Assembly (NCBI GenBank): GCA_902785575.1
Contig: CACZZF010000003.1
Span: 62,001 to 126,000, forward strand
DNA: 64,000 nucleotides
Reading direction: 5' to 3'
DNA from: an uncultured Bacteroidia bacterium
GTDB taxonomy: Bacteria; Bacteroidota; Bacteroidia; Bacteroidales; UBA932
In this document: positions 1 to 64,000 of the stretch, piece after piece
Layout of the letters: each line of letters opens with the position of its first letter
Numbering within the stretch: position 1 is the stretch's first letter
Made by a program: the position numbers and the translations under genes
Notes under the pieces: model-generated
Seen by the model: only the letters and a program-made list of their open reading frames with translations
Databases searched by the model: none
Told to the model about the DNA's origin: nothing

Positions 1-599
1 GGAAGAAGAATGCGGACAGGTATCCTTCGGTCGCCAAACCAGATCCTAGCTACCATGGAGCGGTATTCGCTGACGTCGCCGGCCCGGCTGCCTTCGTGAC
101 CAGGATCCGCGCGGTCATTCTCAGGGACACAGGAGCTTGCATCAGCCCTATCGCCGCGTGGTTTCTGCTGCAAGGTGTCGAGTCGTTGCCTTTGAGGATT
201 GAGCGGCATGTACAGAACGCCCTAAAGGTCGTGAAGTATCTCGAGTCGCACCCGAAGGTGGCCAAAGTCAACCACCCGTCGCTCGCGAGCCATCCAGATA
301 ATTCCCTGTATAACAAGTACTTCCCTAATGGCGGGGGATCGATATTCACTTTCGAGATCAAGGGAACGAAGGATGACGCGTGGAAGTTCATAGATAACCT
401 GAAGATATTCTCCCTCCTCGCCAATGTGGCCGATGTCAAAAGCCTCGTGATCCATCCGGCCTCCACGACCCACTCCCAGATGACACCGGAAGAACTTGAG
501 CAGCAACACATCACCCCGACAACCATCAGGCTTTCAATCGGCGTGGAGCACATCGACGACATCATCGCGGATCTCGACCAGGCTTTCAATACAATCTGA
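1..599 (+). CDS. metY: O-acetylhomoserine sulfhydrylase, C-terminal part (partial)
   Basis: The reading frame is open from base 3 with no start, so only about the last 199 residues are in the window. The product matches the C-terminal part of PLP-dependent Cys/Met-metabolism enzymes of the O-acetylhomoserine aminocarboxypropyltransferase type. Visible landmarks are DPSYHG, then GACISP, the LRIERH segment, and a tail with SLVIHPASTTHSQ followed by IRLSIGVEH, which is the substrate/PLP-phosphate side of this fold. The family makes homocysteine from O-acetylhomoserine and sulfide in the cytoplasm. It lies 32 bp before metF and metH on the same strand, so the three genes form a homocysteine-to-methionine set. 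The PLP lysine lies upstream of the window. Cystathionine gamma-synthase is a less likely alternative, because the HPASTTHSQM tail is typical of MetY. Confidence 0.88.
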   Translation, partial: KKNADRYPSVAKPDPSYHGAVFADVAGPAAFVTRIRAVILRDTGACISPIAAWFLLQGVESLPLRIERHVQNALKVVKYLESHPKVAKVNHPSLASHPDNSLYNKYFPNGGGSIFTFEIKGTKDDAWKFIDNLKIFSLLANVADVKSLVIHPASTTHSQMTPEELEQQHITPTTIRLSIGVEHIDDIIADLDQAFNTI

Positions 600-631
600 A
601 AATCATTATATTTGGGAAAAATAAACCGGAC

Positions 632-1546
632 TTGAATAACAGGAAAGAACCATACGTCTCTTTGGAGATCGTGCCCCCTCTCAAGGGAATGACCAAATCT
701 GAACTGCTGGAGGAGATCCGGCAGTTCATGGAGTTTAACCCAAGATACATCAATGTCACCTGCCACAGGGATGAGGTTGAGTTCAAAGAGCGCCCTGACG
801 GCTCGTTCGAGAAACGCGTCGTCAGGAAACGTGTGAGCGAGACAGCTGTCTGCGGAGCCATACAGTCGGAGTTCAAGGTTGATGTCGTTCCCCACATCAT
901 CTGTGGAGGGGCGACCGCGGAGGAAATAGAGTTCCAGCTCCAGGACTTCAAGTTCATGGAGATCTCAAATGTATTGGCCCTTCGAGGGGATTGCCTCACT
1001 GGCGAAAAGCGCTTCCAGCCTGTCCCGGGAGGGTATTTCCACGCTGATGAGCTGGTCGCCGCCATACGCCGCTTTGAAAGGGAGAACGGCTGCGAGGGTT
1101 TCTTCAACATCGGCGTCGGATGCTATCCCGAGAAGCATTTCGAGGCGGCGAACCTGGAGGATGACATCGCCAATATGAAGCGGAAGGTGGACGCCGGGGC
1201 TGATTACATGGTTACCCAAATGTTCTTCGACAACAAGGTCTATCACGAATATGTCGCCCGCTGCAGGCAGGCAGGCATCACCGTCCCCATCATACCGGGC
1301 TTGAAGCCCCTCTCGACATACAAGCAACTCAGCACCCTCCCCGAGACCTTCTCAATTGATATCCCGGCAATACTTACAAAGGAGCTGGAAGCTCATAAGG
1401 ACAACAAGGAGGCGGTTTACAGGATAGGTCAAGAGTGGTGTGAGGCCCAGTGCAAGGAGCTCCTGGCGAGCGGAGCTCCCGCTGTCCATTTCTATACTAT
1501 GGGAAAGACCGCCAATGTGGTCGGGATCTTAAGGGAGTGCTTCTAG
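632..1546 (+). CDS. metF: 5,10-methylenetetrahydrofolate reductase
   Basis: This 304-residue protein fits the usual MetF length of about 290-320. It reduces methylene-THF to methyl-THF, the methyl donor for MetH. The N-terminal strand carries VSLEIVPP, where the Glu corresponds to the conserved catalytic acid. ALRGD (FAD/folate contact), a GADYMVTQMFFDN segment and IIPGLKPLS follow in family order. The start is TTG at 632: the next ATG, at residue 20, would remove the essential VSLEIVPP strand, and no upstream ATG exists in frame. The stop is 3 bases before the metH ATG, so translation is probably coupled. Confidence 0.93.
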   Translation: MNNRKEPYVSLEIVPPLKGMTKSELLEEIRQFMEFNPRYINVTCHRDEVEFKERPDGSFEKRVVRKRVSETAVCGAIQSEFKVDVVPHIICGGATAEEIEFQLQDFKFMEISNVLALRGDCLTGEKRFQPVPGGYFHADELVAAIRRFERENGCEGFFNIGVGCYPEKHFEAANLEDDIANMKRKVDAGADYMVTQMFFDNKVYHEYVARCRQAGITVPIIPGLKPLSTYKQLSTLPETFSIDIPAILTKELEAHKDNKEAVYRIGQEWCEAQCKELLASGAPAVHFYTMGKTANVVGILRECF

Positions 1547-1549
1547 GGG

Positions 1550-4500
1550 ATGGATGACATCAGACTTGCTTTAAAGGAAAGGATACTCGTCCTGGACGGG
1601 GCTATGGGCACGGTTCTTCAGAGCCGTGGCCTTCAGGGAAACAGCGAGCTTTTCAATCTCACTAGCCCCGGAGTCGTGGAGGATATTCATTCTGAATATA
1701 TTAAAGCAGGATCTGATATAATCTCGACCAACTCATTTGGTGCCAATAAGATATCTCAGGCGGAATTAGGGTTTGCTGACAAAGCCGCCGACATGGCTGA
1801 GGCTGCCGCGAGAATTGCCAGGAAGGCTGCCGACAAGGCTTGCCGGAAAGTCTGGGTGGCAGGTAGTGTTGGCCCGACCGGCAAGTCGCTGACCCTGCCC
1901 CAGAACATAGAGGATCCGGTGTTCCGGCCATATTCATTCGACGAGATGGCCGACGCGTTTGAGGAGCAAATCAGAGGGCTTGTCTCCGGTGGGGTGGATT
2001 TGCTGTTGATAGAGACTTGTTTCGATGCGCTTAATACCAAAGCTGCTCTCTACGCTTACTCGCACATCTTTCCCAAAGGGGGTGGCCCCGAGATCATGAT
2101 TTCAGTCTCATTAGGAGATAAGTCAGGAAGGACTCTCACCGGCCAGACTCCGGAGGCATTCTACCGCTCTATCCAACATTGCTCTCCCCTCTCGTTCGGT
2201 CTGAACTGTTCGTTAGGGTCAAGGGAAATGGTTCCGCTCATAGCGGACGTGTCACGATTCGTCGAGGGAGCCGTGAGCTGCTACCCCAATGCCGGCCTTC
2301 CTGACGCGATGGGGACATACGATGAGACTCCGGAGGTTACAGCCGCGGCTATCCGGGAAATGGCTCTGCAGGGCTCCGTGAACATCGTCGGAGGCTGCTG
2401 CGGCACCACTCCGGATCACATCGCCGCCATCGCCGCCGCAATCAAGGGACTTCCACCCAGAGCGTTCAGTGCCAGTGAGGCTATTGGTGGTCCAGCACAT
2501 GCGTTATTCGTAAGTGGGTTGGAGAGCGTGGAGATTGACCGGAGAAATAACTTCACAAACGTCGGAGAGAGGACAAATGTGGCGGGGTCCCGCAAGTTCG
2601 CCAAGCTCATAGCCGCTGGAGACTACACAGAGGCCCTGCGGGTCGCCGCCGGGCAGATCGAGAACGGTGCGACCGTCATTGACATCAACATGGACGACGC
2701 CATGCTGGACTCCCGGCTGGAAATGGAGAAGTTCCTCCGCCACATAGCCGGGGAACCGGAAGTGGCAAAGGCCGCCATAATGATCGACTCGTCCCACTGG
2801 GACACTTTGGTGACTGGCTTGAAAAACGCCCAAGGGAAGTGTGTCGTCAACTCGATATCACTTAAAGAAGGTGAAGAAGTATTCCTGCGTAAAGCCCTTG
2901 AGATAAAAGCATTAGGTGCGGCAATAATAGTCATTGCATTCGATGAGGAAGGGCAGGCCACCACTTTCGACAGGAAGGTAGAGATCTGCCGGAGGGCATA
3001 TTCTCTACTGACAGAAAAAGCAGGTTATTCCCCGGCTGACATCATTTTTGACGTCAACGTCCTTCCAGTCGGGACGGGTATTCCCGAGCACGCCAGGTAT
3101 GGTGCTGACTTTATCGAGGCCGTCCGTTGGATCAAGAGGAACTTGCCCGGATGCAGGACATCCGGTGGTATATCAAATCTCTCTTTCGCTTTCAGAGGGA
3201 ACAACACGGTCAGGGAGGCGATGCACAGTGTATTCCTTTACCACGCCATAAAGGCCGGATTGGACATGGGTATCGTCAATCCCGGAATGCTCAAAATCTA
3301 TGATGAGATTGAGCCCGAGCTGCTTCGAAGGGTTGAGGACGTGATCCTGGATTCAGACCCGGGAGCCACTGAGCGCCTGATCACCTACGCCCAGAGGATT
3401 TCCGAAACCTCTCAATCCGGTGCTATAGGTGGGCCACCCCATACCACCGGCTTGGTTTCCGGACACACCAATACTCTCTCCGTCGAGGAGCGTCTTGAGA
3501 GGGCCCTGGTAAAAGGAGACTCGGCGAACCTCGAGGAAGACATAAAGGAATGTCTCGAGAAATACGGAGAGGCCTACAAGGTCATCGACGGCCCTCTGAT
3601 GGACGGCATGGCCAGGGTCGGCGAACTCTTCGGTGCCGGAAAAATGTTCCTGCCGCAGGTCGTAAAGTCAGCCAGGACCATGAAAGCCTCTGTGGAGATA
3701 CTCCAACCCTACCTTGAAAAAGAGCGATCCGATGTCTCAGACAGGCCCAAGGCACTTTTCGCCACAGTGAAGGGCGATGTTCACGACATTGGAAAGAATA
3801 TCACCGGAATAGTATTCACCTGTAATGGATTCGAGGTTACAGACCTTGGAGTCATGGTTCCCAAGGAAACAATACTGGAGAAGGCCAGGGAGAAAAAAGT
3901 AGATATAATCGGAGTCAGTGGCCTGATAACTCCATCACTGTACCAGATGGAACTTCTATGCAAAGACATGGAGGCGCAAGGCCTAGACACTCCCCTCCTG
4001 GTCGGAGGCGCCGCGGCGTCAGCTGTCCACACCGCGGTAAAACTCGCCCCGCTTTACAAGCATGTGTTTTATGGGTCAGACGCCTCGGCATCCTCTGTTC
4101 TTGCCAGCAAGCTTGTCACCGACCGTGAAGCCACGGAAGCGACTGAGCATGAGAAACAAAGGGTGTTAAGGGAAGCTTACGAGGCATCCAAGCGCGAAAT
4201 GGCGGCAGAACCCTCCGCGGAAGCTTCTACCGCATTCCCGCCGCAAAGCTACGTAAAAGGAAACCCGTTCCGTAATATCCCGTCTGAAAGACTCGAAGTC
4301 AGCCGTATTGAAGAGTTTTTTGACTGGGGACTATTCTTTACCATACTTGGAGTCAAGAATAATGGGGACCATCTGGAGAAAAAGAAGTTGATGGCGGAAG
4401 CCAGAGACGTTATTGAGAGAATGAAAGCTGATGGGGAATGCCGGATCACGCTATCAGCGAGGTTTGACAGCGCCCACAGCGAAGGCGGCGACATCGTCGC

Positions 4501-5017
4501 GGCGGAATACCGGATGCCGATGTTCAGGCAGCCTGGCGGCCTATCTCTAGCGGATTTCGTGGCACCTGTGGAGTACGGTTTCGAATCCCCTGTCGGGATG
4601 TTCGCGATTAGCGTTCATGATTCCACGGCCTCCCCTGATGAATCAGTCCGGAGGGCAGTTACATTGACGCTGGCGGAAGCTGCTTCCGAGTGGCTTGACA
4701 ATTATGTGAGCAGCTTCTTGCCTGAGGGATCCAAAGCCAAGTTCATCAAGCCTGCCGCCGGATACTCAAGCTGTCCGGATCATACACTCAAACGGGATAT
4801 ATTAAGGCTACTTCCTGATTCAGAGAAACTAGGAATCACCCTGCTTGACAGTTGCGCGATGATTCCCGAGGCATGCATTTGTGGGCTCATATTCGTTCAC
4901 GAGAACGCCACTTACCCTGAGATACGCCACCTTGACAAGGCCGCTATTGACGGATATGCCGCCAGAAGAGGGATGTCTGAGCAAGATAAATCCCGTTTTC
5001 TCGGCCATCTTCTTTAA
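1550..5017 (+). CDS. metH: cobalamin-dependent methionine synthase
   Basis: At 1155 residues this is a full four-module MetH, slightly shorter than the E. coli protein. It transfers the methyl group of methyl-THF through cobalamin to homocysteine. The homocysteine domain holds the zinc ligands Cys220 (GLNCSLG) and Cys283/Cys284 ([11 protein letters not shown]). The pterin domain begins near residue 330 with [11 protein letters not shown]. The B12 domain has GDVHDIGKN, with the lower-ligand His at about 745, and [10 protein letters not shown]. The last 220 residues form the SAM-dependent reactivation domain, which is divergent ([12 protein letters not shown] replaces the usual AMWP-type motif). 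All catalytic ligands are present, so it should be active when B12 is available. It sits last in the met run. Confidence 0.95.
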
Positions 5018-5052
5018 TCGAAATCAGAGTCTTGTAAATCAATGCGCAAAAC

Positions 5053-5079
5053 AAAAGTGTTATACGTTATAACATTTTT
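5053..5079 (+). terminator. A/T-rich hairpin after metH
   Basis: TGTTATA and TATAACA form a perfect 7-bp stem around a 3-base loop, preceded by four As and followed by five Ts. It lies 36 bp after the metH stop, as expected for an intrinsic terminator. The flanking A and T runs would let it act in both directions. The stem is weak because it is mostly A/T. Confidence 0.55.
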
Positions 5080-5080
5080 G

Positions 5081-5327
5081 TTAAAGCATTTTTGAGGCAA
5101 AAACCTTCTTTATCTTGCATCCTTTGACCTCGAATTGGATCGCTCCCACCTCAAGACCTTCCCTGAAAGAGGCCATGGTTTTGGTCCCGGCTCTCCACCT
5201 TTCCCTGGGAGGAAACGTACTGAACACTTCCCTTCCGTGTACTGACATTTAAGACTCCGGGAATGTCCAGAAGTGAGACTTCCTCAACTGGAACCTCCAA
5301 AGAGACAGCAGCTGCCCAAAGATCGTT
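5081..5327 (-). pseudogene. frameshifted C-terminal gene remnant, family unknown
   Basis: The reverse strand holds two adjoining pieces of protein-like sequence in different frames. The upstream piece, from about 5327, reads DLWAAAVSLEVPVEEVSLLDIPGVLNV. After a one-base shift near 5250 the downstream piece reads from an ATG at 5248 to a stop at 5081 (55 residues, containing STFPPRERWRAGTKTM and GLEVGAIQFEVKG). Joined, they make one continuous-looking C-terminal domain of about 80 residues. In the upstream frame a stop lies just before 5327, so no intact N-terminal part remains. I do not recognise the family. The rest of the 5018-5466 gap holds only the terminator and the nfn promoter. Confidence 0.45.
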
Positions 5328-5379
5328 TTAGTAAAGATTTTGTTCATAAACCGGCGTCTCCCTTCACATATATAACACA

Positions 5380-5411
5380 TTTGATTATTAATATAGAATT
5401 CGTTAATTTTG
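5380..5411 (+). promoter_or_regulatory. Bacteroidota-type promoter for nfnA
   Basis: TTTG at 5380-5383 and TAATTTTG at 5404-5411 are separated by 20 bp, matching the Bacteroidota consensus TTTG-N19-21-TAnnTTTG. The -7 box ends 55 bp before the ATG at 5467, so transcription should start near 5417. Confidence 0.7.
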
Positions 5412-5466
5412 CGATTACTTATATGTAACTAACAACCAATTCAAAACGTAAAGGATTAACCAAACC

Positions 5467-6309
5467 ATGTTCAAAATCCTGAAAAGAGAAATGCTGACAC
5501 CCAATATCTGCAAGATGGTCGTGTCAGCGCCAAGAATTGCCAAGGCGGCTAAACCCGGGCAGTTCCTGATCGTCCTGGCGAATGAGGAGGGCGAAAGAAT
5601 TCCATTGACAATCAGCGACTACGACCGTGAGGGAGGAACGGTTACCATCGTCACCCAACTCATCGGTGCCTCCTCCGCAGCGATCATCGCCAAAGAGGAA
5701 GGAGAGTTCTTCCGCGACGTAGTCGGACCGCTCGGCAACCCCTCGGCATTCATGGAAATGAGTGAGGAGCAGCTGAAAGGACAGAAATACATATTCATAG
5801 CTGGAGGTCTCGGCACCGCGCCGGTGTATCCCCAAGCCAAATGGCTGCACGACAGAGGCATCGCCGTTGATGTCATTATCGGAGCCCGCACCAAGGACCT
5901 TTTGATCTACACGGAAGAGCTCGGAAGCGCCTGCGACAACCTCTACCTTTGCACTGACGATGGCAGTGTCGGATTCCACGGAGTCGGCACGGCATGCCTT
6001 GAGGATCTTGTCGCTAAAGGTAAGGAATATACCCAGGCGGTCGCTATCGGTCCGATGATCATGATGAAATTCGCCACCCTGACCTGCAAGAAGCTTAATA
6101 TCCCTATCGACGTGAGCCTTAACATGTTGATGGTGGATGGCACCGGTATGTGCGGAGCCTGCAGGGTCACTGTAGCCGGCAAGACCAGGTTCGCCTGCGT
6201 GGACGGTCCTGAGTTCAACGGCTACGATGTGGACTTCGATGAGGCAATGCGCCGTCTCGGACAGTACAAGACAGAAGAAGCGGAAGTTAAAGCTAAATTC
6301 GTGAAGTGA
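5467..6309 (+). CDS. nfnA: NfnA-type / PyrK-like ferredoxin:NADP oxidoreductase small subunit
   Basis: This 280-residue flavoprotein belongs to the ferredoxin-NADP reductase fold family shared by NfnA, SudB and the dihydroorotate dehydrogenase electron-transfer subunit. The N-terminal barrel carries the FAD-binding stretch RIPLTISDYD. The dinucleotide domain has AGGLGTAPVYPQ. The C-terminus has Cys229, Cys232 and Cys244 (MCGACR, then FACVDGP) for a [2Fe-2S] cluster. It is followed after one base by a GltD-like partner, which is the NfnAB arrangement and not a pyrimidine context. Nfn complexes couple NADH, NADPH and ferredoxin by flavin-based electron bifurcation in the cytoplasm. Bifurcation in this organism is inferred from the pair and not shown by the sequence. 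Confidence 0.85.
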   Translation: MFKILKREMLTPNICKMVVSAPRIAKAAKPGQFLIVLANEEGERIPLTISDYDREGGTVTIVTQLIGASSAAIIAKEEGEFFRDVVGPLGNPSAFMEMSEEQLKGQKYIFIAGGLGTAPVYPQAKWLHDRGIAVDVIIGARTKDLLIYTEELGSACDNLYLCTDDGSVGFHGVGTACLEDLVAKGKEYTQAVAIGPMIMMKFATLTCKKLNIPIDVSLNMLMVDGTGMCGACRVTVAGKTRFACVDGPEFNGYDVDFDEAMRRLGQYKTEEAEVKAKFVK

Positions 6310-6310
6310 T

Positions 6311-7702
6311 ATGGCAGAGAGAATTCCTAGAGTACCGGTAAGGGAGCAGGATCCCAAGGTACGCGCTCATAATTTCGAGGAAGTTTGTTTCGGATATGAC
6401 CTCCAGGAGGCCATGCTGGAGGCGTCGAGATGCCTTCATTGCAAGAATCCGCGCTGCGTGACCGCTTGCCCGGTCAGCATCAAGATTCCGGAGTTCATCG
6501 CGAAGGTCAAGGAGGGAGACATCCAGGGTGCCGCCGCTGTGATCGGAGAGGATTCCTCGCTGCCGGCTGTTTGCGGACGTGTCTGCCCTCAGGAGACCCA
6601 GTGCGAAGGCAGTTGCATCCTTGGGATCAAGGGCGAGAGTGTGGCGATCGGAAAACTAGAGCGTTTTGTCGCTGACCATTCAGCTGAGAGCGACGAGACG
6701 ACGCGTCCCGCCGCGACCGTCACCCCCGGAGCGAAGAAAGTCGCTGTCATCGGCTCAGGTCCAGCCGGATTGGCCTGCGCTTCTGACCTCGCCAAATGGG
6801 GCTACGATGTCACAATCTTCGAGGCTCTTCACAGACCTGGAGGTGTCCTTGAATATGGAATACCTGAATTCAGGCTTCCTAAAGATGCTGTACTAAAACG
6901 TGAGATAAACGAGGTTAAAGCATTGGGAGTCAAAATAGAAACCGACGTCATTATCGGCCGCACAGTCACCATTGACAGCCTTATGGACAACGAAGGTTTC
7001 GAGGCTGTTTTCGTGGGGACAGGAGCCGGACTTCCCAAGTTCATGGGCATCCCAGGAGAGAACCTCAACGGTGTATTCTCAGCGAATGAGTTCCTGACCC
7101 GCAACAACTTGATGAAGGCCTTCAGGGAGGATTATCTCACTCCTATCCACGCCGGAAAGAAATGCTGTGTAGTCGGAGGAGGTAATGTCGCTATGGATGC
7201 CGCCAGGACTGCCCTCAGGCTCGGAGCGGACACCTCTATTATCTATAGGAGAACTGAGGTTGAGCTTCCTGCCCGTAAGGAAGAGGTCCATCACGCGAAG
7301 GAGGAAGGTATTGATTTCCAGATGCTGACAAATCCTGTTGAGATCCTCGCCGACGAGAACGGCTGGGTAAGGGCCCTCAAGTGCATCCGGATGGAGCTCG
7401 GCGAGCCTGACGAGAGCGGTCGCCGCTCCCCTGTCCCGATTCCCGGCTCAGAATTCGAGATTCCGACCGAGACTGTCATAATGGCTCTTGGTACCGCCCC
7501 GAACCCGCTGATTGTCAAGACCACAAATGGACTTGAAGCCACCAGGAGAGGAGGACTTGTCGCCGACGAGGAAGGCCGTACGACCCGCGAGGGAATATTC
7601 GCTGGAGGTGATGCCGTGACCGGTGCCGCCACCGTGATACTCGCCATGGGCGCCGGAAGGAAGGCCGCCAAGGCTATTGATGAATACCTGAAATCCAAGT
7701 GA
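6311..7702 (+). CDS. nfnB: NfnB-type / glutamate synthase small-subunit-like oxidoreductase
   Basis: The 463 residues match the GltD/NfnB family. The N-terminal Fe-S domain has CLHCKNPRCVTACPV and CGRVCPQETQCEGSC, giving two [4Fe-4S] clusters. An FAD Rossmann motif (VIGSGPAGLACASDL) starts near residue 145 and an NADPH motif (VVGGGNVAMDAARTAL) near residue 287. A C-terminal GIFAGGDAVTGAATVILAMG segment closes the FAD site. Paired with the preceding gene it should form the NADPH/ferredoxin side of an Nfn complex. A stand-alone glutamate synthase small chain is less likely, because no large glutamate synthase gene lies nearby. Confidence 0.87.
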   Translation: MAERIPRVPVREQDPKVRAHNFEEVCFGYDLQEAMLEASRCLHCKNPRCVTACPVSIKIPEFIAKVKEGDIQGAAAVIGEDSSLPAVCGRVCPQETQCEGSCILGIKGESVAIGKLERFVADHSAESDETTRPAATVTPGAKKVAVIGSGPAGLACASDLAKWGYDVTIFEALHRPGGVLEYGIPEFRLPKDAVLKREINEVKALGVKIETDVIIGRTVTIDSLMDNEGFEAVFVGTGAGLPKFMGIPGENLNGVFSANEFLTRNNLMKAFREDYLTPIHAGKKCCVVGGGNVAMDAARTALRLGADTSIIYRRTEVELPARKEEVHHAKEEGIDFQMLTNPVEILADENGWVRALKCIRMELGEPDESGRRSPVPIPGSEFEIPTETVIMALGTAPNPLIVKTTNGLEATRRGGLVADEEGRTTREGIFAGGDAVTGAATVILAMGAGRKAAKAIDEYLKSK

Positions 7703-7703
7703 T

Positions 7704-8474
7704 ATGTTGATGCTGACTCTGGCCGCTATCGCCCCGGCTCTGATCCTCCTCTGGTACGTTTACCATAAGGACACGGAGCCGGAGCCTACCAGGCTCATAT
7801 TCAAGGGCTTCTGCTATGGAGGCCTGGCTGCCCTCGCCTCGACCCTGATTTCCGGTCCCCTTCTCAATATGGGCTTCTACACGACAGAGCCATCGACCTT
7901 GGGAGAGGCGGTCAGAATCGCTTTCTTTGGAGCTGCCATTCCTGAAGAGACAGCCAAACTGCTTCTGCTCTGGCTATTGCTCCGCAACTGCCCTGAATTT
8001 GACGAGCGCTATGACGGCATTGTCTACGCCACGACTGTCGGACTTGGCTTCGCCGCGTTCGAGAATATTATTTATGTGATCAGTGCCGGAGCAAATTGGG
8101 TCGACGTGGCTTTCACGAGGGCTTTGTTCGCCGTTCCCGGTCATTTCGCGTTCGCTGTGACAATGGGATATTACTATTCCCAGTACCATTTCAGGGGCAA
8201 GGAGCATGAAGGAGCGGCTATCAAGATGTGGCTGTTCCCTGTGATTCTTCATGGAGTCTACGACGCGTTGTGCTTCTTCAGCGAGCTGAGCGAGGCGTGG
8301 TCGTTGCTTATCACGCTGGTTCTGATCGCCTTCTGCTTCTGGCTTTTCAAGAAAACCAGGGCGAGAATCTTGAAAGAGGCGGCTGAGAATGAATATGTAG
8401 GCTCAGGGCCTGTAATCCGTTCCAACGGCTACGATGTCAACCGTGACTGGACTGACAGGCCAGAAGATCAGTAG
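7704..8474 (+). CDS. PrsW-family intramembrane metalloprotease
   Basis: This 256-residue integral membrane protein has about seven hydrophobic segments. The family's conserved acidic and His sites are present in order: PEETAKLLLL, GFAAFENIIY, VPGHFAFAVTMGYY and LHGVYDAL, the presumed zinc and catalytic positions. PrsW of Bacillus cuts the anti-sigma factor RsiW; other members have no known substrate. The C-terminal 45 residues are charged and probably cytoplasmic. It starts 1 base after nfnB, so it is in that operon, although no functional link to Nfn is established. No sigma or anti-sigma gene is visible in the window. Confidence 0.8.
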   Translation: MLMLTLAAIAPALILLWYVYHKDTEPEPTRLIFKGFCYGGLAALASTLISGPLLNMGFYTTEPSTLGEAVRIAFFGAAIPEETAKLLLLWLLLRNCPEFDERYDGIVYATTVGLGFAAFENIIYVISAGANWVDVAFTRALFAVPGHFAFAVTMGYYYSQYHFRGKEHEGAAIKMWLFPVILHGVYDALCFFSELSEAWSLLITLVLIAFCFWLFKKTRARILKEAAENEYVGSGPVIRSNGYDVNRDWTDRPEDQ

Positions 8475-8499
8475 ATCGTATGGCTACGATCTACTGATC
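8466..8499. terminator. perfect 15-bp hairpin between convergent genes
   Basis: GATCAGTAGATCGTA and its exact complement flank a TGGC loop. The 5' arm includes the PrsW stop codon. No strong T run follows on either strand, so this may be a bidirectional or Rho-independent-like stop, or an RNA-stabilising stem. A second short stem (GGGGGG-CGTT-CCCCCC, 8520-8535) follows before ccsA ends at 8568. Confidence 0.5.
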
Positions 8500-8567
8500 A
8501 AAGATCCTATTCTTCATTGGGGGGCGTTCCCCCCAAACCCCCTGAACTCGGACGTCGTCCTCGAACG

Positions 8568-9347
8568 TTAATAGACATGAATGGAGGTGGCGTGGGCCGA
8601 AGGGAGGTAGTTGATACCCCACCAGCAGATCTGCAAGCAGACAAATGCAAGCAGCAAGATCCACATGGCCGTTTGACGGTCCTTGGGACGGGCGACACGG
8701 AAATGGAGATACAAGAGATAGGCGAGCCAGGTGATGGCGGCCCAAGTCTCCTTAGGGTCCCAAGCCCAATACGTGCCCCAGGCAACCTGAGCCCACAAAG
8801 CCCCGAACAACATCCCGAAAGTCAGGAATGAGAGACCTGTGGTGACAAGGTTGTCCGTAGTCGCCATGTCTTCCTCTGTCGTGTTTTCTTTTCGGAATAT
8901 AAGAATATACAAGGCCATGATTGTGGCGGCCCCGAGCATTCCGTATGAGAACATGTAGACGATGACGTGCGGGGCGAACCATGGACTCTGTAACGCCGGC
9001 ATAAGGTTCTTCGAGTGGATCTCAGGCTTCAGGAGATTGACAATGATGAACACCAGTGACATTACGGCGCTGAAAGACAGTATCCACTTGTATTTCCAGC
9101 GGCTATAGACAATCAAGCCGGCGACAGAAAGGAAGAAGGAGTACCAAAGCCTGGTCTCCCCCATCGTGCGGAGCGGCGGACGCTCCAACGTGATCCACAT
9201 GGCCAGGATAAACGCGAAGAACACGGCGATGCCCAGGCTGTAATTGATAATGGCCGATGATCTTTTGCCGGCCCAGGCGCAGGCGGCTCCGACGGTCCAG
9301 AGAATCACCGCAGCGGCGGCGAACCAGATAAACACATCCCAACTCAT
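8568..9347 (-). CDS. ccsA: cytochrome c biogenesis protein CcsA/ResC
   Basis: The 259-residue, roughly eight-span membrane protein carries the tryptophan-rich haem-handling motif WGTYWAWDPKETWA near residue 190 and flanking histidines, including a C-terminal WWGINYLPSAHATSIH. It belongs to the CcsA/ResC subunit of System II cytochrome c maturation, which exports haem and attaches it to apocytochromes. The start is ATG at 9347, preceded by GGGAGGAAG and overlapping the resB stop as ATGA. The longer open frame would begin inside resB. The operon continues from resB, and no cytochrome gene (for example nrfHA) is next to it here. Confidence 0.9.
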   Translation of the reverse strand: MSWDVFIWFAAAAVILWTVGAACAWAGKRSSAIINYSLGIAVFFAFILAMWITLERPPLRTMGETRLWYSFFLSVAGLIVYSRWKYKWILSFSAVMSLVFIIVNLLKPEIHSKNLMPALQSPWFAPHVIVYMFSYGMLGAATIMALYILIFRKENTTEEDMATTDNLVTTGLSFLTFGMLFGALWAQVAWGTYWAWDPKETWAAITWLAYLLYLHFRVARPKDRQTAMWILLLAFVCLQICWWGINYLPSAHATSIHVY

Positions 9348-10237
9348 TTCACTTCCTCCCTTTTGAAACCGGTAACCAACATAAGGAAAGCGCCAGCGAG
9401 CATCATGAATATTCCCACATAGACCATAGGCAGCCATGGATCTTTCACGATCTCAAGGATACTGACCTGACTCTCAGTCCCGGCTTCCTCATCGTAGCCG
9501 TACTGGTACATCTTCCAACCATCGACCTTCAAAGGCTTGTTGACCTCGATGACGGCGGAGATTTCCTTTCCGGACTTGTTCCGGACAAGCACATCAGAAG
9601 CGAAACGCTTCGGCATACCGCTGGGATAGACCTCCATTGTGAAGTCTTCAAGACGGACAGAAAGTCCTGTCTCATAAGATGTTCCATCTTCAGTCGAGGC
9701 TGTTGACAGAGTCTCTCCTTCATGAAGGGTCATCTCGAGATCACGCTTGTCAGCGCTACCAAGGGTGGCACAGACGAGGGTCACGAAAAAACCCAGATGA
9801 ATCAGAGTGTATGGGATAGCCTTCCAAGAATGGACGACACGGCGGATACCGCCAAAAGCGCTAAGCCCAACCGAGACAGTCAACCAGACAAAACATATGA
9901 CAAAAGGCCAGAAAGTCACCATGTTCCCTAGCCAACCTCTCTCGGGGATTTGAGCGGTCAGGCCCATGATTATCGTCAGGAACAAAGCGCAAGAGATAGC
10001 CGGGACAGCGGCCTCGGGCGAGCCTAGCCAACCGAAAAAACCGGCCTTTTCCCTCATCACATAGACCACGGTCACCAGGACCAGAAGCGCTAAAAGCAGG
10101 ATGAGGTTCACAGGGGAAGCTATGAGATCCCAATTCACAGGCCCGAATATGGCCTGTAAAAGGAATCCCAGGAGGATTAGCCCGCCGCCAAAGATGAATC
10201 CGTCAGCGAGGGACCAAGGTTTCTTTAAAAATGGCAT
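9344..10237 (-). CDS. resB: ResB-like cytochrome c biogenesis protein
   Basis: The 297-residue protein has four predicted membrane spans: three in the first 150 residues and one near the C-terminus, around a periplasmic domain. This is the compact ResB layout of Bacteroidota. It is the partner of CcsA in System II and helps deliver reduced apocytochrome. The periplasmic loop contains the VLEL-type segments MTLHEGETLSTAS and SVRLEDFTMEVYPSGMPKRF, typical of the family. It overlaps ccsA by four bases (ATGA). It is shorter than the roughly 400-450 residues of Gram-positive ResB. Confidence 0.85.
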   Translation of the reverse strand: MPFLKKPWSLADGFIFGGGLILLGFLLQAIFGPVNWDLIASPVNLILLLALLVLVTVVYVMREKAGFFGWLGSPEAAVPAISCALFLTIIMGLTAQIPERGWLGNMVTFWPFVICFVWLTVSVGLSAFGGIRRVVHSWKAIPYTLIHLGFFVTLVCATLGSADKRDLEMTLHEGETLSTASTEDGTSYETGLSVRLEDFTMEVYPSGMPKRFASDVLVRNKSGKEISAVIEVNKPLKVDGWKMYQYGYDEEAGTESQVSILEIVKDPWLPMVYVGIFMMLAGAFLMLVTGFKREEVK

Positions 10238-10277
10238 AAGTTCGTAATATATATAACGCGAATATAGTCAAAAAACG

Positions 10278-12254
10278 CTAGGCGGTAATCTGGTTCCCTG
10301 TGTATAATTCGTAGTACTTGCCCTTCTGGGCGAGCAGCTCGTCATGTCTCCCCCGCTCAATTATATGGCCGTGGTCAAGGACCATAATATAATTGGCGTT
10401 CTGAACAGTAGAGAGCCTGTGGGCGATAACGAAGGTGGTGCGGCCTTTCATAAGGGAGTCCATTCCCTTCTGGATCAGCTTCTCAGTACGAGTATCGATT
10501 GAGGATGTAGCCTCATCCAGGATCAGCACCGGAGGATCTGCGACTGCGGCTCGGGCGATAGCCAACAACTGACGCTCACCTTGGGAGAGGTTTCCTCCGT
10601 CAGCGGCGAGGACTGTGTCGTAACCTTGCGGTAACCTGCGGATGAAGGAATCCGCATAGACAAGTCTAGCCGCCGCGCGGCATTCCTCATCCGTGGCGTC
10701 TAGCCGGCCATAGCGGATGTTGTCTATGACTGAGGCAGAGAACAGACAAGTTTCTTGCAAGACTATTCCAAGACTTCGACGGAGTGAGTCTTTCTCGATG
10801 TCCCGGATGTTGAAACCATCGTAAGTTATGGTGCCTTCCTGAATCTCGTAGAACCGGTTGATGAGATTAGTGATCGTGGTCTTTCCGGCGCCAGTGCCTC
10901 CGACGAAGGCGATCTTCTGGCCCGGATAGGCTGTCAACGATATGTCAAACAGCACCTGCTTACCTTCAACATAGCTGAAATCGACATCCTTTAAACTCAC
11001 TAGACCCTGCAAAGGAACCAGCTCTTTCCCCTTCGCCTTCCATGCCCAAGTGCCCGTGCGGGTATCGCTAACAGCCAGAGAACCATTATGGGAAACAGAA
11101 GTGTTAACAAGTGTAACATTTCCGTTATCAACTTCTTGGGGCTCATCCAGCAGGGAATATACCCGGTCAGTTCCGGCGGAGGCCATCGCAATCGAGTTGA
11201 TCTCATTCGAGATGCTGGAAATCGGCCTGGTGAAATTCTTCTGAAGTGACAAGAAGGCGACCAAAGTACCGAGAGTAAGGGTCGCGCCACCGATTCCCGA
11301 AAGGTACCACGCCGTCACACCACCCAGCGCGATCAACGCGCCGACAACAGCGGTTAGCACGTAGCCAAGATTGCCTATATTCCCGTTGATAGGCATCACC
11401 ATGCTTCCAATCTTGTTGGCGTTGTAAGCGCTTGAGCGGAGCTGTTCGTTAAGGACAGCGAAGTCCTCCACCGCCTTCTTCTCATGGCAGTAGACCTTGA
11501 CAACCCTCTGCCCGGACACCATTTCCTCTATAAAGCCGTTGACAGCTCCAAGAGAGCGCTGCCGATCAGCGAAATACTTCCTGGAAATACTGCCCAGGCG
11601 AGCCGTAACCCTAACAGTAAGCACCGCCATCAACACGGAGACCAGAGTAAGCGGCAAGGACAGGACCACCATGGAAATGAATGTCGAGACCAGTGTGATC
11701 AGCGACTGGAAGAGGTTCGGGATAGTGTTTCCGATAACCTGACGCAAGGTGTCGACATCATTTGTATAGACCGACATGATATCCCCGTGGGAATGGGAGT
11801 CGAAATAGCTCAACGGAAGGTCTTCCATATGGGAGAACAGTCCCTGACGTAGTTTGAGCATAGTTCCCTGCCCCACGAATATCATAATCAGATTATAGGA
11901 ATATGACGCCGCTACACCAACCAGCAGCACGACAGCGAGCTTCAACAGCGCTACAGCGAGCGGAGAGTAGTCCGGAACGCTTTGCGACAGCATCGGGGTG
12001 ATATAATCATCAATCAGCGTTCGCGTGAAGAGCGAGGATGCAAGTGTTGTCAAAGCGGAAACCACGATGCATGCCAGCACAACGGCAAAACGTATCTTGT
12101 AGTTCTTGAATATGAAACCAAACAGTCTCCAGACAGTGGATCCTTTCCCAAGGCTCTTCTTCAATTCCGCCTTGGACATATGTGGCTCTCTCACTCCCCC
12201 TCTCATTCTCCCGCCAGCGGGATTCATTTTCTGAGTATTCTGATTCGAGCTCAT
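10278..12254 (-). CDS. ABC exporter half-transporter, canonical-site subunit
   Basis: This 658-residue type IV ABC exporter subunit has an N-terminal cytoplasmic extension, six membrane spans (about residues 45-350) and a C-terminal ATPase. The ATPase has Walker A GGTGAGKTT, signature LSQGERQLLAIARA, Walker B LILDEATSSID with the catalytic Glu, and the H-loop AHRLSTVQNA. An extra linker of about 60 residues, rich in polar residues (near 380-440), precedes the ATPase. It overlaps the previous gene by four bases. With the 585-residue partner it forms a heterodimeric exporter of the TM287/288 or LmrCD kind, exporting drugs or lipids. The true substrate is unknown. Confidence 0.9.
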   Translation of the reverse strand: MSSNQNTQKMNPAGGRMRGGVREPHMSKAELKKSLGKGSTVWRLFGFIFKNYKIRFAVVLACIVVSALTTLASSLFTRTLIDDYITPMLSQSVPDYSPLAVALLKLAVVLLVGVAASYSYNLIMIFVGQGTMLKLRQGLFSHMEDLPLSYFDSHSHGDIMSVYTNDVDTLRQVIGNTIPNLFQSLITLVSTFISMVVLSLPLTLVSVLMAVLTVRVTARLGSISRKYFADRQRSLGAVNGFIEEMVSGQRVVKVYCHEKKAVEDFAVLNEQLRSSAYNANKIGSMVMPINGNIGNLGYVLTAVVGALIALGGVTAWYLSGIGGATLTLGTLVAFLSLQKNFTRPISSISNEINSIAMASAGTDRVYSLLDEPQEVDNGNVTLVNTSVSHNGSLAVSDTRTGTWAWKAKGKELVPLQGLVSLKDVDFSYVEGKQVLFDISLTAYPGQKIAFVGGTGAGKTTITNLINRFYEIQEGTITYDGFNIRDIEKDSLRRSLGIVLQETCLFSASVIDNIRYGRLDATDEECRAAARLVYADSFIRRLPQGYDTVLAADGGNLSQGERQLLAIARAAVADPPVLILDEATSSIDTRTEKLIQKGMDSLMKGRTTFVIAHRLSTVQNANYIMVLDHGHIIERGRHDELLAQKGKYYELYTGNQITA

Positions 12255-14008
12255 ACGGCAGCCACCTCCTTTCCCTCATCAAAATCAGCCTCGCCACCAG
12301 AGGTCTGCATTTCATATATGTCCTTATATATCTCACAGGTTTTCAGAAGGTTCTCATGGGTGTCAAAGGCCGCCACACGGCCGTTGTCCATCACAATGAT
12401 CCGGTCAGCGTCCTGGATACTGAGAATACGCTGGGAGATAATCACTTTCGTCAAGCCCTCAATCCGACCCGAGATCGCCTTTCTGATGTGGGCATCGGTC
12501 GCCGTGTCAACAGCTGAGGTCGAATCATCCAGAATAAGCACTTTAGGGCGCTTCAGAAGGGCCCTGGCTATGCAAATCCTCTGTCGCTGTCCACCTGAGA
12601 CATTTGTTCCACCCTGCTCGATATAAGTGTTGTAGCCGTCGGGCATCTGCTCGATAAACTCATCAGCACAAGCCTGACGGCAAGCCTCCTTGCACTCCTC
12701 CTCAGTCGCGTCCTCCCGTCCCCAACGGAGATTCTCCAGAATTGTCCCGGAGAAGAGAGTGCTCTTCTGGAGCACGACAGCAACTTGGTTTCTCAAAGCC
12801 TCCATCTGGTATTCACGCACATCCACTCCTCCCACTTTGACGGAACCCTCAGAAACATCATATAGCCTGGAGATCAGGAACACGAGACTGGATTTTCCGC
12901 TGCCGGTACCTCCAATCACGCCGATTGTCTCTCCGGCATCTATATGGAAATCAATATCTTCCAGTGCGTAATCGCCACCTTTAGTGTAAGCGAAATAAAC
13001 ATCCTTGAAATCGATGCTGCCGTCCTTCACTTCAAGAATAGGATTCTCCGGATCGTACATGTCCGGCTCCTCGTTGATCACATCCGCCACCCTCTTTCCG
13101 CTCGCGGCGCTCTGTGTCAACTGGACGAAGATCATCGAGAGCATCATCAATGAGGTCATGAGTGTCATGATATAAGCGAAGAGAGAGGTCAACTGGCCAG
13201 TCGAAAGAGTCCCCCCGACGATAAAATGCGCGCCGAACCATGAAAGGGCGATAATACAGCCGTATACAACCAGGTTCATCACCGGATGGTTCAAAGCCAT
13301 CAGGCCTTCCGCCTTCACATTCAAGGTATATAGTGAGAGCGCGGCCTTGTCAAACTTGCTCAACTCATGATCTTCACGCACATAGGCTTTGACAACCCTG
13401 ATTCCGGAGACATTCTCCTGTATGACTCCGTTAAGCGCATCGTACCTCTCGAATATCTTGACAAAGAGCTTGGAGGCGCGTTTGATCAAGAAAAACAGGC
13501 AGGTGCTCAGGATAACCATCGCCACCAGGAAAATGAGGCTCAACCTGCTGTTGATAAAAAAGCACATGAACAGGCTGAAAACCATGTTGAGCGGTGCCCG
13601 GAAACTGATTCTCAGCAGCATCTGGAAGGCTCCCTGGATATTGCTGACATCAGTTGTCATCCTCGTGACAAGCCCTGCGGTGGAATACTTGTCTATGTCG
13701 GAGAATGAGAAGCGCTGGATATTGGTGTACATGGCTTCCCTGAGGTTGGCCGCGAGACCAGTCGAAGAATATGCGGCGAAACGGGCCGCCAAGATGCCAA
13801 ACAAAGTGCTAAAAAAGGCCATCAGAAGCATCAGGGCCCCATATTTATACACTTCGGGCATATTCCCGGCGCTGATTCCCTTATCAATCAGGGATGCCGT
13901 CACATAAGGGATAAGCACACCCATTATAACCTCGGCCGCGGTCCAGACCGGGGTCAGCAAAGCGGCGGTTTTGAACCGCCCAACCCTACTGAAAATCGTC
14001 TTCAGCAT
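12251..14008 (-). CDS. ABC exporter half-transporter, degenerate-site subunit
   Basis: The 585 residues have six spans followed by an ATPase with Walker [10 protein letters not shown] and signature [16 protein letters not shown]. The residue after Walker B is Asp instead of Glu ([11 protein letters not shown]), and the H-loop His is Gln ([12 protein letters not shown]). Both changes are the known marks of the catalytically impaired site in heterodimeric exporters such as TM287/288, so one ATP site is expected to be slow. It overlaps ridA by 7 bases at the start and its partner by 4 bases at the end, making a coupled three-gene operon. Confidence 0.9.
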
Positions 14009-14379
14009 TCAGCGGCTATGCATTCGATCTCGACGAGGGCTCCCTTCGGAAGAGTTTTGACAGCGAACGCGCACCTGGCGGGATAAGGCTCAGTGAAGAA
14101 CTCGGCATAGACTCCGTTCATAGCCGCGAAATCGCCCATATCGGCCAACAAGACGGTGGTTTTCAGAACCTTGTCCATGCCAGATCCGGCAGCCTCAAGG
14201 ATCGACTTGATGTTTGTGAGTGACTGTCGTGTCTGAACCTCCACGCCACCTTCAGGGAAAGCCCCTGTCGAGGGGTCGATCGGAAGTTGTCCGGAAACGA
14301 ATATCAAACCGTTATGGGCTGTCGCCTGGCTGTACGGTCCTATCGCCGCCGGAGCGTTGACTGTATTAATCTGCTTCAT
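14002..14379 (-). CDS. ridA: RidA family enamine/imine deaminase
   Basis: From ATG 14379 the protein is 125 residues, the usual RidA size; an upstream TTG would add four residues. RidA trimers hydrolyse reactive 2-aminoacrylate-type enamines released by PLP enzymes. Visible motifs are [23 protein letters not shown] and YPARCAFAV, which holds the substrate-binding Arg, followed by [12 protein letters not shown]. It is first in a coupled operon with the two ABC exporter genes. That pairing has no obvious metabolic reason. Confidence 0.92.
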
Positions 14380-14432
14380 ATCAATTGACAATTAAGTTAT
14401 TAAAAAAGTCGGAAATAATCTTGAAAACGTTT

Positions 14433-16781
14433 CTACTCCCGGTTGACCGCATCGTACTCCAAGAACTTCTCGAAACTTGCTTCCTCGCCGGAGAGTTCCA
14501 TAATCCTCTTATAGATCGCCCATCTTGAGGGAGCGTTGAAGTACTCGTAATTGTCGTTCATCATGCTGTGGATAGTAGGCCTGTAGGCGCCCTTTGAATA
14601 CAGCGAACCACCCTCGAAGATGCCTACCTCGTCCTTGTATCTTTCATCTGTCAGGAAAGCGCTCCACTTGACCTTCGCGGGATCGATCGTGAAGTCAACG
14701 TTGGCGTACCAACCGTACTTCTCGTACATCGACTTGCGGTGGGCTATATGGTCAGCCGTGGGTTCTGTCTGGATGTTGAAATACTCGTCATCAAGGAAAG
14801 CGAACCCGTGTCCTCCGGCCTCATGGCGGATAGTGACGCCGAAGGCATCACTTTCGTTGTAGCTGGATCCATAGAACGCGACGCCTGACTGTCTAGTATC
14901 ACTCATGGAGGTGACGCCGCGTACAGAAACAGAATTAACCAGCACACCTATAAGCAAGTTCTTGTCATCCTTGATACCGGGCACCATAAGCGCATACTCA
15001 TAACACATATCAATATTTCCAGCGGTGATGGAAGTATAAGTGGCAGCTGTACCAAGGGCCGTGGAATAGCCAACCCCTGTCTTTCCGTTCTTGGAAACAA
15101 CTTTCACAGCATACACATTAAACCTGTCGCGGAAGGTCTTGTAAGGCTCGATCTTGAAGAACTCCTCCATGCTCTGCCTCATCAAAGTCTCATACAGACC
15201 GCCCTTGCCCATGTCCTTGTCGACGTAGGCGTCTCCCATGAAGACCAGGTTGATTCCCTTGCCGAAGGTGGCTTTCTGTAAGGTCATGACCTCACCGTCC
15301 TTGGAGTAGTCGGTCGAGGTGTATTCCTCCTCCCCAGCAGGGCCGAATAGAGTCTCCAGGAAAGGGATCAGTTCAGTAGAGGCGGGATGATTATAACGGC
15401 CTTGAGCAGGATCCTTGAATCGGAAGAATCCACTAAAGATGGTATTACCCTCGCTATCATACACTTCCGCTTGAGGCGTAGAAGAGGGATGTGTCATTAG
15501 TTCGACCTCTTGCATTTCCAAGAAAAAGAAGTTATACCAAGTATCGTACCCCTTATCGATGATACTTTGCTTTTGAGTATCATAATTATTCCACAACGAA
15601 CCGTCCTCAGAGTTCATGACAGTGGCAATAATCTCCAGACCATCCTGGTGATATTTCTTGTAGTAATCCACCAACTGAGGCATCAAGACTTTTGAGTACG
15701 GGCACCATGGGGCCCACTCCAAATATACGGTGTACTTGTTCTTTTTGACGACGTCGGCGAAATTGAATTTATTCCCTGTGATCATGTCTGTGACTGACAT
15801 TTTAGGCCAATACCCTGGAATGTCAATGCTTGATATGTCAAAACCTTCCCCGTCTTGTAAGAGGACATTAATAAGTTTCTTTGACAAGTTATCACCAACA
15901 AGGTATGCGTCAGGAATGGCGCCACTAAGATTATTCCCAGACAAATTCATATAATCCCCATGGCGAGCCCAAGATTCTGGAAGAGTTCCTGTGAAACCGT
16001 TACCAAAAACAAAGAGTTGTACCAACCGGTTAGAATTACCCAGACTCTCAGGTAAAGGTCCGGACATGTTTTTATTCCCTGCGATTGAGACACTCACAAG
16101 TCTTGCAAAACGAGCGAAAAAATCTGGGAGAGAAGTCATGGCAGTATTTTCGATAACCAATTCCTCGAGATTAGTTAACTTGCTGAAAGACTGCGGTAGC
16201 GTCCCGGTGATCCCTGGCTCGACAATCTTGAAAGACACTAATTCAGTCAGTTCACCAATAATCTCGGGGATATTTCCCTTAAGGCCGACATAAAAGAAAT
16301 CAAGCGACAGCATCCGGCTGCTATACTCGACTCCCTGCCATTTATTCAGCGGCTCGTTAGATCCCCAGTTCTCTTTCTGTGTCCAATTAGGGCCGTCCAT
16401 GGCGTTATAGAACTCCATCAGGATCTCTCTGATTCTGGCCTCCCGGGGAATTTGGACTGTAACTTCACAAGTAGCTTTCTTGTCACCGGAAGTAGCTGTG
16501 ATAGTGGCTGTTCCTTGCGACAACGCCTTGACGGTTCCATTATCCACAGTGGCCACAACCTGGTTTGAGCTTGACCAAGTCACAGACTTGTTTGTAGCGT
16601 TGGCAGGGTTGACTATCGCCGTAAGCGAAACAGTACCGCCTGGCTCTAAAGTGACAGCGGCCTGGCTCAAGGAGACACTGGTGACGGCCACATCTGAAGG
16701 AGACTCTGGCTCGTCATTTGGTCCACAAGAAACCGCAACAACAGCGAATAAAACGGCGAAAAGGGAGAATACCTTTTTCAT
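14433..16781 (-). CDS. multidomain lipoprotein: Big2, leucine-rich repeats, thioredoxin fold, M64-like peptidase
   Basis: The 782-residue precursor has a lipobox ending in Cys19 with acidic residues after it, so surface or outer-membrane anchoring is likely. Domains in order: a Big2 Ig-like domain (about 31-110); plant-type leucine-rich repeats (about 150-310, with GNIPEIIGELTEL, GPLPESLG, GTLPESW); a thioredoxin-like domain (about 335-480) with WAPWCPYSK, keeping only the first Cys360 of the usual pair; and an M64 (IgA-peptidase-like) domain (about 500-775) with HEAGGHGFAFLDDEY at 653-667. The last motif resembles the M64 zinc site but has three residues between Glu and the second His. Natural substrates are unknown. 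It has its own promoter at 16808-16839. Confidence 0.85.
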   Translation of the reverse strand: MKKVFSLFAVLFAVVAVSCGPNDEPESPSDVAVTSVSLSQAAVTLEPGGTVSLTAIVNPANATNKSVTWSSSNQVVATVDNGTVKALSQGTATITATSGDKKATCEVTVQIPREARIREILMEFYNAMDGPNWTQKENWGSNEPLNKWQGVEYSSRMLSLDFFYVGLKGNIPEIIGELTELVSFKIVEPGITGTLPQSFSKLTNLEELVIENTAMTSLPDFFARFARLVSVSIAGNKNMSGPLPESLGNSNRLVQLFVFGNGFTGTLPESWARHGDYMNLSGNNLSGAIPDAYLVGDNLSKKLINVLLQDGEGFDISSIDIPGYWPKMSVTDMITGNKFNFADVVKKNKYTVYLEWAPWCPYSKVLMPQLVDYYKKYHQDGLEIIATVMNSEDGSLWNNYDTQKQSIIDKGYDTWYNFFFLEMQEVELMTHPSSTPQAEVYDSEGNTIFSGFFRFKDPAQGRYNHPASTELIPFLETLFGPAGEEEYTSTDYSKDGEVMTLQKATFGKGINLVFMGDAYVDKDMGKGGLYETLMRQSMEEFFKIEPYKTFRDRFNVYAVKVVSKNGKTGVGYSTALGTAATYTSITAGNIDMCYEYALMVPGIKDDKNLLIGVLVNSVSVRGVTSMSDTRQSGVAFYGSSYNESDAFGVTIRHEAGGHGFAFLDDEYFNIQTEPTADHIAHRKSMYEKYGWYANVDFTIDPAKVKWSAFLTDERYKDEVGIFEGGSLYSKGAYRPTIHSMMNDNYEYFNAPSRWAIYKRIMELSGEEASFEKFLEYDAVNRE

Positions 16782-16807
16782 AAATATCAGTTTTAAAAAT
16801 TATTATT

Positions 16808-16839
16808 CAAATATAACATACTCGAAGGTCAAAAGCAAA
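16808..16839 (-). promoter_or_regulatory. Bacteroidota-type promoter for the M64 lipoprotein gene
   Basis: On the minus strand TTTG (16839-16836) and TATATTTG (16815-16808) are separated by 20 bp, a full match to the TTTG-N20-TAnnTTTG consensus. The -7 box ends 26 bp before the ATG at 16781. Confidence 0.7.
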
Positions 16840-16854
16840 TAGCCATCGGCGCTG

Positions 16855-18921
16855 TCAGGGGTGGATGCGGAAATAATGGGTGACACAGGTGTCGGCCTGG
16901 TAGTCAGGGATAAAGGTGAAACCTTCCGTCACCGGATGGCCGTCGGAGTCGAGGTTCAAGATTGCCTCATCCCAACTCTTGAGGCCGACGGCGGCCATCA
17001 CAAGAGGCCCACGCATCAGGGCGCCAAGCCGCTCTGGCGACAGATCCTTCGCTTCGCATAGATCCTTCGCTTCGCATAGATCCTTCGCTTCGCTCAGGAT
17101 GACAACTGGGTCCGGGGCGTAGTCAATGTGCTCAACATAAGGCATATTGATCTCGACAACATCCTTGCGGGTCCAGCGGCGTCTCGGGATCTCGAAATAG
17201 CTTCCGGGAGTATATTCAGAAGCCAATGATTTGCCATTAAGCTTGATATCAAATCCTTCAGTGGCCCAATTTGGAACCCGTAATTTGACGGAGAACCTCC
17301 CCCGCCCCTTCTTAAGGCGTATCACCGATCTCTGGGCCGGCCACTCACACTCTTGGACAAGGGTCACACGCTCCCTATCCCATCTGGCCTCTGTCGGAAG
17401 ATACAAACTTACCCAAATAGTATTCTTAGCGACGAAATATGCGGCCTCCTGGTATTTCACATGATTCTCCGCCCCGGTTCCACCACAACAAGACTCTTGC
17501 GGAGTCCGGTTACCCCAAGGCTTCGAGGCGTTCAGTCCCACCGCATACTGGTAGGTCACCTTATATTCATCCGGATGGATCGAACCTACGATCTGGTTAT
17601 ACATAACCCGCTCATAATAATCCATATAGCGGGCATCATCGGGATTGAGGCAATTAAGGTCCTTGGTCAATTTGGCCAGATTGTAGGCACAGCAAGTCTC
17701 GTTCATCTCAGGATAACGGCTAGCCACCATGCTTGCCATTTGGGTATATGGCTCCCGGAACATCTCCGAGTCTCCCACTCCGCCTGTGGCATATATATAA
17801 CGATCCTGGACAAGATCCCAGAAGTTCGACGCGATATCGAAATACTTGGAGTCGCCACCTGCCCTGAAATGCCATAACGCACCGATAACCATAGGAATAT
17901 GCTGATTGGCGTGGCGTCCGTGGATAGAGTCCTCACCACGGGCCAAAGGCTCGAAAAAAGCGGGGCTGTCAAAGAATCCGGAAGCTTCCAGCAGACGTGC
18001 CCTTGAAGTCCTGTTATCCACCATCACCGAGAGCCTGGCAAGCGATTCAGCCATTCCGCCAACCTCTCCCGCTATGTACATGTTCCACATCTCATAGCGG
18101 TTTCCTGGCTGCGAGCGACGCTCTTCAGGAGTTCCCTCCGAATTGACGAAAGTCCTGTATTTGAGCCGGTTCCACACCCAGAGGCCCATGTCTTCCGCAA
18201 TCTTCAAAGCTTTTTTGGCGACAGCCTTGTCATCCACATGCGAAGCTATATCTATCAGCCCGGCCAGTTGTTTGTGCACGACATAATATGGAGCCCAGAC
18301 CCAGTCCCGATTGTTATATGGCCGATACATCTCAACCAGGGCGCAATGTGCGGCAGGTATGGCGTTGAGATAACCGTATCCATATTCAGCATAATCTTTC
18401 TTATACTCATCGAAGGCCTCCCAAGTGCCCTCCATTTCCCTCAACTTATCTTCCGGCGCATAGTCCCTTGCCTCCAGATAACGGCCAAGAGAGTCACTCC
18501 AAGTGAAAGTCCGCTCCTGGCACTCCCTCAGGCAATCAACTATAGTCCTGATCCGGTCGAGAAGTTCAGCCTTTATACCCTCATCCTGACAGCCATCGTA
18601 AGCCAAGGCGAGAGCGGACATATAATGGCCTGTCCCATGTCCTTTAAGTTTGGTGTCGATTGAGTCCCAACCGTCCGGCAAAGGATAGCCTGAAGTGTCT
18701 AGGCCATAGGTATCAAGATAGTTATACAGGAACTTGCGGACATCCCAACTGAGCATAGCCTTGATGTCCAGATCACGGTTGGATGTCAGCCTGTTCTCTC
18801 CTATAAGATGAACTTTACCTAACGGAAGTGGCTCAGCCACAGGAATATGAGATGGCGTACCTTCTGCCGCCGAGACACTCAGCGACAAGATTATAAGCGC
18901 GGATGAGACCAGGCGTCTCAT
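16855..18921 (-). CDS. GH127-family (DUF1680) beta-L-arabinofuranosidase-like glycosidase
   Basis: The 688-residue protein has a signal peptide (MRRLVSSALIILSLSVSAAEG) and an (alpha/alpha)-barrel typical of GH127. The zinc/cysteine catalytic set is visible: Glu408 and Cys410 in NETCCAYN, and Cys478/Cys479 in ESCCGGTGAENHVKY, matching the Glu-Cys-Cys-Cys site of Bifidobacterium HypBA1. Characterised members release beta-L-arabinofuranose, but the family is broad and the substrate here is uncertain. An in-frame repeat insertion (17042-17103) adds three SEAKDL/CEAKDL units in the C-terminal beta domain. The ATG overlaps the stop of the nucleoside kinase gene (ATGA). Confidence 0.85.
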   Translation of the reverse strand: MRRLVSSALIILSLSVSAAEGTPSHIPVAEPLPLGKVHLIGENRLTSNRDLDIKAMLSWDVRKFLYNYLDTYGLDTSGYPLPDGWDSIDTKLKGHGTGHYMSALALAYDGCQDEGIKAELLDRIRTIVDCLRECQERTFTWSDSLGRYLEARDYAPEDKLREMEGTWEAFDEYKKDYAEYGYGYLNAIPAAHCALVEMYRPYNNRDWVWAPYYVVHKQLAGLIDIASHVDDKAVAKKALKIAEDMGLWVWNRLKYRTFVNSEGTPEERRSQPGNRYEMWNMYIAGEVGGMAESLARLSVMVDNRTSRARLLEASGFFDSPAFFEPLARGEDSIHGRHANQHIPMVIGALWHFRAGGDSKYFDIASNFWDLVQDRYIYATGGVGDSEMFREPYTQMASMVASRYPEMNETCCAYNLAKLTKDLNCLNPDDARYMDYYERVMYNQIVGSIHPDEYKVTYQYAVGLNASKPWGNRTPQESCCGGTGAENHVKYQEAAYFVAKNTIWVSLYLPTEARWDRERVTLVQECEWPAQRSVIRLKKGRGRFSVKLRVPNWATEGFDIKLNGKSLASEYTPGSYFEIPRRRWTRKDVVEINMPYVEHIDYAPDPVVILSEAKDLCEAKDLCEAKDLSPERLGALMRGPLVMAAVGLKSWDEAILNLDSDGHPVTEGFTFIPDYQADTCVTHYFRIHP
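17042..17103. repeat. three 18-bp units inserted in frame in a GH127 gene
   Basis: AGATCCTTCGCTTCGCAT occurs at 17042-17059 and 17060-17077, and a variant ending CTC at 17078-17095, followed by AGGATGAC. On the coding strand it reads as GTCATCCTGAGCGAAGCG plus repeats, encoding VILSEAKDL-CEAKDL-CEAKDL. This resembles a dispersed repeat family that is usually found between genes. Confidence 0.8.
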
Positions 18922-20585
18922 AAGCTCCCGCCACCGATAAAGCCTCGCATCAGTGAGTTAAGAGGAATCTCCCTGTCAGATACCGGAACGAAATAATGAA
19001 GGAAATTCAAAAGCCTGTGAGCCTCACTGTATTCTTTGCAGTTCTTAGGCACAGTGGCCAGAATCCTCTCGGCATGGGACCTCAATACGGCGAACTCGGC
19101 AAGATAAGCGGAGTTGAACAGCACGTCCGCCTCCTCCTGGAAAGGATATATCCAACGCACCTCAGAGCGGCGCACATTCGGCCAATTGGAGATTGTCTCC
19201 CGGGCCGTGAAAGCTCCCTTACGGAAGTCCCTGACAATGCGCCTCAGAAGCCGGTTGTCGCTCGTCGGAATACAGTTATGGAAGTCCAGGGAGATTGACG
19301 TGATCGTGTTGATGAATATCTTGAATTTCTCGTCATCGGGGACCTTGTCGGTCAATTTCGGGTTCAAGGCATGGATGCCCTCGATGAGAAGGACGGAACG
19401 GTCAGACAGTGACAGTTTCTTGCCGTTGAACTCCCTCAAGCCCGTCACGAAATTGAACTCAGGAACCTCGACCTCCTCCCCAGCGAGGAGTTTCAGAAGG
19501 TCTTTTTGGAGATAGTCGTGGTCGACAGTGTCGAAATTGTCGAAATCGAACGAACCGTCGGGAAGTTTCGGAGTGTCAAGCCGATTGACAAAGTAGTCGT
19601 CCGTGGAGAATGACACGGGACGTATACCACAGGCCTTCAACTGGATGCTCAGTCTCTTGCAGAAAGTGCTTTTTCCGCTGCTGGTCGGACCGGTGATTAG
19701 CACAAGCCTCAAAGGATTGGCAGGGTCGTTATGACGCCTTTCTATCTCCTCGGCGATTTGGACTATCTTTTTCTCCTGAAGAGCCTCAGCGATCTGGATC
19801 AAGTCAGAGGCTTTTCCGCTTAGAATCGCCTCATTCACATCTCCGACATTTCCCAGCTCCATTATGCTGTTCCAGCGGTGCGACTCCTGGAAAACCCCGA
19901 AGGTCTTAGGCTGCTCCCTAAAAGGGGCAAGATCCTCAGGATGATGCCTGTCAGGCACACGCAGCAAGACTCCTCCCCTATAGAGACTAACACTCCAAGT
20001 CTTCAGGTACCCGGCGCTTGGGACAAGCTCATCATAGTAATAATCCGCTGTTCCTCCAAGAGTATAATAAGTGATATATACATCCCCGCAGGTCTCCAGA
20101 AGCTTGACTTTGTCCGTAGCTCCAAGGGCGGTGAAAGACTTTATCGCATCCTCAACCCTGGCCTCATGGCGGCGGAACGGCACATTCTGGTCAACGATTT
20201 CCAGCATCCTGGCCCTGATCGCATCCACGTCCGCCTCTGTGATCTCAGACCCATTCCCTTTGTCCACACTGCAATAGTATCCCTTCGAGATAGGACGCCT
20301 GATTATCAGCCTGCTATCCGGGAACAGGTCCTTGATGCCCTTGTATAAGAGGAAACAGAGTGATCTGCAATAGAAATTGCGGCCAGTGTAGGTACGGTAG
20401 TCGAGGAACTCCACGTCCAGGCTATGATAGACCTTGAATCTGAGCCCCTGAGCGACATTGTTGACCTTAGCCGCGAGAATATCATAGGGCTTGTCAAACT
20501 CGAATTCCAGGGAGATATCCCCCAAAGAGGTCCCCTCGACGAACTCCTTCGAGGTACCGGTGTTCTTGCAATATATTTTTACCAT
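18918..20585 (-). CDS. nucleoside (uridine-type) kinase with TGS/SAD-like N-terminus
   Basis: The 555 residues show the Bacteroidota and Firmicutes fusion of a TGS-like domain (about 1-60), a threonyl-tRNA-synthetase second-additional-domain-like region (about 60-240, with RRHEARVEDAIKSF) and a uridine kinase/phosphoribulokinase domain from about 275. The kinase part has Walker A GPTSSGKST, then FSTDDYFVNR, and a lid segment RLLRRIVRDFRKGAFTARETI. It likely phosphorylates a nucleoside in the cytoplasm, but its exact substrate is not established. It lies between two GH127 genes, 12 bp after one and overlapping the next, so it is transcribed with them. Confidence 0.85.
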   Translation of the reverse strand: MVKIYCKNTGTSKEFVEGTSLGDISLEFEFDKPYDILAAKVNNVAQGLRFKVYHSLDVEFLDYRTYTGRNFYCRSLCFLLYKGIKDLFPDSRLIIRRPISKGYYCSVDKGNGSEITEADVDAIRARMLEIVDQNVPFRRHEARVEDAIKSFTALGATDKVKLLETCGDVYITYYTLGGTADYYYDELVPSAGYLKTWSVSLYRGGVLLRVPDRHHPEDLAPFREQPKTFGVFQESHRWNSIMELGNVGDVNEAILSGKASDLIQIAEALQEKKIVQIAEEIERRHNDPANPLRLVLITGPTSSGKSTFCKRLSIQLKACGIRPVSFSTDDYFVNRLDTPKLPDGSFDFDNFDTVDHDYLQKDLLKLLAGEEVEVPEFNFVTGLREFNGKKLSLSDRSVLLIEGIHALNPKLTDKVPDDEKFKIFINTITSISLDFHNCIPTSDNRLLRRIVRDFRKGAFTARETISNWPNVRRSEVRWIYPFQEEADVLFNSAYLAEFAVLRSHAERILATVPKNCKEYSEAHRLLNFLHYFVPVSDREIPLNSLMRGFIGGGSL

Positions 20586-20597
20586 GGTCGGGTAATA

Positions 20598-22457
20598 TTA
20601 CTTCAAAACAGGCAGCCAAGTCTGGACATGCGTTCCTTCCCAACAATCCACTGATGAGTAGTCCACCATCTTTATCGGGCCAGAGGTGGTAGGCACAATG
20701 AACTGAAGCCTTGTACCTTCACGTTCGGGAGCGACTTTACGCACATCCACCACTCCTCCTTCTCCAGCGACGATACTGACCGGCTTTGAATATTCAGGAT
20801 CGATATGCTCGTCCCTCGCAAGCACTATCGGCCCCCACTGGACAGCCTGGAAATCCTTGGAGACAGGATTCCTTCCCTCCTTAGCCTTTATCAGCCTTGC
20901 TTCCATCCCGAACGATATCTTTATCTCGTCTCCTGGTTTCCAGTCCCGGCTCAACGACAGATAAGTCCCCGGAGTGACTTCTAAGACAGGCTCACCTCCA
21001 ACGGAAACAGTTGTGGATGAGCTCCATGAAGGGATACGAATCTTAATTGTGAAAACACCGCTGCCTGAAGGGAACACAGCGATTTTGACATCGCCGCTCA
21101 AAGGGAAATCCGTATCCAGACCAAGGGACACATATCGCCCGTCAGAGGTCTTGGCATGATAGGTTCCTTTGTTGTAGAGATTAACCACAGGTCCTTCGGA
21201 AGCCTGCATGACCGCCACATAAGGAATATACGCCAGCCCCGTAGGCCCGCTGAGATTGCAGCAGGTCACGGGCAGGCCGTCAATCACCGTTCCCCAGCCG
21301 CTATTCGTGACCTTAGGTCCGTTCAACAGGTTGACATAGCTGAATCCCTTTCCATCCGGACGCATGGCTCCCAGAAGGCCGTTGTATACGTATTTCTCGA
21401 TACATTCAGCGGCGGAAGGGTCGCCGGTAAGCCGCAGATACTGCGAGCAGAACTTCATCCAGGTCACCCCGACGCAAGTCTCCATCATCCTTTTGATGTC
21501 AGGATTGGACTGCTCTACGGCGGTATTGCTCCAGCCCTCGCCCATCAATTTGGGCCAATAAACATCAGAGCCGGCGTTGCCGATGATAGTGATCTCCTGA
21601 TCCCTCACAGTGGTAAAGAACTTTGTAAGGCAATCCAGCCATCGAGGATCCCCCGTAGCCCTGTAATACTCGGCGAGTCCCTCGAATACCGAGGTCATCT
21701 CATAAGCCTTCGGATATGGCTCTCCGACTTCATACAACGGGGTCCCAGCGGAAATGAGCGAAAATATGTCGCTCCCTTTATTGCCTCCGGACCCGATAAT
21801 ATAGCTGGCGAAGTCGAGATATTCTTTCTTACCGGTGATAAGATAAAGCCTCATGAATGGTTCCAGGATAGAGGAGGACTCGATGTTCGTGGAACTCCAG
21901 CCGAGCTCCGTGACAGGCTTTTTAGGGGCCGGACCTACCTGGTCCATCACCGAACGCGCCTCTTTTTCCATCGCCTCGAGAACAACAGGATCCTTCTCGA
22001 CATCAAGATAATACTGGCTCAGACCCAGAAGAACGTATTTTCGCTCCCAAATGTCACCGTCACCGTCTCCCGGCTGCTGGTCCACAGGAGTGCAACTGAT
22101 AGAGCCGTTTTCTTTCGCGGTAGATATCAAGGAATACACGTAATCCTTTGTCAATTGCCTGAGTTGGGAATCACGGGTGTAACGCCATAGCAATGAATTG
22201 GTTCTGATGCTCTTTCCCGGCATCTCGCCAAGAGCGAATTTAGAGCGGCCGGACTTGAAAAACTCGAGGACGGCATCATAGGGCATCACACCTTTGGCCC
22301 AGTTCTCTTGGGAGAGCATTATGGCATCATCCAGATAACCATCCATCTGGACATTCCCACCAGGCAGCGGCTCAAGGACATCATGAACCTTAACTCCCTG
22401 CCCCCAAGCCGCCGAAGCGACGCAGAGAGCAAGGAGCGAAAGAAGTATTTTTCTCAT
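20598..22457 (-). CDS. GH127-family (DUF1680) secreted glycosidase-like protein
   Basis: The 619 residues begin with a signal peptide ending near Gln20 (SAAWGQ) and have the DUF1680 fold. The equivalents of the catalytic motifs are METCVGVTWMKF and LPVTCCNLSGPTGLAYIP, so Glu-x-Cys and a Cys-Cys pair are kept. The first motif has Cys-Val in place of the second Cys seen in the neighbouring paralogue. Overall similarity to the 688-residue neighbour is low, so the two are likely different specificities and not a recent duplication. It follows the sugar isomerase-like gene by 27 bp, consistent with a sugar-degrading operon. The substrate is unknown. Confidence 0.82.
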   Translation of the reverse strand: MRKILLSLLALCVASAAWGQGVKVHDVLEPLPGGNVQMDGYLDDAIMLSQENWAKGVMPYDAVLEFFKSGRSKFALGEMPGKSIRTNSLLWRYTRDSQLRQLTKDYVYSLISTAKENGSISCTPVDQQPGDGDGDIWERKYVLLGLSQYYLDVEKDPVVLEAMEKEARSVMDQVGPAPKKPVTELGWSSTNIESSSILEPFMRLYLITGKKEYLDFASYIIGSGGNKGSDIFSLISAGTPLYEVGEPYPKAYEMTSVFEGLAEYYRATGDPRWLDCLTKFFTTVRDQEITIIGNAGSDVYWPKLMGEGWSNTAVEQSNPDIKRMMETCVGVTWMKFCSQYLRLTGDPSAAECIEKYVYNGLLGAMRPDGKGFSYVNLLNGPKVTNSGWGTVIDGLPVTCCNLSGPTGLAYIPYVAVMQASEGPVVNLYNKGTYHAKTSDGRYVSLGLDTDFPLSGDVKIAVFPSGSGVFTIKIRIPSWSSSTTVSVGGEPVLEVTPGTYLSLSRDWKPGDEIKISFGMEARLIKAKEGRNPVSKDFQAVQWGPIVLARDEHIDPEYSKPVSIVAGEGGVVDVRKVAPEREGTRLQFIVPTTSGPIKMVDYSSVDCWEGTHVQTWLPVLK

Positions 22458-22484
22458 ATAATGAAGAATCTTTCTATTTGATTA

Positions 22485-23315
22485 TCACTTGGTTCCGTCA
22501 AGAATGCCACGCAGGTAACCTATCGATTCGGCCACCCCTGGATGGGGGTTATCCCCGTTTTTCTCAAACTCGAGGGAAAGGACACCCTTGTATCCGACCT
22601 TGCGCAAAGCCTTGACTATCGGACGGAAGTCAATGACTCCCCTTCCCATCTCCCAAGTCTGGCCCTCCTTAGAAGGAGCAGTCTCGTCCTTGATGTGGAC
22701 GTCATATATCCATTTGTGATACTTCTTGACTATCCGCGCGATATCCTCACCGCTACGCACCGAGTGGCCCATATCCAGGCAGCACCCCACACCGAGTGAC
22801 GGATCCTTGACGAGCTCCATGATCTTGTAGATGCTCGGGAAAGCCGCACCGTCCGGGCCGTGAGTATGGATCGCCACCTTTATGCCGGTCTCAGCCACCT
22901 TGGCAATCACATAGTCAATCAGGTCATAATCCGGCACGCCGATGAACATCTTTATCCCGTAACGCTCCGTATAGGCGAACGCGCGATCGACCTCGGCCTT
23001 TGACTTCATATAGATGGGACCAAGAATATATCCATCAACCCCATAAGAAGCGCATTTCGCCTTGAAAGCGTCCATCTGCTCCTTGGTGGAATCCAGCGGG
23101 AGCCACCAGTCCTTGATTGACAAGTATTTCACATCCATGCTTTGAAGCATGGCGAGGGTCTCGTCAATAGAGAACTCACGGTAGCTGTAGCCGGCGACTC
23201 CGATCTTCATATCGTCCGAGCCATGTGGTCCACTGATAATCTGCGCGTTGGAAGTAAAACCTGAAAGCAGCGTCATTAAGACTGCCGCGGCAAATGAGAA
23301 AATACAAGTCCGCAT
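22485..23315 (-). CDS. secreted sugar phosphate isomerase/epimerase-like TIM barrel
   Basis: The AP-endonuclease-2/xylose-isomerase-like TIM barrel has about 276 residues from ATG 23315, where a standard signal peptide starts (MRTCIFSFAAAVLMTLLSG). The frame stays open to an ATG at 23339, which would add an MFINHLGI prefix. Metal-ligand positions are visible as IAIHTHGPD, LGVGCCLDMGH, YDVHIKD and a C-terminal LSLEFEKNGDNPHPG. Such exported members of the family often accompany glycosidases in Bacteroidota, but their reactions are mostly unproven. It is first in the run with GH127 genes and the nucleoside kinase. Confidence 0.75.
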   Translation of the reverse strand: MRTCIFSFAAAVLMTLLSGFTSNAQIISGPHGSDDMKIGVAGYSYREFSIDETLAMLQSMDVKYLSIKDWWLPLDSTKEQMDAFKAKCASYGVDGYILGPIYMKSKAEVDRAFAYTERYGIKMFIGVPDYDLIDYVIAKVAETGIKVAIHTHGPDGAAFPSIYKIMELVKDPSLGVGCCLDMGHSVRSGEDIARIVKKYHKWIYDVHIKDETAPSKEGQTWEMGRGVIDFRPIVKALRKVGYKGVLSLEFEKNGDNPHPGVAESIGYLRGILDGTK

Positions 23316-23382
23316 TATTCCTAAGTGGTTAATAAACATAAAATACGATTCACAAGATAGGATATTTATTTGAAATATTCAT

Positions 23383-23390
23383 TATTTTTG
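23383..23390 (+). promoter_or_regulatory. -7 box before ettA
   Basis: TATTTTTG fits TAnnTTTG and lies 32 bp before the ATG at 23423. No TTTG is found at the expected -33 distance. Its presence argues against a start at the in-frame GTG 23390, which would fall on the promoter. Confidence 0.45.
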
Positions 23391-23422
23391 TGAATAAGAA
23401 TCATCCCACCAATACTACGCTA

Positions 23423-25099
23423 ATGGCTGACGAAACCATAATTTTCTCGATGTGCGGGGTCGGAAAGACCCTTCCGAATAACAACAAGGTGATCCTTAAG
23501 GACATCTATCTCTCCTTCTTCTATGGCGCCAAGATCGGCATAATCGGACTTAACGGTTCGGGGAAATCCACCCTCCTGAAAATCATCGCCGGGGTAGAGA
23601 AATCCTACAAGGGAGAGGTTGTCTGGGCCCCAGGGTATTCAGTGGGCTACCTTGAGCAGGAGCCCCAAATGGACGCGTCAAAAACCGTTCTTGAGGTCGT
23701 CCAGGAAGGTGTGCAGGAAGTGATGGACGCCTTGAACGAATACAACGAGATATCCCTGAAGTTCATGGAGCCGATGGACGACGACCAGATGAACCGCCTG
23801 ATCGAGCGCCAAGGAGAGCTTTCCGAGACCATAGACCATCTTGGAGGTTGGGAGATAGATTCCAAATTGGAAAGGGCCATGGACGCGCTTAACTGCCCTC
23901 CTCCTGACGCTTTAGTCTCCACACTATCCGGAGGAGAGCGGAGAAGGGTGGCTTTGTGCCGCCTGCTGCTTCAGCAGCCCGATGTGCTCCTGCTGGACGA
24001 GCCGACCAACCACCTTGACGCGGAGAGCATCCAGTGGCTAGAGGCTCACCTGAGGCAATACAAGGGCACAGTCATCGCCGTGACCCATGACCGTTACTTC
24101 CTCGACAATGTGGCCGGATGGATTCTTGAGTTGGACCGTGGAGAGGGCATTCCGTGGAAGGGAAACTACAGTTCCTGGCTGGACCAGAAGACGAAGCGTC
24201 TCGCCCTCGAGGAGAAACAGGAAAGCCGCCGGCGCAAGACCCTTGAGCATGAGTTGGAATGGGTCAGGATGGCCCCCAAGGCCCGTCAGGCCAAACAGAA
24301 GGCCCGTCTCGGGGCCTATGAGAAACTGGCCGCGGCTGACACAAAGGAGAAAGAAAGCAATCTTGAGATATACATTCCCAACGGTCCCCGGCTGGGCAAC
24401 AAGGTCATCGAGTTCAACGATGTGTCGAAAGGCTTCGGCGACAGGCTCCTTTTCGAGCATCTGACTTTCTCCCTCCCGCCGGCCGGAATCGTTGGTGTGA
24501 TAGGCCCTAATGGCGCTGGAAAGACTACTCTCTTCCGACTTATCATGGGAATAGAGACTCCGGATTCGGGCTCGATCGACATTGGGGAGACCGTCAAGAT
24601 CTCCTATGTCGACCAGCAGCATAAGAGCATCGACCCCGACAAGACCGTCTACGAGACTATAGCGGGCAACTCCGAGTGGGTACGCCTGGGAGGAAGGGAC
24701 ATCAACGCCAGGGCCTGGGTCTCCAGGTTCAATTTCACCGGAGCCGACCAGGAGAAGCTTTGCGGGGTTCTCTCCGGAGGCGAACGCAACAGGCTCCACC
24801 TCGCGCTGACATTGAAAGACGAAGGCAACGTGCTGCTGCTTGACGAGCCGACTAATGACGTGGACGTCAACACCATACGAGCCCTGGAGGACGGTCTGGA
24901 GAGTTTCGCGGGCTGCGCCGTCGTGGTCAGCCACGATCGTTGGTTCCTGGATCGTATCGCCACCCACATCCTCGCCTTTGAGGGCGAAGGAAAGGTGGTG
25001 TTCTTCGATGGCAACTACTCCGAGTATGAGGAGAACAAAAAGGCCAGGCTCGGAAATGTGGAACCGAAGCGTTTCAAGTACAAGAAACTGATGGACTAA
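23423..25099 (+). CDS. ettA: energy-dependent translational throttle protein EttA (ABC-F)
   Basis: The 558-residue soluble ABC-F protein has two ATPase domains: GLNGSGKST with LSGGERRRVAL and LLLDEPTNHLD, and GPNGAGKTT with LSGGERNRLHLAL and LLLDEPTNDVD. Between them are the arm and the long charged P-site-tRNA-interacting linker (EHELEWVRMAPKARQAKQKAR). The second signature and DEPTND wording is specific to EttA among ABC-F proteins. EttA binds the ribosomal E site and gates the first elongation steps according to ATP/ADP level. The start is ATG 23423, where MADETIIFSM aligns with known EttA starts. It is followed by the acyltransferase gene after 4 bases. Confidence 0.94.
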   Translation: MADETIIFSMCGVGKTLPNNNKVILKDIYLSFFYGAKIGIIGLNGSGKSTLLKIIAGVEKSYKGEVVWAPGYSVGYLEQEPQMDASKTVLEVVQEGVQEVMDALNEYNEISLKFMEPMDDDQMNRLIERQGELSETIDHLGGWEIDSKLERAMDALNCPPPDALVSTLSGGERRRVALCRLLLQQPDVLLLDEPTNHLDAESIQWLEAHLRQYKGTVIAVTHDRYFLDNVAGWILELDRGEGIPWKGNYSSWLDQKTKRLALEEKQESRRRKTLEHELEWVRMAPKARQAKQKARLGAYEKLAAADTKEKESNLEIYIPNGPRLGNKVIEFNDVSKGFGDRLLFEHLTFSLPPAGIVGVIGPNGAGKTTLFRLIMGIETPDSGSIDIGETVKISYVDQQHKSIDPDKTVYETIAGNSEWVRLGGRDINARAWVSRFNFTGADQEKLCGVLSGGERNRLHLALTLKDEGNVLLLDEPTNDVDVNTIRALEDGLESFAGCAVVVSHDRWFLDRIATHILAFEGEGKVVFFDGNYSEYEENKKARLGNVEPKRFKYKKLMD

Positions 25100-25103
25100 C
25101 TAT

Positions 25104-26183
25104 ATGGAACAGATCATCGCACCGGTGGATGTAAGCCTGATCAAGGCTGAACTCACTCCTGAAAGGAAACTCGGTGACACCAACAAAGGTGGAAACGAGT
25201 TGTACACTGTGACATGGAAGGACTCCCCCAACACTCTCCGTGAGATAGGGCGCCTTCGGGAGGTTTCTTACAGAGAGGCTGGGGCCAGCTCCGGAAAGTC
25301 AATGGACCTGGATGAGTACGACACGATGGAAAAGCCTTACACCCAGCTGATTGTCTGGGATCCGGAGGCTGAGGCCATCATCGGTGGCTACAGGTATATC
25401 CTTGGCAAGGATGTCACATTGAAGGAAGATGGTCAGCCCAACATCACATCTTCCCATCTCTACCGCTTCTCCGACAGTTTCATCCAGAAATACCTTCCCC
25501 ACGTCATGGAGCTCGGCCGTTCTTTCGTGGCTCCTGATTATCAAAGCTCGAAGGCCGGTGCCAAGTCATTGTTCACCATGGACAATCTCTGGGACGGGAT
25601 CGCTTCCGTGATCCTCAACCACCCGGGAACACTGTATTTCCTCGGGAAAATGACGATCTATCCATCGTACGATGAGACAGCGAGGAATCTTATCATACAC
25701 TTCCTCAAGAAGCATTTCAACGACAATGAAGGCCTTGTCAGGCCAAAGGATGAGATCAAGGTGACTGACAACACCAGATTGATGGATCTGATCCTTGAGG
25801 AGGCGGACGTCAAGAAAGACTACCGCCTGCTGAAAGACGCTGTCAGAAGGCTTGGTACGAATATTCCTCCCCTGGTCAACTCTTACATCAACACTTCGGC
25901 ATCAATGAAGATGTTCGGGTCATGTATAAATGACGAGCTTGGGGACGCCATCGAGACAGGAATAATGATCGGCTTCGACGACATCTACGCCGAAAAGAAG
26001 GAGCGTCACATGAATGCCTTTGTGATGAACCAGATCAACAAGCTGCGCAAGCGCTTCCCGAACTTGTCACAATCCGCTGAGGCCAAGTTCCGGGACCATA
26101 TCGAGAAGAGCCGCCGGAAGTCCATGCAGGGCTTCCATAGAAAGCTCGGGAAGAAAACCTCACCAGACGTGGAATTCCTTTAA
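25104..26183 (+). CDS. GNAT/hemolysin-like (OlsB/GlsB-type) N-acyltransferase
   Basis: The 359-residue cytoplasmic protein matches the Bacteroidota group of GNAT-fold acyltransferases once called hemolysin-like. Landmarks are [10 protein letters not shown], then [14 protein letters not shown], the conserved acceptor/acyl-binding strand, and [13 protein letters not shown]. Members such as OlsB and the Bacteroides GlsB move acyl chains onto amino acids to make aminolipids; whether this one does so is inferred. No PlsC-type O-acyltransferase partner is next to it. It ends 26 bp before upp and is probably in the ettA operon. Confidence 0.65.
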
Positions 26184-26209
26184 AATATTCATTAATAAAT
26201 ATTTCTATC

Positions 26210-26839
26210 ATGAGTTTATTGCATGTGATCAACCACCCGATGGTCCAGCACAAGTTGACCATCATGAGAGACAAGAACACCGGTTCCAAGGATTTCAGGG
26301 AGCTTCTCAGGGAAATCTCGCTCCTTATGGGCTATGAGGTTACCAGGGACATTCCTCTGGAGGATGTCGAGATCGAGACTCCAATTTGCAAGATGACGGC
26401 GAAGGAAGTCTCCGGCCGCAAGCTGGCTATCGTCCCGATCCTGAGGGCCGGAATGGGAATGGTGGAGGGCCTCCAGACCCTTGTTCCCGTCGCCAAGGTC
26501 GGGCATATCGGCCTCTATCGCGACGAGACTACCCACACTCCGGTGGTCTATTACTGCAAGCTTCCGGAAGATATCCAGGATCGTCTTGTGATCGTGACGG
26601 ATCCGATGCTGGCGACTGGCGGTAGCGCTTGTGACGCGATTTCGATGCTTAAGGAGAGGGGTTGCAAGAATATCAGGTTGATGTGTCTGGTGAGTGTGCC
26701 GGAGGGTATCAAGAAGGTGCAGAACGAGCATCCGGATGTCGATATCTACACTGCCGCCGTGGACGATTGCCTCAACGAGAACGCTTACATCGTCCCTGGC
26801 CTCGGCGACGCCGGTGACCGCATCTTCGGCACGAAGTAA
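26210..26839 (+). CDS. upp: uracil phosphoribosyltransferase
   Basis: The 209 residues match the typical UPRT length. The enzyme makes UMP from uracil and PRPP in pyrimidine salvage. The PRPP loop is [14 protein letters not shown], and [12 protein letters not shown] and the C-terminal uracil-binding segment [10 protein letters not shown] are present. An A/T-rich leader of 26 bp separates it from the acyltransferase gene. A hairpin follows 19 bp after the stop. Confidence 0.96.
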
Positions 26840-26857
26840 TTCCTCTAAGTGATTAGA

Positions 26858-26894
26858 CGTCCAATGGTGCTCCCCTTCGGGATACCATTGGACG
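26858..26894 (+). terminator. 11-bp hairpin after upp
   Basis: CGTCCAATGGT and ACCATTGGACG pair perfectly around a 15-base loop that itself folds (TCCC-CTTC-GGGA). No T run follows, so termination would need another factor. A second small stem, GATTGT-CGC-ACAATC, follows at once (26894-26908). Confidence 0.55.
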
Positions 26895-26911
26895 ATTGTC
26901 GCACAATCAAT

Positions 26912-27084
26912 ACGAGTGGCGAGGAGTCAGCCCCTGGAGGACCTGTCCACCCCCGGACAGGGGCAGGGGGAGGGGCCCGACGACAGCAAGTTTGAGCGAA
27001 GCGAAGACGACGATGGCGTTGGGAGGGGCCGGAGTGAGCGAAGCGAACGGAGTTCCGACAGGGGGTGAGCTCCTCGCCACTCGG
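26912..27084. repeat. MITE-like element with about 25-bp inverted ends
   Basis: The left end (from 26912, CGAGTGGCGAGGAG...) and the right end (to 27084, ...CTCCTCGCCACTCG) are near-perfect inverted repeats over about 25 bp with two or three mismatches. The GC-rich core includes two copies of GAGCGAAGCGAA (about 26994 and 27033). It has no plausible coding content and fills most of the 299-bp gap between upp and the GH2 gene. The rest of the gap holds the upp hairpin and about 50 bp of A/T-rich leader. Confidence 0.6.
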
Positions 27085-27138
27085 AATAATGCAGAGAGCA
27101 CCATCGTACGATTGTAAACAATAAAGTCAGAGTTGATT

Positions 27139-29799
27139 ATGATGAAGAGGATTCTTATCGGGGTTTTGGTTTTGGGAATCGGTGTCTTGTCTTGGGGACA
27201 GACACTGGATTCGAGATTAGGCCATGGCGGAGAGTTCGTCTGGAAGATGGCCAAGGCGTCAGAGACAAGGGCGACGGCCGCTGAGCTGTCATCTCCCGGC
27301 TTTGACGACACGACATGGATGGAAGCCATCGTGCCCGGGACCGTCCTGACATCCCTGGTTGAGAACGGAGTGTATCCGGAACCATATTACGGGACAAACA
27401 ACAAGATATCCGAGAAGAAGATCCCCGACATCATCGACACGGGACGGGATTTCTGGACCTACTGGTTCAGGACCGGGTTCGACACTCCGGAACTAGCTGA
27501 AGGAGAGAGACTTTGGCTCCATCCAGAAGGGATCAATTACCGGGCTGAATGGTGGCTGAACGGCCACCTTGTCAGCGTCATGGCCGGAATGTTCAACGAC
27601 GACCTGATCGACATCACCGACTTCATCGCCAAGGACGGTCACAACACCCTCGCGGTACTGGTCAAGCCAGTGGATATTCCCGGAACCACGATGCCCAAGC
27701 CATGGGGCGCGCCAGGCGAGAACCGCAATGGAGGCGACGGGGACATCGGCTGGAACACCACACAACTGATGACCGTCGGCTGGGACTTCTCTTACGACGA
27801 CGGAATTCGCGACCGCAACACCGGAATCTGGAAATCAGTCAGCGTATTCAAGACCGGGCCAATCAGGCTGGACTCCCCTTTCATCAAGAGCTCATTCCAC
27901 AATCATGACCTGTCAACCGCGGCACAGACCATCACCCTCGGACTGGTCAATCCAGCGAGCGGCTTCCAGAACAACGAGCCGGTGAAATGCGTAGTCGAGG
28001 GCGAGATCGAAGGAACAGGAATCAAGTTCTCCAAAGAAGTCTCACTGATACGTGGCGAGGAACCAACCGTGACCTTCACTCCTGAGGAATATCCCCAACT
28101 GAATATCAAGAATCCACGGTTATGGTGGCCTAAGAACAAGGGGCCGCAAGAGCTATACAAACTCAAACTTGCGGTCAAGGTAGACGGCAAGGTCTCCGAC
28201 TCCAAGGAAGTCACCTTCGGAATCAGGGACGTACAGGTCACGACCGACACTCCCGACGGGTCGAAAGTGTTCATAGTCAATGGCAAACGCATGTTCATCC
28301 GGGGCAGCAACTGGATTCCCGAGGCAATGCTCAGGACCAACGATGAGAGGATGCGGACCGAAATGGCCTACACCGACCAGTCAGGTATCAACTTCCTGCG
28401 TCTATGGGGAGGCGGAATCGCCGAGAGCGATCTCTTCTACCAGCTCTGCGACGAATATGGCATTATGGTATGGCAGGAGTTCTGGATGACCGGAGACACC
28501 CGTCACCCGCATGACAAGTCGATCTATTTCAACAATGTCGCATCGACGGTCAAAAGGATCCGCAACCACCCCTCAATCATCTTCTACGTGGCATCGAACG
28601 AGAGCACTGAGGTTAGCGGCACTCCCGAGCTGCTGGAGCACCTGGACGGCACCAGGCCCTACCAGATGCAGTCAGAATGCGACGGAATACACGACGGCAG
28701 CCCTTACAAGCAGGTCAATCCGATGAGGCACTACACCAACACGGCCTCCGACCGGGGAAGCCGTGTCGACGGATTCAATCCCGAATACGGCGCGCCCACT
28801 CTCCCGGTTATAGAAAGCCTAAAGAAGATGATGCCGGCCGACAAATTGTGGCCGATAGACAAGGCTACATGGAACTACCTGGACGGCAATGGGTTCCACC
28901 TGATGACAACCCTTTACGATGACATGGTCCGCTGTTACGGTGAACCCTCCGGAATTGAGGACTACGCCCGTAAAGGTCAGCTCGTCGGAGCCATGAACTC
29001 CAAGAGCATCTGGGAGGTCTGGAATTATAACCGGCTGGACGACGGAGACCGTTTCTGTTCCGGCCTTCTTTTCTGGTACCACAACTGCCCCAACGTCCAG
29101 GTCTGCGCCAGGATGTGGGACTACTACCTGGAACCTACGGCATCGTTGTTCCACACGATGCATTCGCTTGAACCACTGCATGTTCAATTTGATTACCTCA
29201 AGAATACCGTCAGTATCATTAACGACTGTTTGGAGCCTGTCCACGCGATTGAATTGAACGCAAAACTTTACGACCTTTCGAGCAAACTAGTGAAGTCATG
29301 GAGTATTCCGGTGGACGTTCCCGCGGAGAAAGCTTTGGACGATGTGCTGACTCTCGACTTCCCTGAAAGTATCTCCCCGGTTCACTTCATATGTCTCACA
29401 CTTACAGACAAGACCGGCAAGCAAGTGCTATCCGAGAATATTTACTGGAGATCAACCGACTCTTACGAAGGGCCGCAAACCGTTACCGGTCCATGCACTT
29501 CCGGCTTTGAGAGCCTGGCTGAAATGCCGGCTGCGAATGTCAAGCTGACACGCAGGAACCTACCCGATGGAAGTATTGAGGTAATTCTTAAAAACACATC
29601 AAGCAAAATAGCTTTCTTCAATAGGTTACAACTTCGTGACAAGTCCGGGAAACCAGTCCATGGGACCATGTATTCCGACAATTTCGTGACCCTTCTCCCC
29701 CGCTCCTCAAAGACCATTGTCATCAAACCGGCCAGTGGTCAACCGGGTGACTTCAAGGTCTATTTCGAAGGCTGGAACTCAGGCGCGAAAACCTTCTGA
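27139..29799 (+). CDS. GH2-family exo-glycosidase (glucosaminidase/mannosidase-like)
   Basis: The precursor has 886 residues with a signal peptide (MMKRILIGVLVLGIGVLSWG). Domains are an N-terminal jelly roll, an immunoglobulin-like domain, a TIM barrel and C-terminal beta domains. The acid/base Glu488 lies in ASNESTE and the nucleophile is probably Glu549 in GFNPEYGAP. The wording resembles the exo-beta-glucosaminidase and mannosylglycoprotein beta-mannosidase branch of GH2 more than LacZ. Substrate is therefore uncertain: beta-mannoside, glucosaminide or similar. ATG 27139 is chosen over the TTG two codons upstream; ATG 27142 is equally possible. An FAD oxidoreductase follows after 20 bp. 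Confidence 0.82.
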   Translation: MMKRILIGVLVLGIGVLSWGQTLDSRLGHGGEFVWKMAKASETRATAAELSSPGFDDTTWMEAIVPGTVLTSLVENGVYPEPYYGTNNKISEKKIPDIIDTGRDFWTYWFRTGFDTPELAEGERLWLHPEGINYRAEWWLNGHLVSVMAGMFNDDLIDITDFIAKDGHNTLAVLVKPVDIPGTTMPKPWGAPGENRNGGDGDIGWNTTQLMTVGWDFSYDDGIRDRNTGIWKSVSVFKTGPIRLDSPFIKSSFHNHDLSTAAQTITLGLVNPASGFQNNEPVKCVVEGEIEGTGIKFSKEVSLIRGEEPTVTFTPEEYPQLNIKNPRLWWPKNKGPQELYKLKLAVKVDGKVSDSKEVTFGIRDVQVTTDTPDGSKVFIVNGKRMFIRGSNWIPEAMLRTNDERMRTEMAYTDQSGINFLRLWGGGIAESDLFYQLCDEYGIMVWQEFWMTGDTRHPHDKSIYFNNVASTVKRIRNHPSIIFYVASNESTEVSGTPELLEHLDGTRPYQMQSECDGIHDGSPYKQVNPMRHYTNTASDRGSRVDGFNPEYGAPTLPVIESLKKMMPADKLWPIDKATWNYLDGNGFHLMTTLYDDMVRCYGEPSGIEDYARKGQLVGAMNSKSIWEVWNYNRLDDGDRFCSGLLFWYHNCPNVQVCARMWDYYLEPTASLFHTMHSLEPLHVQFDYLKNTVSIINDCLEPVHAIELNAKLYDLSSKLVKSWSIPVDVPAEKALDDVLTLDFPESISPVHFICLTLTDKTGKQVLSENIYWRSTDSYEGPQTVTGPCTSGFESLAEMPAANVKLTRRNLPDGSIEVILKNTSSKIAFFNRLQLRDKSGKPVHGTMYSDNFVTLLPRSSKTIVIKPASGQPGDFKVYFEGWNSGAKTF

Positions 29800-29819
29800 C
29801 ACAATCAAACGATGGCGAT

Positions 29820-31121
29820 ATGAAACGTAGAGATTTCTTGAAGATAGGCTCGGCCGCGACCGGGGCGATGCTGGTCGGAGGAGCCGTGCCAGCCGAAGGA
29901 GCCGAGAAAGTCAAACCGGCCTCCGAAGGCGTAGGAGTCGACGGATATGTCAAAGAACCTTCCAGAAAGATTCCCGTGATAGCTTCTTGCGACATTCTGG
30001 TAGCCGGAGCCGGTCCCGCCGGCTTTGCCGCGGCGATTTCCGCCGCAAGGGAAGGCGCCGATGTCATATTGCTGGAAATGAATGGTTTCCTTGGAGGGCT
30101 CTGGACCGGAGGATCCGTCTTGCCACTTAACTGCATGGAAGCGAGAACAGGCTCCGGCTGGAAACAAGTGGTGTACGGTGTAGCCGACGAGCTGGCTGTC
30201 AGACTCAAGGAAATGGGCATGTCAATTCAGCCTGGACGCTCCCCCATCGTGGATCCGGAAGCGACAAAGCATCTCATGCGGCTTATGGTCAAAGAGGCTG
30301 GAATCCGGGTCATTTACTATGCCAAGGCTTGTGAGATCACTAAATCAGGCGACCGGATCGAAAGCGTCTTGATCGAGAGCAAGAGCGGCCGTAGCGCTAT
30401 AAAGGCCAAATATTTCGTGGACACCACCGGAGACGGGGATCTCTTTTATTGGGCCGGGGAGAACTACCGATACGTGAAGCACCACATCGGTGCAATGTGG
30501 AGAGTCGGAAACCTTCAGGAGGACAATGACCACGGCAGCATGACTCCTATCAAAGGTGTCGGCCTGATGCACACCAACGGGGAATATGACCAGGACGGTC
30601 TGGACGTGTTCAACATGTCACGTCTGAATGATTCCCTGAGGCAATATATGTGGGACAAGACCCAGGAACTGCGCTCCAAGAGAGGTTGCGAGGAAGCGTT
30701 CCTGTTGGAGACTCCCCCGATGCTCGGAGTGCGGGTCACCAGGGTGCTGGACAGCCTAAGGAATGTCTCCATGACCGATGCTCTGGAGAACAGGACTTAC
30801 GACGATGTGGTAGGTATTGCCGGAGTGGATATCGACGTTGAAATCGACGGGAACAAGCATATTGTCTCAGAACGGCCACAATGGCAAATCCCGCTGCGAG
30901 CCCTCCTGCCTCGGAAAACGCCTAATCTGACTGTAGCCGGGAGATGTTTCGGCTATGAGCACGACATCACTTACGACGCCAGGGAGATAGCCACCTGCAT
31001 GGTCACGGGACAGGCCGCGGGAGCGGCGGCGGCGAGAGCCCTATTAGACCGGTCAGCGGTTCAAGCCACCGATCCGGCCAAGGTCCAGGCTACATTACGG
31101 TCACAAGGAGTAAAAATATAG
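29820..31121 (+). CDS. Tat-exported FAD-dependent oxidoreductase
   Basis: The 433 residues begin with a twin-arginine signal (MKRRDFLKIGSAATGAM). A dinucleotide motif VAGAGPAGFAAAISAAREGADVILLE follows near residue 60 and a C-terminal TVAGRCFGYEHDI segment closes the FAD site. This is the FAD_oxidored family, common beside glycosidases in Bacteroidota and Planctomycetes. Substrates are generally undefined and may be sugars or their acids. It is shorter than many members of 500-600 residues but reads through to a natural end. It is probably co-transcribed with the GH2 gene. Confidence 0.75.
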   Translation: MKRRDFLKIGSAATGAMLVGGAVPAEGAEKVKPASEGVGVDGYVKEPSRKIPVIASCDILVAGAGPAGFAAAISAAREGADVILLEMNGFLGGLWTGGSVLPLNCMEARTGSGWKQVVYGVADELAVRLKEMGMSIQPGRSPIVDPEATKHLMRLMVKEAGIRVIYYAKACEITKSGDRIESVLIESKSGRSAIKAKYFVDTTGDGDLFYWAGENYRYVKHHIGAMWRVGNLQEDNDHGSMTPIKGVGLMHTNGEYDQDGLDVFNMSRLNDSLRQYMWDKTQELRSKRGCEEAFLLETPPMLGVRVTRVLDSLRNVSMTDALENRTYDDVVGIAGVDIDVEIDGNKHIVSERPQWQIPLRALLPRKTPNLTVAGRCFGYEHDITYDAREIATCMVTGQAAGAAAARALLDRSAVQATDPAKVQATLRSQGVKI

Positions 31122-31123
31122 CG

Positions 31124-31278
31124 TCACTCATATTCCTTCAAAGCGGCGAAGGCCTTTGGAGCCAGGATGATTATGGCTATGACATTTATCCAACATCCAG
31201 ATAAGCGCCTTCTCAAGTTTCGGGGAGGCGTTTTTCCTTGAATTGCAAAGGTACAGCTGAGACTATCTTCTCGAACAT
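31124..31278 (-). pseudogene. collapsed tandem copy of the AGCS symporter gene
   Basis: The minus strand begins with an ATG overlapping the stop of the intact symporter gene (TAATG) and reads MFEKIVSAV, matching that protein's own N-terminus. It then jumps to a segment like LCNLKKGFSPKVEKILI (here LCNSRKNASPKLEKALI) and then to WINVIAIIILAPKAFAALKEYE with a stop at 31124. All three pieces match the intact protein in order, with large internal deletions and a frame change between them. This is the remnant of a second, translationally coupled paralogue. Confidence 0.8.
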
Positions 31279-32672
31279 TATTTTATCGAGTTCTCATATT
31301 CCTTCAAAGCGGCGAAGGCTTTGGGAGCGAGAATTATAATAGCCACGACATTGACCCAGGCCATGAGACCGACGCCGATGTCGCCAAGAGTCCAGACTGT
31401 GTTGGCCTCTTTGACAGCCCCGAAAACCACCGAACCAAGGATAACGATTTGAAGGATCCTGATAAGGATTTTCTCGACTTTAGGGGAGAAACCTTTCTTG
31501 AGGTTGCACAAGTACATCACGCTGGATTCCGAGTAGAAATAATAGGCCATCACGGTCGTGAACACGAAGAAGGCCAGGGCGATGCTGACGAATATGCTTC
31601 CGAAGCCACCGATCACGGAGTCGACCGCGGCCTGAGTGTAACCGACATAGTTGGCGCCGAGGCCAGGATCGTTCGCGAGAAGCATCTCACCTGTCTTTGC
31701 ATCAAGAATGTTGAAGGTCCCAGCGGAAAGGATCATAAGGGCTGTGGCGGTACAGACCAGGAGGGTGTCGACATAGACCGAGAAAGCCTGGACCAGGCCT
31801 TGCTCCGCGGGATGTTTCACATCAGCGGATGCGGAGGGAATAGCTCCGGTTCCCTGTCCCGCCTCATTGGAGAACAGTCCCCTCTTGACACCCATCATTA
31901 TCGTCGAGCCCAGAATACCTCCACATAAAGGATTGACTCCAAACGCGTTCTGGACTATCAGAGACAAAAGGCCGGGTATCGCTTTCCAATTAAGCGCCAA
32001 GATCACTATAGAAATCAACACATAGACGACCGCCATGAACGGAGTGACTAAAGATGCCGCCTTGGCGATCCTCTTCACACCTCCGACAATCACAAGCCCA
32101 AGAATGAAGGCAAGGACCAGCCCGGAAATCAAAGGATTGATTCCGAAAGAGTTGAGAGCGGCGGCGGAAAAGCCGTTAGACTGGACAGTAGGCAGCAACA
32201 GGCCGGTGGCGATAATAGTAACCACAGCGAAAAGGATGGCCATCCAGCGGGCCTTGAGGCCTTTCTCGATATATGTCGCGGGACCGCCTCTGAAACCGGT
32301 CGGATGAGAGAACTTGAATATCTGCGCGAGAGTGGACTCCACATAAGCTGTGGACGCTCCGAAAAAGGCAATTATCCACATCCAGAATATGGCTCCGGGA
32401 CCACCCAGGGCAATGGCGGTGGCGACACCGACAATATTCCCTGTACCTACCCTGCCAGAAAGAGCGATGCAGAATGCCTCGAAGGATGAGACCCCTTGTT
32501 TCTCGGAGTTCTTGTCACGTTTCCGGAAAAGAAGCCTGGCCATAAGGCCGATGCGCCTGAGTTGGACAAAACGTGTTCGTGTGGAGAAATACAGGCCAGC
32601 CCCGACCAACAGGACAACTAGTGCCGGACTCCAGATGACATTGTTTACAGTGGATACAATCTTCTCGAACAT
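31278..32672 (-). CDS. sodium:alanine/glycine symporter (AGCS family)
   Basis: From ATG 32672 the protein has 464 residues and about eleven membrane spans. It is a classic AGCS member: GVSSFEAFCIALSGRVGTGN in the first span region, GPGAIFWMWIIAFFGASTAYVE, and VKRGLFSNEAGQGTGAIPSASA are the family signatures for cation and amino-acid binding. It should import alanine or glycine with sodium across the inner membrane. The upstream TTG (32678) adds two residues and is unlikely. The decayed paralogue directly follows. Confidence 0.92.
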   Translation of the reverse strand: MFEKIVSTVNNVIWSPALVVLLVGAGLYFSTRTRFVQLRRIGLMARLLFRKRDKNSEKQGVSSFEAFCIALSGRVGTGNIVGVATAIALGGPGAIFWMWIIAFFGASTAYVESTLAQIFKFSHPTGFRGGPATYIEKGLKARWMAILFAVVTIIATGLLLPTVQSNGFSAAALNSFGINPLISGLVLAFILGLVIVGGVKRIAKAASLVTPFMAVVYVLISIVILALNWKAIPGLLSLIVQNAFGVNPLCGGILGSTIMMGVKRGLFSNEAGQGTGAIPSASADVKHPAEQGLVQAFSVYVDTLLVCTATALMILSAGTFNILDAKTGEMLLANDPGLGANYVGYTQAAVDSVIGGFGSIFVSIALAFFVFTTVMAYYFYSESSVMYLCNLKKGFSPKVEKILIRILQIVILGSVVFGAVKEANTVWTLGDIGVGLMAWVNVVAIIILAPKAFAALKEYENSIK

Positions 32673-32725
32673 GCTCAAATATAAAAAATTATATCCTAAC
32701 TCGGCAATTTATTCTCTATTAAAAC

Positions 32726-32753
32726 GAAAAAGGCCGGCTCTGTAGCCGGCCTT
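32726..32753 (-). terminator. intrinsic terminator after the aquaporin gene
   Basis: AAGGCCGGCT and AGCCGGCCTT form a perfect 10-bp stem around a 4-base loop. On the minus strand it is followed by TTTTTCGTTTT. It lies 19 bp after the aquaporin stop and 50 bp before the symporter ATG. Confidence 0.88.
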
Positions 32754-32771
32754 GAATCACAACTTGAATGA

Positions 32772-33464
32772 TTACTTCTCCTCCTTAGGGGCGAGAGCGC
32801 ACCAGACGATGGCGCTGAGGGCACCACCGCAAAGAGGGGCGACGATGAAGACCCAGAGATCCTTGAGGGCCTGCCCGCCAGCGAAGAGGGCGGGACCGAT
32901 GGAACGGGCGGGGTTCACCGATGTGCCGGTCAGGTTGATGCACACGAGGTGGATCAGGACGAGGCTGAGACCGATGGCGAGACCGGCGAAGTTGCCGGCG
33001 CCGACCTTGCTGTCAGTTGTTCCGAGAACGACAAGGACAAAGAGGAAGGTAGCCACAATCTCAACAAGGAACGCTCCACCGGCTCCACCAGCTCCAGCGA
33101 CACCATTGCAGCCAAGACCGGCGGGATTGGCGCCAGCGAAAGCGGCTGAAGGAGTCATGACTTTCGCGAAGAGCAGAAGGACGGCTCCAGCGATGACGGC
33201 ACCGATGATCTGGCCGCACCAGTAGCCACAGGCATCTTTCCAGCTCATGCGGCCCGAGAGGGCGACGCCGAGGGTGATGGCAGGGTTGATGTGGCAACCG
33301 GAGATACCACCGATGGTGTAAGCCATGGCGATAACCGAAAGACCAAAGGCGGCGGCGGTGGCGAAGAGGCCAGCGGGAGTCCCGCAACCAACGAACATTG
33401 CCGTGGCGCAGCCGAGGAAAGTCAGGACAAATGTCCCGATACATTCAGCGATGTACTTTCTCAT
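32772..33464 (-). CDS. aquaporin (MIP family)
   Basis: The 230-residue, six-span channel has both NPA boxes: CHINPAITLG after span 2 and TSVNPARSIG after span 5. The selectivity Arg follows the second box, and the His in span-5 position (VLIHLVCINLTG) favours a water-selective, AqpZ-like channel over a glycerol facilitator. It is the only gene between its own terminator and a 129-bp divergent intergenic region shared with manC, so it is transcribed singly. Confidence 0.92.
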   Translation of the reverse strand: MRKYIAECIGTFVLTFLGCATAMFVGCGTPAGLFATAAAFGLSVIAMAYTIGGISGCHINPAITLGVALSGRMSWKDACGYWCGQIIGAVIAGAVLLLFAKVMTPSAAFAGANPAGLGCNGVAGAGGAGGAFLVEIVATFLFVLVVLGTTDSKVGAGNFAGLAIGLSLVLIHLVCINLTGTSVNPARSIGPALFAGGQALKDLWVFIVAPLCGGALSAIVWCALAPKEEK

Positions 33465-33593
33465 GATTCTTTGTTATTAAGTGTTATTGAAGGTTGTTGT
33501 GATTTTTGTTTAACAACGCCAATTTACGAAATATTCCAATTAAATCCATCATTTTTTCTAAATTTACAACCGGAACCAATAACCGATTCTGAT

Positions 33594-34688
33594 ATGAACA
33601 CCCACGTTGTAATCATGGCAGGAGGGGTAGGAAGCCGTCTATGGCCAGTTAGCACCCCTGAAATGCCCAAACAATTCATAGATATTCTCGGAATAGGGAA
33701 AACCCTTCTCCAGATGACCGTAGACCGTTTCAAACCTGTATGCGACCTGGAACGTTTCTGGGTAGTCACTTCCGAGGCATATGTCGATATCGTAAAAGAG
33801 CAACTTCCTTGCATACCAGCCGACCACATCCTGGCCGAGCCTGTCCCCCGCAACACCGCGCCATGCATCGCGTACGCTTGCTGGAAGATCAAGGCTTCCT
33901 ATCGTGACGCCAACATCATTGTGACTCCGGCTGACGCACTGGTGATAAATGTCCAGAAGTTCGCCGCGGCGATACGCAAGGCCCTAAACTTCACCGACGG
34001 AACTGACAAGATTGTCACAGTCGGTATAGAGCCTTCCCGTCCCGAGACCGGTTACGGATATATCCATGCGGAGGAGAAGTTGACTGATGAGATAGTCAAG
34101 GTCAAGGAGTTCAAGGAGAAACCAAACGAGGCGACCGCGAAGGAATATGTCGCCGCAGGGAATTATTTCTGGAATGCCGGAATATTCGTATGGAGCTGTG
34201 CCACAATCGTTTCCGAGCTTCGCAAGCATGCCCCGCAGATAGCTTCGGTAATGGATTCCATCGCCGCTTCATTCGGCAGCTGGAAGGAAGAGGAGACACT
34301 TCAAGAGTTGTTCCCTACCTGCGAGAAGATATCGATCGACTACGCTGTCATGGAGAAATCAGACAAGATCCATGTCATAGCAAGTGACCTGGGATGGTCT
34401 GACCTGGGCAGTTTCACTTCAATCAAGGAGCATATCCCCATGCCTGAGGAAGACCCTGTCCCTGACGGAGGAGCCGCCAAGGCGATTGAGGGTGGCAATA
34501 AGGTGATTGGCAAGGACATCAGGATGTTCGGTTGCGAGGAGTGCATCGTCCATGCCGAGGACGCCAAGACCGTAGTTGTGTCTGGTTTGAAAGATTACAT
34601 CGTAGCTGTCAAAGGAGGTAATGTTTTGGTCTGTCCTCTCAGTGAGGAGCAGAAAATCAAGGAGTATTCCGCTCCTGAGGAGAAATAA
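33594..34688 (+). CDS. manC: mannose-1-phosphate guanylyltransferase
   Basis: The 364-residue nucleotidyltransferase makes GDP-mannose from mannose-1-phosphate and GTP. The start ATG 33594 puts the signature MAGGVGSRLWPVSTPEMPKQF at the N-terminus; the frame is open further upstream, but that part lies in the divergent intergenic region. The EKPN motif (FKEKPNEATA), GNYFWNAGIF and the DLGWSDLGSFTS stretch confirm the GMP family. It lacks the C-terminal isomerase domain of long ManC enzymes. It stands alone before two tRNA genes. Mannose-1-phosphate released by the GH130 enzyme at 47002-48165 would be its direct substrate. Confidence 0.93.
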   Translation: MNTHVVIMAGGVGSRLWPVSTPEMPKQFIDILGIGKTLLQMTVDRFKPVCDLERFWVVTSEAYVDIVKEQLPCIPADHILAEPVPRNTAPCIAYACWKIKASYRDANIIVTPADALVINVQKFAAAIRKALNFTDGTDKIVTVGIEPSRPETGYGYIHAEEKLTDEIVKVKEFKEKPNEATAKEYVAAGNYFWNAGIFVWSCATIVSELRKHAPQIASVMDSIAASFGSWKEEETLQELFPTCEKISIDYAVMEKSDKIHVIASDLGWSDLGSFTSIKEHIPMPEEDPVPDGGAAKAIEGGNKVIGKDIRMFGCEECIVHAEDAKTVVVSGLKDYIVAVKGGNVLVCPLSEEQKIKEYSAPEEK

Positions 34689-34709
34689 CAGCAAAAAAAA
34701 TCGAAAAAA

Positions 34710-34741
34710 TTTGTTTTTTTTCGGGGAAGGATATAACTTTG
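34710..34741 (+). promoter_or_regulatory. Bacteroidota-type promoter for the tRNA pair
   Basis: TTTG at 34710-34713 and TAACTTTG at 34734-34741 are 20 bp apart, a full consensus match. The -7 box ends 36 bp before the first tRNA. Confidence 0.75.
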
Positions 34742-34777
34742 CAATCCCGATTCGGAAACCCTCCGAAACGATTGGAA

Positions 34778-34850
34778 GAATCGTTAGCTCAGTTGGTAGA
34801 GCACAACACTTTTAATGTTGGGGTCTCGGGTTCGAGCCCCGAACGGTTCA
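34778..34850 (+). tRNA. tRNA-Lys (UUU)
   Basis: The 73-base gene folds as a cloverleaf. The 7-bp acceptor is GAATCGT with ACGGTTC, the D arm is GCTC/GAGC, the anticodon stem is CAACA/TGTTG with loop CTTTTAA (anticodon TTT), and the T arm is TCGGG/CCCGA with TTCGAGC. The discriminator base is A and CCA is not encoded. Confidence 0.97.
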
Positions 34851-34882
34851 CAAAGGGCTAGGTTCTTTAAGTTCTTTAAAAT

Positions 34883-34955
34883 GCTTTGTTAGCTCAGTTG
34901 GTAGAGCAACTGACTCTTAATCAGTGGGTCTAGGGTTCGAGTCCCTAACAGAGCA
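34883..34955 (+). tRNA. tRNA-Lys (CUU)
   Basis: The 73-base gene has acceptor GCTTTGT paired with ACAGAGC, D arm GCTC/GAGC, anticodon stem ACTGA/TCAGT with loop CTCTTAA (anticodon CTT), and a TTCGAGT T loop. CCA is not encoded. It lies 32 bp after tRNA-Lys(UUU) and shares its promoter. Confidence 0.97.
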
Positions 34956-34957
34956 CG

Positions 34958-35002
34958 AAAAATCCCGCCAGACAACCGTCTGGCGGGATTTTTCGTTTTT
35001 TT
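34958..35002 (+). terminator. strong intrinsic terminator after the tRNAs
   Basis: A perfect 16-bp stem, AAAAATCCCGCCAGAC with its complement, surrounds an AACC loop and is followed by CGTTTTTTT. It ends 17 bp before the sulfatase ATG, so any sulfatase promoter must overlap it. Confidence 0.92.
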
Positions 35003-35018
35003 ATTGTATATTAGCGCC

Positions 35019-36614
35019 ATGAAACAGACACCTTTAGCGCTATCAGGAGCTTTCTTGCTCGCCTCCTTGCCGGGAAGCCTCCTGTCCGGGGAAGCCAACG
35101 CCCAGGAAAAGAACGAATCCAAGAGGCTTAATATCATCCACATAATGACTGATGACCATGCGTTCCAGGCAATCAGCGCCTATGGTCATCCCTTAAGCCA
35201 GCAGGCCCCTACCCCGAACATGGACCGGCTCGCCAGGGAAGGAATTCGTTTCGACAGAGCTTATGTGGAGAACTCCCTGTCCACCCCTAGCCGCGCCTGC
35301 CTGATGACCGGGCTTTACAGCCACCAGAATGGTCAGAGGACCCTCGGGAGGGGTATTGATACTACGAAAGTCTTTGTCTCGGAGCTTCTCCAACAGGGAG
35401 GCTACCAGACAGCGATGATCGGGAAATGGCACATGCAGTGCGAGCCGAAAGGTTTCGATTATTTCTACGTTTTCCGTGGCCAGGGAGAATATTATAATCC
35501 TGTGCTTAAGAGCCACCTCTCCGACGGTAAGTATCTCCGCGAGGAAGGCTATGCCACGAATCTGGTCACGAAACACGCCATAGATTTCCTCGAACAGCGG
35601 GATCCTGACAAACCTTTCTGCCTCTATGTCCACCACAAGGCACCCCACCGCAACTGGATGCCGGACATCAAGTATCTGGACTTGTATGAGGATGTGACAT
35701 TCCCGCTCCCGGAAACCTTCCATGACGATTATTCAGGAAAGGGCGAGGCCGCCAGGGAGCAACTGATGACCATCGACAAAGACATGACTATGATCTATGA
35801 TCTGAAAGTCGAGGAACTTGATGAGGAACCCACCAGGGCCCGGCACCCGAAGAGCATGTTGGAAAGCGGCCTCGCAAGGATGGATCCTGAGACAAGAGCC
35901 AAATGGGAAGCCGCTTACGGTCCTAAGAATAGGGCCTTCCTAGAGAGCGGACTTGAGGGCGAGGCACTCCTGGAATGGAAGTTCCAGCGCTATGTCAAAG
36001 ACTATCTCCGCGTCATCCGCTCGGTGGATGATTCAGTCGGAGAGATTCTGGATTATCTTGACTCGCACGGACTTGCTGACAACACAATCGTGGTCTACAC
36101 CTCCGACCAAGGCTTCTACATGGGTGAGCACGGCTGGTTCGACAAGAGATTCATGTACGAGGAATCCTTCAGGACACCTCTGATCATCCGCTATCCCGGC
36201 GGACAGGCAGGAAAGGTCTCCAACGCTTTTATTCAGAATATTGATTTCGCTCCCACCTATCTCGATGTGGCTGGAGTAAATGCCCCTGAGGAAATGTCCG
36301 GCCTGTCCCTCCTTCCTGTCATCAAGAAGGGTGGCAAGGAGCCTTGCAAGTGGAGGAAATACATGTATTACCACTACTATGACCTTCCTTCCGAACACAA
36401 TGTCCTCAAGCATGACGGAGTCTCCGACAAGAGGTATAAGCTGATCCACTTCTACGGCGGGGCTGAAGGAGATTATTCCGAATTCTACGACATCAGGAAA
36501 GATCCCACCGAGATGAAGAACCTGTACGGCGAGAAACGGTACAAGAGACGTATCGCCCGCCTGCAGAAGCAGCTGGACAAGTTCCGGACAGAGCTTGCTG
36601 TTGACGAGTATTAG
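35019..36614 (+). CDS. Ser-type formylglycine sulfatase (exported)
   Basis: From ATG 35019 the precursor has 531 residues with a signal peptide ending near ANAQ. The S1-family sulfatase fold is clear: metal-binding IMTDDHAF, the active-site motif S-T-P-S-R starting at Ser88, IGKWHM, HHKAPHRNW and YTSDQGFYMGEHGWFDKRFMYEE. The Ser-type motif means the nucleophile must be oxidised to formylglycine by an anaerobic sulfatase-maturing enzyme, which is not in this window. Substrate class is not clear; these are usually glycan sulfatases of the periplasm. An upstream TTG (35004) lies in the terminator edge and is rejected. A thioredoxin-like lipoprotein gene follows after 18 bp. Confidence 0.9.
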   Translation: MKQTPLALSGAFLLASLPGSLLSGEANAQEKNESKRLNIIHIMTDDHAFQAISAYGHPLSQQAPTPNMDRLAREGIRFDRAYVENSLSTPSRACLMTGLYSHQNGQRTLGRGIDTTKVFVSELLQQGGYQTAMIGKWHMQCEPKGFDYFYVFRGQGEYYNPVLKSHLSDGKYLREEGYATNLVTKHAIDFLEQRDPDKPFCLYVHHKAPHRNWMPDIKYLDLYEDVTFPLPETFHDDYSGKGEAAREQLMTIDKDMTMIYDLKVEELDEEPTRARHPKSMLESGLARMDPETRAKWEAAYGPKNRAFLESGLEGEALLEWKFQRYVKDYLRVIRSVDDSVGEILDYLDSHGLADNTIVVYTSDQGFYMGEHGWFDKRFMYEESFRTPLIIRYPGGQAGKVSNAFIQNIDFAPTYLDVAGVNAPEEMSGLSLLPVIKKGGKEPCKWRKYMYYHYYDLPSEHNVLKHDGVSDKRYKLIHFYGGAEGDYSEFYDIRKDPTEMKNLYGEKRYKRRIARLQKQLDKFRTELAVDEY

Positions 36615-36632
36615 TATTAAATAAAACGGACA

Positions 36633-37214
36633 ATGAAAAAGCAAACCCTCATCACTGCCGTGTGCGCCTTGCTGATTGTAGCCACACCAGTATTTAGTTC
36701 TTGTAAAAGGACCCCTAAAAAGACCGCTGAAGAGCCTGCGGTAGAACAAGCCGCTGAGGAAGACCTCGACGCCCAGTATGCGAAGGATTTGCTTGCGAAA
36801 GGCACGGCAGCTCCAGACTTCACTCTTAAGACTCCTGATGGCAAGGACGTGTCTCTTAAGGACTTCCAAGGAAAATATGTGGTCCTGGACTTCTGGGCCT
36901 CATGGTGCCCGGACTGCCGGAAGGACGCTCCTGAAGTTAAATCTTTATGGGAGAAATACGGTGACAAGGTCGCTTTCGTCGGGGTGTCATTCGACACCGA
37001 GAAGGAGAAATGGGCCGATTACATCAATGAGAACGGATTGGGTTGGTGCCACGTGAGTCCTCTCGCCAAATGGAAAGAGACCCAGGTCTCGCAGGATTAC
37101 AAGGTCAACTGGATTCCCTCGATGTACATAATCGACCCGGAGGGCAAGGTTGTCTTAGGCACCGTGATGATCGACAAGCTGGCCAAAGAGCTTGAGGCTG
37201 TAGCTGGCAAGTAG
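36633..37214 (+). CDS. TlpA/ResA-like thioredoxin-fold lipoprotein
   Basis: The 193-residue precursor has a lipobox ending in a Cys near residue 24 (VFSSC) and an acidic, Glu/Ala-rich spacer. The redox domain holds FWASWCPDCRKDAP with the active pair Cys92 and Cys95, then GVSFDTEKEKW and the cis-Pro segment NWIPSMYIID. This AhpC/TSA-Redoxin family acts as periplasmic thiol-disulfide reductase. It lies between a sulfatase and a sugar symporter on the same strand. A role in cytochrome maturation with ResB-CcsA is possible but not supported by position. Confidence 0.88.
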   Translation: MKKQTLITAVCALLIVATPVFSSCKRTPKKTAEEPAVEQAAEEDLDAQYAKDLLAKGTAAPDFTLKTPDGKDVSLKDFQGKYVVLDFWASWCPDCRKDAPEVKSLWEKYGDKVAFVGVSFDTEKEKWADYINENGLGWCHVSPLAKWKETQVSQDYKVNWIPSMYIIDPEGKVVLGTVMIDKLAKELEAVAGK

Positions 37215-37234
37215 CGTTTTTTTCCGGAATAATT

Positions 37235-38578
37235 ATGGCCAAGCTTTCAGAGAAAATCGGATATGCTCTTGGGGATGCCGCCGCTGGCGGAATCACCTGG
37301 AAGGTGATGTCGATCGCGTTCCCCTTGTTTTTCACCAATATTTTCGGGCTCACTGTGGCCGACACAGCCACCCTTATGCTTATAGCCCGCCTGTTCGATG
37401 TCGTGACAGACCCGATGATGGGCGCGCTGGCCGACCGGACACAGTCCCGCTGGGGCACCTACCGCCCATGGCTCATATTTGGAGCGATACCGCTCGGCGT
37501 GATCTTCGCCCTACTGCTCTACACGCCGGATTTCGGGCCTGTGGGCAAGCGTATTTACGCATATTCGATGTATCTGCTGATGATGGCCGTCTACACCGCC
37601 GTGAACGTGCCGTATGGCTCACTCCTCGGCGTTATGACCGCTGATGACAACGAGAAGAACGAGTTTTCGTCCTACAGGATGGTGGGAGCCTATGCGATGG
37701 GCTTCGTCACCCTGCTCTCATTCCCCTACCTGCAGAAAATGGTGGGCGGTACTCCAGCCCACCAATATGCTGTCCTGGGAGCCATACTTGGAGGTGTCGC
37801 AGCGTTAGGCACCCTGGCTTGCGGCCTTCTCACAAAAGAGCGCCTGAAGCCCATCAGGGCGGAGAGATTCTCCTTCAAGCCTTTCGCGGACCTGTTCCGC
37901 AACAAGCCTTGGATATACCTCACGCTTATCGGCATCTGCACCAACTTCTTCAACGGATTCCGCTATGCCGTGGCCGGTTATCTCCTCGAATATTGCCTCC
38001 ACGGAGATGTCACTGTCTCGGGGCTCATCATCAACTACACGGTGTTCATGACCTTCGGCGAGGTGACTTGTATGATATTCGGAGGTCTGTCCCCGAAGTT
38101 CACGAAATGGGTAGGATCCAAGCGCAAGGCCTTCAATTGGGCCGCTATCATCTGTGTGGTGACTTCGATCGCTTTCTTCTTCATCCCGATGGATCCGAAA
38201 TACATCTGGTTGATGGTGGCGATGGTCATCCTAACCTCAATCGGTATCGGCATTTACTCTCCGCTGCTGTGGTCCATGTACGCTGACGTGGCGGATTACG
38301 CCACCGAGAAGAACGGGACCTCATCCACTGGTCTTATATTCTCCTCAGGGACAATGGCTCAGAAGTTCGGGTCAGCTATTTCCGGTGCGCTTGTGGCGAT
38401 GCTTCTCGGCTTGTCAGGCTTTATCTCAGGATCCGATCCGGCCACCGGACAGACGGTTGTAACCATCACGAACGAGGCTTCGGTCCAGCAAATGATTTGG
38501 GCTCTGTTCTCGCTCTTCCCCGCCGCAATAGCCTTGCTGATCGTACTGTTGCTGAAGCTTTATCCTATCAAGAAATAA
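37235..38578 (+). CDS. GPH-family sugar:cation symporter (MFS)
   Basis: The 447-residue, 12-span transporter belongs to the glycoside-pentoside-hexuronide group, shown by LFDVVTDPMMGALADRTQSRWGTYRPW near span 2-3 and NVPYGSLLGVMTAD. It should import a sugar or small glycoside with sodium or protons. It is directly followed by a broken GH43-like gene and lies 2 kb from the mannan locus, which has no inner-membrane importer of its own. Import of mannobiose is an attractive inference, since GPH members serve that role in known mannan clusters. Confidence 0.88.
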   Translation: MAKLSEKIGYALGDAAAGGITWKVMSIAFPLFFTNIFGLTVADTATLMLIARLFDVVTDPMMGALADRTQSRWGTYRPWLIFGAIPLGVIFALLLYTPDFGPVGKRIYAYSMYLLMMAVYTAVNVPYGSLLGVMTADDNEKNEFSSYRMVGAYAMGFVTLLSFPYLQKMVGGTPAHQYAVLGAILGGVAALGTLACGLLTKERLKPIRAERFSFKPFADLFRNKPWIYLTLIGICTNFFNGFRYAVAGYLLEYCLHGDVTVSGLIINYTVFMTFGEVTCMIFGGLSPKFTKWVGSKRKAFNWAAIICVVTSIAFFFIPMDPKYIWLMVAMVILTSIGIGIYSPLLWSMYADVADYATEKNGTSSTGLIFSSGTMAQKFGSAISGALVAMLLGLSGFISGSDPATGQTVVTITNEASVQQMIWALFSLFPAAIALLIVLLLKLYPIKK

Positions 38579-39295
38579 TTGATAAAGAGACTATTGCAAA
38601 TAACGTTGGCGGTAATGCTAATGGCCTGCTCAAAAACGGGTGGGCCATTTCTTTCCGCTATCGATAGTCCAAGGCTGTTCGCAGGCAACGACACCCTGGC
38701 GTTTAGGGATCCTGCCGCCATTTACGAGAATGGGGTATTCCATCTGTATTTCTCACTAGTTCGGATTGAGAATGACAGTATCTTCAGTTATGTGGCCACA
38801 TCAACCAGCGTTAACCTGAAGGATTGGACGGAGCCCAGGATATTGACCGAGAGAGACCAGAACCTGGATTATTCAAGCCCAGGGAACGTGATACGCTTCG
38901 GAGGCAGGATGATTGACCCATATCTCATCGAGGATAAGGATGAGCCGGGAAAATAGTGGTGCTTCTACAAGCAGAATGGGGTGAGCAACTCATGGTCCCG
39001 TGACCTCGTAAACTGGACCTTTGACAAAAATATCCAGGGAGGAGAGAACGTTTGCGTCCTGAGGGATGACGACGGATCTTTAATCACGCTCGGCCAAAGC
39101 GAATGGGAATGGGCAGCGGGCCGGCTCACTGCCGGATTCGTACTGGATTGCAGATCAATACCTTCCGTATGGAAATATATAATGTTCTTCCACGGCTCGG
39201 GTCCCCTGACGGAGACCGAGGGCTATTTCGATAAAAACAGTTCTATCGGAATAGCCTGGAGCGACGACCTGCAGTCCTGGGCCTGGCCAGATTAG
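38579..39295 (+). pseudogene. GH43/GH32-like five-bladed propeller lipoprotein, disrupted
   Basis: A TTG directly after the symporter stop begins MIKRLLQITLAVMLMACSK, a lipoprotein signal. The product then shows FRDPAAIYENGVFHLYFS and MIDPYLIED, typical of GH43-like propellers. An in-frame TAG at 38954-38956 interrupts it. The same frame continues as WCFYKQNGVSNSWSRDLVNW to 39295, so a single TGG-to-TAG change would explain the stop. The downstream part also seems to lack about 25 residues between VLRDDDG and SLITLGQ, compared with the usual spacing of blade motifs. The remaining end GIAWSDDLQSWAWPD looks natural. It is probably an inactive former partner of the symporter. Confidence 0.75.
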
Positions 39296-39351
39296 CAATC
39301 TCTTTATCATCTAAATAGATAAAGGACAATATCATCTCAGATTTTGTCATA

Positions 39352-39406
39352 TGTTCAAAATTCACTAACTGTTCAAAAAAAATGAACATCTATATAAAAA
39401 TGAACA
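39352..39406. promoter_or_regulatory. symmetric four-half-site operator
   Basis: TGTTCA occurs at 39352-39357 and 39370-39375, and its complement TGAACA at 39383-39388 and 39401-39406. The gaps are 12, 7 and 12 bp, so the whole 55-bp block is exactly symmetric about 39379. This spacing fits two dimers of a helix-turn-helix protein. It lies about 125 bp before the Fic start, and no gene overlaps it. Confidence 0.7.
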
Positions 39407-39453
39407 TTTCAGTGCAGAAATAACTACCGACATTAACCTTGAATCAATAAGAA

Positions 39454-39500
39454 GGTAGGAAGAAAAAGTAGGGAGAAAAAACCAAAAAGTAGGAAGAAAA
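39454..39500 (+). repeat. three AGTAGGRAGAAAA repeats before the Fic gene
   Basis: Copies lie at 39454-39466 (first base G), 39467-39479 and 39488-39500, with start spacings of 13 and 21 bp. They cover the place where a -33 element would be, just upstream of the -7 box at 39504. The same 13-mer is found three times inside the Fic gene. Confidence 0.8.
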
Positions 39501-39503
39501 TCC

Positions 39504-39511
39504 TATCTTTG
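39504..39511 (+). promoter_or_regulatory. -7 box for the Fic gene
   Basis: TATCTTTG fits TAnnTTTG and lies 19 bp before the ATG. No TTTG is at -33; the AGTAGGRAGAAAA repeats occupy that region. The 39296-39530 gap thus holds this box, the repeats and the four-half-site operator, and no gene. Confidence 0.6.
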
Positions 39512-39530
39512 CACCGAAAATGACAAGATC

Positions 39531-40541
39531 ATGGCAAAGGTAGATCAACTAATCGCACTATTGGAGCGCTATAAACGTTTGGGCATTGACTCGCAAATAG
39601 ACTACGAGAAGTTCTACCTATACTCGATCATAACCCACTCTACCGCGATCGAGGGTTCTACCGTGACCGAAATAGAGAATCAGTTGCTTTTCGATGAAGG
39701 TATTTCAGCCAAAGGCAAAACCATCGTGGAACAGATGATGAATCTGGATCTCAAGATGGCTTATGAAGAGAGCATTAGGCTTGCCAAGCAGCATTCTATA
39801 ATCACTGTCGAGCTATTGAAGAGCCTTTCACGACTTCTCATGAAAAACACGGGAGCAGCCTATAAAACAGCGTTGGGAGAGTTTTCTTCTTCCAATGGCG
39901 ATCTAAGGTTGGTGAATGTGACAGCTGGAGCTGGTGGGAAATCATATTTGAGCTACCAAAAAGTACCAACCCGACTGCAGGAATTCTGCGATTGGCTAAA
40001 TGAAAAAAGGTCAATTCCAATGTCTGTCGCAGAACGCTATGATCTTAGCTTCGAGGCCCATTATCGGCTTGTTACTATCCACCCATGGGTGGACGGCAAC
40101 GGGAGGATGGCCAGGCTTATCATGAACCATATCCAATTCGAGTTTGGTCTCATTCCGTCCAAAGTACTTAAAGAGGACAAAGGAGATTATATCAATGCCA
40201 TTATACAAACACGCGAGACAGAAAGCCTCTCTCCTTTCCTGGACTTCATGACCGAAGAAATGATCAAGTTACTTACCTCAGACATAAAGTCTTACCTCGA
40301 ATCAATTGAAGGGAGTAGGGAGAAAACTACGGAAAGTAGGGAGAAAAATCTTAAAAGTAGGGAGAAAATCTTATCTCTCCTCAAAGAGCATCCGGAATAT
40401 TCGGCAAGAAAATTGGCCGTAGAAATCGGCATAACAGCAAAGGCTGTCGAGAAGCATCTCGCCAAGCTCAAAGCCGAAGGCCTGATCCAGCGTGTAGGCC
40501 CCGACAAAGGCGGCCGCTGGATTCTGTTTTCTGAAACATAA
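39531..40541 (+). CDS. Fic-domain protein with C-terminal winged helix
   Basis: The 336-residue cytoplasmic protein has the Fic AMP-transferase loop HPWVDGNGR starting at His184, matching HxFx[D/E]GNGR with Trp for Phe. Its N-terminus contains STAIEGS, which fits the inhibitory [S/T]xxxE[G/N] helix of class II Fic proteins, so activity is probably self-restrained. After residue 258 come three seven-residue repeats (each with SREK) and then a winged helix-turn-helix (SARKLAVEIGITAKAVEKHLAKLKAEGLI). This architecture suggests a DNA-binding regulator that may control its own promoter. Targets of AMPylation are unknown. The gene runs toward the mannan operon and ends 9 bp from it. Confidence 0.88.
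   Translation: MAKVDQLIALLERYKRLGIDSQIDYEKFYLYSIITHSTAIEGSTVTEIENQLLFDEGISAKGKTIVEQMMNLDLKMAYEESIRLAKQHSIITVELLKSLSRLLMKNTGAAYKTALGEFSSSNGDLRLVNVTAGAGGKSYLSYQKVPTRLQEFCDWLNEKRSIPMSVAERYDLSFEAHYRLVTIHPWVDGNGRMARLIMNHIQFEFGLIPSKVLKEDKGDYINAIIQTRETESLSPFLDFMTEEMIKLLTSDIKSYLESIEGSREKTTESREKNLKSREKILSLLKEHPEYSARKLAVEIGITAKAVEKHLAKLKAEGLIQRVGPDKGGRWILFSET
40314..40368 (+). repeat. three 21-bp-spaced AGTAGGGAGAAAA repeats within the Fic gene
   Basis: Identical 13-mers start at 40314, 40335 and 40356, exactly 21 bp apart, and encode the SREK units of the linker. The third copy extends its likeness to the promoter: AAAAGTAGG-R-AGAAAATC-Y-TATCT is shared with 39486-39508, including the start of the -7 box. 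Confidence 0.85.
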
Positions 40542-40550
40542 AGACCGGAA

Positions 40551-41870
40551 TCAATACAGATCGATCTTCAACGCTTCGAGGCACATGCGGGCGTTGTGGT
40601 AGGGGCACTTCCAGAAGCCGGCTTTAGGGTTGTCCAAATCCGGAGTCACTCCGTCCGCCAAAGTACCCCAATACCATTCGCCTGCAGAGCGTAGCGGCAA
40701 GGGTGCCGCAGGCGAGCATTTACCCGGATAGGGCGCGGAGCGCAGCGAGACGGCGGCAGCCCTTGCCGCTACATCAGAATCAGATTCTTCGCTTCGCCCT
40801 TCGACAAGCTCAGGGCTCCGCTCAGAATGACAGAGGAGATGGGTCTTGATCCAGTTCCAGCAGGAGAGGGCCCTTGGAAGTCCGTCAGGATCGGAGTGAT
40901 ACTTAGAAAGCCATAGGTTGCCTACGACAGTCTCAGCCTGGACCCACCACTGACGGGAAAGGTCCTTTGATCCATCGAGCAACAACTCATACATCATAGA
41001 ACCGTCAGGAAGGAGTCCCTCGTTCCCGGCGATACCGAGTTTCCGGCAATATGGCCTCACATATTCAATGAGAGAAGGATCACCTGTGGCAAAAGCGCAT
41101 TCCAACAAGAGCCATGAGGTCTCGATGTCATGGCCATAAGAGACAGCTCCGGGAATAACAGTCCAATCCCTTGTGAAATACAAATGAAGGTGCCCCTCCG
41201 GAGACATGATCTTCTCACACATCAGATTAACGAGGCTGATCAACTTCACCTTGAGAGCCGGATCAGGCCAAACCTGGTAAAGGTTGGCGTAGGCTTCCAG
41301 CAGATGAAGGTGGGAATTCATCGTCTTGTCAGCGTTGATGTCATGGGCAGAGAGAGACATATCCTCCAGCGGAGAGAAGTCTCTGGCCAAAGCTTCGCCA
41401 TAGCCTCCATTATCATGGTCAGCGAATCTTGTTTCTATGATATTGAACAGATTCTCAGCCACTTCCAGATCGGCCTTGTCAGATGTGACCTTATAAAGCT
41501 CACTGAAAGCGTAGATGGCGAAAGCCTGGGAATAAAGCTGTTTCTTTGTGTCTATAGGAGTGCCATCAGCAGATACGCTCCAGAACACTCCCCCATTCTC
41601 CTTATCGATATTATTCGAGACGAACCAGTCCCGGGCATGCAGAGCGGCTAAAAGGTATTCCTGTTTTCCGAGAGCCTTATAAGCGGCGGCAAAAGTCCAG
41701 ATGATCCTGGCGTTAAGGATCTCCCCTCTCGGAGCGTCTTTGAGGACGGCGCCATCGGAAGTCACCTCCCCGTAGAAACCACCTTCGGGATCACAAAGAG
41801 CGAGCCAGAAGGGCAGGATATCCCCTTCCAGCTCGTCCTTAATTTCCTCACGGAATCTTAAAAGATCCAT
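40551..41870 (-). CDS. mannobiose/cellobiose 2-epimerase (AGE family) with in-frame insert
   Basis: The 439-residue cytoplasmic protein is an N-acylglucosamine 2-epimerase-fold enzyme of the cellobiose/mannobiose 2-epimerase type. Catalytic-site segments are KTMNSHLHLLEAY, VSYGHDIETSWLL and WWVQAETVVGN, plus the C-terminal GEWYWGTL and FWKCPYHNARMCLE. It would turn beta-1,4-mannobiose into mannosylglucose for the GH130 enzyme in the same operon. Between NWIKTH and GEWYWG about 49 extra residues are present (about 347-395), encoded by repeat DNA at 40685-40840. The insert sits in a loop before the last catalytic helix, so activity is possible but not certain. Normal members are about 390 residues, which fits the difference. 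It is the last gene of the operon. Confidence 0.87.
   Translation of the reverse strand: MDLLRFREEIKDELEGDILPFWLALCDPEGGFYGEVTSDGAVLKDAPRGEILNARIIWTFAAAYKALGKQEYLLAALHARDWFVSNNIDKENGGVFWSVSADGTPIDTKKQLYSQAFAIYAFSELYKVTSDKADLEVAENLFNIIETRFADHDNGGYGEALARDFSPLEDMSLSAHDINADKTMNSHLHLLEAYANLYQVWPDPALKVKLISLVNLMCEKIMSPEGHLHLYFTRDWTVIPGAVSYGHDIETSWLLLECAFATGDPSLIEYVRPYCRKLGIAGNEGLLPDGSMMYELLLDGSKDLSRQWWVQAETVVGNLWLSKYHSDPDGLPRALSCWNWIKTHLLCHSERSPELVEGRSEESDSDVAARAAAVSLRSAPYPGKCSPAAPLPLRSAGEWYWGTLADGVTPDLDNPKAGFWKCPYHNARMCLEALKIDLY
40685..40840. repeat. composite repeat element inserted in the epimerase gene
   Basis: Two modules lie side by side. The first is bounded by inverted arms at 40691-40709 (GTAGCGGCAAGGGTGCCGC) and 40753-40772, which differ by one base insertion. 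The second, about 40784-40832, reads on the minus strand as TGTCATTCTGAGCGGAGC... and encodes CHSERSPELVEGRSEE. Sequences of this second type are widespread dispersed repeats in bacterial genomes. The total length keeps the frame. Confidence 0.75.
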
Positions 41871-41873
41871 GGC

Positions 41874-44189
41874 CTAGATGTTCGGGCTGTCCCAGACTTT
41901 CGTCTCGACACAATTGACCATTACGCCAAGGCCACCGCAAGCGAGACGGAAATCACCCTTCTCGAGGCGCCACTTCCCATCCGCACCGACGAAAGCGAGT
42001 TCCTTGGCGGGAAGCTCAAAGGTAACTGTCTTAGTCTCACCTGGTTCCAGAGATATCTTCTCGAACCCGCGGAGACGTTTGACATCGGGAATAATCGAAG
42101 CGACAAGGTCGGAGCTGTAGAGAAGAACAGCTTCCTTTCCAGTGCGTGAGCCGGTGTTTTTTACGTCGACAGAGACCTTGATCATGTCTCCTGCCTTGAA
42201 TGAATCCCGGTCAACCTTCAAGTTTGAATATTCATACTCCGTGTAGCTGAGGCCGAAACCGAAAGGCCACTGGACATCCATGATGGCGTCGTAATTGTAA
42301 GAGCCGGCCATCACCTCACGATGCTCGGAGACCTTGTAGTCGTAGGTGTGGAGAGAGTTAATGTGCTTGGCATAAGTGAAAGGAAGCTTCCCTGAGAAGT
42401 TCTCGTCACCTGAGATCAGAGCGGCCAAAGCGTCACCTCCATAATTGGACGGAAGCATCACATCCACAACAGCTTCCACGAGAGGCTCGATGTCACCGAT
42501 GATTCTCGGACGACCCTCGTTCAAAACAAGGATGACCGGTTTCCCGGTAGCCGCGAGAGCCTTGACAAGCTCTTTCTGGTTGGCGGACAGATTAAGGTCA
42601 TCCGTATTGCCGGGAGTCTCGCAATATGAATTCTCGCCCACACAGGCGATAACCACATCGCAGGTCCTGGCTGCGGCAACAGCCTCAGCGATACCTGTAA
42701 CGGTCTCTTTCTCCCACTCGCCCCAACCTTGGGCATATTCAATGGCGGGAACATATTTCACATTAGGGAAACGGTTCCGGATAGCCTCGAGAATTGTGTT
42801 ATGATCTGACGCAAATGTGTCGGCGTCTCCCTGCCAAGTGTAGCTCCACCCGCCGTTAAGAGTTCTCATAGAATTGGCGTTGGGGCCGGTGACCAGGATC
42901 CGCTCGTTCCCCTTCAGTGGCAGAATCCCACCCTCATTCTTCAGAAGCACCTCAGACTCAAGGGCAGCGGCGAAAGACTCCTTCGCAAACTTATCGCAAC
43001 CGAAATCCTTGTAGTCATATTCCCAGGAAGGATTATCGAAGAGGCCAAGCCTGACCTTCAGGCGAAGAATGCGGCGGACAGCGTCATCAATCCTCGCCAT
43101 AGGGATCTCACCGGACTCAGCGAGGTCAACGATGACATTGACACACTCGGGATCGTAAGGATCCATAATCATATCGATACCGGCGTTGATTCCCATAGCC
43201 ACGGCTTCCTTCTTGTCAGCGGCCACATGGTCACGATTGAACAAATTGTCAATATCAGCCCAGTCGGTCACGATCATGCCGTCCCAGTTGAGACCGTCCT
43301 TGACCCAACCGGTGAGGAGAGTCTTGTTGGCGTGGGTAGGGACCCCGTTGATGGCAGCCGAGTTGATCATAGCTGTAAGCGCGCCAGCCTGGAAGCACTC
43401 TTTGAAAGGACGGAAGAACTTCTCCCTGAGGTCATTCTCGGCGATGCAAGCAGGAGTGCGATCCTTACCTGTGACAGGAACGCCGTAACCAATGAAATGC
43501 TTGACACTGACAGCGGCATGCTCAAGATCAATGTGATTAGGATCCTCGCCCTGGATAGCCATTGTCTCCGTCCTGGCCATCTCGGCCTGGAGATAGGGAT
43601 CCTCTCCCCAGCTCTCCCAATGTCTTGGCCAGCGAGGGTCACGTCCCAGGTCCATCACCGGAGAGAACACCCAAGCCACCTGGGCTGCCCTGGTCTCATA
43701 AGCGAGAGCCTTGCCCATCATGCCGGCATATTCCCGGTTGAAAGTGGCGCCAAGGTTTATCTCTTGAGGATATAATGACCCGTCAGTGAGATAGTTGGCT
43801 CCATGGATCATATCAAGGCCGTAGATACAGGGAATCCCGATGGTTTCCATAGACTTTTCCTGGATCATGCGGACAAAAGCGGCGGTTCCTTCCCTCGAAC
43901 GGGAAACATCATTCAAGAGATTAAGGATCGATCCTACTTTATACTCTCCAATGATCCTATCCAGTTTCGCGGGATCAATCTCTTTGGTATTCTCATCTGT
44001 GATGGTGTCGATCGAAAGCTGGACCATTTGTCCGGCCTTTTCCTTAAGAGACATTTTCTTCAACACAGACTCTACCTTTGCCTCAACATCTTTGTCAGGG
44101 GCGATCGCAGGAGCGACCTGATTCTTAGGGGCGCACGAAGCCACCATCAAAACAGCCATCGCGATAACACAATTTTTAAGGGTTCGCAT
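41874..44189 (-). CDS. GH3 beta-glucosidase-like lipoprotein
   Basis: The 771-residue precursor has a lipobox ending in Cys19. The GH3 fold comprises a TIM barrel with GLDMIHGANYL, KHFIGYG and the nucleophile segment MIVTDWADIDNLF, an alpha/beta sandwich (ILVTGPNANSMRTLNGGWSYTWQG) and a C-terminal fibronectin-III-like domain. It should remove terminal beta-glucose or related residues from oligosaccharides; glucose from glucomannan fits the locus. No acidic run follows the lipid Cys, so a periplasmic location is more likely than the surface. It ends 3 bp before the epimerase gene. Confidence 0.9.
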   Translation of the reverse strand: MRTLKNCVIAMAVLMVASCAPKNQVAPAIAPDKDVEAKVESVLKKMSLKEKAGQMVQLSIDTITDENTKEIDPAKLDRIIGEYKVGSILNLLNDVSRSREGTAAFVRMIQEKSMETIGIPCIYGLDMIHGANYLTDGSLYPQEINLGATFNREYAGMMGKALAYETRAAQVAWVFSPVMDLGRDPRWPRHWESWGEDPYLQAEMARTETMAIQGEDPNHIDLEHAAVSVKHFIGYGVPVTGKDRTPACIAENDLREKFFRPFKECFQAGALTAMINSAAINGVPTHANKTLLTGWVKDGLNWDGMIVTDWADIDNLFNRDHVAADKKEAVAMGINAGIDMIMDPYDPECVNVIVDLAESGEIPMARIDDAVRRILRLKVRLGLFDNPSWEYDYKDFGCDKFAKESFAAALESEVLLKNEGGILPLKGNERILVTGPNANSMRTLNGGWSYTWQGDADTFASDHNTILEAIRNRFPNVKYVPAIEYAQGWGEWEKETVTGIAEAVAAARTCDVVIACVGENSYCETPGNTDDLNLSANQKELVKALAATGKPVILVLNEGRPRIIGDIEPLVEAVVDVMLPSNYGGDALAALISGDENFSGKLPFTYAKHINSLHTYDYKVSEHREVMAGSYNYDAIMDVQWPFGFGLSYTEYEYSNLKVDRDSFKAGDMIKVSVDVKNTGSRTGKEAVLLYSSDLVASIIPDVKRLRGFEKISLEPGETKTVTFELPAKELAFVGADGKWRLEKGDFRLACGGLGVMVNCVETKVWDSPNI

Positions 44190-44198
44190 TTTATATTA

Positions 44199-46991
44199 TT
44201 ATTTTAATCTCAATGATATAGAGGATCCTTCATAAGACACGGGCTGGCCGGAAGCGTCCGGATCATAAGGCACAGGATGCGAAGGATCCACCAGGACAAC
44301 ACGGAAAGAACGCTTCTCAAGCGCCCCCGGGAAGGTTCCTTGGCGGGCACCGATTGTCAATGTTCCGGAAGCCTCATCCCAACTAATAGGAATGGTGGAG
44401 AACTTGCCTTTCTCATAACCATATGTCAAGCCGTCATCCTCATAAAGGGTGAAGTCAACGTCAGCTCCGGAGTAGACATAAAGACAAATGTCGTCAGCGG
44501 GCTTCTCTCCTGACCATTCGATCTCCGGGCCATACGGGATTATAGAGCCTGCACGCGCGAAGAGCGGAATCCTCTCATAAGGAGCCGGAACCACCTGTGT
44601 TTGAGATCCTTGAATATATTCTCCAGTGTAAATGTCATACCATCCGCCTTTTGGGAAATATACCTCCCTGCTCCTGGCTTGATATTCATAGACGGGACAA
44701 GGCATCAAGGCCGGGCCGAACATCCATTGGTCGGAAAGATCTCTGACCTTGGGATCGTCCGGGAAATCCATAGGGAGGCCGCGCATCAAGGTGTAATCAC
44801 CGAAATGGACAGCTCCGGCCAAGGAATACAGATACGGCATCAGCCTGTAACGCAGCCTCATGTACCATAGGATGCTCTCATAAGCGGGAGAACCTTCAGG
44901 AGCTATATTCCAAAGCTCTCTTTGGGGCCATTGGCCATGGGTGCGGAACAAGGGGACGAAGGTTCCGAACTGGTGCCAACGGGTCTGCAACTCGCGCCAT
45001 TCCTCTTGGTTGGCCTCGTCGTAGAACTTGCCCATGACTGAGAAGCCTCCTATGTCCATACCCCAGAACGGGATACCGCTCATCGAGTAATTCAGTCCGG
45101 CGGGCATCTGCATCCTCATGTCAATCCAGGATGTGCCTATGTCACCGCTCCAAGTGGCTGTGGAATATCTCTGCAAACCAGCGAAACCATTGCGTGTCAG
45201 CAGGAATACCCTCTTGTCGGGATCTATTTTCCTCTGGCCGTTATAAATGGCATCCGCATTGACAAGGGCGTAAGCATTCAAATATTCGGTGGAAGAGCCT
45301 AAGGCATTGGGAGTCAGGAGCCATTTGAAATAGTCCATAGGGAGGCAGTCCCTAAGGTTAGGCTCGCTGGCGTCCATCCACCAGGCGTCAATTTTCCGGC
45401 CGTACTTTGAATAAAGGTTCTTGTCCATCTGCCTCCAGAACATCTGCCGGCCACCTTCCGAATAGGCGTCATAAAAAGTCTGCTTGTGGCCGAGCCAGTC
45501 CACAAGGCCGGCATCTTCGGCATGTGTGTATGCGTAACCTGAGGCCTTAAGTTCCTGATAGTTGTCAGTGTTGGTGTAGAATTTCGGCCAGACGCTGATC
45601 ATGAACCTGGCGTTCATGCCATGGACATCATCAAGCATCTTCTCAGGATCAGGATAGCGTTCGGGGTCGAACTGATGGCTCCCCCACTGATCCTCTTTCC
45701 AGTATTGCCAGTCCTGGACAATATTGTCTACCGGAATATGCCTTCGTCTCATCTCGGCCAGTGTTCCGACAAGCTCATCTTGAGTGGAATAGCGCTCACG
45801 GCTCTGCCAGAAGCCCAAAGCCCATTTAGGCATAACCTGGGCCTTTCCGGTAAGGGTACGGTATCCTCTGATCACCCCATCATAATCCTCTCCAGCGATG
45901 AAATAGAAATCAGCACCCGGCTCGAACTCGGACCAGAAAGATAGCGCCTTCTCTTCCTCAGCAGGCTGTAGAGTGGCGACCCTGAGTCCCATGTAAGATA
46001 CATCACCATCGGGATTCCAAACTATCCTTACAGGAGTTTTCTCCCCTTTCGTGAGATGGACCGTAAATTTCTTGCTGTTCGGATTCCATGCCGGCCGCCA
46101 TAGACGGGACATGGCTTCCTCACCACCGATATTAGTCTCCTGAAAGCCGGCATAATACTGAATGAAATGATAATCAGCTGTTTCCGGAGCCTGAATATAG
46201 CCTTCATATACCACCTCGGAACCACTCAAAGGAATCTGAGGCAAATTCTTTATGACAAACTCATTCTCGAAATAAAGGGAATCTTCCCTACGGGACAGGA
46301 CATTCCCATCCGTTGTCTTATAAGTCCCGGTCAAGGCACCTTCCACTCCGTCTTTGTCATATAGGGTGAATATCTCCCCGAGCTGCTTGTATGGCTCCGG
46401 GTTTCCCCAGCGGGAAAGAGAATAAGCGTCGAACAGGATGCCGTAACCCTTAGTGGAGACCACGAAAGGAACGCTTACTTTGGTGTTGTACTGGTATAGC
46501 TCCTCGCTCCTTCCCTTGTGGTCGAACTCCCCCGACTGCTGCTGGCCCAGTCCGTAAAATGACTCATCATCCGAAGAGGTGAACATTGTCCTGACAGAGA
46601 AAGCATCCTTTCCCTCAACTGATGTCGGCTTGAACGACATACGTCCTCCACCAGCGAGGAGTTTTCCATCCTGATCGAAGAAACTCAATGACCCGTCAGG
46701 ACAGACCAAAGCCTTAAGCTCCGGCGTGGTAACGATCAAGCTGTCACCGTTCAAAGCCACGTCGAAGTCCGTCACACCTCGCTGGGGAACAACCACAAGA
46801 CTCTTTCTGTCGGTGATACTCTCACCAGGAGCCGAGGACACCCGGATGATATCCGGAGAGATCACCTGAAGGCGTATGGTGTTTCCGTTCCGGCAGACTG
46901 TGACCGAATTACCCTTGACTCTAACATCACCTTCAGAGCAAGCGGAAACAAGCAGTGCCGAAAGAACAAAAAAGCGAAGGAACCTCTTCAT
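44199..46991 (-). CDS. GH31 alpha-glycosidase with PA14 insert (alpha-xylosidase-like), lipoprotein
   Basis: From ATG 46991 the protein has 930 residues with a lipobox Cys18. A PA14 domain (about residues 225-350, with GYIQAPETADYHFIQYYAGF) is inserted in the N-terminal beta region, as in Cellvibrio Xyl31A-type alpha-xylosidases. The catalytic nucleophile lies in DAWWMDASEPN and the acid/base in WSGDIGTSW. PA14-bearing GH31 enzymes usually act on xyloglucan oligosaccharides. In this mannan setting removal of an alpha-linked side sugar such as galactose or xylose is possible. The sequence alone does not decide. It lies 9 bp before the GH3 gene. Confidence 0.87.
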   Translation of the reverse strand: MKRFLRFFVLSALLVSACSEGDVRVKGNSVTVCRNGNTIRLQVISPDIIRVSSAPGESITDRKSLVVVPQRGVTDFDVALNGDSLIVTTPELKALVCPDGSLSFFDQDGKLLAGGGRMSFKPTSVEGKDAFSVRTMFTSSDDESFYGLGQQQSGEFDHKGRSEELYQYNTKVSVPFVVSTKGYGILFDAYSLSRWGNPEPYKQLGEIFTLYDKDGVEGALTGTYKTTDGNVLSRREDSLYFENEFVIKNLPQIPLSGSEVVYEGYIQAPETADYHFIQYYAGFQETNIGGEEAMSRLWRPAWNPNSKKFTVHLTKGEKTPVRIVWNPDGDVSYMGLRVATLQPAEEEKALSFWSEFEPGADFYFIAGEDYDGVIRGYRTLTGKAQVMPKWALGFWQSRERYSTQDELVGTLAEMRRRHIPVDNIVQDWQYWKEDQWGSHQFDPERYPDPEKMLDDVHGMNARFMISVWPKFYTNTDNYQELKASGYAYTHAEDAGLVDWLGHKQTFYDAYSEGGRQMFWRQMDKNLYSKYGRKIDAWWMDASEPNLRDCLPMDYFKWLLTPNALGSSTEYLNAYALVNADAIYNGQRKIDPDKRVFLLTRNGFAGLQRYSTATWSGDIGTSWIDMRMQMPAGLNYSMSGIPFWGMDIGGFSVMGKFYDEANQEEWRELQTRWHQFGTFVPLFRTHGQWPQRELWNIAPEGSPAYESILWYMRLRYRLMPYLYSLAGAVHFGDYTLMRGLPMDFPDDPKVRDLSDQWMFGPALMPCPVYEYQARSREVYFPKGGWYDIYTGEYIQGSQTQVVPAPYERIPLFARAGSIIPYGPEIEWSGEKPADDICLYVYSGADVDFTLYEDDGLTYGYEKGKFSTIPISWDEASGTLTIGARQGTFPGALEKRSFRVVLVDPSHPVPYDPDASGQPVSYEGSSISLRLK

Positions 46992-47001
46992 CTTCAAAGG
47001 A

Positions 47002-48165
47002 TTAAATAGCTATATCCTGATTTTTGACGATAAGTTTCTTAAGCGTGTCAACAGAGGCTCCTGTCCTCAAACCGTCAGGGGCCGTGTGGAGGCAATAGTC
47101 AACAAGACGGTCGACTGTAGATGTGGCGACATGCATACGAGTGTCCGAAGAGGCGTAGTAAATGAAAACCTTCCCGTCCGGGTCACAAATCCACCCGTTG
47201 GAAAAGAGGACATTCATAACATCTCCGATATATTCGCCACCCTCGGGAGCCATGAAGAAGCCTGCAGGTTCGGCGATCACCTCAGAGGGATCGTCCAAAG
47301 CGGTCATGTACATATAAAGGACGTAACGCAAGCCGGAGGCGCAACCTCTAACCCCATGCGCCAGATGCAGCCAACCCTGAGGAGTCTTAATAGGATGAGG
47401 CCCTTCACCGTTCTTGCATTCTTTGATAGTGTGGTAGCTCCTGCGGCTCAAAACCTTCTCTTCAGTGATTACCGCATGCTCCATGCTGTCAACCAGCGCC
47501 CAGCCGATTCCCGGGCCGCTTCCAGCGTCGATAAATCCGTCCTGAGGGCGGGTGTACAAGGCATATTTCCCATCCACGAACTCAGGATGGAGGACGACAT
47601 TGCGCTGCTGGTGGGATGAGACTATGTCAGGAAGCCTCTCCCAAGTGATCAGGTCCTTTGTACGAGCTACACCGGCGCTCGCGACAGCCGCTGAGAGGTC
47701 ATCCGGATGCTCCTTATCCTTTCTTTCCACGCAGAATATCCCGTAAATCCATCCGTCCTCATGAGCCGTGAGACGCATGTCATAGACATTCGTGGCAGGT
47801 TCTCCATATTCCGGCATCGTGACAGGATTCGGCCAGAAGCGGAAGTTATCCACACCATTGGGGCTCTCAGCCACAGCGAAGAAAGACTTGCGGTCAGCGC
47901 TCTCAACCCTGGCGACAAGGATATACTTCCCACCGAACTTGATGGCACCGGAATTCATGACGGCGTGGATGCCGAACCTTTCCATCAGATAAGGGTTGGA
48001 CTCCTTATGGAGATCGTAACGCCATTCCAACGGAGCGTGAGCCGCGGTAAGCACCGGATTCACATAGCGCTCGTAAACACCATTACCCTCAATCGGGACA
48101 TTCTTTTTGGAAATAAGTTCCTCATGCGACTTCTTAAGCCGCTCCAATCTCTCTTCGTACGTCAT
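47002..48165 (-). CDS. 4-O-beta-D-mannosyl-D-glucose phosphorylase (GH130)
   Basis: The 387-residue cytoplasmic five-bladed propeller matches GH130 subfamily 1. The general acid Asp129 is in TNVYDMRLT, and the phosphate/sugar site is formed by RPQDGFIDAGSGPGIGW and GEGPHPIKTPQGWLHLAHG. The family splits mannosylglucose with phosphate to alpha-mannose-1-phosphate and glucose. Its presence with a 2-epimerase and a mannobiose-releasing GH26 reproduces the route described for Bacteroides fragilis. The ATG overlaps the GH26 stop by four bases. Confidence 0.92.
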   Translation of the reverse strand: MTYEERLERLKKSHEELISKKNVPIEGNGVYERYVNPVLTAAHAPLEWRYDLHKESNPYLMERFGIHAVMNSGAIKFGGKYILVARVESADRKSFFAVAESPNGVDNFRFWPNPVTMPEYGEPATNVYDMRLTAHEDGWIYGIFCVERKDKEHPDDLSAAVASAGVARTKDLITWERLPDIVSSHQQRNVVLHPEFVDGKYALYTRPQDGFIDAGSGPGIGWALVDSMEHAVITEEKVLSRRSYHTIKECKNGEGPHPIKTPQGWLHLAHGVRGCASGLRYVLYMYMTALDDPSEVIAEPAGFFMAPEGGEYIGDVMNVLFSNGWICDPDGKVFIYYASSDTRMHVATSTVDRLVDYCLHTAPDGLRTGASVDTLKKLIVKNQDIAI

Positions 48166-49253
48166 AACAACACAATTTCTTTCTTCTCACTGAACAGTCT
48201 GAAATCTTCCGCATTCTCAAAGCCTTTCCAGGGACCATAGAAATGGCCGGGGCGATCGTGGGCGTTACGCCACGTAAGCACATAGCAGATGGGGAAACCT
48301 TGAATGGCAGGATAAAGCCTCTCTGTCCACCAATGGGGGTCAGGAATCCCCTCTAGGCCGGTCTCGGAAAGGCACATGAGTTTCGTGTGCTCTTTCGAGA
48401 TCTCGGTAAGAGTGGTGAGCATCTGTTTCAGATTCGCCATATACGCGACACCGGCGGCATCGAGGTCACCGTTGTTATATTCATAAATATCAGTGCCTAA
48501 AATGTCCACAATGTCATCTCCAGGATAACGGGACAGGTAATCCTCCTTGGAAATCGGCCCGTTCGGGGAATAGCACCAAAGCAAATTCTCGACACCCTTC
48601 TCCTCAAGCCTCTCTCGTGTCAGGCGGAATAAGGCTTTATACTGCTCAGCAGAGCATAAATTGCCTCCCCACCAGAACCAGCTTCCGATATTCTCATGCC
48701 AAGGGCGGAATATGACAGGAGCCTTACCGAGACTGTTCAGGAAATCAGCCAGACGATCGAGCCAGACGAGGAATTCCTCGTGTTTTTCTCCTCCATCCAA
48801 GACAGAGGCGACGACCTGATCTGAGGAAATATCCCATGAGTCTCCTCCGGTCAACGGATTACGCAGATGCCATGAGAATGTCACGATTCCTCCCCTGCTC
48901 CTATGGGTCAGGGCAGCCTTGCGGATAAGACCGAAGGGTACACCATCCAGGTTGCAGGTGTCACCCACCTCGATGCCACCGAGATCGAATCCCAGGACAG
49001 CCGGATACTTCCCGGAGACATCCTTAACGTCGGAGCGCTCCAAATCGTCATTCTCCCAGTCTGTGACTTTCCATGCATGGCCGTAGGACAAGTCGTCTTG
49101 ATGACCGTACATGACCTTTCCGGCATCGGCCACCGAAAACAACTGACTAGCCAGGACATGGTCGCCAGGGATATCTTCATCGACAGGCCTCGGGCGCCTG
49201 CCACATCCGAAGATGAACAGTGGAATCATAACCAGAAATAACAGATTTCTCAT
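48162..49253 (-). CDS. GH26 beta-mannanase (mannobiose-releasing type likely)
   Basis: The 363-residue lipoprotein has lipobox Cys17 followed by basic residues (GRRPRP), which favours a periplasmic site. The GH26 catalytic pair is Glu187 in IFRPWHENIG (acid/base) and Glu297 in LSETG (nucleophile). There is no carbohydrate-binding domain. Short single-domain GH26 enzymes directly before GH130 and with an epimerase resemble the B. fragilis enzyme that releases mannobiose from mannan chain ends. The exo mode is inferred from this context. Confidence 0.9.
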   Translation of the reverse strand: MRNLLFLVMIPLFIFGCGRRPRPVDEDIPGDHVLASQLFSVADAGKVMYGHQDDLSYGHAWKVTDWENDDLERSDVKDVSGKYPAVLGFDLGGIEVGDTCNLDGVPFGLIRKAALTHRSRGGIVTFSWHLRNPLTGGDSWDISSDQVVASVLDGGEKHEEFLVWLDRLADFLNSLGKAPVIFRPWHENIGSWFWWGGNLCSAEQYKALFRLTRERLEEKGVENLLWCYSPNGPISKEDYLSRYPGDDIVDILGTDIYEYNNGDLDAAGVAYMANLKQMLTTLTEISKEHTKLMCLSETGLEGIPDPHWWTERLYPAIQGFPICYVLTWRNAHDRPGHFYGPWKGFENAEDFRLFSEKKEIVLL

Positions 49254-49259
49254 GACTTA

Positions 49260-50852
49260 TCAGAATTTTGGTGCGGAATCATAGACATGTTGGAGGGTGT
49301 AGCCATCACTCTCGGTAAACCAAGCCTTCTTTATCACATTGACGACTTCCTTGCTGTTACCGATGTAGGCCCCGGTGCCATGGTTGATATATCCGTGCTG
49401 CTCTTTACCGGTGTCTTTAGCCCCATTATCCCAAAGGAAGCAGGGCAGGCCGTAAGTCTTGGCGGCCTTGACGATGTATTCCATGTAATAGAGATAGAAC
49501 TTCCAGGCTCGGGTGTCGGATTTGGCTCTCATTGAGCATCCGAACTCTCCGATGTAACAAGGAATATTCTTGGAGACATATTCTGTGTTCAGTTTACTGA
49601 AAACATCTTTGACATGCGTCTCGTCGCCTCCATTGGCCTTCTTATCCACAGCCCCTGTGTGACCCCAGTCAGAATACTGGGCGTCTCCGATGGTGTAGTC
49701 GTAGGGATCATAGAAATGCACGGAAACCATCACCTTGCCAGCTTTGTCGGATGGAATCTTCAAGTACTTGGTGAACTCCGGATTGGCGGCATAGGTCGGA
49801 ACACCGAGCCAACGAGTGGCATTCTCCCCACCTGCCGCCCTGACAGCGTCAACAAAGACTTGGTTCCACTCGTTAAGGATATCGCACTGACGGGAAGGAT
49901 TGCTTTGGAAATCAGCGCTCCAGCCCCAGCCACCATCGTTCAGCTCATTGAAACCCTCCATGATGAGCCAGTCACCGCAATCAGCGAACTTGTTGGCTAT
50001 CTGGGTCCAAACCGCCTTTATCTCAGCTTTGATAGTCTCGTTCACAGCGCTGTTGACAGACGCGTTCTTGATGTCCAGCCAATGTTCATCTCCATGGTTC
50101 TCATCATGATGAGTGTTGATGATGACATTCAGTCCCTCAGCATGCGCGAAACCCACGACCTCAAAAACACGATTCAACCATGTCTCATCAATCTTATACT
50201 CAGGAGCTTTGCCGATAAATTTCAGCCAGGTCACGGGGATTCGGACACTGGTGAATCCAGCGGCCTTGACTCCCTTGAATGTCGCCGGAGTGGCCAGCTC
50301 GCCTCCCCAAACCGTCTCGTTCGGATAATCGTACCAGTCAAACCCATTCTCGTCGACATAATGCCAATTGTAGTAAGCGTCAAAATGGTTCCCCATATTC
50401 CAGCCCAATCCTAGTGTCTTGGCCAAAGCCCACGCGTCGTTATCACCAGAAGGAGGAGTCGGAGGATCGACCGGTTTCTCCTTCGCGGCCTGTGAGACAG
50501 TGAAGGTTACTGAGGAAGCTCCAGACGAGGCTACCGTAACAGTGGCTGTCCTGGCATCGTAAGTGTCATTGGCGGCCACTGTCAGTCCAACAGTAATGGA
50601 ATAAGCGTTGAATGTCCCATCGACATAAGTTATCCAAGAAGGCAGCCCTGTGAGTGTTGGACGGGCGGGCGCCTTGATGGTCAACGACAATTTCTCACCA
50701 GGCTGCGCTACCTGGAAAGAGTTGGAACTCAGCGTTATGGATGAAGGTGCCGGATCCGGCTGCGGCGTAGGGTCCGGTTGTTCCTTGCCACAAGAGACTA
50801 GGAAGGCCAAGAGCATGACCGTCAAGGCCAGATGTCTGAATACATTTACCAT
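49260..50852 (-). CDS. BACON-GH5 endo-glycanase lipoprotein
   Basis: From ATG 50852 the protein has 530 residues with lipobox Cys21 and acidic residues after it, a surface-export signal in Bacteroidota. A BACON domain spans about 36-125, followed by a Pro-rich linker and a GH5 barrel from about 140. The acid/base is Glu303 in MEGFNELND and the nucleophile Glu436 in YIGEFG. GWNMGNHFDA and VSVHFYDPYDYT are like GH5 subfamily 4 (endoglucanase, lichenase or xyloglucanase). It might cut the glucose-containing parts of glucomannan. An ATG at 50870 overlaps the previous gene and gives a poorer signal peptide. Confidence 0.87.
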   Translation of the reverse strand: MVNVFRHLALTVMLLAFLVSCGKEQPDPTPQPDPAPSSITLSSNSFQVAQPGEKLSLTIKAPARPTLTGLPSWITYVDGTFNAYSITVGLTVAANDTYDARTATVTVASSGASSVTFTVSQAAKEKPVDPPTPPSGDNDAWALAKTLGLGWNMGNHFDAYYNWHYVDENGFDWYDYPNETVWGGELATPATFKGVKAAGFTSVRIPVTWLKFIGKAPEYKIDETWLNRVFEVVGFAHAEGLNVIINTHHDENHGDEHWLDIKNASVNSAVNETIKAEIKAVWTQIANKFADCGDWLIMEGFNELNDGGWGWSADFQSNPSRQCDILNEWNQVFVDAVRAAGGENATRWLGVPTYAANPEFTKYLKIPSDKAGKVMVSVHFYDPYDYTIGDAQYSDWGHTGAVDKKANGGDETHVKDVFSKLNTEYVSKNIPCYIGEFGCSMRAKSDTRAWKFYLYYMEYIVKAAKTYGLPCFLWDNGAKDTGKEQHGYINHGTGAYIGNSKEVVNVIKKAWFTESDGYTLQHVYDSAPKF

Positions 50853-50856
50853 ACTA

Positions 50857-52299
50857 TCAATACTTGACATCAGAACGAGTTATCACATTAGAGTTTGACA
50901 AAGCCGCGCTCCACCACGAAGTGTCAGGCATATTCGATCCATACCATGGCATGAACCATGACCACTTCGCTCCAGCGGACCAGACCGACGGGATTGTGGC
51001 AAAAGCCTTTGGAGGTTTGGCCCCGGAATCTGTCCCACACTCGCCCAAGGTCACCATCTTGGTCGGATAGGTTGCCTGGATCTCCTTGAATTCCGTGGCA
51101 TTAGCGGAAGCAGTGCTGCCATAAAGGTCCCGTGCGACTATATCCACGTAGGCATCGCCTGGATACCATGCCTTGTCCTGGTTATATTTGGAGGAGTCAC
51201 CGTTGTAGTTCTGTGTGGTCCAGACCCAAATAAGGTTGCGGATACCCTTAGACGCGAAATAGTCGAACATCGCTACCCAAAGCTTCTTATAAACATCAGC
51301 GCCATCATAGCCCCACCAGAACCAAGATTTGGTCCAAGAGGCTTGCTGCTTGTATGTGGAGTTACCGGCAGCTTCGTGGAACGGGCGCCAAATGGCCGCT
51401 ATCCCCTTTTCCTGCAATCCTAAGATCACAGCCGCCACCTTGTCCATCTGGTCATAAAACCACTTGTTCTCCCAGCTGTCTTTCGTGAATACGTTCTGGG
51501 CCTTGAATGTGGTCTCACTTGGAGTACAAGTGACTCCACTGCCATCAGAACCTGGAGAGACGGAAGCGCTCTTGGGCACGTTGAAATGCCACATCAGCGA
51601 GACGATTCCTCCCGCCTCCGCCCACTCGGTGACGGGCTTCAGATCAAAATAATTAATCCAGTTATTCTCAGGAACATAGATATGGATGAAGTCGTAGCAG
51701 TTCATTGCCGGGTACTTTCCTGTGGCAGAATTGACTTTGTCCGCCTCCCGATGGTTCCAGTTTACATCGGCCATGATCGAAGAGATAATCTTCTTTCCAT
51801 ATTGGCTGAGAAGGTACCCGTAAAGCGCTTTGGCCTCATTAGTGGCATTCCCTGTCACCAGAGTCTTGGATATATCAATCTCCTGAGGTTTATCATCTGG
51901 CTTCTCTTCCGGCTCTTCCGGTTCCGCCGGTTTCTGGGCGGCGGCCTGAGAAACAGTGAATGTCTTTGTCAGGTTTCCCGCGGAAATGGTCAGAGACGCT
52001 GTCCTGGGATCATAGGACGTGTTCTCTGCGACTTTCAGGGTGTATGTGATGCTATAATGATTGAAAGTGCCATCCATGACCGTAACCCAAGAGGGAGCTC
52101 CGGTAACAGTCGGCCTGGCAGGGGCAGTCACGGTCAAAGCCAATTCAGAACCCTGAACACCAAAGTTCGCGGATTCCTGGCTCAACGTGAGCGCCGTAGG
52201 GGCCGGATCCTCTTGCGGGGCGATAGGATCATCACCTCCGCAAGAAACCAACATCGCCACGACTGACACCAATAGCAGGCAAGACAGTACTTTCCTCAT
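50857..52299 (-). CDS. BACON-GH26 endo-beta-mannanase lipoprotein
   Basis: The 480-residue precursor has lipobox Cys20 followed by GGDD, a surface-export signal. The BACON domain (about 34-122) resembles that of the GH5 neighbour, including the shared wording APARPT-x-TG. A Glu/Pro-rich linker (122-140) leads to a GH26 barrel with acid/base Glu309 (IWRPFHEAAG) and nucleophile Glu420 (VTLGECGTD). The enzyme is expected to cut beta-1,4-mannan at the cell surface. Its end is 4 bases before the GH5 ATG. Confidence 0.92.
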   Translation of the reverse strand: MRKVLSCLLLVSVVAMLVSCGGDDPIAPQEDPAPTALTLSQESANFGVQGSELALTVTAPARPTVTGAPSWVTVMDGTFNHYSITYTLKVAENTSYDPRTASLTISAGNLTKTFTVSQAAAQKPAEPEEPEEKPDDKPQEIDISKTLVTGNATNEAKALYGYLLSQYGKKIISSIMADVNWNHREADKVNSATGKYPAMNCYDFIHIYVPENNWINYFDLKPVTEWAEAGGIVSLMWHFNVPKSASVSPGSDGSGVTCTPSETTFKAQNVFTKDSWENKWFYDQMDKVAAVILGLQEKGIAAIWRPFHEAAGNSTYKQQASWTKSWFWWGYDGADVYKKLWVAMFDYFASKGIRNLIWVWTTQNYNGDSSKYNQDKAWYPGDAYVDIVARDLYGSTASANATEFKEIQATYPTKMVTLGECGTDSGAKPPKAFATIPSVWSAGAKWSWFMPWYGSNMPDTSWWSAALSNSNVITRSDVKY

Positions 52300-52355
52300 T
52301 TTCTTTTATTTAATTGGATCCCGGAGGGAGGGTCAGCCCCCTCCGGAATAAAATG

Positions 52356-55094
52356 TTATTTGAGAATGACAGCCGTCAGGGTATATCCCTGCCCGGTGAT
52401 CACAAGACCACCATTGGCGATCATCTCATCAAGGATAGCTTGGGTTAGCTCAATCTCGAGTTTGTTCTCCTCATAAAGCTTATAAGGGTCTTCTGTGCCA
52501 GGATGAGCTGCCCATGAACCGTTAGAGAAACGGATCTGAACCTCGTCAGCCGTAGGTGTGAACTCCAATACGATGGTAGTTCCGGCTTCAACTGTGCTCC
52601 AGTCATAGCCACCCCAGGAGAGAGCTGTCATAGCCTTATGGTCGTCACCAAGGCCGCCGGACCAGTCAACCTCGAAAGAACCTTCCCAAATAGGGGTGCC
52701 AACAGGAGCCATCTCTCCAGTAGTGACAAGGTAAACTCCAGTAAGGGTATAGCCCTGGCCGGTGATAACGAGACCGCCGGTAGCGACCATATTGTCCAGA
52801 ATCTCCTTTGTCAACTCTATCTCGAGTTTGCTCTCTCCATAGAGCTTGTAAGGATCCGGGGTGCCCGGATGAGCGGCCCAGGAGCCATTGGAGAAACGGA
52901 TCTGAACCTCATCAGCCGTAGGAGTGAACTCAAGGACGATCTTCGTTCCAGCCTCAACGGTGCTCCAATCGTAGCCACCCCATGAGAGAGCGGTCATGGC
53001 CTTGTTGTCTTCTCCTGCTCCACCACTCCAATCAACGACCTGGGAGCCCTCCCAGATGGCGGTCTTCTCCTCGACAGCGCCAAACTGGATGAGTGAGATA
53101 CGGGTGATCTCAATATTACCGTCACCATTGATGATGAAGGCATTGCCCCAAGTGTCAATCTTGGTCAGCTGGGCCAGGATCTCGGGCGTAACCGCAAAGG
53201 AGAACATCTGGCTTCCGCTAGGATAGAAATCACTCTTGATCTCATTACCACCATCAAGCTCGGGGACAGAGAGGTTGGACCAGTGTCCATCCACAAGCTG
53301 GATGTCCCACCAGTTACCTTCAGGAGCGTTGAAGTATACACGTACGACATCACTCTCCTTGATTCCGGCATTGATGAAAGCGTCCTGCTCAGCAAAGCCC
53401 TTTCCACTCCAACCAGTCACGATTTCACTGCCTTCCCAGATAGTCTTCTCGGTGAAAGGAGCGGTGATCTCGAACGGGACAGGCCATGTCATCTCAGTGC
53501 CGTCAACCAGAACCATTGCCAGACGATAAACGCCAGGGCCTATTCCTTCAGGTATGTCGAATGACATATTATCGTCACCGCGGACAGCATAGGAAACAAC
53601 CTTCTTGCCCTTGATGAACATCTGCTCCACATTCAGGAGATTCTTTCCGGTTATGGCTATCTTCTTTCCGAGAGCGAATGAAGGCTGGGCGAAAGTCACT
53701 GAAACCGCCTCGTCGTAGGTGACGGTAATGGCTTCGGTAGCGGTGTTGTCTCCATTGGCGGCGGTAAGGGTGAGAGGACCCGTGTAAGCGTCTTTCGGGA
53801 CAGCCACCTTTACGGAATCAGCGGTCAGGATATCGAACTTACAGTCAATGAATCCGTGTTCCTTATCACCAATCGTGACACCAGTGACAAGATCGAGATC
53901 GGTACCGGTGACGACGATATTGGTCTGGCCGGCCACAGCCTCATTCTTGTCAACAGCGGTGGCCACAGGCTTGACAACAGCGATCTCGGAGCTGTAGGCC
54001 TGCTTCCCGGAAGCGAGAGTAACGGTGAGACCGCCATCCTTGGCACCAGCAGGGACAGTGGCGACGATGTTTTCACCATCGAGATACCACTGGGCCTCGG
54101 CACCAGTGAACTCAACCTTCGTGACAAGGTCAAGATCGGAACCGGTGATCGACACGTCTGAGCCAGCCTTGTAGCGTCCGTCCTCAGCGAGCGACGCGAC
54201 CTCAAGGTCGGTCACATTCAGAGAGATGATCGCTCCGGCCTGGAACTCCTTACCCGCGAATGAGGTGAGGACTATCTGGCCGTCGCCAGCGGAAGGCGGA
54301 AGATTGAAACTGATTGAATTACCATCCTCGGCGAGCTTGAATTCAACATCAGCGGCGCCTGTCAGGTTGATTTTCTCAATCATCTCCAGATGGGATCCGG
54401 AGACGGTGATGACATCACCGCTCTTGTATGTGGTGGTGTCAGCAACAGCGACGGTAGGATCTCCGACCACAAGCTCGGTACCAGAATAGATCTGGTTCGG
54501 AATAGTGTTCTGATCCTCAATCTCGTTGACATCACCTATAATGACATAACCGGAAACCGCGTTAGCGGGAACCTTGAAGGAAAGCTCACTGCCAGACTGG
54601 CTGTTGAACTCAGTGACATAGACACCACCTCCGAGGATAACTTCCCTGACATTGTTCAGATATTCACCCTTGATGGTGACAACGTCTCCGGACAAGACTG
54701 TCGCCGGAGCGAAAGAGCTGAAAACGATCGGCTCGGTGTACTCCAGGTCAAATCTGGTGGAAGCGGTGAGGCCATCGCTTGTGACAACAGTGACAGGGCC
54801 TACAGCGGCATCCATAGGGACAGTGAGACGGATCTCACTACGCTCGCCGGCAGCGACCTTCTCTATGGAAGTGACTGTCGCTCCGCCCGCGAAGCGGACC
54901 TCCGTCACTTTGTCGAGATTGGCACCGATGACGCGAAGCTGGGCGCCCCTCATCACGGGGTTCGGAGCGATCGCGGCAAGGGCGAGCTTACCGGCATACT
55001 GGTCAGTGTCCAGTTCTTCCTGCTGGCAAGCGGTCAAGCCTGACATCGCGACAATAAGAGTCGCGAGAATGGAATATTTAAATATATTCTTCAT
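52356..55094 (-). CDS. IPT/TIG multi-domain surface glycan-binding protein with repeated C-terminal modules
   Basis: The 912-residue lipoprotein (lipobox Cys23, then QQEELD) sits in the SusE/SGBP position. Residues from about 40 to 560 form a chain of six or so IPT/TIG Ig-like domains, with recurring phrases such as GxxLDxVTxVxF. The C-terminus has three carbohydrate-binding-like modules that each begin with an xIWEGS-x-xxxWSG motif. The last two are close copies sharing ALSWGGYDWSTVEAG and VQIRFSNGSWAAHPGT. Together they should hold mannan at the cell surface and extend it away from the membrane. The binding target is inferred from the locus. A 56-bp gap precedes the GH26 gene. Confidence 0.85.
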   Translation of the reverse strand: MKNIFKYSILATLIVAMSGLTACQQEELDTDQYAGKLALAAIAPNPVMRGAQLRVIGANLDKVTEVRFAGGATVTSIEKVAAGERSEIRLTVPMDAAVGPVTVVTSDGLTASTRFDLEYTEPIVFSSFAPATVLSGDVVTIKGEYLNNVREVILGGGVYVTEFNSQSGSELSFKVPANAVSGYVIIGDVNEIEDQNTIPNQIYSGTELVVGDPTVAVADTTTYKSGDVITVSGSHLEMIEKINLTGAADVEFKLAEDGNSISFNLPPSAGDGQIVLTSFAGKEFQAGAIISLNVTDLEVASLAEDGRYKAGSDVSITGSDLDLVTKVEFTGAEAQWYLDGENIVATVPAGAKDGGLTVTLASGKQAYSSEIAVVKPVATAVDKNEAVAGQTNIVVTGTDLDLVTGVTIGDKEHGFIDCKFDILTADSVKVAVPKDAYTGPLTLTAANGDNTATEAITVTYDEAVSVTFAQPSFALGKKIAITGKNLLNVEQMFIKGKKVVSYAVRGDDNMSFDIPEGIGPGVYRLAMVLVDGTEMTWPVPFEITAPFTEKTIWEGSEIVTGWSGKGFAEQDAFINAGIKESDVVRVYFNAPEGNWWDIQLVDGHWSNLSVPELDGGNEIKSDFYPSGSQMFSFAVTPEILAQLTKIDTWGNAFIINGDGNIEITRISLIQFGAVEEKTAIWEGSQVVDWSGGAGEDNKAMTALSWGGYDWSTVEAGTKIVLEFTPTADEVQIRFSNGSWAAHPGTPDPYKLYGESKLEIELTKEILDNMVATGGLVITGQGYTLTGVYLVTTGEMAPVGTPIWEGSFEVDWSGGLGDDHKAMTALSWGGYDWSTVEAGTTIVLEFTPTADEVQIRFSNGSWAAHPGTEDPYKLYEENKLEIELTQAILDEMIANGGLVITGQGYTLTAVILK
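52360..53055 (-). repeat. tandem duplication of a 110-residue binding module
   Basis: Two adjacent units, about 52360-52710 and 52711-53055, encode modules that agree over most of their length. The DNA differs mainly at third codon positions, so the copies have been kept under selection and are not a very recent slip. A third, more divergent unit lies upstream (about 53056-53450). Confidence 0.8.
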
Positions 55095-55109
55095 ATTCAG
55101 TTCCTCCTA

Positions 55110-56414
55110 TTATTTGTAAGGGACAGCGCGGATGTTGTCGATCTTGATGACCGGCTGGCACTCAGTTCCAGTCACGCCGCCACTCCACACGAAGATGGTG
55201 AGGGAAGAGAAGGAAGCGGGAGTAATCTCCGCTGTGTTAGCGGTTCCGTCAGACTTATAAGCGAAATCAGTGTAAGGGATGGTGACAGTCACCCACTTGT
55301 CGCCAGTATCGAACGAACCGCTTGACTTCCAAGGAATATACAGCGCGCGGGGAGCCTGAGGCACACCGTCGCCGCTTATGAACTTGTTGTTAGCTCCGGC
55401 GGTGACATTGCCATCTTTGTCAACCGCGCCTTCGGCACCACCAGTGACGACATCAACGCCTCCGATGATGATCTGCATCGCTCCAGCCTTCCAGGCATTG
55501 GCACTGGGGATATAAAGCTCGAACTTTAGAGCCATATTCTTCCAGTTGGTGAAATCGACAAAGTCGGTAAGGCGGGGGCTGTCAGCATAAGAGACAGGAT
55601 CGTCCCAATCACCGGGCCAGTACTCGAAGGAGAAGTTGCCATCTTTCCAGCCACCCTCAGCGTCCAGGGTGACATCAACGCCACCAAGACGGAGGAAGTT
55701 GCCGGAGAGGGCTGTCTCATCGGTCTCAACGACCTGAGCGTGCCAACCATGGTTGGTCGGGTGAGGATCGTTATCGAAATTGAACAGCATTCCTCTGGAA
55801 TCCTTGTACATGAACACTGACTGGGCGGTTCCGGAAGAGGTGGTAACCTTGATCTTTCCGGGCTGGGCGCCTTCAGGAACGACCACGGTGACGGACGAGC
55901 CGTCTCCAGCGGTGGCGGTAACGGGATCCACACCGGGGAACTCAACCTCGACAGGAGCGAAGAGGTAAGATCCGTTGATCGTGACAGTCTCTCCGGGCTG
56001 CGCCCACTCAAGTGACATTGTGGAGATCTTCGGAGCGGGAGGCAGGACCTTGAAATCATAGGTCACTTGCTGGCCATCCTTGGTGATCAGATAGATCTTG
56101 TCGGTCTGATCGACCGGCATTGTCTTGGGAACAGCGACAACGAGAGTCTTAGCCGTAATGAAACTGGTGTTCAGTATGGCGGGCTGGTCGTTGAAATAGA
56201 CGTCGTGGATGCTGGTGAGGTTATCACCGACGATGCACACGATCTCCTCCATATTGGCCTGGGTGATGACAACATCCTTGTTGGCATAGCGGATAAAATC
56301 CACTGTGGGGACTCCCGATGTCTGGACAAAACGGTCCGGATAATCAACGGAGTCGCAGGCAGCCAGAAGGACCGCACCCAGGAGAAGGCTTGTGTATATT
56401 GTCTTAACTTTCAT
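55110..56414 (-). CDS. IPT/TIG surface glycan-binding lipoprotein
   Basis: The 434-residue precursor has lipobox Cys20 followed by an Asp-containing stretch. Two IPT/TIG domains (about 35-125 and 128-205) precede a C-terminal glycan-binding domain (about 208-434) rich in Trp and Asp, with FEYWPGDWDDP and NWKNMALKFELYIP. It follows SusD by 11 bp and so is the first SGBP of the locus. It probably works with SusCD as a surface capture protein for mannan chains. No catalytic motif is visible. Confidence 0.85.
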   Translation of the reverse strand: MKVKTIYTSLLLGAVLLAACDSVDYPDRFVQTSGVPTVDFIRYANKDVVITQANMEEIVCIVGDNLTSIHDVYFNDQPAILNTSFITAKTLVVAVPKTMPVDQTDKIYLITKDGQQVTYDFKVLPPAPKISTMSLEWAQPGETVTINGSYLFAPVEVEFPGVDPVTATAGDGSSVTVVVPEGAQPGKIKVTTSSGTAQSVFMYKDSRGMLFNFDNDPHPTNHGWHAQVVETDETALSGNFLRLGGVDVTLDAEGGWKDGNFSFEYWPGDWDDPVSYADSPRLTDFVDFTNWKNMALKFELYIPSANAWKAGAMQIIIGGVDVVTGGAEGAVDKDGNVTAGANNKFISGDGVPQAPRALYIPWKSSGSFDTGDKWVTVTIPYTDFAYKSDGTANTAEITPASFSSLTIFVWSGGVTGTECQPVIKIDNIRAVPYK

Positions 56415-56425
56415 CTTTTCTCGAA

Positions 56426-58204
56426 TTAAAAGTCATAAGAATAAGTCTCGCGGACATCGACATGGACCGATTCGGCAGTTGAGCCAACGTTCGGATTCAT
56501 AACCACATCTTCAGTCGGGAACGGCATGTAGAACATCGAAGGCTTGACATCCGTCAGCTCCTGGTCAGCGTTGTAAGTGACGCCGGAGGTATCCCAGGCG
56601 CGGGCGCCAGGACCGACATAGTTCTCCTGGGCGTCGGTGACAAACTGCTTGTAAAGACCGTCGAGGCCATTATAGCCAGAGCGTTTCTGGGCAAGGAGGT
56701 CAGCGATACAAGCGTTGGCATCATAGTATGAGCGACGTACATAATCGTACCAGCGGTCTCCCTCGAGAGCGAGCTCAAGGCGGCGCTCTTTCCAGATATC
56801 ATCATAAGTGACACTGGTCAAAGGCTTCGCGTGAGCCCTCTCACGGATCTTGTTGACATACTCCAGAGCCGTGGCGGAGTCACCAGTAAGAAGAGCGGCT
56901 TCGGCATAGACAAGATAGATGTCACCCAAGCGAAGTATGTGAGTGGGAAGCTGGTTGTACATACCGAATGAAGGATAGCCGAAAGCGGCCACATGGTCAG
57001 CCACGTCACCATAGATATGCTTGGCATAATTGGCTCCGGTCTGGCAACCGAAAGTCTTGTTGGAAGCATTGGTGTCGAAACCTCCCGGGCAATAGCTGGG
57101 ATCATAGAAGAAACGGTAAAAATCAAAGCCGCCCTTATCTGTCCAGAAATAGTCATAGAAGTCACCGAACATCATCATAGTGGCTTGACGACGGTCATCC
57201 ACATCTTTCCTTTCCTCGGGATTCTCGATAGCGGAAACTCCGAAAGCGGACTGAAGATCGACAGTGGGGCCTTTCCAGTCACCCCAGAGATTGCCGTTCT
57301 CGTCGAATCCGACATTACCCACATCGCACTGGATGGAGTTCTGGGATGTCCAGTTCTCCTCCTTGCACTGCCAATGCCAAGTGAAGAGGCACTCGCCAGT
57401 CTGCTGGAACTTGTCCGGAGTCATCCTGAAAATGTCAGAATACTTAGGAGTAAGGCTACGACCCGAGTTCTTGATCACATCCTCAGCATACCTCTTGGCG
57501 GCAACCAGGTCATTCTGGTCAAGAGATCCGTTGACACCGGCCTTAGTCAGATAAACCTTGGAAAGAAGAGCCTCGGCGGCATAGTAGTCGATCCTGTTAA
57601 GCTTGCCGATGTAAGCGTTCTTGGGAAGGAGCTCGAGGGCTTTCTCAAGAGTCAGGACGATATATTCGTAAACGTCCGCCTTCTGGACCTTGCTGACCTC
57701 GTTGTAGGTGGCTTCCTTGATAACCTCGGTGTTGTCGTGGATAATAGGAACGTCACCGAAGGTGCGGACCAAAAGGAAATAAGCCATGGCCTTCCATGCG
57801 AGCGCCTCGCCTATGCAACGGTTCTTCGTGGCCTGGGAAGCGTTTCCATCAGCCTCGAGGATATTCTTGATAACAGTGTTGCACTGCGCGTTGACAGCCC
57901 AAAGTGAGTAGGACATATTCTTAAGATCCTGGTCGGTACCGTTGACTGTAAGGGTAGTATAGGCGTTTTGCCCCTGATACACGTTACCGCACATTGTCTC
58001 GGATCCGTAAATATAGAAACGGATGATGTCGTACCAAGGAGAGTTATAGAGGTAATTGATACCCTGCTCCACCTGCGCGTCATTCTTATAGAAATCGCCG
58101 GTTGTGAAGCTATCCTCGGAAGGACGGTCCAGGAACTTCTCGCATGAGGAGGCGCCAAAGGCGATGACAATCGCCACGATAATATATTTCAATGCGTTTT
58201 TCAT
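56426..58204 (-). CDS. SusD-like glycan-binding lipoprotein
   Basis: The 592-residue precursor starts at ATG 58204, preceded by GGAGGACAAGAAA, although an ATG five codons upstream (58219) is also open. The lipobox gives Cys21 (GASSCEKFLDRP). The RagB/SusD fold is shown by its TPR-like helices (AKRYAEDVI, GEALAWKAMAYFLLVRTFGDVP) and the C-terminal RRLELALEGDRWYDYVR and FPTEDVVMNP. It forms the lid over the SusC channel. It begins 16 bp after SusC. Confidence 0.95.
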   Translation of the reverse strand: MKNALKYIIVAIVIAFGASSCEKFLDRPSEDSFTTGDFYKNDAQVEQGINYLYNSPWYDIIRFYIYGSETMCGNVYQGQNAYTTLTVNGTDQDLKNMSYSLWAVNAQCNTVIKNILEADGNASQATKNRCIGEALAWKAMAYFLLVRTFGDVPIIHDNTEVIKEATYNEVSKVQKADVYEYIVLTLEKALELLPKNAYIGKLNRIDYYAAEALLSKVYLTKAGVNGSLDQNDLVAAKRYAEDVIKNSGRSLTPKYSDIFRMTPDKFQQTGECLFTWHWQCKEENWTSQNSIQCDVGNVGFDENGNLWGDWKGPTVDLQSAFGVSAIENPEERKDVDDRRQATMMMFGDFYDYFWTDKGGFDFYRFFYDPSYCPGGFDTNASNKTFGCQTGANYAKHIYGDVADHVAAFGYPSFGMYNQLPTHILRLGDIYLVYAEAALLTGDSATALEYVNKIRERAHAKPLTSVTYDDIWKERRLELALEGDRWYDYVRRSYYDANACIADLLAQKRSGYNGLDGLYKQFVTDAQENYVGPGARAWDTSGVTYNADQELTDVKPSMFYMPFPTEDVVMNPNVGSTAESVHVDVRETYSYDF

Positions 58205-58220
58205 TTTCTTGTCCTCCATT

Positions 58221-61200
58221 CTAGAAAGTGAGATTAAGACCGAAAGAACAAGTCATAGGAGAAGGATAACGTCCGTTGTCAACTCCGAAAGTGAGTCCGG
58301 ATGAATCCTGCGTGGAGGCTCCGACCTCAGGGTCGAATCCCATGTACTTGGTGAAAGTGTAAAGGTTCTGAATATTCGTGTAGAGCCTTATGTTGTCGAC
58401 TTTGATCTTGGTGAGAAGCTTCTTAGGGAAGGTATATCCCAAAGTTATGTTCTTGATTCTCAAGTAGCTTCCGTCCTCGATGTAACGGGTGCTGAGACGG
58501 TCATTGTCGTTAGGGTCCTGGATGGACGGACGAGGAGTCATAGTTCCAGAGTTGGAGACCTTGACATTGGTGATATCGTCTTGCCACCATGAACCATCAG
58601 CATAGGTCTTCTGGGGATCTATCTGGACAAGTTTAGCCCTGTCAGCGATAGAAGTGTGCTGGTTGGTCCAAGTGCTGTTCATATGCACGAGACCGTTGTA
58701 GCCCTGCCCCATCATGTTGTAGTTGAGAACCTTGTTACCATAAGATCCATTAATGAATATCGAGAGATCGAAATTCTTGTAACTGAAGGAGTTAGTCCAT
58801 CCATAGGTGAACTTGGGAAGAGGAGAACCAATGTTGGTGCGGTCAAGCTCGTTGATGACACCATCACCATTGACATCCTCAAACTTGAGGTCACCAACCC
58901 ACACGGTGGTATAACGGTTGAATACTCCGTCAGCAGGATATTTCTCAGCCTTAGGAGACCTCTGGATGTCCTCCAGTGACTCATAAACGCCAAGGACCTT
59001 GTAGCCGTAGAAGTTATAGAGGGACTCCCCTATCTCGGTCACTGATACGACATCACTCCACTGGCCATAGCCGACGAGGTTGGCGTTGGCGCTACCGTCG
59101 AGGGCGACAAGTTTGTTGCGGTTGAAGGAAATCTGGAAGTTGCTGTTCCAGGAGAAATCCTTGGTCTGGATCGGATGGGTGTCCAGAGTGATCTCAAGAC
59201 CCTTGTTCTCGATGGTACCGTAGTTTCCCTTAGGGGCGGCGAGAGCGGAGGAGCCGTTACCCTGGGTACCCATATATGAAGGAAGGGTCATCGACATGAG
59301 CATGTCGGATGATATCTTCCTGTAAAGGTCGACGGTAAGGTTGATCCTGCTGTCAAGGAAGCTCAAATCGAAACCGAGGTTTGTCTGGTGCTGCTTCTCC
59401 CAGTGGATACCAGTGTTGGAGATGTTTGCCGGACGCTGGCTGTCACCAAGTCCGGTCGGCATCTTGGACATGCCGGACTCCCAGGCGCCACCACCGATGT
59501 TGGCGTTACCTGTCTGTCCCCAACCGATACGGATCTTACCGCTGTTCAGGCCGATGGAGTTGGTGAAATCCTTCAGGAACTCCTCATTGGTGAACCTCCA
59601 GCTTCCAGCGAAGGAATGGAAAGGAGCCCAACGGTTATCCGGTCCGAAGTTCGAGGAACCGTCATAACGGAAAGTATAAGTGAAGAGGTAGCGATCGTCA
59701 AAATTATAAGTCTCACGGGTGAAGAACGACGCCATGGCCGCGCTTCCGAAACCTGAGTTGACGGTAGGGTTACCTGTAGCAAGTTTGATATTGTGGATAT
59801 CATCTGAAGGAAGACCGGTGTTATTGGCGCCAAGGTAGTTCCATCTGGACTCCCAAGCTTCCTGACCGGCCATAGCCGTGACACTATGCTTACCGAAGGT
59901 GTTGGAGTAGGTCAGATAGTTCTTGATTGACCAATAGGTACTTCCATTACGCTGTGAACCCATGCTGTTGTTACCCCTCTGCCAGCCTCCGAGATTAACC
60001 ATCGGCTTGTAGAAGGTGGACTCGGAATTACTCACATCGAAACCGACCTCGCTTCTGAGCGTGAAGTGCTTGATGGGGGTGAGGTCAGCATAGACATTAC
60101 CTGTCAATTTCTGACGCTTCAGGAGGTTTTCGTCAAGCATTGCGAGGGCGACAGGGTTGGCGGAGGTGTAACCCTCACGGACAGTTGTCGAATAATTCCC
60201 GTCAATATCATAGACAGGAATATCGGGAAGAGTGGAGAGGGAGTAGAAGATCACACCCTCTTGACCGTCGGCCAACTTGATATTATCGTTCGTGACAGCA
60301 TACGTGGCGTTAAGTCCGAGTTTGAACCACTCCTTGAGCTGCGCGTCAAGGTTGGAACGGAAGGAGATACGGTTGAAGCTGGAACCGATAATTGTTCCCT
60401 GCTGATCCATATAAGAACCTGACACATAGTACTGGACCTTCTCGGTACCACCCTGGGCACTGACCTGATGCTGGTGCTGGAGAGCGGTACGGAAGACCTC
60501 ATCCTGCCAATTGGTTCCCTTTCCGAGAATGGAAGGATCAGCGTACCATGAGTTGGCGTCGACAAGTCCGAGATCCACCATATCATTGTAGTACTCAGCG
60601 AATTGACGGAGGTTCATCATATCGATGCGGCTGGTCTGCCTCGAGAGAGCGAACATTCCGTCATAAGAGAATTTCGCGTCTCCGGCCTTACCGTGCTTGG
60701 TCGTGATGAGAACGACACCATTAGCGCCTTGCGCTCCATAGATAGCGGTCGCGGAAGCGTCCTTGAGGATTTCCATCGAGACGATATCGGCAGGGTTGAT
60801 AGTGGCGAGCGGGGAGATCGTGGAGACCTTACCGTTACCAAGTGTTCCCAGACCGAAGTCCCAACCGGAGTTACCGCCACCCTGGACGATCACACCGTCG
60901 ATGACGTAAAGAGGCTCAGCGTTGGCGTTGACAGTAGCCTGTCCACGAACGCGGATAGAAGATGAGGAACCAGGAGCTCCTGAAGTCTGAACCGCGGAAA
61001 CTCCAGCGGCACGTCCCTGCAGGGACTGGTCGAGGTTCGTGATGATCGATCCCTTCAGGTCTTCCTCCCTCATTGAGACGGAGGCTCCGGAAAGGTCGCT
61101 CCTTTTCATTGTACCGTATCCCACGACAACAACCTCATCGAGGAACTCGGCGTCTTCCTTAAGGAGGACATCGATCACCGTACGGTTGCCGACAGGGATC

Positions 61201-61436
61201 TCTTGGGTAGCATAACCGATGGAAGAGAACACCAGAGTGGCGCCTGAACGCACTGTAATGGTGTACTTACCATCAAGGTCTGTGACAGCACCGTTGGAGG
61301 TGCCTTTCTCCATGACACTGGCTCCGATCACCCCCTGTCCGGTGTCGTCTGTGACAACACCGACCACCTTGACCTGAGCGGACAAGGTTACGGTCGCGAA
61401 AAGCGCCAGCATGATGGCTAACAGCTTGTGTTTCAT
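58221..61436 (-). CDS. SusC-like TonB-dependent transporter
   Basis: The 1071-residue outer-membrane protein has a signal peptide, a carboxypeptidase-D-like domain (about 22-95, VKVVGVVTDDTGQGVIGASV), a TonB-box-like EVVVVGYGTMKRSDLSGA, a plug with IRVRGQATVNANAEPLYVIDG and a 22-strand barrel ending in a C-terminal Phe (GLNLTF). It imports oligosaccharides with SusD using TonB energy. Only 13 bp separate it from the upstream GH5 gene. Confidence 0.96.
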   Translation of the reverse strand: MKHKLLAIMLALFATVTLSAQVKVVGVVTDDTGQGVIGASVMEKGTSNGAVTDLDGKYTITVRSGATLVFSSIGYATQEIPVGNRTVIDVLLKEDAEFLDEVVVVGYGTMKRSDLSGASVSMREEDLKGSIITNLDQSLQGRAAGVSAVQTSGAPGSSSSIRVRGQATVNANAEPLYVIDGVIVQGGGNSGWDFGLGTLGNGKVSTISPLATINPADIVSMEILKDASATAIYGAQGANGVVLITTKHGKAGDAKFSYDGMFALSRQTSRIDMMNLRQFAEYYNDMVDLGLVDANSWYADPSILGKGTNWQDEVFRTALQHQHQVSAQGGTEKVQYYVSGSYMDQQGTIIGSSFNRISFRSNLDAQLKEWFKLGLNATYAVTNDNIKLADGQEGVIFYSLSTLPDIPVYDIDGNYSTTVREGYTSANPVALAMLDENLLKRQKLTGNVYADLTPIKHFTLRSEVGFDVSNSESTFYKPMVNLGGWQRGNNSMGSQRNGSTYWSIKNYLTYSNTFGKHSVTAMAGQEAWESRWNYLGANNTGLPSDDIHNIKLATGNPTVNSGFGSAAMASFFTRETYNFDDRYLFTYTFRYDGSSNFGPDNRWAPFHSFAGSWRFTNEEFLKDFTNSIGLNSGKIRIGWGQTGNANIGGGAWESGMSKMPTGLGDSQRPANISNTGIHWEKQHQTNLGFDLSFLDSRINLTVDLYRKISSDMLMSMTLPSYMGTQGNGSSALAAPKGNYGTIENKGLEITLDTHPIQTKDFSWNSNFQISFNRNKLVALDGSANANLVGYGQWSDVVSVTEIGESLYNFYGYKVLGVYESLEDIQRSPKAEKYPADGVFNRYTTVWVGDLKFEDVNGDGVINELDRTNIGSPLPKFTYGWTNSFSYKNFDLSIFINGSYGNKVLNYNMMGQGYNGLVHMNSTWTNQHTSIADRAKLVQIDPQKTYADGSWWQDDITNVKVSNSGTMTPRPSIQDPNDNDRLSTRYIEDGSYLRIKNITLGYTFPKKLLTKIKVDNIRLYTNIQNLYTFTKYMGFDPEVGASTQDSSGLTFGVDNGRYPSPMTCSFGLNLTF

Positions 61437-61449
61437 GCTTTACTTGTTT

Positions 61450-62712
61450 TTATTGATATGATTGTGATTGTTTGATTACCTCTATTGTGGTATCAGTTAT
61501 ATATACTCCATTGAGTCCCTGAGCCTCTTGGGCAGGGTCTCCTGTGTAGTCGTCTCCAGTTTCCCACTGAGAGTGGGCAGGGTTGGCGAAACCGCTCCAA
61601 CCCCAGAAATTCAATCCGTCAAGGACATCTCCGACAAGACCAAAGATATGCTTGTAATACTTGTCACGACATGTGGTGGACGCTTCCCTGCTGTCTGAAA
61701 ATCCATCCCTCGGGAAACCGAACTCCTCAACCACGATGGGAAGCCCGAGCCTCTCGGCGAGCTCCACATGCTTTTTTATATAATCATCGGTATTGGCGAT
61801 GGCGGCATCCAAATCCTCAGATAAGCTCTCCGCTTTCGCCCAGCCCCAGTTGTAGGGCCAGATGTGGATTGTCATATAGTCGACTCCAGGGATGGAATTG
61901 ACCTGCTCAAGAAGGACAGGATCGCTCTCGCAGCCCATTAGTCCTTCATTTCCGGTCGATAGAAGATGGTTAGGATCTATCTCCTTAATGATCTTGGCGG
62001 TCTCGGTCATCCAGCCGATGAAACCAGACCTGATCTCAGGATCATCAGAAAAACAACGAGGCTCATTGCCGATCTGCCATGAGAATATCGCGGGATCATC
62101 CTTATAAGGTTTGCCGGTAATCGAGTTAATCCTACCTACAATCGCGCGTACGTGATTAAAGAAGAGTTCCTGTGCTGGCTTTGAAGTCTGGAACTTCCTC
62201 ATCTGCTGCATGAAAGGCCAGTAGCCATCCACCAGCGGGATAAGGGCCTTCTCCCCTGTCGCCCATTCGAGATACTGACCATATCCTCCGGACCACTCCC
62301 AGGAATTGTTAAGATACAAGACAGCCTGCATGTCCCTCTTGCCAAGCTCCACAAGGAAGCGGTCAAGACCTGACAGAAGGGTGTCGTTATACACACCGGG
62401 AGCTGTCTGCAAAGCAGGATCGACACGGGAAAACACACCGTCAGGTCCATCTCCACCCACAAGGACACGGAGATTCTCAAGCCCGAGAGCCTTCAGGGCG
62501 TCCAGTTCTTTGCATAGACGTTCGATATTCCCTCCACGTCCTTCGGAGGCAAGTATGGGACCGTACCAGAAATTGGTGCCCACGAAAGTGTAGGGCTGCC
62601 CATGTCGAAGAAAACGGCCGTCGCTTACACGAGTGAAATCCGCCTCACGCGCGCAAGAGACTAGCATAAAAAATGTGACCGCAAGAGCGATCCTGGAAAA
62701 CGAAAACTTCAT
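61450..62712 (-). CDS. GH5 (subfamily 7-like) beta-mannanase lipoprotein
   Basis: From ATG 62712 the protein has 420 residues with lipobox Cys20 followed by AREAD. The GH5 barrel starts directly (VSDGRFLRHGQPYTFVGTNFWYG), with catalytic Glu217 in WQIGNEPRC and Glu330 in VVEEFGF. This wording is that of subfamily 7 mannanases. It is the first gene after the operon promoter and before SusC, an uncommon place for an endo-enzyme in a utilisation locus. A TTG eight codons upstream is rejected because it would extend the signal peptide and overlaps the leader. Confidence 0.92.
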   Translation of the reverse strand: MKFSFSRIALAVTFFMLVSCAREADFTRVSDGRFLRHGQPYTFVGTNFWYGPILASEGRGGNIERLCKELDALKALGLENLRVLVGGDGPDGVFSRVDPALQTAPGVYNDTLLSGLDRFLVELGKRDMQAVLYLNNSWEWSGGYGQYLEWATGEKALIPLVDGYWPFMQQMRKFQTSKPAQELFFNHVRAIVGRINSITGKPYKDDPAIFSWQIGNEPRCFSDDPEIRSGFIGWMTETAKIIKEIDPNHLLSTGNEGLMGCESDPVLLEQVNSIPGVDYMTIHIWPYNWGWAKAESLSEDLDAAIANTDDYIKKHVELAERLGLPIVVEEFGFPRDGFSDSREASTTCRDKYYKHIFGLVGDVLDGLNFWGWSGFANPAHSQWETGDDYTGDPAQEAQGLNGVYITDTTIEVIKQSQSYQ

Positions 62713-62750
62713 GTTGGCCAAACATAATAGTGTCAATCGCGAAATTATTT

Positions 62751-62774
62751 GTATTCGTTTGTGAGTACAAATAC
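62751..62774. promoter_or_regulatory. 24-bp palindrome at the mannan operon start site
   Basis: GTATTCGT and ACAAATAC form inverted arms (one mismatch) around 8 bases. The block overlaps the last base of the -7 box and the expected transcription start of the GH5-SusC operon, so a repressor or other DNA-binding protein could act here. Confidence 0.45.
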
Positions 62775-62801
62775 AAAATTAGCATAATATGATACTATTT
62801 T
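62774..62801 (-). promoter_or_regulatory. mannan operon promoter with AAAATAGTATCA motif
   Basis: On the minus strand AAAATAGTATCA (62801-62790) is followed after exactly 8 bp by TAATTTTG (62781-62774), a -7 box. No TTTG lies at -33. The ATG is 61 bp further on. The same 12-mer with the same spacing lies before the AraC gene. Confidence 0.65.
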
Positions 62802-62806
62802 GACCG

Positions 62807-63691
62807 CTAAACGAAGATGCGTGTTTTCTTGAACAAGGTACGGAAATCCCGTGGGGTATATTCCCTCTTCGCCTTGAACAAACGGTTGAAATTGGAAAGG
62901 TTGTTAAAACCGCAACTATAGCATATCTCAGAGATGCTATTTGTCGTGTCCACAAGCATGCGGGCGGCATTGCCAAGACGTATGTCAATGATATAATCAC
63001 TCAGCGCCCGGCCGGTCCGAAGATGGAAGAACCGGCTGAAAGCCGAAGGAGACATCCCGACAAGGGAAGAGAGCATCCCGAGGCTGAGATCCTCGGCGTA
63101 ATGGTCATTAATGTACTGCTTGACTTTCATCACCCTACGGCTCTCCTTATCCCTGACGGCACGGGCAAAGGAGCTGCTTGCCAAGATCCTGGAATCCTCG
63201 GCCCTGGACAGCTCATAGATGATTTTCATGAAGTGGAGATACTGGTCAAATGGCTCTGTGTCAGACGAAAGGTTATCCAGCAGTGAATACACTTTCATGA
63301 TTGTCTTTACCGAGAATGTCAGCCCATGGCCAGCCTTGGAGAGCATCTTGCTGATGGAAGAGAACTGGCTCTTATTCAATAAGATATCAGGGAAAATATC
63401 AGGAGAGAACTGGATCGTGATCTCGCGCACATCCGGCTCGACGCAGCTTCCCTGCTCCCAAGCGTGCTCAAGCTCATTGCCGGCGACTAATGTCAACTCA
63501 TAAGGGCCGATCTCCTCGACACTGTCCCCGACAACCCGACGGACTCCCTGGCCATTCTCTATGAAATTGAGCTCATAGTCCCGATGCGAGTGCAGGGGGA
63601 AAAGAAACTCGGACTTGTGACGCTCCACGATATACAGGCAATCTTTGTCCGTAATGGGGGTGATTTCTTTCAGTACGGTATTAGTCGGCAT
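62807..63691 (-). CDS. AraC-family transcriptional regulator of the mannan locus
   Basis: The 294-residue protein has an N-terminal cupin-like sensor domain (about 20-100, HSHRDYELNFIENGQG) and a C-terminal pair of helix-turn-helix motifs (DLSLGMLSSLVGMSPSAFSRFF and NSISEICYSCGFNNLSNFNRLF) ending in the AraC consensus PRDFR. It is not a hybrid two-component or SusR protein, so it probably senses a soluble sugar in the cytoplasm. It lies 94 bp upstream of the operon on the same strand, and its promoter shares the AAAATAGTATCA motif, suggesting common control. Confidence 0.9.
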   Translation of the reverse strand: MPTNTVLKEITPITDKDCLYIVERHKSEFLFPLHSHRDYELNFIENGQGVRRVVGDSVEEIGPYELTLVAGNELEHAWEQGSCVEPDVREITIQFSPDIFPDILLNKSQFSSISKMLSKAGHGLTFSVKTIMKVYSLLDNLSSDTEPFDQYLHFMKIIYELSRAEDSRILASSSFARAVRDKESRRVMKVKQYINDHYAEDLSLGMLSSLVGMSPSAFSRFFHLRTGRALSDYIIDIRLGNAARMLVDTTNSISEICYSCGFNNLSNFNRLFKAKREYTPRDFRTLFKKTRIFV

Positions 63692-63694
63692 GCG

Positions 63695-63722
63695 CGAATA
63701 TAAGAAATTTTGATACTATTTT
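63695..63722 (-). promoter_or_regulatory. AraC gene promoter with AAAATAGTATCA motif
   Basis: AAAATAGTATCA (63722-63711) is followed after 8 bp by TATATTCG (63702-63695), one base off TAnnTTTG. This box ends 3 bp from the ATG at 63691, so the mRNA would be nearly leaderless. Confidence 0.55.
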
Positions 63723-63754
63723 CACAAGTGTCGAGTAAGTTATGGAAGTATTAG

Positions 63755-63762
63755 TATATTTG
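63755..63762 (+). promoter_or_regulatory. -7 box for the DMT transporter gene
   Basis: TATATTTG fits TAnnTTTG and lies 19 bp before the ATG at 63782. No TTTG is found 19-21 bp upstream. Confidence 0.5.
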
Positions 63763-63781
63763 CACGCTTTTAGCGCTTGAT

Positions 63782-64000
63782 ATGAACCATCTCGGTGAAA
63801 TACTCTCATTGATCGTAGCGGTGTCCTGGACCTTCTCGGCATGGTATGCCGACAAGGCGAGCAGGCGGATAGGGTCGATGGAGACCAATGTGATCCGTCT
63901 TGTTCTGGCCACATTATTCCTTTCCATCTTGCTCTGGGTGACAATTGGACGCCCTTTCCCGGTCCATGCGGACTGGAAAGCCTGGCTCTGGCTCGGCCTT
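63782..64000 (+). CDS. DMT/EamA-family transporter (partial, 5' end)
   Basis: The first 73 codons are present and run off the window. The start MNHLGEILSLIVAVSWTFSAW, followed by a charged turn (DKASRRIGSMETN) and a second hydrophobic span (VIRLVLATLFLSILLWVTI), is typical of drug/metabolite transporters with the EamA domain. The substrate cannot be told. It is divergent from the mannan regulator, with 90 bp between the start codons. Confidence 0.75.
   Translation, partial: MNHLGEILSLIVAVSWTFSAWYADKASRRIGSMETNVIRLVLATLFLSILLWVTIGRPFPVHADWKAWLWLGL

Follow-up and report, generated by a model that had tools for sequence, protein, structure and literature searches.

The window (the whole stretch of DNA analysed, 64,000 nucleotides) carries on its minus strand a beta-mannan utilisation operon directly after the gene for an AraC-family regulator. 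The nearest named record for this regulator is its counterpart in the uncultured Bacteroidales isolate RUG790, with which it shares 96% identity. We infer that the genes at 40551..61436 form a single transcription unit with the GH5-like gene onward. The features of the locus, in the direction of transcription, are as follows.

63711..63725, minus: predicted araC-promoter half-site GTGAAAATAGTATCA, containing the second copy of a repeated 12-mer; present within 1 mismatch in 26/30 orthologues
63695..63702, minus: predicted araC -7 box TATATTCG, ending 3 nt before the ATG
62807..63691, minus: AraC-family regulator gene, 294 aa, cupin-like sensor domain and two helix-turn-helix motifs (HTH_18, AlphaFold2 model, Foldseek)
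62789..62804, minus: predicted upstream half-site of the operon operator, GTCAAAATAGTATCAT, containing the 12-mer; N42 spacing to the -7 box conserved (column conservation, held-out test)
62768..62783, minus: predicted second, downstream half of the operon operator, GCTAATTTTGTATTTG, offset by 21 bp from the upstream half; direct-repeat signal at shift 21 only
62768..62771, minus: TTTG, where the downstream half-site ends on its 3' side; candidate -33 element with 20 bp to the -7 box; conserved columns, consensus from PMC7366714
62740..62747, minus: predicted operon -7 box TAATTTCG, exactly 42 bp from the 12-mer; TAnnTTTG in relatives
61450..62712, minus: first operon gene, GH5-like lipoprotein (Pfam Cellulase match below the curated cut-off)
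40551..61436, minus: remaining beta-mannan operon, namely SusC, SusD, SGBP (surface glycan-binding protein), TIG protein, GH26, GH5, GH26, GH130, GH31, GH3 and a cellobiose 2-epimerase-like gene

In the epimerase gene, an in-frame insertion (40705-40835, minus) encoding LLCHSERSPELVEGRSEE... splits the match to the epimerase domain and looks like a translated intergenic repeat, and the GH31 enzyme (44199-46997, minus) has a GLEYA domain inserted ahead of its catalytic domain.

As modelled, the regulator has the canonical architecture of the AraC/XylS family. The C-terminal domain contains two helix-turn-helix motifs, as seen in the HTH_18 match (E 2.9e-19), in the helices of the model and in Foldseek matches to 2k9s and 3mn2. 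The N-terminal domain is cupin-like and of the sugar-sensing type, with beta-rich residues 5-95 and helices in the AlphaFold2 model (pLDDT 83); in Foldseek it weakly resembled AraC (2arc) and RhaR (5u93), and it is presumably cytoplasmic. Only HTH/AraC-type families were found in the 294-aa protein, which places it outside the hybrid two-component systems (HTCS), in which an AraC domain is joined to a periplasmic sensor, a histidine kinase and a receiver.

The repeated 12-mer and its conservation

The sequence-only reading of the window had pointed to one 12-mer occurring twice on the same strand, each time 8 bp from a putative -7 box. Both exact copies of AAAATAGTATCA were confirmed at 62790-62801 and 63711-63722 on the minus strand, from which the operon and araC are also read. 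The 8-bp gaps to TAATTTTG and TATATTCG are real as measured. No other copy occurred in the window, even at one mismatch (0.15 expected with one mismatch allowed). The 3.05-Mb genome had three exact copies, versus none for a reversed control, and 15 matches at one mismatch or fewer, versus 19 for the control. The third exact copy (C20:35210) lies 7 bp ahead of an unrelated gene and lacks both a -7 box and the G otherwise conserved at position -3. This copy and the twelve one-mismatch genomic copies were considered and rejected, being mostly unrelated or intragenic and lacking the promoter geometry.

The footprinting set consisted of 30 homologous-regulator loci, nearly all of them same-genus orthologues, drawn from 100 relatives; overall, the comparison covered these 30 orthologous loci and 80 further homologous loci. 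Within the 150 bp upstream of the regulator, AAAAWAGTATCA was present within one mismatch in 26 of the 30 loci (shuffled mean 0.35, maximum 1), the araC-side sites being inverted in three of the loci (L022, L024 and L027). On the operon side, it was found after the regulator stop codon in 13 of the 30 loci versus 0.175 in shuffles. The alignment lengthens the 12-mer to GTnAAAAWAGTATCA, in which the G at -3 is nearly invariant, and by this conservation the repeated 12-mer is the real, conserved core of a longer predicted site. Among more distant homologues, approximately 40% had no recognisable operator beside araC, and in G009 and G088, whose AraC proteins are 49% and 39% identical, no site lay within one mismatch. 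In one close relative (L018), the DNA upstream of araC differs and synteny is lost, yet a one-mismatch motif persists 29 bp away from another -7 box.

Predicted operon operator and promoter

The operon operator has the form of a direct repeat with a 21-bp pitch, with the 12-mer in the upstream half and GnTAAATTTGTATTTG as the second half. In the operon-side alignment, the second conserved block, GnTAAATTTGTATTTGTTTG, is followed by an unconserved 16-bp spacer and then TAnnTTTGC; among the orthologues, the operator columns are conserved and the spacer columns are not. The profile match was positive only at shift 21 (shifts from 12 to 33 were tried), a value reached by none of 5000 column permutations, and an inverted-repeat arrangement, also tried, gave a weaker signal. 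In relatives from Bacteroides, TAAAATAGTATCA is itself the downstream half-site, and the two halves therefore appear to be variants of one recognition word. The pitch of about 21 bp, the fixed spacing to the promoter and the abutment of the downstream half on the -33 element are those of an AraC-type direct-repeat operator.

Across relatives the -7 box of the operon is found 42 bp from the 12-mer, at 62740-62747 (TAATTTCG), and not at TAATTTTG, to which the sequence-only reading had assigned it. With one mismatch to TAnnTTTG and a TTTG -33 element 20 bp upstream, TAATTTCG fits a Bacteroidetes primary-sigma promoter; the promoter consensus and the centring of the -7 box used here are those of PMC7366714. 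TAATTTTG (62774-62781) forms the middle of the second half-site and fits TAnnTTTG in a few close relatives only. The -7 score entered into the choice of the operon-side anchor, and so that alignment is no independent test of the spacing. As an independent test, 75 further homologous loci were taken from GTDB genomes after removal of identical and very close copies, the operator model was built without the -7 box, and an operator was accepted if it beat at least 98% of shuffles. Operators were found in 43 of these 75 held-out loci. In 37 of the 43, a -7 box stood at precisely the native spacing of 42 bp; no other offset between -12 and +12 had more than one. Taking the -7 box as centred at -7 (PMC7366714) would put the operon start site near 62736 and give a 5' UTR of about 24 nt, close to the 23 nt that is the commonest 5' UTR length in B. 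thetaiotaomicron (PMC7366714).

araC promoter side

At the araC promoter we found TATATTCG only, with no clear -33 element. The claim that neither promoter has a TTTG -33 element fits araC and was not confirmed for the operon, where TTTG is present at 62768-62771. Likewise, the placement of the motif in the -33/-7 spacer may be right for araC, where the half-site lies over the core promoter, and is wrong for the operon, where the 21-bp repeat lies upstream of the -33 element and abuts it, as would suit an activator. The araC side usually has one strong half-site, at a variable position over the core promoter, and the distance from motif to box elsewhere is 6-9, 16-18, 21 or 29 bp. Because the araC-side spacing differs elsewhere and TAATTTTG belongs to half-site 2, the identical 8-bp spacing at the two promoters reads as a coincidence of the window clade.

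The starts of forward araC-side sites cluster at about -34, -43 and -55 from the predicted transcription start, which corresponds to about one helical turn per step (R 0.63 at 10.5 bp for loci L016-L045 and L119-L198, whose lineages are not independent). Relative to the operon half-sites, their phase is shifted by about 3 bp. Of 58 offsets tested for a second half-site, +21 was the best, with a weak signal. The helical phase of the forward sites with the -7 box could reflect contact with polymerase instead of plain occlusion. The Bacteroides araC-side site has the opposite orientation and, at about +2 to +18, directly follows the -7 box on its 3' side; judged by this geometry, all it could do is block transcription.

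Six close relatives keep the 3-nt gap from the araC -7 box to the ATG (63689-63702, minus), with a motif-box gap that varies from 6 to 9. Since the -7 box ends 3 nt ahead of the ATG, the araC mRNA is probably leaderless in the window clade. Leaderless mRNA is rare in Bacteroides.

Sites outside the main locus

Counted by hand, GNNAAAAWAGTATCA had 34 matches in genomes of the same genus, 27 of them at the araC locus, and the reversed control had 11. Two of the other seven lay beside mannan genes on other contigs, one was antisense inside a GH5 gene and four were beside unrelated genes. The two mannan-gene matches were in G056, which has a full operator at a GH26-GH130 operon divergent from the epimerase, with N42 to TAATTTTG, and in G012, where the match lies beside the epimerase and is cut by the contig end. 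The remaining matches, at unrelated genes in G005, G011, G044 and G055 and antisense in the GH5 gene of G003, were judged to be chance. The same operator with one mismatch, again with N42, was found ahead of GH26-GH130 in G021 (L114, G021:C53), where this operon, like that of G056, is detached from the main locus, and in G078, from another family, this operator precedes susC beside a 46% identical AraC, with N42 to TACATTTG. The best AraC match in G021 is only 33% identical, and the orthologue may be missing from this draft, which is 77% complete. Genus genomes without the regulator orthologue had two unrelated matches in about 29 genomes. The site is thus almost confined to loci with this AraC and follows it into another family.

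Proposed mechanism and alternatives

The model that we consider probable overall has the stand-alone AraC regulator switching on the beta-mannan operon and limiting its own gene, the motifs being its predicted half-sites. The regulator encoded between the two motifs in all probability binds them; the earlier suggestion that the motif is the site of the AraC protein is strongly supported, at the operon and at the regulator's own gene, by its co-conservation with the regulator. Activation of the beta-mannan operon by this protein is very probable. A regulator dimer would occupy the two operon half-sites, at about -68 to -53 and -47 to -32 from the predicted start, and the ligand-bound dimer would touch RNA polymerase and turn on the operon from GH5-SusC-SusD onward. 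The gene content of the operon makes a mannan-derived cytoplasmic sugar the presumed ligand, and a mannan-derived ligand is likely. At araC, occupancy of the single half-site over the -33/-7 region would limit expression, giving negative autoregulation. Activation at one promoter and autorepression at the other are suggested by the rigid spacing of the operon site and by the mobility of the araC-side site, which occurs in either orientation. Of the "joint activation or autoregulation" proposed before, autoregulation would thus stand, and joint activation would not, the araC-side placement fitting autorepression better.

As to the sign of this autoregulation, we lean modestly towards autorepression over autoactivation. 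Positive autoregulation, in which the regulator would also activate araC from the araC-side half-site, draws on the helical phase of the forward sites (about -34, -43 and -55) with the araC -7 box and on the weak second half-site at +21. It is rather unlikely, given that the position and orientation of the site vary, that the site overlies the -33/-7 spacer in the window clade, that the phase is about 3 bp off that of the operon half-sites and that the Bacteroides site is inverted just 3' of the -7 box. A different arrangement, which we regard as quite improbable, is that without ligand one dimer bridges the araC-promoter half-site and the upstream operon half-site, 921 bp apart across araC, shutting both promoters, and that ligand shifts the dimer to the 21-bp repeat. 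If true, Bacteroidetes would have a light switch of the araO2-araI1 type whose loop encloses the regulator gene.

The model of the sequence-only reading, joint activation from within the -33/-7 spacer at both promoters, agrees with the 8 bp that separate both motifs from a -7-like octamer in this genome. It is very improbable, however, because conservation puts the operon -7 box at 42 bp and not at 8, TAATTTTG varies freely inside the 21-bp repeat unit, and the spacing on the araC side is variable. Recognition of the motif by some other, global regulator, with the linkage to araC being incidental, is hardly plausible when only two unrelated matches occur in the approximately 29 genus genomes without an orthologue, the sites track the AraC protein across a family boundary, and the regulon is extended by mannan genes. 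The chance of an AT-rich 12-mer being repeated by accident is negligible: one unrelated third genomic copy speaks for it, whereas the 0.15 copies expected in the window at one mismatch and the conservation across dozens of loci speak against it.

Relation to known systems

Predicted operators of HTCS in Bacteroides thetaiotaomicron, whose DNA-binding domains are likewise of AraC type, are direct repeats with an average of 21 bp, and the HTCS_Man sites are of 16 bp with a 5-bp spacer (PMC3878776). The present operator resembles them in being a 21-bp direct repeat upstream of PUL operons, a likeness in geometry. Unlike in HTCS, the AraC protein here stands alone, with a cupin-like sensor, and is no membrane hybrid two-component system, and, in contrast to HTCS_Man, the locus concerns beta- instead of alpha-mannan and has an extra site at the regulator's own gene.

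The araI1-araI2 operator of araBAD in E. coli (PMC4760080) is similar. There, too, tandem half-sites lie two helical turns apart, with the proximal half abutting the -33/-35 element, and, as with E. coli AraC, the regulator here is predicted also to act at its own gene. The present system differs from araBAD in having a Bacteroidetes promoter, and no distal loop site or CRP site was identified here. The beta-mannan PUL Bacova_02087-97 of B. ovatus likewise has GH26 and GH130 under its own regulator, Bacova_02097, reported in PMC5094572 to bind undecorated beta-mannan oligosaccharides; no description of an operator for Bacova_02097 was found. We found no account of the present operator in the literature searched, most subscription journals being outside its reach. 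The predicted switch, acting on a plant-mannan operon, is of a familiar type that, for the present regulator, is not described in the searched literature.

These results predict a precise operator and promoter through which a stand-alone AraC protein would control beta-mannan use. This regulator is widespread among Bacteroidales of rumen and gut and is also found in Bacteroides, Parabacteroides and Phocaeicola. Regulon members are predicted beyond the main locus, and the rigid 42-bp spacing would represent a defined inducible promoter architecture for Bacteroidales.
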